Source of the DNA: a virus
DNA length: 23,970 nt
Reading direction: 5' to 3' (one strand)
Virus record (IMG/VR): IMGVR_UViG_3300036985_003822
Location: 1 to 23,970 of that record
Part shown: positions 1 to 23,970 of the stretch, one piece after another
Numbering within the stretch: the first letter of the stretch is position 1
How the letters are laid out: the number at the start of each line of letters is the position of its first letter
Notes under the pieces: generated by a model
Database searches by the model: none
What the model was told of the DNA's origin: nothing
The model's input: only the letters and a program-made list of their open reading frames with translations
Translations under genes and position numbers: made by a program

Positions 1-50
1 TGGCGTGGTTGGTTTTGTAATAATTTCATTAATCTAAGAAAGAGAACGAC

Positions 51-275
51 ATGGATCAGGGCTTACTAAATATACTTATAATGACCGTAGGCTCTGTCTT
101 TGGTTGGGTCTTGCGCATGCTATGGACCGCGTCGCAAGAGCTAAAGACGGACTTGGCCAAGCTGCGCGAGGAGCTCCCTAAAGAGTACGTGTCCAAGGAC
201 GACTACCGCCAAGACGTCAAGGAACTAAAAGAAATGATTGGTAAACTATTTGACTTAATCTCTCAACACAAATGA
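51..275 (+). CDS. Small membrane protein with C-terminal coiled coil, lysis cassette
   Basis: A 74-residue protein with one hydrophobic segment (about residues 5-25) followed by a charged helical tail (about 28-72) with heptad-like Leu/Ile spacing, as in ELKTDLAKLREELPKEYV and DVKELKEMIGKLFDLI. An AAGAGAA Shine-Dalgarno-like stretch precedes the ATG. The gene overlaps the endolysin start by ATGA (272-275), so the two are probably translationally coupled. One membrane helix plus a coiled coil recalls XhlA-type phage lysis accessory proteins, and its position before the endolysin supports a membrane role in lysis. Whether it is a holin, an antiholin or an unrelated virion-associated protein cannot be decided from sequence. 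The gene is clear; the function is inferred. Confidence 0.75.
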   Translation: MDQGLLNILIMTVGSVFGWVLRMLWTASQELKTDLAKLREELPKEYVSKDDYRQDVKELKEMIGKLFDLISQHK

Positions 276-736
276 AACTGTCTGAAAACTTTAATCTAAA
301 TGAATTTACCGCATCAGAGACAGCGACACGCAAAGGCATTGACAACACCCCACCGCCAGTCGTTACTGAAAAGCTGCGCATGCTGGCTGCTACGCTGGAG
401 CAGGTGCGTAGTCTACTGGGCAATAATAGCATCCGCATATCTAGTGGTTATCGTTGCCTTGAGCTTAATCGTGCTATTGGAAGCGGTGATCTATCTGCGC
501 ACGTACTGGGTTATGCCGTTGATTTCACGTGTCCGAAGTTTGGTACACCAAAAGAAGTAGCCAACAAGATTGCAGAGTCACCGATTAAATTCGACCAGCT
601 AATATGTGAGGGGGTTACTCCACGTGCACCAGGTGGAACTTGGGTGCATTTAAGTGTTGACCCACGAAACAGACGTGAACTGCTTACTGCTGTATTTGAA
701 GGCGGAAAAGCCAAGTATTCAAAAGGTATCGCATGA
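272..736 (+). CDS. Endolysin, M15-family zinc peptidase
   Basis: A 154-residue protein of the peptidase M15 type, which cleaves peptide cross-links in peptidoglycan. The family pattern is present: RISSGYR near residues 55-61, SAHVLGYAVDF with His77 and Asp84 as zinc ligands, and WVHLS with His126 as the third. The length suits a single-domain endolysin; no cell-wall-binding domain or signal peptide is seen, so export would depend on a holin. It overlaps its neighbours by ATGA at both ends (272-275 and 733-736), placing it in a four-gene lysis operon. A virion-associated lytic role is a less likely alternative. The fold assignment is strong; substrate specificity (D-Ala-D-Ala or L-Ala-D-Glu) is unknown. 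Confidence 0.93.
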   Translation: MKLSENFNLNEFTASETATRKGIDNTPPPVVTEKLRMLAATLEQVRSLLGNNSIRISSGYRCLELNRAIGSGDLSAHVLGYAVDFTCPKFGTPKEVANKIAESPIKFDQLICEGVTPRAPGGTWVHLSVDPRNRRELLTAVFEGGKAKYSKGIA

Positions 737-921
737 AGAAGTGGTATAAATCTCGTGTTTTATGGTTCAACGTGGCTGTCGCCATTGGCGCAGCGGTTGA
801 GTCGTCCTTGTCTATGATACAAGGCTACTTTGATCCACGTGTGTTCTTAGCGTTGATAGGATTGACGGCTGGCGTTAACGTGGTGCTACGATTCATGACA
901 ACAACGAGCGTGACTAAGTGA
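733..921 (+). CDS. Putative holin, two membrane helices
   Basis: A 62-residue protein with a basic N-terminus (MKKWYKSRVLWF), two hydrophobic segments (about residues 10-30 and 36-55) and a short polar tail. This is the layout of many small phage holins with two transmembrane helices. It sits directly after the endolysin and before the spanins, overlapping both by four bases (ATGA at 733, GTGA at 918). The downstream segment ending GVNVVLRFMTTT resembles the conserved end of small holin-like proteins in other podoviruses; that likeness is from memory. It would open the inner membrane for the endolysin. The first gene of the cassette also encodes a membrane protein, so which is the true holin is not settled. 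Confidence 0.8.
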   Translation: MKKWYKSRVLWFNVAVAIGAAVESSLSMIQGYFDPRVFLALIGLTAGVNVVLRFMTTTSVTK

Positions 922-1406
922 TCCCGCTGCCGCTTAATATAAAAGCCATTGTTGTTGGTGTTGCCCTCTTGGCTACGTTCGTAGCCGGTTGGACAACAAA
1001 CGGCTGGCGGCATGATGCCCAATTAAAGAAGGCGCTGCAAGAGACGATAGCGTTGCAGAAAGCGTACGATGACTACGCCAGAGAGGTGGCAACCAAGTTT
1101 CAAAATCAACAAGCCGAGCAGCTTATTGTTTATCGTAATTTGAAAAGGAAGGTACAAGATGTTACGGATAACAGGATATGTTTTGCTGACGGCAATGCTC
1201 TCAGCGTGTGGAACAGCGCCCTTACAGGCACAGTGCCCAAGGCCTCCGCAGGAACTACTCAAACGACCACCAGCACCGATACCTTTGGCGCCACAGATAC
1301 AGAAGTCCTTACCAACGTCATAGAAAACTTTGAGCAGGCGAAGCAAATCCGTGACCAGCTAAACGCACTCATAGATTGGTACGAAAACAGCACCGAAATT
1401 AAATAG
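918..1406 (+). CDS. Rz: i-spanin (Rz-like), inner-membrane spanin subunit
   Basis: A 162-residue protein starting at GTG; the GTGA overlap with the preceding stop decides the start. It has one N-terminal signal anchor (about residues 7-26, VVGVALLATFVAGW) followed by a long polar, helix-prone periplasmic part (about 30-75) rich in Lys, Gln and Glu, as in Rz proteins. After that comes a Thr/Ser-rich segment and a final helix. Its identity is supported by a small lipoprotein gene embedded in another frame (1159-1323), the classic Rz/Rz1 arrangement. With Rz1 it would fuse inner and outer membranes in the last step of lysis, so the host is Gram-negative. It is the last gene before an 80-base gap. 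Confidence 0.88.
   Translation: MIPLPLNIKAIVVGVALLATFVAGWTTNGWRHDAQLKKALQETIALQKAYDDYAREVATKFQNQQAEQLIVYRNLKRKVQDVTDNRICFADGNALSVWNSALTGTVPKASAGTTQTTTSTDTFGATDTEVLTNVIENFEQAKQIRDQLNALIDWYENSTEIK
1159..1323 (+). CDS. Rz1: o-spanin (Rz1-like lipoprotein), nested inside Rz
   Basis: A 54-residue reading frame wholly inside the i-spanin gene, in the +1 frame. It begins at ATG 1159 preceded by AAGGAAGG about seven bases upstream, a strong ribosome site. The product has a short lipoprotein signal, MLRITGYVLLTAMLSAC, with lipobox LSAC predicting lipidation at Cys17. The mature part is short and Pro-rich (PRPPQELL, RPPAPIPLAP), which is typical of Rz1. It ends with TAG at 1321-1323. Lipobox, Pro-rich tail, ribosome site and position inside Rz agree independently, so the call is firm despite the length. 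It would sit in the inner leaflet of the outer membrane and contact Rz across the periplasm. Confidence 0.92.
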   Translation: MLRITGYVLLTAMLSACGTAPLQAQCPRPPQELLKRPPAPIPLAPQIQKSLPTS

Positions 1407-1407
1407 G

Positions 1408-1436
1408 TTTTCCTGTTTGTGTTTTCGGGTTATAAT
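1408..1436 (+). promoter_or_regulatory. Possible rightward promoter ahead of the virion genes
   Basis: The gap between the spanin gene and the adaptor gene carries a consensus TATAAT at 1431-1436, with a weak -35 candidate TTTTCC at 1408-1413 separated by 17 bases. The ten bases TATAATTAAT are identical to those of the leftward promoter near 16950, but the TGTACA -35 and the dyad of that promoter are absent. No convincing hairpin plus T-run terminator is seen in the gap. It would drive the virion genes if real; the -35 match is poor. Confidence 0.35.
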
Positions 1437-1465
1437 TAATAAAAATCGACTGCTGTATAAGTGGT

Positions 1466-1489
1466 CATGTAACTAAGGAATTTTACATG
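1466..1489 (+). promoter_or_regulatory. Hairpin enclosing the adaptor ribosome site and start codon
   Basis: CATGTAA (1466-1472) and TTACATG (1483-1489) are perfect 7-base inverted repeats separated by 10 bases. The loop contains the AAGGA Shine-Dalgarno (1475-1479), and the last three stem bases are the ATG of the adaptor gene (1487-1489). In mRNA this would put the start codon in a stem, which could lower or time translation of the first virion gene of this group. The stem is seen directly; the regulatory effect is inferred. Confidence 0.4.
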
Positions 1490-2131
1490 GCTTATGCAAT
1501 GACTTTTGCGAGTCTCCAAGTTGACTTGCGTAGATACTTAGAGCGTGGATTCACGCTAGCAGACGATCCGTACGTTTACGAGCAGTTGCCTCGTCTTATC
1601 AATATGGCAGAGCGCCGTATTGCCCGTGATTTAAAAATCCAAGGCTTCATCGTTGCTGTTACCACCCCGTTGAGTGTCGGCGTCAGCACGTACGCCAAAC
1701 CTAACCGCTGGCGTGAGACCATCAGCATGACAACCAAGGACGGTAACACGGTCACGCCGGTGTACACTCGCTCTTATGAGTACTGCCGCAGTTACTGGCC
1801 AGATGACACTCAGACAGGTCAGCCTCAGTTCTACGCAGACTACGACTACACCCACTGGCTGTTGGTGCCAACGCCTAATGACACATACGACCTTGAGGTC
1901 TTGTACTACGAGTTGCCAGTGTTGCTAGACGACAGCACTCAAACCAATTGGTTGACAGACTACGCCCCTAACTTACTGCTCTACGGTGCATTGCTAGAGG
2001 CAACGCCGTTCCTTAAGAACGACGATCGTATTGCCACGTGGCAAAACTATTATCAATCCGCAGCCAACGCATTAAACACTGAAGATCTTAAGAAAATACT
2101 TGATCGTGACTCTGTTAGGACTGAAGCCTAA
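1487..2131 (+). CDS. Head-tail adaptor / connector protein
   Basis: A 214-residue protein resembling the adaptor family that attaches below the portal in short-tailed phages (SU10-type adaptor, functionally like T7 tail tubular protein A). The visible pattern is an N-terminal helical part with FASLQVDLRRYLERG and LPRLINMAERRIARDLK, a middle beta part with PRRW-like NRWRETISMT and a series of YADYDYTHWLLVPTP residues, and a C-terminal helical hairpin with LLLYGALLEATPFLKNDDRI. That order is shared by adaptors I remember from other podoviruses. It is followed without a gap (TAATG, 2129-2133) by another virion gene. Tyr codons are mostly TAC (15 of 19), unlike genes after 5.3 kb. Confidence 0.72.
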   Translation: MAYAMTFASLQVDLRRYLERGFTLADDPYVYEQLPRLINMAERRIARDLKIQGFIVAVTTPLSVGVSTYAKPNRWRETISMTTKDGNTVTPVYTRSYEYCRSYWPDDTQTGQPQFYADYDYTHWLLVPTPNDTYDLEVLYYELPVLLDDSTQTNWLTDYAPNLLLYGALLEATPFLKNDDRIATWQNYYQSAANALNTEDLKKILDRDSVRTEA

Positions 2132-3189
2132 TGTCATACACCAACGTCTTCACTGGCTCAACCATCTACCCTACCGAGGTAGCACTTACCAAGTTGGACA
2201 TGACAGCCAATGTCATTCTGTATTGGCCAGTAGAGGCACCACTTGGTGTACCGTTAGCGTCAGAGATCGTTGAAATAACCACGACCACGTCAGCGAACTG
2301 GTCCATTGCAGTGCCAGACGCTATGTTGGTGTCCGTTGGTCAAACCATCCTATTTAACAACCGTACGGCAGAGGCCATCAGCGTTGTTGACTATGCTGGT
2401 ATAAGTATTGTCTCTGTACCTGCTGGTACTCAGTGGCAGATCTACTTAGCGACTAACACAACACAAGCCGGCGTTTGGCGTCAGTACCAATTTGGCGCAG
2501 CAACATCTACAGCTAATGCTGCAGCACTAGCTGGCCACGGTTTACGTGCAACCGGCTCAGAGTTAGAGACAGCTGTTATTGTTGAGTACGTTACATCAAA
2601 CAGAACTCTAACAGAAGCAGATCATGCTGGATTCTTCAACTGGGAGACCGCAGGAACTGGTACCATAACGTTGCCAGACACAACAACCCTAAGCGCAGCA
2701 TGGTATGTTTATATACGCAACACTGGTAACGGTACACTTACTGTAGACACAATTGGTGCTGCAGAGATCAATCACGCTGCGACGTTAGTTTTCTCTCCTG
2801 GCGACTCTGCCATGATCGCCAACGACGGCTCAAACTATTACACAGTCGGCTTTGGTCAAAACGCTATCTTTGCGTTCGACTACACGGAAATTAACGTGGG
2901 TGGCAGCACAGACTATACGTTGACTGGCAACGAATTAAACCGCATTGCTTATCAATTTACTGGCGTGCTAACAGCAAACATAACAGTGATCGTCCCTGCA
3001 ACCGTTCAACAGTACTGGGTGTTCAACAATACCACTGGCGGTTTTGATTTAAGCATAGGCACTGCAGCTCAGATTTCACCTTTGATCGTGACCCAAACAT
3101 TGCGCACCATTGCTTATTGCGACGGAGCAGACGTAGTGCCAGCAGTGACTTCATTCATAACTGGTACGATTAGCGGAGGCTCATTCTAA
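2131..3189 (+). CDS. Beta-rich virion protein with three internal repeats
   Basis: A 352-residue, Thr/Val/Ala-rich protein of strongly beta character. About residues 57-122, 177-242 and 282-341 look like three versions of one unit: a strand ending in a Pro-Asp or similar turn (SIAVPDA, TITLPDT, TVIVPAT), an aromatic-Asn strand (ILFNNRT, VYIRNTG, WVFNNTT), a Val/Ser strand, and a final strand ending near Gly. The N-terminal 40 residues (TNVFTGSTIYPTEVALTKLD) form a separate head that I recall from similar podovirus proteins encoded beside adaptors. It is probably a tail- or head-attached decoration or fibre-base protein. It lies between adaptor and nozzle genes with TAATG joins on both sides. 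The exact virion position is unknown. Confidence 0.7.
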   Translation: MSYTNVFTGSTIYPTEVALTKLDMTANVILYWPVEAPLGVPLASEIVEITTTTSANWSIAVPDAMLVSVGQTILFNNRTAEAISVVDYAGISIVSVPAGTQWQIYLATNTTQAGVWRQYQFGAATSTANAAALAGHGLRATGSELETAVIVEYVTSNRTLTEADHAGFFNWETAGTGTITLPDTTTLSAAWYVYIRNTGNGTLTVDTIGAAEINHAATLVFSPGDSAMIANDGSNYYTVGFGQNAIFAFDYTEINVGGSTDYTLTGNELNRIAYQFTGVLTANITVIVPATVQQYWVFNNTTGGFDLSIGTAAQISPLIVTQTLRTIAYCDGADVVPAVTSFITGTISGGSF

Positions 3190-5033
3190 TGGCAGCCTCT
3201 GTTGTCGTCTTAAAGTCAGGAGCAGGCATCAAGCGTGACGGCACCATCTTTGAGGGTGACTTCTATATTGACGGCTCTTGGGTTAGATTCCAGCGTGGGT
3301 TGCCACGTAAGATCTGGGGCTATCGTGCCATATCATTGTATCTACCACAGATCGTTCGTGGTCTAAGCACTTTCGTGCAAAACCAATTGGTGTATACGCA
3401 CGCAGGTTCAGAGGATACAGTTAAACGGTTCACAATAAACGGCTCATTCATTCCTTCTGTGGTCAGCGATCGCACCCCCGTGGATGTCAGTGCTACTGGT
3501 ACAGTTTTATTGACGGGTGGTGGCTCAGGCTCTGTTGACAGCGTTACAGTCAACGGCGTAACAATCACTTCTGGTTCTGTTGCATTCTCTGTTGACTTGG
3601 CTACGACAGCAACAGCTGTAGCTGCAAACATCACAGCTTACACATCGACACCTGACTACACGGCAGTGGCCGTTGGTTCAGTTATTACAATCACAGCCTC
3701 TACAGGCGGATCGGCATCAAACGGTTTTGTTGTTGCAACAACGCTAACAACCATAACAGCAACCACGACCAATATGGCTGGCGGCTCAAACGGCTTGATT
3801 ATCAATGCCAACAACACTTGGATGTTCGACGTTATGTTTGACTCCGTTTCATTGGACAACTTGTTGATTGCGTCTGTCGCACCTAATCTTTCTGCCATCG
3901 ACTCTTCAGCTGACGGTCAAATATTCACCGGCAACGTGCTAGGCACTGATCCGTTGGTCGAGGTTGAACTTCCTGCCAACGCTAATGCCTCTGGAGGCAT
4001 GGTCGTGCTTCATCCGTACTTGTTCTACTACGGCACCGCAGGTATTGTCGGTTGGTCCGTGCCCGGTGACCCAAGAGACTTAGTTGGCTCAGGATCAGGG
4101 CAAGCTCGTGTAGCTGGACAAAAGATACTTAAAGGATTGCCATTGCGTGCTGGTGCTGGTTCTGCACCTGCTGGGCTGTTCTGGGCGTATAATGCGCTAA
4201 TCCGCTCAACGTTCACTGGTGGTGCTACAGTGTTTCAGTTCGATACCATATCAGCTGAGACTACTGTACTGAGCCCAAACAGCATCATTGAGTACGACGG
4301 TATTTACTACTGGTGTGGTGTAGATCGATTCTTAATGTTTAACGGCGTGGTGCGTGAGTTACCAAACACCATGAACCTCAACTACTTTTTTGATAATCTA
4401 AACAATGAACAAGCGCAAAAAGTATTCGCCACCAAGGTACCACGTTTCGGAGAGATATGGTGGTGCTTTCCTTTCGGAACCAGCACCGAATGTAATCACG
4501 CTATTGTTTACAATGTACGCGAAAACACCTGGTACGACACCCCATTGCCAAACTCAGGACGCTCTGCTGGTTCATTCGTCCCCTTCTTTGCGGCTCCATT
4601 GACGACTGGCGTAACCAACCAAAACGGTTTGGGTTACAAGGTTTGGCTACAAGAGCAAGGCTTGGATGAGATTGATGGCACGACAGTTAACGCAATCGTC
4701 TCTTACTTTGAAACGTCAGACCTATCGTTGGCGGTGCTAAACAATCAAAACCGCAAGGTTAAGATTAGCTACATCGAGCCTGATTTTGTTCAAGAGGGCG
4801 ACATGACTGTAGAAGTAAAAGGTCGTGCCAACGCCAGAGCACCAACAGTGACTAGTAACGTGGTAACATTTGTGGCTAATCCAGGCTCAGATCCTGCAGC
4901 TCAAATCGTGCCGTTCAAAGAACAACGCCGTGAGATGCGAGTAAGATTTACAAGCAATGCAGTCGGTGGGGACTATCAAATGGGTCAAGTGCTGATGCAC
5001 ATTGAAGCAGGCGATGGCACGATAACAGGATGA
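3189..5033 (+). CDS. Tail nozzle / stabilisation-like protein (tail tubular protein B type)
   Basis: A 614-residue protein resembling the P22 gp10 / T7 gp12 class of tail hub or nozzle proteins. Features are an N-terminal GDFYIDGSWVRFQRGLPRKI, then repeated beta-propeller-like segments such as WMFDVMFDSVSLDNLLIASV, IIEYDGIYYWCGVDRFLMFNG, WWCFPFGTSTECNHAIVYN and ENTWYDTPLP. Residues about 100-200 are different: low-complexity, Thr/Val/Ser-rich and Ig-like (VTVNGVTITSGSVAFSVDLA), and appear inserted between the first strands and the propeller. The gene follows the repeat protein (TAATG) and overlaps the next small gene by ATGA (5030-5033). It would form the lower tail channel. The class is likely; assignment to a specific family needs a profile search. 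Confidence 0.7.
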   Translation: MAASVVVLKSGAGIKRDGTIFEGDFYIDGSWVRFQRGLPRKIWGYRAISLYLPQIVRGLSTFVQNQLVYTHAGSEDTVKRFTINGSFIPSVVSDRTPVDVSATGTVLLTGGGSGSVDSVTVNGVTITSGSVAFSVDLATTATAVAANITAYTSTPDYTAVAVGSVITITASTGGSASNGFVVATTLTTITATTTNMAGGSNGLIINANNTWMFDVMFDSVSLDNLLIASVAPNLSAIDSSADGQIFTGNVLGTDPLVEVELPANANASGGMVVLHPYLFYYGTAGIVGWSVPGDPRDLVGSGSGQARVAGQKILKGLPLRAGAGSAPAGLFWAYNALIRSTFTGGATVFQFDTISAETTVLSPNSIIEYDGIYYWCGVDRFLMFNGVVRELPNTMNLNYFFDNLNNEQAQKVFATKVPRFGEIWWCFPFGTSTECNHAIVYNVRENTWYDTPLPNSGRSAGSFVPFFAAPLTTGVTNQNGLGYKVWLQEQGLDEIDGTTVNAIVSYFETSDLSLAVLNNQNRKVKISYIEPDFVQEGDMTVEVKGRANARAPTVTSNVVTFVANPGSDPAAQIVPFKEQRREMRVRFTSNAVGGDYQMGQVLMHIEAGDGTITG

Positions 5034-5269
5034 GTTTCAATATTACATTACCTGTTGGGTTGGAGCTCATGGATTGGGCAGACCAAATTACATTTGACTT
5101 AGACAATCAGACATCGTTGTCTAAGCTGATGGATGAAAATGAGTGGCAAGATTGGGCAGTACAGTTTGTAACAGCAACGGGGTTGTCAGGATATAATGTC
5201 CCAACACCGTATGGATTTGATAATTGGCAACCGTGGGCAGATAGCTTGTGCAAGGCACTAGAGGCATAA
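5030..5269 (+). CDS. Small Trp-rich protein of unknown function
   Basis: A 79-residue acidic protein starting in the ATGA overlap with the nozzle gene, so probably translationally coupled to it. It contains five Trp residues in repeated WxxWA-like settings (MDWADQ, EWQDWAVQF, NWQPWADSL), with a Pro/Gly-rich loop (YNVPTPYGFDN) between two likely helices. No membrane segment or catalytic motif is visible. Its place between nozzle and internal virion proteins suggests a virion or assembly role, which is inference only. The AGGGG ribosome site of the next gene lies just after its stop. Confidence 0.7.
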   Translation: MSFNITLPVGLELMDWADQITFDLDNQTSLSKLMDENEWQDWAVQFVTATGLSGYNVPTPYGFDNWQPWADSLCKALEA

Positions 5270-5282
5270 TAGGGGTAATAAA

Positions 5283-7151
5283 ATGGCAAATAAAGACAAC
5301 TTAATTAAATTGGTCGCAGAGAAACTAGGCCCAGAAAAGCTTAACCAAATGGTCGATCAGGCTGCGCAGGCATTGGGGAACGACCCTGACATTACGCCAG
5401 ATGTGATTGACGAAATCATTGAGATGTTTGAGTTTGTGGCTGAAAATCCTGAAGAGTATCAGTCTGTAATTCAACAAGCCATTCAATCTGGTGCTTTGGA
5501 CGAAGGAGACGCTCCTCCTGAATTTGATCCTGCTTTTGTTGCTATTATGTTGCTGGCTTTTTATGGTTTGCGAGATCGCATGGGAGCACAACAGCCTTCT
5601 CCATCACAAATGGCTCAACCGCCGATGGAAATGCCTCAAATGGCTATGGGCGGTCTGCACAGTATGGCACAGAAACTACAAAACGCAGGTCGTGGCACAG
5701 ACACCATACTTGCGCATATCACCCCTCAAGAAGCTAATCTTCTAGAGAGACGTGGCGGTGCAGGCTCAATAAATCCTGCAACAGGGTTGCCTGAATATAA
5801 ATTCAAAATAAAATTTAAAAAAATATTTAAGGCTGTTTTACCAATTGCATTGAACTTCATTCCTGTCGTTGGTCCAGCTTTAGCCGTAGCTGCTGGTGCT
5901 GCGTTAAATGCAAAACAAGGAATAAAAGGCATGATTCTTGGAGGCTTAGGCGCAGGCTTAGCACCAGGTGGGGCATTTTCAGGGCTAACAAATAGCATTG
6001 GCGGCTTTGCAAATAATATGATTGGTAATCTTGGCGGTTTAAGCAATCAAGTGCTTGGTTCTACAATATTAGGCGCAAGCACTTCAGCATTGCAAGGTAA
6101 AAACCCATTTATAGGCGGCTTAACCTCTGGTGTTTTGGCCAATTATGCACCGCAAATTGTTGATAAATACGGAAGCATGTTACCAACAGATGTTGCAGCT
6201 AATATGGCTGCAGGTGCCCAAGCTGCTGCAAACACAGGTCAGAATTTGAAAGGCATTGCAACTGGTGCAGGCGTATCGGGTTTGGCAACATTAGCAAATA
6301 ATTCATTTGGAGGAGACTCCGTAGTGCCAGACACAACGGAGACAGACGGAGCTTACAACCCAGCAACTGGTAAATTTGATGCGCCACCACTTGATACTTT
6401 ACCTCAAGGGCAAGGCACTTATGGTCCAAATAATGAATATATTGGCCAAAATGTGGCAGGCACAACTGGCGCAACAATGGATCCTATGGGAAGCGTTACT
6501 AGCGCAAGTGGCCAATATATGCCACAAGCAACAGGTGCATTGACTAAAACTGCAGCAGCTACTACTGCAGCACCTTCAACAGGATTTGGCTTTAGTGATA
6601 TTGCTAAAGTAGGCTTAATTGGCAGCTTGATTGCGGGTAAAACACCACAGCAAGCTAACGATGCAATTATGCAAGACCCTGCTTTAACTGCACAGCAAAA
6701 AGAAGGCATGCTACGCTCACTAACAAATTATACCTTTAGCCCAAATACAACTACCTTCCCAATGCAAGGTACACCAGAGTATACTAAACTAATGTCTGAT
6801 TTGTCGCAAGGTAAAGAGCAAGCTTATTTTGCGCCTACCTTAGAAGTTAAAGCTAAAGGCGGCCGTACAAATCGTCGGCCACAAGGTGCTTTGAGCCAAG
6901 TATCACGCCTATCATTAGGTGCTGGTGACGGTCGATCAGATAGCATTGAGGCAAGATTATCTGATGGTGAGTATGTGATTGATGCTGAAACTGTGGCATT
7001 ATTAGGCAATGGCTCAACAAAAGCAGGTGCAGCAATGCTAGATCAAATGCGGCAAGGAATTAGACAACAAAAGGGTAAAGCATTAGCTAAGGGCAAGTTT
7101 AGTCCAAATGCTAAAGCACCTTTAGCTTATATGAAAGGTGGGTTACGATAA
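5283..7151 (+). CDS. Internal virion / DNA-ejection protein 1
   Basis: A 622-residue protein built from modules. Residues 1-100 are acidic and helical. About residues 137-172 hold TDTILAHITPQEANLLERRG followed by GSINPATGLPEY, a segment I recall in internal or tape-like proteins of many phages. About 172-183 form a very basic KFKIKFKKIFK stretch. About 185-330 are hydrophobic and Gly/Ala-rich (IPVVGPALAVAAGAAL), as expected for a membrane-inserting ejection protein. The end (about 525-622) carries another widely shared phage module with SDSIEARLSDGEYVIDAETV and ALLGNGSTKAG. AGGGG precedes the ATG. It is followed by two more large internal proteins, matching the usual podovirus set. Its precise role in ejection is inferred. 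Confidence 0.72.
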   Translation: MANKDNLIKLVAEKLGPEKLNQMVDQAAQALGNDPDITPDVIDEIIEMFEFVAENPEEYQSVIQQAIQSGALDEGDAPPEFDPAFVAIMLLAFYGLRDRMGAQQPSPSQMAQPPMEMPQMAMGGLHSMAQKLQNAGRGTDTILAHITPQEANLLERRGGAGSINPATGLPEYKFKIKFKKIFKAVLPIALNFIPVVGPALAVAAGAALNAKQGIKGMILGGLGAGLAPGGAFSGLTNSIGGFANNMIGNLGGLSNQVLGSTILGASTSALQGKNPFIGGLTSGVLANYAPQIVDKYGSMLPTDVAANMAAGAQAAANTGQNLKGIATGAGVSGLATLANNSFGGDSVVPDTTETDGAYNPATGKFDAPPLDTLPQGQGTYGPNNEYIGQNVAGTTGATMDPMGSVTSASGQYMPQATGALTKTAAATTAAPSTGFGFSDIAKVGLIGSLIAGKTPQQANDAIMQDPALTAQQKEGMLRSLTNYTFSPNTTTFPMQGTPEYTKLMSDLSQGKEQAYFAPTLEVKAKGGRTNRRPQGALSQVSRLSLGAGDGRSDSIEARLSDGEYVIDAETVALLGNGSTKAGAAMLDQMRQGIRQQKGKALAKGKFSPNAKAPLAYMKGGLR

Positions 7152-9913
7152 TGGCTTCTTTATTTGCAGGTGAACCACTACAGGCGCCAAGCTATGCAGC
7201 TACTACAACAGATGTGCCAAAATGGCTGCAAGACTATACTGTTGACTTGTTTTCACAACAACGTGCAGTAGCAGGCACACCTTATCAATCTTATGCTTTA
7301 CCACGTGTTGCTGAAACTACTGCGCCTACCACTGCCGCTCAAAACTTAATTACTAGCAGCTCAGGTGCTTATCAGCCTACTGTTCAAAATGCTATATCTG
7401 GCACTCAAGGTCTTGCTGGTGCAACTTCTGTAGGCAATATAAATGCTTATATGAATCCGTATACTCAAAACGTAACGGATCAAATTGCTAAGCTTGGTGC
7501 GCGTAACCTTTCAGAAAATTTATTGCCACAAGTTAGCGATCAATTTATACGCGCAGGCCAATTTGGCTCTTCTGGTATGGGCACATTTGGTAACCGCGCT
7601 TTACGTGATACGCAAGAAGCTATTTTAGCTAATCAAGCTAACGCTTTAAATACCGGCTACAACCAAGCATTAGGCGCAAGCGCAGCAGACTTAACACGTC
7701 AACAAGGCGCGTTATCTCAAACAGGTGATTTAGCTAAATTACAACAAGGCCTAATTACAGCCGATGCTGCCGCCTTAGAATCTGTTGGCGCAACGCAGCA
7801 AGCGCAACAACAAAAAGGTTTGGATGTAGCTTATCAAGACTTCTTAAGACAACAAGGCTACCCACAAGAGCAAATCAATAATATGAGTGCTACATTGCGT
7901 GGCCTTCCTGCTTCAGCTACGCCAACAACAGGCACATCAACTGGTTCCACTACTCAATTTACGCCTAGTCCATTGTCACAAGTTGCCGGTGCATTTGCCA
8001 CATATAAAGGCTTAACTTCTGCTAAAGGCGGTTTAATTGATGGCTATGCAGCAGGTGGCACAGTATCAGGCGGTAATGACTTACATGCTTCTGTAATGGC
8101 GGACTATGGCCGATATTTCAAACGTGGCGGTGCTGTGCCAGGCTATGCACAAGAGGGTTTTGTTAATATAGAAGATCCTGCCCCTGAGGTAGCTGGTGGC
8201 CAAGCATTTGCCGATCAATATGCGCAAGGTCAATTAGACTATCCTGTCCAACAAGATGCACCAGCAGCAATGCCCGTAGCACGTGCTTCAGGCACATACC
8301 CTGTGGTGGGTAGCGATACAATTAATGCATTAGTTACCAAATACGGTGGTTTAGGTGACGATGCCATTAGACAATTAGCGGCTATTAATACAGAACGCAC
8401 TAAAGCAAGGCAAGACTATAATACGCAAATTGCTAAGCTAGAAAATATGGCACCACAAGGGCCATCTGATTCTGAAAGATGGTTTAATCGCGCAGCTGCA
8501 TTCTTAGATCCAGGTAAAACAGGTTCTTTTGGTGAAGGTTTGCAGCACATGTCAGTAGCTGAGGCGGCAAATATTAAAGCCAAACGTGAATACGACCAAG
8601 AGTTTATGAAGAATAAAATCATGGCCGGCTTAAAACGTGGCGAATTTACAATGGAAGACTTAGCACGTCAAGAAAAATCTACTGTTGATATGGCGCAGTT
8701 AGGTATTACTTCACAAGAAAAACTTGCGGCTTTAATGGAAAAAATAAATGCCGGTGAAGCAGCGCGCTTAGCAGCACTATCAGTGCATTATAATGACGCA
8801 AACGGCGAGGTACTTGTAACTGATAAAAGCAATAATACAGTCACAATATTACGCCCTGCAGATATTCCAGAAAATGTTCGTGTAGAAATTTTAAAAGACG
8901 CAACAAAACGTGCTGAAGGGTACTCGCCTGAAGAAAAACCTACAAAAATTGCGCAGTTTATGAAAGAAAACTTAGAAGCATACGCTAAAACACGTGTTGC
9001 TGTTAAATTAGGTACTACATCAGATATTCCGCCATTAGCACCAGCTGCGGCACCTACGGGCGCAGCACCTAGCTTATCAGGTAATACAATACCTTTAAAA
9101 ACAGGTACAGGTCAAGCAGCACCCGCTGCAGCTGCGGCCCCTGCCGCTACAGGCGCCGCACCTAGTGCTGAGCCTGCTAATGTGGGTTACACCTCTCCGT
9201 TTGGGCAATATGTAGTAGCACCGCCTAGAGCGCGAACTACCACTGGCGAGCAAACTCCACAACAAAAAACAGAGTTTGAAGGGCAAGCTGCAGCTAACTT
9301 AGACGAAGTTAAATTATTTAATACTCGCGTCAATGAAGCGTCTGCGGCAGGTTCTGCAGGCGTTGCGGCAGCTAACCAATTACTAAATGTGCTACCTCAA
9401 ATACCAAACACTGGTACCTTAGCACCATATAGACAACAATTAGGTTCTGTATTTGGCTCCTTAGGTATTCAAGGTGATATAACTGATTCAGCTAATATGC
9501 TAAGCATTGCGCAAGCAGCAGTTAGTAGCTCAGTGCTAGGTCAACAGTTATTACAAAAAGGCGTGCAAACAGAGGGTGATGCTAAGCGTATGGAAATGGC
9601 AGGCCCTACTTTAACACAGCCTAAAACTGCGGTTGAGTTCTTAACACGTACAGCTAAAGCAACAGGCTTGCGTCAACTTGAAATGAGTGCCTTCCGCGAT
9701 GATTGGCGCCGTTATAACAATACCGATCTTGGTATGGGTGATGCCTGGAATAAATATATTAATGCAACACCTTTAACAGCTACCTTACCAAACAATAAAT
9801 TAATTTTTGTAAACGAGTACATTGATCAGTATATGAAAGCGCATCCTACAGGTACCATAGAGCAAAGACGTGGTGCTGCGTTAAGTAATTGGCGTAAACT
9901 AGGGGGAATGTAA
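7151..9913 (+). CDS. Internal virion / DNA-ejection protein 2
   Basis: A 920-residue protein, the largest in the window. The N-terminal third resembles internal virion proteins of other podoviruses: INAYMNPYTQNVTDQIAKLG, then QFIRAGQFGSSGMGTFGNRA and long Gln/Ala-rich helices (about 190-240). Short glycine motifs at about 290-335 (AKGGLIDGYAAGG, FKRGGAVPGYAQEGF) are typical of such proteins. About residues 630-690 form an Ala/Pro/Thr-rich linker (APAAAAAPAATGAAP). The last 200 residues are helical with LGMGDAWNKYINATPL near 860. There is no transmembrane helix and no transglycosylase motif that I can see. It starts at TAATG with the preceding stop and is followed two bases later by the third protein. 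Tyr codons are mostly TAT. Confidence 0.7.
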   Translation: MASLFAGEPLQAPSYAATTTDVPKWLQDYTVDLFSQQRAVAGTPYQSYALPRVAETTAPTTAAQNLITSSSGAYQPTVQNAISGTQGLAGATSVGNINAYMNPYTQNVTDQIAKLGARNLSENLLPQVSDQFIRAGQFGSSGMGTFGNRALRDTQEAILANQANALNTGYNQALGASAADLTRQQGALSQTGDLAKLQQGLITADAAALESVGATQQAQQQKGLDVAYQDFLRQQGYPQEQINNMSATLRGLPASATPTTGTSTGSTTQFTPSPLSQVAGAFATYKGLTSAKGGLIDGYAAGGTVSGGNDLHASVMADYGRYFKRGGAVPGYAQEGFVNIEDPAPEVAGGQAFADQYAQGQLDYPVQQDAPAAMPVARASGTYPVVGSDTINALVTKYGGLGDDAIRQLAAINTERTKARQDYNTQIAKLENMAPQGPSDSERWFNRAAAFLDPGKTGSFGEGLQHMSVAEAANIKAKREYDQEFMKNKIMAGLKRGEFTMEDLARQEKSTVDMAQLGITSQEKLAALMEKINAGEAARLAALSVHYNDANGEVLVTDKSNNTVTILRPADIPENVRVEILKDATKRAEGYSPEEKPTKIAQFMKENLEAYAKTRVAVKLGTTSDIPPLAPAAAPTGAAPSLSGNTIPLKTGTGQAAPAAAAAPAATGAAPSAEPANVGYTSPFGQYVVAPPRARTTTGEQTPQQKTEFEGQAAANLDEVKLFNTRVNEASAAGSAGVAAANQLLNVLPQIPNTGTLAPYRQQLGSVFGSLGIQGDITDSANMLSIAQAAVSSSVLGQQLLQKGVQTEGDAKRMEMAGPTLTQPKTAVEFLTRTAKATGLRQLEMSAFRDDWRRYNNTDLGMGDAWNKYINATPLTATLPNNKLIFVNEYIDQYMKAHPTGTIEQRRGAALSNWRKLGGM

Positions 9914-9915
9914 TT

Positions 9916-12021
9916 ATGGCAGATAATGAAAAACCCTGGATTCCAGGAGAAGAAAACGAGCGCACTATACCGCCTGTTAGTGTTACGGCCAAAGCACCTA
10001 CAGAGGCTGAAAAAGCAGAATATGAGGCAAATTTACCTTGGATACCTGAAGGTTGGGAAGCTAAAGACGTTGAAGGTGGCACGCCATCTTTTGAAAGTCC
10101 TGCCTTAACAACCTTTCTTGAGGGCGGTGTAGGCATGGGCGGTGGCGATGAGCTAGCTGCCGGTATTGCCTATACAAAAGCCCGCGCTGCAGGTGCTAGC
10201 CATGAAGAAGCTTCATTAGCTGCAGCTAGAAGATTAAAAGCTGATCGTGAACAACGCCGCCAATATGCTGCTGAAAGCCCTTGGAAAGCTGGCTCGCTAG
10301 AGTTAGCCGGTGGCGTAATTTCAGGACTTGGCGCTACGGGCGTAGCTACTAAAGTAGCCCCGCGATTAATAGAATTAGCCAAAGAGTCACCTAAATTAGC
10401 TGCAGCTGTATTAGGTGGTGGCGGCATGGGTCTTACGGGTGTACTTGAGGGCGAAGGCTGGGAAGATCGCGTAAAACGTGGTCTTATTGGTACTGCAATT
10501 GGCGCGCCTTTAGGTTTTGGTATGGATATTGCAGGCCATGTAGCGGGTACCGCGTGGGACTATACTAAACGTGCAATAGGTATTGGTGGCGGAGTTAAGT
10601 ATGCCAATGCTGTTATTGCTGATGCTTTAAAACGTGCCGGTTTAACTGCTGATCAAGTTAGTTCCAAACTAGCGCAATACGCTGATAGACTTTTAACTGC
10701 CGCTGATGTAGACGAATTATTTCAGCAAATTGCTAAAGAAGTATCTAGTGATACTGGTGTTACTCGTAGACAAGCTTCTAAATTTTTATTAGATCGTGAA
10801 GCAAATCGCACTGGCCGCATTGGTCAAGATGTAGATGAATTAATTCATGCTGGCGACTATTATACTGGGCGTGAGGCTGCTATGGCTGTTAAAAAAGCCA
10901 ACGCTGAACCTTTATATGCGGCTGCAAATAGTGTGCCTTTAGTTATTAATAAGGATTTGCATGATTTGCTAACAAAAACCGCATCTATGCCTAAAGTTTT
11001 TGAATTAGCACGCTCTCGTTATAAAGATGATTTTTTAGAAGACTTGCCAGAGTTATTTGTAGAAGTTAAGCCCGGCATTTATGAGCTTAAAATAGCACCT
11101 GATGCACGTACCCTACATCGTATGAAGCTAGCCTTAGATGATCTTATTGCGGATAATACTACTCGCAATGCTATTACTGGTGTTAAAACCGGGGAGCTTA
11201 ATACTGATGGCCGTACATACCAAGGTCTTAAAGCTAAGTTACTAAATTGGATGGACAATAATATTGTTGATAATAAAGGCAATAAGCTTTATGCCAATGC
11301 ACGTAGCACCTATGCAGGTGATGCCGCCATTATAGATGCAATGGATCGTGGTGCTTCATTATATAAATTGCATCCCAATAATATTGTAGCTGAATTTAAA
11401 AAGCTAGATCCTTCTGAAAGAGATGCTTTCCGTGTAGGCGTAGTTAAAGCTATTGAAGACAAAATGATGAATAATGCTGAAGGCGCGGCGGCTGTTTATA
11501 AAATCTTTGGTAAAACATCAAATAGCAAAGAATATGCGCAAATAAAAGCGCTTTTTGATAATCCAGCAGACTTTGAAACATTTAAACAGCGTCTACTCAC
11601 TGAAATAGATATGGCTGGCACTGAGAAAATAGCTAAAACAAAACTAACATCATCAGGTGCTACCCATGTAGCGCGCCCTGTATTTTACCCTATTACTAAG
11701 CGCCACTTTATACCACAATACTTTTTAGAGGCTTTAGCGCCAACTGAAAAAGAAAAATCATTGATTTTAGATCGCGTAATGACACCGTACCCGCAGGGGG
11801 CGGCATTATTAAAAGAGGCTGAGCGCAGCGCAATACAAGGGCCTTTAAGTAAAGCATGGGAATTTACACGACCTGCACGCTTATTAAATCAGCCGCTGAT
11901 TCCAGGTTCTTATACTGGTGCTCGTGAGCCTAGCGTGCCGGAAGAGCAACAACCATTTGCGTTACCTACACCGCAGCAAAACGTTTTAGAAGTTCTAAAA
12001 CCACTGCAGTATAAGCCTTAA
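9916..12021 (+). CDS. Internal virion / DNA-ejection protein 3
   Basis: A 701-residue protein with an acidic Pro/Trp-rich head (WIPGEENERTIPPVSVTAK, LPWIPEGWEAKD), a Gly/Ala-rich amphipathic region (about residues 65-220, including GGVISGLGATGVATKVAP and AAAVLGGGGMGLTGVLEG), and a long charged helical body to about residue 620. A Pro-rich tail ends the protein. Glycine-rich amphipathic stretches in a large late gene fit a virion protein that enters the host membrane during ejection. It is the last gene of the rightward arm. Its stop codon (12019-12021) overlaps that of the leftward MazG-like gene, so no separate terminator space exists between the arms. No enzymatic domain was recognised. Confidence 0.7.
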   Translation: MADNEKPWIPGEENERTIPPVSVTAKAPTEAEKAEYEANLPWIPEGWEAKDVEGGTPSFESPALTTFLEGGVGMGGGDELAAGIAYTKARAAGASHEEASLAAARRLKADREQRRQYAAESPWKAGSLELAGGVISGLGATGVATKVAPRLIELAKESPKLAAAVLGGGGMGLTGVLEGEGWEDRVKRGLIGTAIGAPLGFGMDIAGHVAGTAWDYTKRAIGIGGGVKYANAVIADALKRAGLTADQVSSKLAQYADRLLTAADVDELFQQIAKEVSSDTGVTRRQASKFLLDREANRTGRIGQDVDELIHAGDYYTGREAAMAVKKANAEPLYAAANSVPLVINKDLHDLLTKTASMPKVFELARSRYKDDFLEDLPELFVEVKPGIYELKIAPDARTLHRMKLALDDLIADNTTRNAITGVKTGELNTDGRTYQGLKAKLLNWMDNNIVDNKGNKLYANARSTYAGDAAIIDAMDRGASLYKLHPNNIVAEFKKLDPSERDAFRVGVVKAIEDKMMNNAEGAAAVYKIFGKTSNSKEYAQIKALFDNPADFETFKQRLLTEIDMAGTEKIAKTKLTSSGATHVARPVFYPITKRHFIPQYFLEALAPTEKEKSLILDRVMTPYPQGAALLKEAERSAIQGPLSKAWEFTRPARLLNQPLIPGSYTGAREPSVPEEQQPFALPTPQQNVLEVLKPLQYKP

Positions 12022-12389
12022 AGTATTTTACTATAATCAGGGCCTACCCAACCGGCAGGTTTAATAACGTCATGCTTAGAACCTCGCTTGCTACCTTCGC
12101 CGTTTGGTCCTGCCTTTACTTTGCGCATGTTACACGCGTGCACTTCATCCCACGCCGCTTGAAAGGGCAGCCCTTGGAGATACGCCGTACCTAGTGCTAC
12201 GTATACCAAATCAACCAATGCGTCTAATTGCCCAGCTAAATCATTTTTAGTTGCGGCCAAAAGATATTCATCCAGCTCTTCTTGCATAAATTTAATACGA
12301 AAATTTGATAACAGCACCGGTAAGTCGGTAGGCGGGCCATCATAAGTTAACGCAAATTTTTCGTGAAATTCTTTTATATCATTAAGCAT
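12018..12389 (-). CDS. MazG / phosphoribosyl-ATP pyrophosphohydrolase-like NTP pyrophosphatase
   Basis: A 123-residue all-alpha NTP pyrophosphatase of the MazG/HisE superfamily, which cleaves nucleoside triphosphates to monophosphates and pyrophosphate. The metal-binding acidic pattern is present: MQEELDEYLLA (Glu37, Glu38, Glu41) and LDALVDLVYVALGTA (Asp56, Asp60). Next comes AWDEVHACNMRKVKAG, a typical substrate-side segment of phage members. AGGAG stands before the ATG. It is the most distal gene of the leftward nucleotide cluster, nine bases after the primase-helicase. The substrate is not readable from sequence. Phage relatives include dCTP/dUTP-hydrolysing enzymes (T4 gp56 belongs to this superfamily), and the neighbouring dCMP enzymes make a dCTPase role attractive but unproven. 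Confidence 0.85.
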   Translation of the reverse strand: MLNDIKEFHEKFALTYDGPPTDLPVLLSNFRIKFMQEELDEYLLAATKNDLAGQLDALVDLVYVALGTAYLQGLPFQAAWDEVHACNMRKVKAGPNGEGSKRGSKHDVIKPAGWVGPDYSKIL

Positions 12390-12397
12390 TTTAACTC

Positions 12398-14440
12398 CTA
12401 GAATTTTTGTAAGTGCATTTCAGGCGGGAACACGCCATCTACGTAGTCTGCAATATCTTTAGGTGGCATGTGTAACCATTTTTTATGGTTGCGTAAAATA
12501 TAAAACCGTTGCTTGCCAAAAGTTACTGATGGTATTGGCCCAACTGTTTTTAAACCAAAGCGGCTTAGCTCGCGGCCTAAGCCGTTAGGCGTTACACGAG
12601 TAGTGTTTTGGGGATCGTAGAGCCATTTTAAATGCTTATTAAGCACTAAGTCTAAGTCTGTTGGTTTGCATTGTAAATACTCCGCCAGGCGATGTAATTC
12701 CAATTCTAAGTTAGCTAAAAAGAAAGATACCCAGCCACTTAGGTCTGAGCGCGCATGGTCAACTAATTCGTTTTTACTCGCGGTCATAGGTGCCGCAGCA
12801 GCAGGATCAAAGGTAGCAACATCATAGGTTAGTAGGAAAGCAAATAATGCTTCGCGCCCACCATTTTGTAGCCATGTCATATACTGTCTATAAAATTCAG
12901 GCTCTCTACGTTTTTCAGCAACGGTGCGCCATATAAAAAAGCGGCGATCTTGATCATCTAAAAAGAATGCGTCAGGGTGATTACTAGTAAAGTAGTAGTT
13001 GATGCAATCAGGCACTACGTATGTGGGCAAGTTTTTCATATTAATACGCAATTGCCTTTGCGTAATAAGCGCTTTTAATTTATCTGCTTCATGCCGTTTA
13101 TCTGAGCCTGTAATTTCATCGCCCAATATAAACTGCTTATTAATTGCCCATTCATTAAAGGAAGCGTGCAATTCCTGATTACCAATCTCGCCAAAGTTAG
13201 TTCCGTAAATCTCACCTAGCGTGTAACCAACAAGGGACTTACCTGTACCTGTTTCAGGTCCCCACATTACTGCACTTGTAAATAACTTAGTGCCAGGCTT
13301 TTGTAATGGATATGCGGCCCATTGCTGAAACCAATGCTTGCTATCTACATCATCTCCAAATAGCACATCTAGCAAGTCATGCCAAGGCGCTACGTCACCT
13401 TCTGCCGGAACACAGCCCCAGCCACGCCATGTATTATATTCATTTGCTTCTGTAATAGCTAGCTTACCTGGCTCATAAGTTACGCATTCAACATCTAAGC
13501 GGCTAGCCCATTTAACCCATTCAGCGGCAACACGTACTTCCGTACGTTTCATATTACCATTGCCTGATGGCTGGTATTCAATCACATTATGATTAGCCAT
13601 AAGGCCATTAATAAATGAGTCACGTTTTAAGCGCCGACCAGAGGCAAGCTCAATAACTAAATCTTGGTCCATTACATAGGCATAGCGTGTATTAATCTCA
13701 GCCATACGATCGCCTAAATCAATACTTCGCACCTCGGCCAAGACACTTTGCAAGTCACCGCCATTGAGCAAAAAGTCATCAAGGCCTTGCTTTTCACCTG
13801 TAATAGTTGGGGGTAGCGTTGCTAGTTTAGGTATAGCGCCTTGCGCTAGTAAGGCTTTGGCTAATGCAATTTCAGCGCGTGCTACGTTAGGATTAGTTGC
13901 AGCGTCGGAGTCAAACACAATTGTTACAACACGACCGCGCCAATCTATTTGCGGTAAGGGCTCAAGTAAAGGTATTTGGCGCTTAGCACTAGACCAAACA
14001 GACACGCCACCTAGCGCTAGGCAACTGTAACCGCATTTTGCAGCGGCAGCAGCCTTTAGCTCGCCTTCAGTAATTAAAATGTCTTCCGTAGGGCGCTGTG
14101 CAATATCAGCCCAGGGTATTGAAGGCGGTAAATACACTTCATTTAATGATTTAGGTTCTTGTGCATAGCGCTGAGGTTTAGCTATTTGCGCAGCAAACCC
14201 ACTAGGCTGCTCAAGATAGCGTATGCGATAAAAATTTGTTTGGTTACCTTCAATATCAAAGTAAGGAATTTTAAACCCTTTAACTTTGGTAAATGAATTA
14301 TGTAATGCGGAACAATCAGAAAAAAACACCAAACCTAGCACTGCGGCATCAGCTAAATCTAAGCCCGATGAGCTCAATTTACTGGTGAATGCGGCGTCGC
14401 TCTGCACTTTCGGTGCAGTTACTTGTGCTTTAGTTGCCAT
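12398..14440 (-). CDS. Primase-helicase, TOPRIM-like plus superfamily 3 (D5-type) helicase
   Basis: A 680-residue replication protein. The N-terminal half has a TOPRIM-like domain (DUF3854-type) with ILITEGELKAAAAAKCG (Glu125) and VVTIVFDSDA (Asp177, Asp179), then GLDDFLL. The C-terminal half is an ATPase of the phage D5/superfamily 3 kind: Walker A GPETGTGKS (394-402), Walker B-like QFILGDEITGSD (Asp441, Glu442), sensor YYFTSNHPDAFFL (about 482-494) and an arginine pair DRRFF (499-500). A DUF5906-like label would fit. It would unwind DNA at the fork and may prime; no separate zinc-binding or AEP primase motif is seen, so priming is uncertain. AGAGG precedes the ATG. It lies with the nucleotide genes rather than beside the polymerase. 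Confidence 0.9.
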   Translation of the reverse strand: MATKAQVTAPKVQSDAAFTSKLSSSGLDLADAAVLGLVFFSDCSALHNSFTKVKGFKIPYFDIEGNQTNFYRIRYLEQPSGFAAQIAKPQRYAQEPKSLNEVYLPPSIPWADIAQRPTEDILITEGELKAAAAAKCGYSCLALGGVSVWSSAKRQIPLLEPLPQIDWRGRVVTIVFDSDAATNPNVARAEIALAKALLAQGAIPKLATLPPTITGEKQGLDDFLLNGGDLQSVLAEVRSIDLGDRMAEINTRYAYVMDQDLVIELASGRRLKRDSFINGLMANHNVIEYQPSGNGNMKRTEVRVAAEWVKWASRLDVECVTYEPGKLAITEANEYNTWRGWGCVPAEGDVAPWHDLLDVLFGDDVDSKHWFQQWAAYPLQKPGTKLFTSAVMWGPETGTGKSLVGYTLGEIYGTNFGEIGNQELHASFNEWAINKQFILGDEITGSDKRHEADKLKALITQRQLRINMKNLPTYVVPDCINYYFTSNHPDAFFLDDQDRRFFIWRTVAEKRREPEFYRQYMTWLQNGGREALFAFLLTYDVATFDPAAAAPMTASKNELVDHARSDLSGWVSFFLANLELELHRLAEYLQCKPTDLDLVLNKHLKWLYDPQNTTRVTPNGLGRELSRFGLKTVGPIPSVTFGKQRFYILRNHKKWLHMPPKDIADYVDGVFPPEMHLQKF

Positions 14441-14451
14441 ACAACCTCTAT

Positions 14452-14847
14452 TTATTTATTATTAACTACTAATTGTGGCTTTGGTCTAAAATTCAGGCCT
14501 TCAATTAATGCATCTACTATTAGTTTATTTTGCACATACTTAAAAGACATCTCAGGCGTATATCTAGGTTTAGGTGCACTCTTTTTTTCTATGTTGTACG
14601 TTTTAAGGTACAACTGTTTAGCTAGGTTTTGTAAATCTTTATGCTTAAGCCTTACATATTTAAGCTTCATGCAATCTTGCGCAAATTGGCGACCTTCGGG
14701 CGTTCTAAGCAACCATTCTGCTTGACTAACTGATGGTACTGGTGCAGGCGCTACTTTACGGGGTAACGTCCGCTCCTTAGCTAATGCTGTAATATAGTCT
14801 GCCAATTCTTCAGGTACAGTAATAGATATTTTAACTTCTTTTAGCAT
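14452..14847 (-). CDS. Unknown protein with ribbon-helix-helix-like N-terminus
   Basis: A 131-residue basic protein. I chose the ATG at 14847 because the product then begins MLKEVKISITVPEELADYI, a good ribbon-helix-helix start (strand KISITV, Pro-Glu-Glu turn, helix ADYITALAKER), with a modest AGAGA upstream. An ATG 39 bases earlier (14886) is possible but adds residues with no clear sense and a larger overlap. The gene overlaps the end of dCMP deaminase by 17 bases. The remainder is helical and Lys-rich (KYVRLKHKDLQNLAKQLYL) and I do not recognise it. A DNA-binding regulator is a reasonable guess, and the paired dyads at the two leftward promoters are conceivable targets. This is inference from a short motif. 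Confidence 0.65.
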   Translation of the reverse strand: MLKEVKISITVPEELADYITALAKERTLPRKVAPAPVPSVSQAEWLLRTPEGRQFAQDCMKLKYVRLKHKDLQNLAKQLYLKTYNIEKKSAPKPRYTPEMSFKYVQNKLIVDALIEGLNFRPKPQLVVNNK

Positions 14848-15280
14848 TGTTGTAATCTCTATATTGCTGCCAATTGCGCCCTGCACGCTCCCATAGCTCT
14901 TGTCCTGTTTGGCCGGTATGATTTTCTAAAAATACCACCCGTTTACAAGATGTATTTAGCAACATTTTGGTGCATCTAATGCAAGGGCTAAGCGTTACGT
15001 ACACTGTATCAATAGCCCAGGCATTATGGCATTGCAATAGCGCATTTACTTCCGCGTGCACGGCTTCACATGAGTCTTGCCCCGGAGGTAAGTCATGACC
15101 TTTACAAGTATGCCCTTCATTACAATGCCCTAAGCCTGCTGCCACGCCGTTATAACCTGTGCCAATAATATGCCCGCGCTCGTTAACAAGCACGCAACCT
15201 ACAGCCTTACGTAGACAGGTTGAACGGCCACTTATTACAGTAGCCAATTCAAGAAAAAAGGCGTCTTTAGTAGGGCGCAT
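14831..15280 (-). CDS. dCMP deaminase
   Basis: A 149-residue zinc-dependent deaminase converting dCMP to dUMP, feeding dTMP synthesis. The signature is complete: AVHAEVNALL with His75 and catalytic Glu77, and TLSPCIRCTKML with zinc ligands Cys100 and Cys103. The GRSTCLRKAVGCVLVN segment and the GLGHCNEGHTCKGHD insert, with extra Cys/His, are typical of phage and eukaryotic dCMP deaminases that bind a second zinc. It starts two bases after the ThyA homologue stop, so the pair is clearly co-expressed. T-even phages also pair such an enzyme with a dCMP hydroxymethylase. Some phage deaminases accept 5-substituted dCMP; whether this one does is unknown. dCTP/dTTP allostery, common in the family, cannot be judged by eye. 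Confidence 0.93.
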   Translation of the reverse strand: MRPTKDAFFLELATVISGRSTCLRKAVGCVLVNERGHIIGTGYNGVAAGLGHCNEGHTCKGHDLPPGQDSCEAVHAEVNALLQCHNAWAIDTVYVTLSPCIRCTKMLLNTSCKRVVFLENHTGQTGQELWERAGRNWQQYRDYNNAKRS

Positions 15281-15282
15281 AG

Positions 15283-16089
15283 CTATACCGACATTTCAGC
15301 GGTAATAGCCGGCCAAGACTCATAGCCTTCAAGCGTAATATCGTCCATAGTTAAATCAAACATGCTTTTTTTGGCTAGCTTTAATGTTGGTAACTTTTTA
15401 GGCTTACGTAAAAGCATTTCTTGCACCTGGTCTACATGATTAAGATAAATATGTGTATCGCCTAACTGGAATACTAAATATCGTGACTCTAAACCTACTT
15501 CTTGCGCTAGCATTGATAAAAGCACTGCGTAGCTTGCTACGTCAAAAGGCATGCCTAAAAACAAGTCTACTGATCGCATGTCTACTCTTAAATCAAGGTG
15601 TCCATTTGACACATAGCATTGAAACAAAATATGGCACGGTGGTAAGCACATTTGATCTAACTCTGCGGGCTGCCAAGCCGTAACAATATGCCGGCGGCTA
15701 TAAGGGTCAGCCTTTAAATTAGCAATTAAATTAGCCAGCTGATCCACTACGCACTTAGTACCTTGCCATGCTCGCCATTGCACGCCATAAATGCGGCCTA
15801 GATCGCCTGGGACTTGCGGGGACCAATAAGTAGCACTAGCATTAGCATCCCAAATTTTAACTCCCAGTTTATGAAAGTCTTCTAAGTTGCTTTTACCGTG
15901 AATAAAGCATAACAATTCACCTAGCACTTGCTTAAAAGCTAAGCGCTTAGTGGTAGTAGCAGGAAAACCTTCACGTAAATCAAAAGTTACTTGTGCTCCA
16001 AATACTGAAATAGTGCCTGTACCAGTACGGTCTTCCCGTATAAGCCCGGTATCACGTACTCGTTTAACTAACTCTAGGTAGGGTATCAT
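15283..16089 (-). CDS. ThyA homologue, predicted dCMP methylase or hydroxymethylase
   Basis: A 268-residue protein of the thymidylate synthase fold, normal length for ThyA. Conserved sites are REDRTGTGT (phosphate Arg21), LGELLCFIHG (catalytic Glu), DLGRIYGVQWRAW, SRRHIVTAW, the nucleophile LPPCHILFQ (Cys152), MRSVDLFLG, and GDTHIYLNH (His and Tyr of nucleotide binding). The key oddity is MPFDVASYA: Asp183, codon GAC, stands where thymidylate synthases have Asn (E. coli Asn177, L. casei Asn229). That Asn selects uracil; Asp there is known from T4 dCMP hydroxymethylase, and the Asn-to-Asp mutant of L. casei enzyme prefers dCMP. The Trp of the IW pair is kept, but the following Trp of E. coli (IWDEW) is Ala. 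Ordinary dUMP methylation remains an alternative. It overlaps its upstream neighbour by ATGA. Confidence 0.9.
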   Translation of the reverse strand: MIPYLELVKRVRDTGLIREDRTGTGTISVFGAQVTFDLREGFPATTTKRLAFKQVLGELLCFIHGKSNLEDFHKLGVKIWDANASATYWSPQVPGDLGRIYGVQWRAWQGTKCVVDQLANLIANLKADPYSRRHIVTAWQPAELDQMCLPPCHILFQCYVSNGHLDLRVDMRSVDLFLGMPFDVASYAVLLSMLAQEVGLESRYLVFQLGDTHIYLNHVDQVQEMLLRKPKKLPTLKLAKKSMFDLTMDDITLEGYESWPAITAEMSV

Positions 16090-16355
16090 TCTTGCTCTGC
16101 CTTAAGACGGTTTAATACTAATGTACAATAGCCAATAATATCAAAAATATGGTCTTGCTCATTAGGGTTGCCACATAAAATACGCGCAATTTTATGCGCA
16201 ACCATATCAAGGCATTCTTTTTGATCCATGTCTAGCCCAGCCCAATTGGGAGTGTCTCGCATATTATCTTTGAGTGTTTGCGATGTATAGCTACTTATTT
16301 CAAAAGAGCCATGCGTCTTTCTACGCTCATCTAATACTGCTTCAATATCGGTCAT
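16086..16355 (-). CDS. Small phage protein, DUF6378-like
   Basis: An 89-residue helical protein. The pattern VLDERRKTHGSFEISSY, then CLDMVAHKIARILCGNPNEQ and HIFDIIGYCTLVLNRLK matches a small phage family I recall as DUF6378; no search was run. Conserved His, Asp and Asn residues (HGSF, DMVAHKIARI, GNP, D-HIFDI) in a helical bundle suggest a nucleotide-related role similar to MazG-like bundles, but this is only a resemblance. The gene starts in an ATGA overlap with its upstream neighbour (16352-16355) and ends in an ATGA overlap with the ThyA homologue (16086-16089), so it is tightly coupled to nucleotide metabolism genes. Confidence 0.78.
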   Translation of the reverse strand: MTDIEAVLDERRKTHGSFEISSYTSQTLKDNMRDTPNWAGLDMDQKECLDMVAHKIARILCGNPNEQDHIFDIIGYCTLVLNRLKAEQE

Positions 16356-16912
16356 TTGGCACCTCTTTTAATATCTGCTCGATACCAGTTTAAGCTAGCA
16401 GGTGTAGTTTTAGCATCCGGCCATTTAGCACGTACAGCCTCAAGAATTTCATCATTTGATTTGCCTTCTTTAATTAGCTCAACGCAAAATGCGCCAATGC
16501 CTAAGCCTCTAGGCTTAGCTTCTGAAGGTGGCTTAGCGGCCTTAGCTTTAGCTGCTTTTTCAGCCTTTTTATTGGCTACTTCTTGCTGTGATTGATTAGG
16601 CTCTTCTGATGCTTTTTTAGCTAAAGCTTTTGCCTCAGCTGTTGTTGCTGTTGCCATGATGATCTCCTTTAATTTTTTAATTACGGGTAGGTTGTGCATA
16701 TACGCACGTTGAGCTAGCTTTAAAAAAGATACCGCGGCGTCCGCTATTGCCAAGGGCACTTTAGTATCAAATTCTTTATTGAAGGCGAGTGTTGACATTT
16801 TACTTAGCACTACGCCAACAGCTTGTACTTCCAGGAATTGCGTTATTTTAGCCGTTTGATGGATGCAAAGAACTATATGGCTATTATGATTTTTTAAAAC
16901 AATGTACTGCAT
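16352..16912 (-). CDS. First gene after internal promoter; apparent two-start protein
   Basis: A 186-residue reading frame. The ATG at 16912 has AAGGAA five bases upstream and lies just after the promoter near 16950, so it is the likely primary start. A second ATG in the same frame at 16657 (Met86) has AAAGGAG six bases upstream, equally good or better. The short product would have 101 residues: a Lys/Ala-rich charged stretch, then RGLGIGAFCVELIKEGKSND and AKTTPASLNWYRADIKRG, a helix-turn-helix-sized domain I recall in small phage proteins. Residues 1-85 are unrelated and unrecognised (VSFLKLAQRAYMHNLPVIKK). Either two nested proteins are made, or two former genes fused in frame. The last four bases overlap the next gene by ATGA. 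Confidence 0.72.
   Translation of the reverse strand: MQYIVLKNHNSHIVLCIHQTAKITQFLEVQAVGVVLSKMSTLAFNKEFDTKVPLAIADAAVSFLKLAQRAYMHNLPVIKKLKEIIMATATTAEAKALAKKASEEPNQSQQEVANKKAEKAAKAKAAKPPSEAKPRGLGIGAFCVELIKEGKSNDEILEAVRAKWPDAKTTPASLNWYRADIKRGAK
16655..16669 (-). promoter_or_regulatory. Strong internal ribosome site and in-frame start
   Basis: On the minus strand AAAGGAG is followed by ATCATC and then ATG at 16657-16655, within and in frame with the 186-residue gene. Spacing (six bases after AGGAG) is near optimal. It would give a 101-residue C-terminal product. Confidence 0.6.
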
Positions 16913-16929
16913 GTTATTTCCTTAAGTCA

Positions 16930-16942
16930 GTCGTTATTCGAC
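16930..16942 (-). promoter_or_regulatory. 5'-leader hairpin of the internal leftward transcript
   Basis: Thirteen bases on the minus strand fold as GTCG-AATAA-CGAC directly after TTATC, about where transcription from the -10 at 16951-16956 would begin. The equivalent 13 bases after the other leftward promoter (23081-23093) also fold, with a different stem sequence. A hairpin at an mRNA 5' end commonly slows decay. The fold is seen; the role is inferred. Confidence 0.5.
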
Positions 16943-16979
16943 GATAATTAATTATACTATAGCTACATAAACATGTACA
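16942..16979 (-). promoter_or_regulatory. Leftward promoter with dyad operator (internal, PA)
   Basis: Minus strand: -35-like TGTACA (16979-16974), 17-base spacer, consensus -10 TATAAT (16956-16951), then TAATTATCG. The dyad TACAT-N4-ATGTA spans 16964-16977 and overlaps the -35. The 38 bases match the promoter at 23093-23130 at 28 positions with no gap. It lies in the only sizeable non-coding gap between the helicase stop and the start at 16912, so it should drive the nucleotide and primase cluster. Confidence 0.75.
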
Positions 16980-16982
16980 TAA

Positions 16983-18338
16983 CTATGCATTCCAATAACT
17001 AGCTAACGCAGTTAGCAATGATTGTTGTTGCTTATCTTTTTTAGCCACTATGGCTAGCACTGCAGTATCTATGGTTTTATTGGCTACTAAATGGTATACA
17101 AACACGCGCTGTGCTTGCCCTTGGCGGTATACCCTTGCAATAAATTGCTCATAAGTTTCTAAATTATATGTTAACGTAAACCAACAAATAGCGCTACCAC
17201 CCTGCTGTAAATTTACGCCATGTGAAATAGCACCGCTTTGGGCAAGCAATAATGGTATTTCACCGCGGTTCCATGCATCAATAATATCGGCACCTTGTTT
17301 GGTAGTCATGCCACCGCCAATAATAGGCAATTGACCGCCAAATGCTTTATTAATAGCCACGGCTTCATGCGTGTATTCGTATGCCACTAATAATGGTTGG
17401 CCTTCTAATTCTTCTACCAAGTCTTGCAGCGCTTCAACCTTAGCACTATGTATTATATGCACGTCACCTTGCTCGTCATATACCGAGCCTGACGCTATTT
17501 GGCGGCACTTACCTGCAGCTACTGCAGCATTGACTGCTGTTACTTTGCCTTCCTGTACTTCAATCTGCAGCTTTTTCTCCATTTGCAAATATTGCAATTG
17601 GGCTTCTTCAGGCAAGTCTACTATTATATTGACCTTAATTAGCTCAGGCATGTCAAGATAATCTTCTGCTGCCATACGCATAACACGCGGTGCAAGCAAC
17701 TGCTGTATTTGTGCTGCCGCATTTGGTTTTAGCTTCCACTCATATCCGCCAAAGCCTGTTTGAAAGAAATATAAATCTCTATAGTGCGATATAAATGGGC
17801 CGAACGTAGCACCTTGATCCATGCAAAATACTTGACCAAATAAATCAAGTAAGCTATTGGCTGCTGGTGAGCCTGTTAAAATATAACGGCGTTTAAACTT
17901 GCTAAGCATCTTTTTAAGCGTTTTAAAGCGTTGTGTATTAGTATGCTTTAGCTTCGAGCTTTCGTCAATAACAAGCACATCAAACATAGGCGCATGCCTT
18001 GTGGCCGCTTCTAGCCATTTCAAGCCTTCATAGTTCATAACATAAATATCATGATCCTCAGCTAGCACCTTAGCTTTATTTGCGCCATGTAAAATACCTA
18101 CTGATAAATGCTGAAACTCATCCCACTTTTGCCCTTCAGCCGGCCATGTGGAATAACACACGCGCAATGGCGCTAGCACCAGCATTTTCTTTACTAGCTT
18201 CTTAGCACGTAGCACCTCAAAGGCGGCAAAAGTAATACTTGTTTTGCCCAGTCCTGGCGATAAAAATAGCCCGGCGCAAGCTCTTTCAAGTATAAATTTA
18301 ATAGCGCGCTCTTGGTATTTATGCGGGGTAAATTTCAT
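16983..18338 (-). CDS. SNF2-type superfamily 2 DNA helicase
   Basis: A 451-residue DNA-dependent ATPase of the SNF2-like superfamily 2, common in phage replication regions. Motifs in order are HKYQERAIKF (Q motif, Gln9), LSPGLGKTSIT (Walker A, 29-33), LVIDESSKLK (motif II, Asp125-Glu126), YILTGSPAANS (motif III, 155-158), ISHGVNLQQG (motif V, about 373-378) and QFIARVYRQGQAQRV (motif VI). Length is typical for compact phage members without extra domains. It overlaps the VRR-NUC nuclease start-to-end by 20 bases (18319-18338). The coupling suggests a helicase-nuclease pair for branched DNA or recombination during replication. Strand polarity or remodelling activity cannot be told from sequence. 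Confidence 0.92.
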   Translation of the reverse strand: MKFTPHKYQERAIKFILERACAGLFLSPGLGKTSITFAAFEVLRAKKLVKKMLVLAPLRVCYSTWPAEGQKWDEFQHLSVGILHGANKAKVLAEDHDIYVMNYEGLKWLEAATRHAPMFDVLVIDESSKLKHTNTQRFKTLKKMLSKFKRRYILTGSPAANSLLDLFGQVFCMDQGATFGPFISHYRDLYFFQTGFGGYEWKLKPNAAAQIQQLLAPRVMRMAAEDYLDMPELIKVNIIVDLPEEAQLQYLQMEKKLQIEVQEGKVTAVNAAVAAGKCRQIASGSVYDEQGDVHIIHSAKVEALQDLVEELEGQPLLVAYEYTHEAVAINKAFGGQLPIIGGGMTTKQGADIIDAWNRGEIPLLLAQSGAISHGVNLQQGGSAICWFTLTYNLETYEQFIARVYRQGQAQRVFVYHLVANKTIDTAVLAIVAKKDKQQQSLLTALASYWNA

Positions 18339-18609
18339 TATGATCCTTTAATACTTTAAATGCGGCATCAAAGCCATAACAAACGTGCACTTCAGCTTCA
18401 TGCTTACGCAGCTCTTCAATAGCATTTTTCTGCGCTTCAGATAGCACACCTTTATCCGTTTTTAACTCTACCCAAATATACCGACCTTTATTAGTTACAA
18501 CCAGTCTATCGGGGTAGCCACGTCTGCCAATAACATTTTGCTTAAGGCAAAGCCAGCCAAGCTTTTTACACTCTTTAAGAAACTTAGCCTCAATTTGCTT
18601 TTCTAGCAT
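18319..18609 (-). CDS. VRR-NUC domain nuclease
   Basis: A 96-residue stand-alone VRR-NUC protein, of the PD-(D/E)XK nuclease superfamily. The N-terminal helix EKQIEAKFLKECKKLG is followed by NVIGRRGYPDRLVV with Asp34, then YIWVELKTDKG with Glu48 and Lys50, and SEAQKNAIEELRKHEAEV. This gives the PD...ExK catalytic set plus the Gln60 of the typical AQ helix. Phage stand-alone VRR-NUC proteins can cut branched or Holliday-junction DNA, and the fused form occurs in FAN1. The gene overlaps the SNF2 helicase by 20 bases, so the two probably act together. Catalytic residues are all present, so it is likely active. The precise substrate is not known. Confidence 0.93.
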   Translation of the reverse strand: MLEKQIEAKFLKECKKLGWLCLKQNVIGRRGYPDRLVVTNKGRYIWVELKTDKGVLSEAQKNAIEELRKHEAEVHVCYGFDAAFKVLKDHNEIYPA

Positions 18610-18613
18610 AGCG

Positions 18614-18700
18614 TTACCAGTGATGAATAATATTAATAATTAGCACAATATCTGCTATTGCTGCCAGTCCAATAAGTAGCCATTCTTTTAATACGTGCAT
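18614..18700 (-). CDS. 28-residue hydrophobic membrane peptide
   Basis: A very short frame fills the gap between the nuclease genes. It runs from ATG at 18700 to TAA at 18614-18616 and encodes a 28-residue peptide: MHVLKEW, one strongly hydrophobic helix (about residues 8-25, LIGLAAIADIVLIINII), then HHW. The start lies inside the end of the Cas4-like gene, and the stop is four bases before the VRR-NUC start. An AAAGGG is 12 bases upstream and an AGGA only two bases upstream, so the ribosome site is imperfect. Placement without wasted bases and the clean membrane helix suggest a real small protein, but chance cannot be ruled out. Confidence 0.5.
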   Translation of the reverse strand: MHVLKEWLLIGLAAIADIVLIINIIHHW

Positions 18701-19380
18701 GGTCCTGCATTACCCTTTCTAAAGTGACAAAACCCGCAAAATTGATTAGGTCTTGCAGACCAAATATCGTCTACAAACATGGGTAATACACGTCCTTCCC
18801 AATTTTTTTGTAACTCAGGCAGCATAGCTTGTGTATACGCACCATGTGATGTGCCTACAATTTCACCAGTATCTAAAAACCAAAGCTCGGCACTAATATG
18901 CTTAACATCAGGGTAAAGCAAAAGCGCCGCTAAAGCGTATAGTTCTAGCTGATCTTCATAGCCGCCTCTATTTTTGCCTGTCTTAAAGTCAATAATACGG
19001 ATAGTGTCATCATCTAGCACTAAAGCGTCAATCTTTATACGGCACCAAGCATCAGCATCAAACCAACCTGTTTTTGTCCAGTCTTTAGTAAATGTAATCT
19101 CAAGCTCAGAGACAGCTCTTAAATCACGCAGCTCTTCTAATTCAAGGGCAAGCAACTTATAATTTTCAGGCACGTCTGCTATTTCATTCTTAAGGTAAAG
19201 CTCACCTTGCTTATGAATAGCAGCACCGCGATCCATAGCAGCAGAGCCAGGCTCCTTAATACCATCTAATACTGTAAGCTTAAACTTAAACGGGCATTGC
19301 TCATAAGTATTAAGCCGAGAATAAGACCATGCGGTTACGGTCTTTGCTTTACCCGCTTTTTTAATTTCAATTTTAGACAT
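18688..19380 (-). CDS. Cas4/RecB-like PD-(D/E)XK nuclease with probable 4Fe-4S cluster
   Basis: A 230-residue protein of the PDDEXK_1 (RecB/AddB/Cas4) group. The N-terminal WSYSRLNTYEQCPFKFKL has the first Cys (Cys29). AAMDRGAAIHKQGELYL gives His56, RIKIDALVLDD gives Asp118, IIDFKTGK gives Asp131 and Lys133, and YEDQLELYALA gives the Q-x6-Y type motif. The last residues, NQFCGFCHFRKGNAGPC, add Cys215, Cys218 and Cys228, completing the four-Cys set that holds an iron-sulfur cluster in AddB and Cas4. It would be an exonuclease for DNA ends in recombination or replication. AAGGA precedes the ATG, and the polymerase lies eight bases upstream. No CRISPR array is present, so a Cas4 role in adaptation is not suggested. 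Confidence 0.9.
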   Translation of the reverse strand: MSKIEIKKAGKAKTVTAWSYSRLNTYEQCPFKFKLTVLDGIKEPGSAAMDRGAAIHKQGELYLKNEIADVPENYKLLALELEELRDLRAVSELEITFTKDWTKTGWFDADAWCRIKIDALVLDDDTIRIIDFKTGKNRGGYEDQLELYALAALLLYPDVKHISAELWFLDTGEIVGTSHGAYTQAMLPELQKNWEGRVLPMFVDDIWSARPNQFCGFCHFRKGNAGPCTY

Positions 19381-19388
19381 ATTTTTCC

Positions 19389-21176
19389 TTAGACTGCTGC
19401 AAAATTAGGGCCACGTGCTTCTGTGGATATGATTTCATAATCAAGTATATCCTGAAAGCTGCCGTTCATAGCTTGCGCAAGTAATGCGGCTTCCTCATCT
19501 TGATGCTCAATTGGACATTCTATTACAATTTCATCATGGACACTTAATACTATTTGCCCATGCTTAGTGTTGGCCGCATAATCAATTAACGCTTGCTTAG
19601 ATTGATCCGCTGCGGAACCCTGAATAAGATAGTTGGTTAACTTAAATGAATATGTTTGCAGCCTACCATTAACTACTTTGGGTGTTTCCGCGTAATACCT
19701 GCGACCACCTAGCGTGGTTAAATAGCTGCCACTGTCTCCGCGGCGGGTGAGCTCGCGTTGCATTTCTTTAATCTCAGGCAATGCTTTTAAATACTGCGCT
19801 TTAATGGCCGTGGCTTCCGCAACGCTTACGCCTAAGCTTTCCGCAATCTTAGCTACGCCAGCACCATACAATACCGCAAAGCCTAGCGTCTTAGCCACCT
19901 TACGAGTAATTTGGGCAATGTTAGCAGCAATCATATGGACGTCAGCTTCAGGTTCTTTTTGCAGCACTGCTAATAAACCACCACCCGCAAAGTGCGCTAG
20001 CAAGCGTAACTCTTGCGCTGAATAATCGCGTGCCACAAATATGTTACCATCATCAGGAATAATGTAACTGCGCACTGAGGGCAGCGCAAAAGCAGTTTCA
20101 TATTCAAGCTTAGCTAACTGCGCTTTTAATCCTTCCCATTCTACAGGAATAGCTTGTAAGTTAGGCGAGGACGATATACGTCCGGTCCTAGCACCTGTAT
20201 CTGAGTAATTGCGCACTTGGTTCCATCGCACATACATGCGACCGCTTACCTTAGCTTGCTCATACCACGGCATTAAAAACGTGCGGACGGTGGTAGCAAT
20301 AGCCCTGCGGCATAAAATGTGGCCTAGCAATGTAGGATCTGAAATAGCCTCAATAATAGAGTCTTTAGCTACCGACCGGTTGCCCTTTTCAGTTAGCGCA
20401 AAGCCTTTACCCGCCAGGCCTTTGGCTTCAATTGCATCAGCTAATGCTTCACCTGAGTCAATATCAACCTCACCTACTATGCTTTTAATACTTGCATCCA
20501 ACCAATTTAGCACTTGCATATAATGCTGAATGTCAGTATGCAATTTGGTTATATCAACCCTAACACCGCGTTTTTCCATTTTATAAATGTGTGGCATTAG
20601 TGCCATTTCACGTCGATAAGGTTGTTGTACACTTTCTGTGTGCAGCACTTCAAATATTTTTTCTGTGCGCACTACGTCCCCAATTGCATAAGGCCCTACA
20701 ATATCAGCTGGCGCTTTGCTAATATAGGCGCCCCAATCTTTCTGCGCTTTACGCACTATGCCTTTAGCTAGCAGCCAGTCATGTACTGCATCTTGCTCTT
20801 CGGGTGGAATATTTAATAGCTTATGGGCTAAAGGTTTTAAACTCAGCTCGCCATGTGCGTTATTAAGAAAAGCTAGCACCATAGAGTCGTGCCACTTAGG
20901 CCAGTCTATAGCTAGCCCCATTTTTTCTTCAGTAATGGCAGCCTCAAACATAAGGTTATGCGCCAGGAATTCATAGCCCGGTGATGCTAGTGCCTTTGCT
21001 AGGGCTGCCTTACCTTCTTCAAACGTACAATTGTTGCCTTCCGTATGCCCCCAAGCCCAGTACTTAGCTTCACCGTCTTTAAGTATAGCAACGCCTACTG
21101 GTGTAGGGGGATAGTCCGGCCTATTTTGTATTGCTGTTGTTTCATAGTCAATTGTTATAATCTTCGATACTGACAT
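19389..21176 (-). CDS. polA: Family A DNA polymerase with 3'-5' proofreading domain
   Basis: A 595-residue replicative polymerase lacking a 5' nuclease domain. The exonuclease part has IITIDYETT (Asp10, Glu12), LAHNLMFEAA (Asn74, Glu78 in place of the usual Asp) and PYAIGDVVRTE (Tyr163, Asp167). The polymerase part has TGRISSSPNLQAIP, motif A FVARDYSAQELRLL (Asp384), motif B RKVAKTLGFAVLYGAG (Arg425, Lys429, Phe433, Tyr437), LIQGSAADQSKQALI, and motif C LSVHDEIVIE (His547, Asp548, Glu549). Phe433 corresponds to E. coli Phe762; in virioplankton studies Phe or Tyr at this site goes with virulent phages and Leu more with temperate ones. All catalytic residues are present. The gene sits between the small early genes and the nuclease-helicase group. 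Confidence 0.96.
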   Translation of the reverse strand: MSVSKIITIDYETTAIQNRPDYPPTPVGVAILKDGEAKYWAWGHTEGNNCTFEEGKAALAKALASPGYEFLAHNLMFEAAITEEKMGLAIDWPKWHDSMVLAFLNNAHGELSLKPLAHKLLNIPPEEQDAVHDWLLAKGIVRKAQKDWGAYISKAPADIVGPYAIGDVVRTEKIFEVLHTESVQQPYRREMALMPHIYKMEKRGVRVDITKLHTDIQHYMQVLNWLDASIKSIVGEVDIDSGEALADAIEAKGLAGKGFALTEKGNRSVAKDSIIEAISDPTLLGHILCRRAIATTVRTFLMPWYEQAKVSGRMYVRWNQVRNYSDTGARTGRISSSPNLQAIPVEWEGLKAQLAKLEYETAFALPSVRSYIIPDDGNIFVARDYSAQELRLLAHFAGGGLLAVLQKEPEADVHMIAANIAQITRKVAKTLGFAVLYGAGVAKIAESLGVSVAEATAIKAQYLKALPEIKEMQRELTRRGDSGSYLTTLGGRRYYAETPKVVNGRLQTYSFKLTNYLIQGSAADQSKQALIDYAANTKHGQIVLSVHDEIVIECPIEHQDEEAALLAQAMNGSFQDILDYEIISTEARGPNFAAV

Positions 21177-21199
21177 AAAACCTTTCCTTTAATTAAAAG

Positions 21200-21409
21200 C
21201 TAGCCTTTAGCTTTAGCCGCCATGTCTTTTTTCTCTCTAATTGAGCGCATCTTAGAATAGCGATTATAAATGCGTAACATTACACGAAGCCGTGCACGTT
21301 CAGACTGCTCTTGGGCCAGCAACTCTTCTAACTCAACTTCAGTTAGCGTCATTACCACCTTGTTAAGAACAGCCCAATTTTTTAAATACGTTGCGAATTG
21401 GGCTTGCAC
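21200..21409 (-). CDS. Small helical protein, GTG start
   Basis: A 69-residue charged helical protein of unknown function. The GTG at 21409 is preceded by AAGGAGA eight bases upstream, which decides the start over an ATG 57 bases later (Met20) with no comparable site. Residues about 20-45 form an acidic amphipathic helix (TLTEVELEELLAQEQSERAR), and the rest is strongly basic (MLRIYNRYSKMRSIREKKD), giving a dipolar helix. No catalytic or metal motif is seen. Lying between the four-Cys protein and DNA polymerase it may be a replication accessory factor, on context alone. Confidence 0.72.
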   Translation of the reverse strand: MQAQFATYLKNWAVLNKVVMTLTEVELEELLAQEQSERARLRVMLRIYNRYSKMRSIREKKDMAAKAKG

Positions 21410-21425
21410 TTGACGTTCTCCTTAG

Positions 21426-22187
21426 TTAGTATTTTTTACCACGAGCTTTGTCAGCTGATTTTTCTACCGGTGCCGTTGCCTGATACGGTGCAGTAGGTGT
21501 TGCAGTTTGACCTTCATGACGTTTGATCAACGCACCTAGCACTTCGCCATCATTTACAGGTTCTTTCTTAGTAAATGTGATCTTGTATTGTGTTTTAGGA
21601 TCAGGTTGCGCACCTATTGTTGTTACCACAGAAAACGGTGGACGGCGATCTAATGTTGCCAATGTGTTAACATAGTTAGCCCAGTTTTTGGTAGACGTTA
21701 CAGGTAATTTTAAGAAGGCAATCTCTGCTGTCTCAATTGTTGCTGTATCCAATGGCGTTGCAGGTACCATAGCAAGGCGGCGACTATTTTTACATGCCTT
21801 ACCTTTACCACGATCAGCTGAGCCAAACTCATTTTGCGGACAACCTTTACATGTTTCATGCTGAGGCTGACTTGAGTCAGGGTGCGGCGCCAATTCTTTA
21901 TCATCGTGTGCAAATGCAAAGCACACAGGACTTGCAGGATTATCAGGATCAAAGTCATCAACATAATAAGTATTTTCATAGATGCTATCAACCACTACCA
22001 CATCTAACTTATTGCCAGCTACTGCCTGACCTTGCCATTGCAAGACGCCACTGCGGGTAGTAACAAAACTACCTGTGGGTGCTGCTTCAGCTTGTTGTGC
22101 TTGTGTTGCAAATTGGGCAAGACGATCAGCCCACTCAGTTGGCATAGCTACTGCCGTTGCATTAGGTACCACTACTTCATTAGTCAT
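21426..22187 (-). CDS. Replication-region protein with four-Cys site, possible ssDNA-binding protein
   Basis: A 253-residue protein. The core has LDVVVVDSIYENTYYVDDFD followed by a compact Cys cluster: Cys89 in SPVCFAF, Cys113 and Cys116 in ETCKGCPQNEFGSA, and Cys132 in GKACKNSRRLAMVP, a likely zinc site. A beta-rich part follows, with RRPPFSVVTTIGA and TQYKITFTKKEP, and a disordered Thr/Pro/Ala then basic tail (DKARGKKY). I recall this family in replication modules of other phages but not with a proven function. Its position before the polymerase suggests single-stranded DNA binding or similar, yet T7 and T4 SSB motifs are absent and the tail is basic rather than acidic. Function is therefore open. 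Confidence 0.75.
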   Translation of the reverse strand: MTNEVVVPNATAVAMPTEWADRLAQFATQAQQAEAAPTGSFVTTRSGVLQWQGQAVAGNKLDVVVVDSIYENTYYVDDFDPDNPASPVCFAFAHDDKELAPHPDSSQPQHETCKGCPQNEFGSADRGKGKACKNSRRLAMVPATPLDTATIETAEIAFLKLPVTSTKNWANYVNTLATLDRRPPFSVVTTIGAQPDPKTQYKITFTKKEPVNDGEVLGALIKRHEGQTATPTAPYQATAPVEKSADKARGKKY

Positions 22188-22201
22188 TTTCAGCTCCTTA
22201 G

Positions 22202-22669
22202 TTACAAGTTAAAATTAAGAGCGCCTTGTTCGGGCCCTTGAAACCAACTAGGTGCACCGCGCTTAGTCCAAGTGGCGCCTTGTTGGGTAGTGCAATAATA
22301 TTCTTGATACGCTTTTACAGGTTGCCCATGTATTGCTTTAGGTAATAATTGAAGCCAACGTTTAGGTTTACGCATGTCAGCTTGCGGTGTAGGTAATACA
22401 TGCAAACTCTCTTGATACTCTTCTAGCCATACGTCAAACCTAAAGGCCGCTTCATTAATTAACTGCCTGGTTAGCATGCTTAGCCAACTGTACTCAGCAG
22501 GCCCTCCGCACCATTTAGTCAATATGTGGTTTTTAAATGAATGTCTTTCCGCGTGCACCGCACGTAGCACTTCAATAAGCACAGGAATACTTTCGGTTAA
22601 GTGCTCATCAGAATACATTACGGCGCACTGCAAAGGATTTTCATCTAATAAAAATACTTGTGGACGCAT
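22202..22669 (-). CDS. Conserved phage protein of unknown function
   Basis: A 155-residue protein. The opening QVFLLDENPLQCAVMYSDEH and the C-terminal KAYQEYYCTTQQ with GAPSWFQGP match a family I remember from many phages and marine viruses, whose members begin with a similar Leu-Asp-Glu-x-Pro then Asp-x-His helix and end with a Tyr-x-x-Tyr-Tyr segment. No function for it is known to me. The middle is helical (EYSWLSMLTRQLINEAAF). Glu10/Asp9, Asp21 and His23 could be catalytic or metal residues, but this is a guess. The ATG sits on the stop of the upstream gene, so expression is coupled. Confidence 0.72.
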   Translation of the reverse strand: MRPQVFLLDENPLQCAVMYSDEHLTESIPVLIEVLRAVHAERHSFKNHILTKWCGGPAEYSWLSMLTRQLINEAAFRFDVWLEEYQESLHVLPTPQADMRKPKRWLQLLPKAIHGQPVKAYQEYYCTTQQGATWTKRGAPSWFQGPEQGALNFNL

Positions 22670-23059
22670 TTAATTGCCTGCTTTGGTAAGCGATAGCCCT
22701 ATTTTTACAAACGGTGTAATGCCCGGAATTTCTTCACCATTAGAAAAATGCTCTTCACAGGCGCGAGCACCTGGTTGCTTACGCATTAGCTCCCATGAGT
22801 CGGTAGCTGCAACATACTTAGTAAACGCTTCCCAATCGCTGATTTGATAAACAGTGCTGCGCTTAATACCTGCAGTAGCTATTTCGCCCTTAGCACCGTT
22901 CAATTCTTGTTTAGAAAAAGCTTCAAGTATATGTGTCTCATAGGCGCGTTCTACCTCACCCATGGCATCTACTTCACGTTGAAAATCTAAGCGCTTAGCA
23001 CGTGCTTCATACAAAGCATCAATACAACCGCCTACTGTTGCCGGAAATTTTATGGTCAT
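22670..23059 (-). CDS. Conserved early phage protein, helical-beta, unknown function
   Basis: A 129-residue protein with an N-terminal helix GGCIDALYEARAKRLDFQRE, a segment VERAYETHILEAFSKQE, then a beta part GAKGEIATAGIKRSTVYQIS, and a closing helix-strand part KYVAATDSWELMRKQPGARA ending ITPFVKIGLSLTKAG. This order is shared with a small-protein family in early or replication modules of many phages, whose function I do not know. AAGGAG stands six bases before the ATG. It is the first gene after the promoter at 23093-23130, which fixes it as the head of this leftward transcript. Confidence 0.75.
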   Translation of the reverse strand: MTIKFPATVGGCIDALYEARAKRLDFQREVDAMGEVERAYETHILEAFSKQELNGAKGEIATAGIKRSTVYQISDWEAFTKYVAATDSWELMRKQPGARACEEHFSNGEEIPGITPFVKIGLSLTKAGN

Positions 23060-23080
23060 TTGTAACTCCTTAATTAGTCA

Positions 23081-23093
23081 GCTGTAACACAGC
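23081..23093 (-). promoter_or_regulatory. 5'-leader hairpin of the right leftward transcript
   Basis: Thirteen bases on the minus strand fold as GCTGT-GTT-ACAGC. They follow TTATC and precede TGACT exactly as in the leader at 16930-16942, but with a different stem sequence. The predicted transcript start is at or next to the hairpin. The pairing is seen; an mRNA-stabilising role is inferred. Confidence 0.5.
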
Positions 23094-23130
23094 GATAAAT
23101 TATTATGCGCTTTATACATAATAATGTACA
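23093..23130 (-). promoter_or_regulatory. Leftward promoter with dyad operator (right, PB)
   Basis: Minus strand: TGTACA (23130-23125), 17-base spacer, CATAAT (23107-23102), then AATTTATCG. TACAT-N4-ATGTA spans 23115-23128 at the same offset from the -35 as in the promoter at 16942-16979. The gap between 23060 and 23137 holds no gene. It should drive the genes from 23059 leftwards; earlier genes to the right need another promoter outside the window. Confidence 0.72.
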
Positions 23131-23137
23131 GTCTTAT

Positions 23138-23269
23138 TTAACTTTGCATGATATACTCATCAGCCAGTGCGGCTGCTTTAGTATAAATTTGCTCAGCGGT
23201 CTTAGTACCTGCGTTAGCTGTCAATGCCAGCATAAACATCAGTATTAATTCGTGTCTAGTTGGCGCCAT
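23138..23269 (-). CDS. 43-residue small protein
   Basis: A short frame from ATG 23269 to TAA 23138-23140 encoding 43 residues: MAPTRHELILMFMLALTANA then GTKTAEQIYTKAAALADEYI and MQS. GAGGA stands eight bases upstream, within the end of the preceding gene, which it overlaps by 14 bases. The helical, Ala-rich layout ending in ALADEYI resembles other tiny phage proteins that have two helices and no known function. It fills what would otherwise be a 196-base gap, leaving only the promoter and leader. The first half is hydrophobic but carries no clean membrane helix. Coding status is likely; function is unknown. Confidence 0.68.
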   Translation of the reverse strand: MAPTRHELILMFMLALTANAGTKTAEQIYTKAAALADEYIMQS

Positions 23270-23486
23270 CTTTTAGATCCTCTTCCAGAGCTGCTTTATC
23301 TGCTTGGTCCTGTGCTTGTTTAGCCAGCACTGCTTGTTGGTGTAATGCTGCTTGAGCCAAGTGCACAGAAGTTACTTCACGTTGCACACTTAGCACGGCA
23401 AACATTTCGTCTAGGTTCGTGCCTTCTTGATAAGCTTGGTGCATAGCATTGGCGATTAGGGTTGCTGCGGTTGTGTATCCACTCAT
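23256..23486 (-). CDS. Small helical early protein
   Basis: A 76-residue protein, Ala/Gln-rich and almost wholly helical. It has GYTTAATLIANAMHQAYQEG, then LAQAALHQQAVLAKQAQDQA and an acidic end EEDLKDG. AAGGAGA eight bases upstream and an ATGA overlap with the preceding stop (23483-23486) support the ATG. No known motif is seen; a coiled coil in about residues 40-70 is likely. It belongs to a run of tiny overlapping early genes at the right edge, which in phages often encode host-takeover factors, though nothing here shows that directly. Confidence 0.72.
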   Translation of the reverse strand: MSGYTTAATLIANAMHQAYQEGTNLDEMFAVLSVQREVTSVHLAQAALHQQAVLAKQAQDQADKAALEEDLKDGAN

Positions 23487-23674
23487 TTTGGTTCTCCTTG
23501 TTTATGTTTCTGGGCTTTCAAAAGTAATTCACGTAGTTCCTGCATTTGTTCGTCTGTCATGATGCTCCTAGCTAGTTGTAGTTCTTGTTTCAAATCCATT
23601 ATTATATAATGGTCCATCTCCATGTTTTCTGTCAAGTAGCGAATATGCTCTGTCAGCTTCCATTCTTCACTCAT
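23483..23674 (-). CDS. Small acidic coiled-coil early protein
   Basis: A 63-residue protein joined to both neighbours by ATGA overlaps (23483-23486 and 23671-23674). It looks like a single long amphipathic helix pair: EEWKLTEHIRYLTENMEMDH and TDEQMQELRELLLKAQKHKQ, acidic at first and basic at the end. No catalytic or metal motif is seen, and I do not recognise the family. The tight overlaps make it a genuine gene of the early string. Confidence 0.7.
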   Translation of the reverse strand: MSEEWKLTEHIRYLTENMEMDHYIIMDLKQELQLARSIMTDEQMQELRELLLKAQKHKQGEPK

Positions 23675-23886
23675 ACTGTTCTGCCAATGTAGGTAGCTTT
23701 ACTGTCTTTAAATTTCACCTCAATTGCGCATTCTTGGCCAGACGTATTAAGCAATTTATAAACACCGTACCCCATTGCAATAACGGCCACTAACACCAAA
23801 GCACAAATGACCACTGTTGCTCGATCTGTAGACCTGTCACAATTGCACGCCCTTCCTTGATTGCATTCTTTGTTACATGTCATCAT
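23671..23886 (-). CDS. Small membrane protein with N-terminal Cys motif
   Basis: A 71-residue protein with a cytoplasmic Cys-rich head, MMTCNKECNQGRACNCD (Cys4, Cys8, Cys14, Cys16), one transmembrane helix (about residues 24-46, VVICALVLVAVIAMGYGVY), and a short C-terminal beta-like part. The C-x3-C-x-QGR-x-C-x-C pattern is one I recall in many small phage proteins, often beside a membrane segment; its role is unknown to me. The four Cys could bind zinc. GGAG is seven bases upstream of the first ATG, and the next codon is also ATG. It overlaps the partial gene to its right by 14 bases. Confidence 0.75.
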   Translation of the reverse strand: MMTCNKECNQGRACNCDRSTDRATVVICALVLVAVIAMGYGVYKLLNTSGQECAIEVKFKDSKATYIGRTV

Positions 23887-23970
23887 CGTTCTCCAATTTA
23901 ATTTTTCCTACATACGTTGGTGCATCTGTTTTTGTATCCCAAAATCTAAATTCAACATTATGTTGCCCTG
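23873..23970 (-). CDS. Partial gene at the right edge (C-terminus only)
   Basis: An open frame enters from the right edge and ends at TAA 23873-23875, giving the last 31 residues of a protein: GQHNVEFRFWDTKTDAPTYV then GKIKLENDDDM. The beta-like content and acidic end look protein-like, and the stop overlaps the start of the next gene by 14 bases, a spacing seen again between other early genes here. The start and function lie outside the window. Confidence 0.6.
   Translation of the reverse strand, partial: GQHNVEFRFWDTKTDAPTYVGKIKLENDDDM

Follow-up and report, generated by a model that had tools for sequence, protein, structure and literature searches.

A ThyA-family protein encoded in a linear-ended virus record of 23,970 bases (hereafter the window, meaning the whole stretch of DNA analysed) carries aspartate at the base-selecting site of thymidylate synthases (TS). 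We propose, with moderate confidence, that it is a dCMP-specific 5-methyltransferase derived from a phage ThyA and paired with the adjacent deaminase for dTMP supply. The parts of this reading differ in strength: the enzyme very probably prefers dCMP, its product is probably methylated rather than hydroxymethylated, and the chances that deamination to dTMP is the main fate of 5-methyl-dCMP appear evenly balanced. More tentatively, many environmental phages may make dTMP by a uracil-free route, from dCMP through 5-methyl-dCMP, using Asp-type ThyA and deaminase as a replaceable module; at the same tentative level, this module would swap with ordinary Asn-type ThyA in evolution and would not necessarily entail 5-methylcytosine in DNA.

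A thymidylate synthase scaffold with aspartate at the base-selecting site

The first-pass annotation had placed the gene at 15,283 to 16,089 without giving a strand. An ORF does occupy these coordinates on the minus strand (Table 1), and an ORF check of the plus strand found it full of stops. As that annotation had claimed, a GAC codon, read from 15543 to 15541, aligned with E. coli Asn177 and L. casei Asn229, such that the Asn marking a dUMP-specific TS at E. coli 177 was replaced by Asp183. The catalytic residues it had described as intact were all present (Cys152, Arg21, Arg132-Arg133, Arg172, Glu58 and the DTHIYLNH segment), with further conservation at His153, Ser173, Asp175, His213 and Tyr215; Leu149, His153 and the full C-terminal tail were likewise TS-like. 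Pfam, NCBIfam and PHROGs all name the protein thymidylate synthase, bearing out the remark that a ThyA annotation hides the Asp type.

Table 1. Features of the ThyA-family locus in the window.
Feature	Position	Strand	Basis or remark
MazG/PRA-PH-type nucleotide pyrophosphohydrolase	12018..12389	-	PF01503 E=2.8e-15, phrog_671
Primase/helicase (DUF3854/DUF5906)	12398..14440	-	downstream syntenic marker
144-aa ORF, no family, between deaminase and primase	14452..14886	-	homologues limited to one lineage
dCMP deaminase-like protein, 149 aa	14831..15280	-	PF00383 E=2.3e-20; starts 2 bases past TS stop
ThyA-family protein, predicted dCMP 5-methyltransferase (Asp177/His147 type)	15283..16089	-	268 aa; Pfam PF00303 E=6.8e-97
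Asp183 codon GAC (E. coli Asn177, L. casei Asn229), base-selecting residue	15541..15543	-	alignment; site function from PMC8670742, PMC6400193
Met171 codon (E. coli Gln165), site co-varying with Asp177	15577..15579	-
Cys152 nucleophile and His153 (E. coli Cys146-His147)	15631..15636	-	invariant in TS alignment
Small protein 5' of TS, overlaps TS start	16086..16355	-	weak DUF6378 similarity, PF19905 E=8e-5, below cut-off

An AF2 model built on 24 aligned sequences (mean pLDDT 93.7) matched Mtb ThyA over its whole length, C-terminus included (VIA Z 39.2, rmsd 1.1 over 261 residues), and cellular ThyA proteins were 46-48% identical to it in structure alignments. As modelled, the protein thus retains the entire TS scaffold, which T4 dCMP hydroxymethylase does not. 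Among L. casei entries of the PDB, the one that scored best was 1njc/1njd, whose own sequence has Asp at the site ('pfdiasya') and which we take to be the published N229D mutant. That protein has in common with the query one Asn-to-Asp change on an intact TS background, but it is a laboratory mutant, whereas the query is natural, with a co-varying Met at position 165 and a deaminase partner.

Asp183 was kept in four separate, about 90% identical IMG/VR contigs (L001-L004) and is therefore not a sequencing error. Asp at site 177 also recurred in at least 43 IMG/VR stretches retrieved with one motif, so that it is no chance oddity. A scan of 84,980 bacterial species genomes returned only 8 Asp-motif stretches, nearly all in metagenome-assembled genomes, and thus we found no bacterium depending on the Asp route.

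Relatives G001-G004 were syntenic with the window over most of its length, and the small protein upstream of the TS gene was conserved in the syntenic relatives. From our reading of its ORFs, G001 (51 kb) appears additionally to encode terminase, portal-type, capsid and tail-type proteins. No DNA-level match among isolate phages was found for positions 12000-23970 of the window, and an Rfam scan of the window gave no match at gathering scores. At its left end (51-1406), four ORFs that we read as peptidase/endolysin- and holin-like had no counterpart in G001-G004, whereas the adjoining genes did. The 144-aa ORF (14452-14886, minus strand) accompanied the deaminase only in the window's lineage, its homologues being confined to L001-L004 and to further records of those contigs.

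Sequence classes and phylogeny of the Asp-type enzymes

According to the MetaGPA study, positions 177 and 147 best separate the TS of modified from those of unmodified contigs (PMC8670742). At these positions, the enzymes of T4 (gp42), AXL3, PW916 and ctUtU524 have Asp177 with Thr147, SPO1 gp29 and M6 have Asn at both, and AXL1, of the XP12 clade, has Asp177 with Pro147. The query, with Asp177 and His147, falls into a further class that is probably methylating rather than hydroxymethylating. Two database proteins deserve mention here: PW916 UIS73818 (L128:43663-44481, minus strand) and AXL3 QKW95583 (L308:4943-5752, minus strand), annotated as deoxyuridylate hydroxymethyltransferase / thymidylate synthase, share Asp177/Thr147 with T4 gp42, and dCMP hydroxymethylase would be the likelier call for both. 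In addition, the XP12-clade TS AXL1 gp63 (L307:8623-9564, minus strand; Asp177, Pro147) is a candidate for the mechanism behind 5mC-like restriction resistance, a question that the AXL1 paper did not settle.

A second site varied together with position 177. Among the His147 proteins, Gln165 was replaced, mostly by Met, in 30/36 Asp rows versus 5/39 Asn rows (Fisher 4e-10); counted as tree-independent pairs, 4.3 changed in the same direction and 0.1 in the opposite one (median p 0.125). Met at this position, Met171 in the query, was also found in T4 gp42 and the Asp/Thr enzymes.

In a tree of 88 TS-family proteins built with columns 147, 165 and 177 excluded, the Asp/His proteins were scattered within true TS, and well-supported branches required seven or more switches between Asp and Asn. 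AXL1 gp63, used as a stand-in for XP-12 in our comparisons, and T4 gp42, both on long branches, fell outside the TS clade holding the query (support 98), and, with T4 gp42 set aside, the remaining eight Asp/Thr rows formed a separate clade (support 98) to which the query did not belong. The query does nest within true thymidylate synthases, which is the phylogenetic half of what the first-pass annotation had named as counting against its proposal. We propose that a dCMP methyltransferase evolved from an ordinary phage ThyA through Asn177 to Asp, accompanied by Gln165 to Met.

The adjacent deaminase and the other nucleotide genes

The deaminase of the window has the zinc motifs HAE and PCxxC and the allosteric GYNG motif. 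At the position of T4 Tyr153 it carries His rather than an aromatic Tyr or Trp, which speaks against the route proposed here. Its AF2 model (pLDDT 90.3) adopts the DCTD fold and matched S. mutans dCMP deaminase with VIA Z 20.3. PADLOC matched it to an anti-phage dCTP deaminase model, within the deaminase portion only; being phage-encoded and cut to the catalytic domain, it was not treated as a defence protein.

To compare Asp and Asn types, IMG/VR was sampled with the Asp and Asn versions of one DNA motif, the records were dereplicated at 90%, and 1.5 kb of flank was required on each side; the pattern matches only exact FD[IV]A[S/T]Y-type motifs and misses Asp types such as L310 (FDVAGY), so that the counts are lower bounds. 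Among the matches listed, a dCMP deaminase lay within 1.5 kb of 13/22 Asp-type versus 0/54 Asn-type loci (Fisher 3e-9), and the deaminase profile recognised its controls, the T4 cd, M6, PW916 and ctUtU524 proteins. Corrected for the tree, the trend persisted, with 2.6 pairs going the same way and 0.1 the opposite way, but it was not significant (p ~0.25, with too few independent pairs). The larger set behind the tree includes one Asn-type locus, L041, that is flanked by a deaminase. Over whole contigs, 18 of 25 Asp/His records had an above-cut-off PF00383 match and seven, which like the others are fragments, had none; these seven may draw on host functions or put the product to another use. 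A deaminase also adjoins Asp/Thr hydroxymethylase genes, where it presumably makes dUMP, and adjacency alone thus does not fix its role. Acceptance of 5-methyl-dCMP is reported for dCMP deaminases in general (PMC12088426). One contig encodes, beside a deaminase, a second and divergent Asp-type TS homologue (L091:5306-6040, minus strand) in addition to its Asp/His TS at 1739-2560.

ThyX was found in 0/25 Asp/His contigs, all of them fragments, versus 12/23 Asp/Thr contigs, many of which are close relatives and hence of limited independence (Fisher 2e-5). No evident separate Asn-type ThyA was present in the 25 Asp/His contigs; G020 has a second, divergent Asp-type homologue. A T4-gp1-type dNMP kinase occurred in 1/25 Asp/His contigs and was absent in 24/25, and the 51 kb of G001 showed no canonical Walker-A kinase. 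DHFR, the enzyme that restores the cofactor following hydride transfer, was encoded by 5/25 Asp/His versus 0/19 Asp/Thr contigs. A 208-kb Asp-type phage (G029, the contig of L109) has PF21448 dNMP-kinase and PF00186 DHFR matches at 195276-196328 (plus strand), in one apparent 373-aa frame that is likely a kinase-DHFR fusion.

A natural exchange of the two enzyme types was suggested by the closest Asn-type relative among the matches listed (G005, locus L005), whose TS is 63% identical to the query and which lies between two lineages that have both Asp and the deaminase. Its gene order is that of the window: DNA polymerase, PD-(D/E)XK, VRR-type nuclease, SNF2, an ORF, DUF6378-like protein, TS, primase and MazG. 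Only the deaminase and the 144-aa ORF were lacking, and the primase began 18 bases after the TS. The syntenic L088 has Asp and, in the same slot, an orthologous deaminase 73.6% identical to that of the window. In a local tree, L005 and L059 were sisters (98/90; L059 shares its contig with L088) and fell within the clade of the query (100/99), and L005 retains the Asp-associated Met171. On the simplest history, Asp and the deaminase would be ancestral and L005 would have returned to Asn and lost the deaminase, as read from one 11.9-kb contig whose primase is broken (split into two frames). The synteny of L005, L088 and the window indicates that an Asp enzyme with deaminase and an Asn enzyme alone can fill the same place in the same type of phage. 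As a separate observation, two Asp-type phages have TS genes with a long in-frame insertion after YG..(W/Y)RKW (L088:4603-5961, plus strand, and L099:533-1924, minus strand, on the contig of L071); by our reading it resembles a phage HNH/AP2 homing endonuclease, and Rfam found no group I intron.

Thymidylate supply weighed against other roles

In the route we propose, dCMP would be supplied by degraded host DNA or by the MazG-type enzyme, a possible dCTP-to-dCMP supplier whose gene occurs likewise in the Asn-type relative G005. It would then be methylated with 5,10-methylene-THF as carbon and hydride donor, yielding 5-methyl-dCMP and DHF, and the adjacent deaminase would convert 5-methyl-dCMP to dTMP, an order of 'methylate first, deaminate second' that bypasses dUMP; part of the 5-methyl-dCMP may enter DNA via a host kinase. 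Such a route would explain why the deaminase goes with Asp, why no other phage thymidylate synthase is found, why the kinase is missing and how an Asn enzyme could be swapped in. The first-pass proposal of dCMP as substrate draws support from Asp183, the co-varying Met171 and the deaminase/NTP-pyrophosphohydrolase context. That the protein is instead an ordinary TS tolerating Asp and still using dUMP from the neighbouring dCMP deaminase is highly improbable. Its nesting within true TS, its identity to cellular ThyA and the textbook order of deaminase and then TS would fit, but in the TS of E. coli and L. casei the Asn-to-Asp change by itself brings about a switch to dCMP (cited in PMC8670742). 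Moreover, an ordinary TS leaves the co-varying Met165 unaccounted for, and Asn types should then favour deaminase neighbours equally, which none of the listed Asn-type loci did. A dCMP hydroxymethylase, in which water quenches the methylene intermediate as in T4 gp42 to give 5-hydroxymethyl-dCMP, is improbable too. The query shares Asp at the base site for dCMP and Met at 165 with T4 gp42 and the Asp/Thr group; however, T4 gp42 has no C-terminal tail, has Asp145 and Val85 for Leu143 and Trp83 (PMC6400193), and shows no significant pairwise BLASTP similarity to the query, whose tail, Leu149 and His153 are TS-like. The hydroxymethylases checked carry Thr (as does T4 gp42) or Asn at 147 rather than His, and the DHFR contrast points the same way. 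Of the methyl or hydroxymethyl product first suggested, the methyl is thus favoured, the hydroxymethyl being disfavoured by the His147 equivalent, Leu149, the tail and the TS-like fold.

Rather unlikely, yet with more in its favour, is DNA modification as in XP12 or T4, in which 5-methyl-dCMP is phosphorylated and replaces virion cytosine to block restriction, and the deaminase and MazG serve pool balance only (dUMP for host ThyA, dCTP removal). This reading accounts better for the MetaGPA associations and the XP12/AXL1 parallel. Asp177 TS, PF00383 and PF01503 are enriched in contigs with experimentally modified DNA (eLife 2021, PMC8670742). That study already published the signature at Asp177 and showed that it co-occurs with PF00383, PF14437 and PF01503, and the window contains all three domains. 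AXL1, whose DNA is restriction-resistant, has its Asp177 TS beside a deaminase, DHFR and a pyrophosphohydrolase, and in Xp15 an Asp177 enzyme is accompanied by a deaminase and a carbamoyltransferase. Against it, the MetaGPA signature involves position 147, where the query keeps the TS-type His, and often a carbamoyltransferase, which was not recognised here; no phage kinase was seen in the 51-kb relative, and no accessory modification genes were recognised. Furthermore, if the product were not deaminated, the phage would be left without any TS, in contrast to many hydroxymethylase phages. T4 carries a separate TS. The modified virion cytosine suggested by the first-pass annotation was not established: with no phage kinase seen in the 51-kb relative, no ThyX and an adjacent deaminase that could give dTMP, the locus is accounted for no less well by the thymidylate route.

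The closest biochemical precedent is the Xanthomonas phage XP-12, which makes dTTP through a 5-methyl-dCTP deaminase, independently of the host (PMC12088426). Like the query as read here, XP-12 and its sequenced relative AXL1 (gp63-gp62) combine Asp177, dCMP methylation by a TS-family enzyme, an adjoining deaminase and thymidylate drawn from a methylated nucleotide (PMC12088426, PMC8543423). In contrast to our reading of the query, the XP-12 deaminase acts on the triphosphate and XP-12 DNA is fully 5mC; thymidylate synthesis and DNA incorporation could operate together, as in XP-12. AXL1 gp63 further differs in Pro147, its place on a long branch outside the TS clade and only 33% identity over 179 aa, and the AXL1 deaminase, with DHFR added beside the pair, is 29% identical to that of the window. 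Votkovvirus S28C10 (AP013540) is a further related system, with an Asp-type ThyA, then a deaminase 51% identical to the window's, then a primase; it differs in Tyr147, a shorter C-terminus and an extra P-loop kinase. The cluster of this marine phage (L341:4414-6435, plus strand), comprising NTP-PPase, P-loop kinase, Asp177/Tyr147 TS, dCMP deaminase and primase, reads as another version of the module, with kinase.

In the open papers searched, we found no description of an Asp177/His147 class, of co-variation at Met165, of a deaminase association that distinguishes Asp from Asn types, of the contrast in ThyX or of the reversion. Should DNA modification be the true role, Asp177, Met165, His147 and an adjacent deaminase would together be a marker for 5-methylcytosine phages. 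If the thymidylate route holds, phage Asp-type 'thymidylate synthases' are misannotated, and a second thymidylate route, biochemically known from one phage in 1982, would be widespread in nature and exchangeable with the textbook one.
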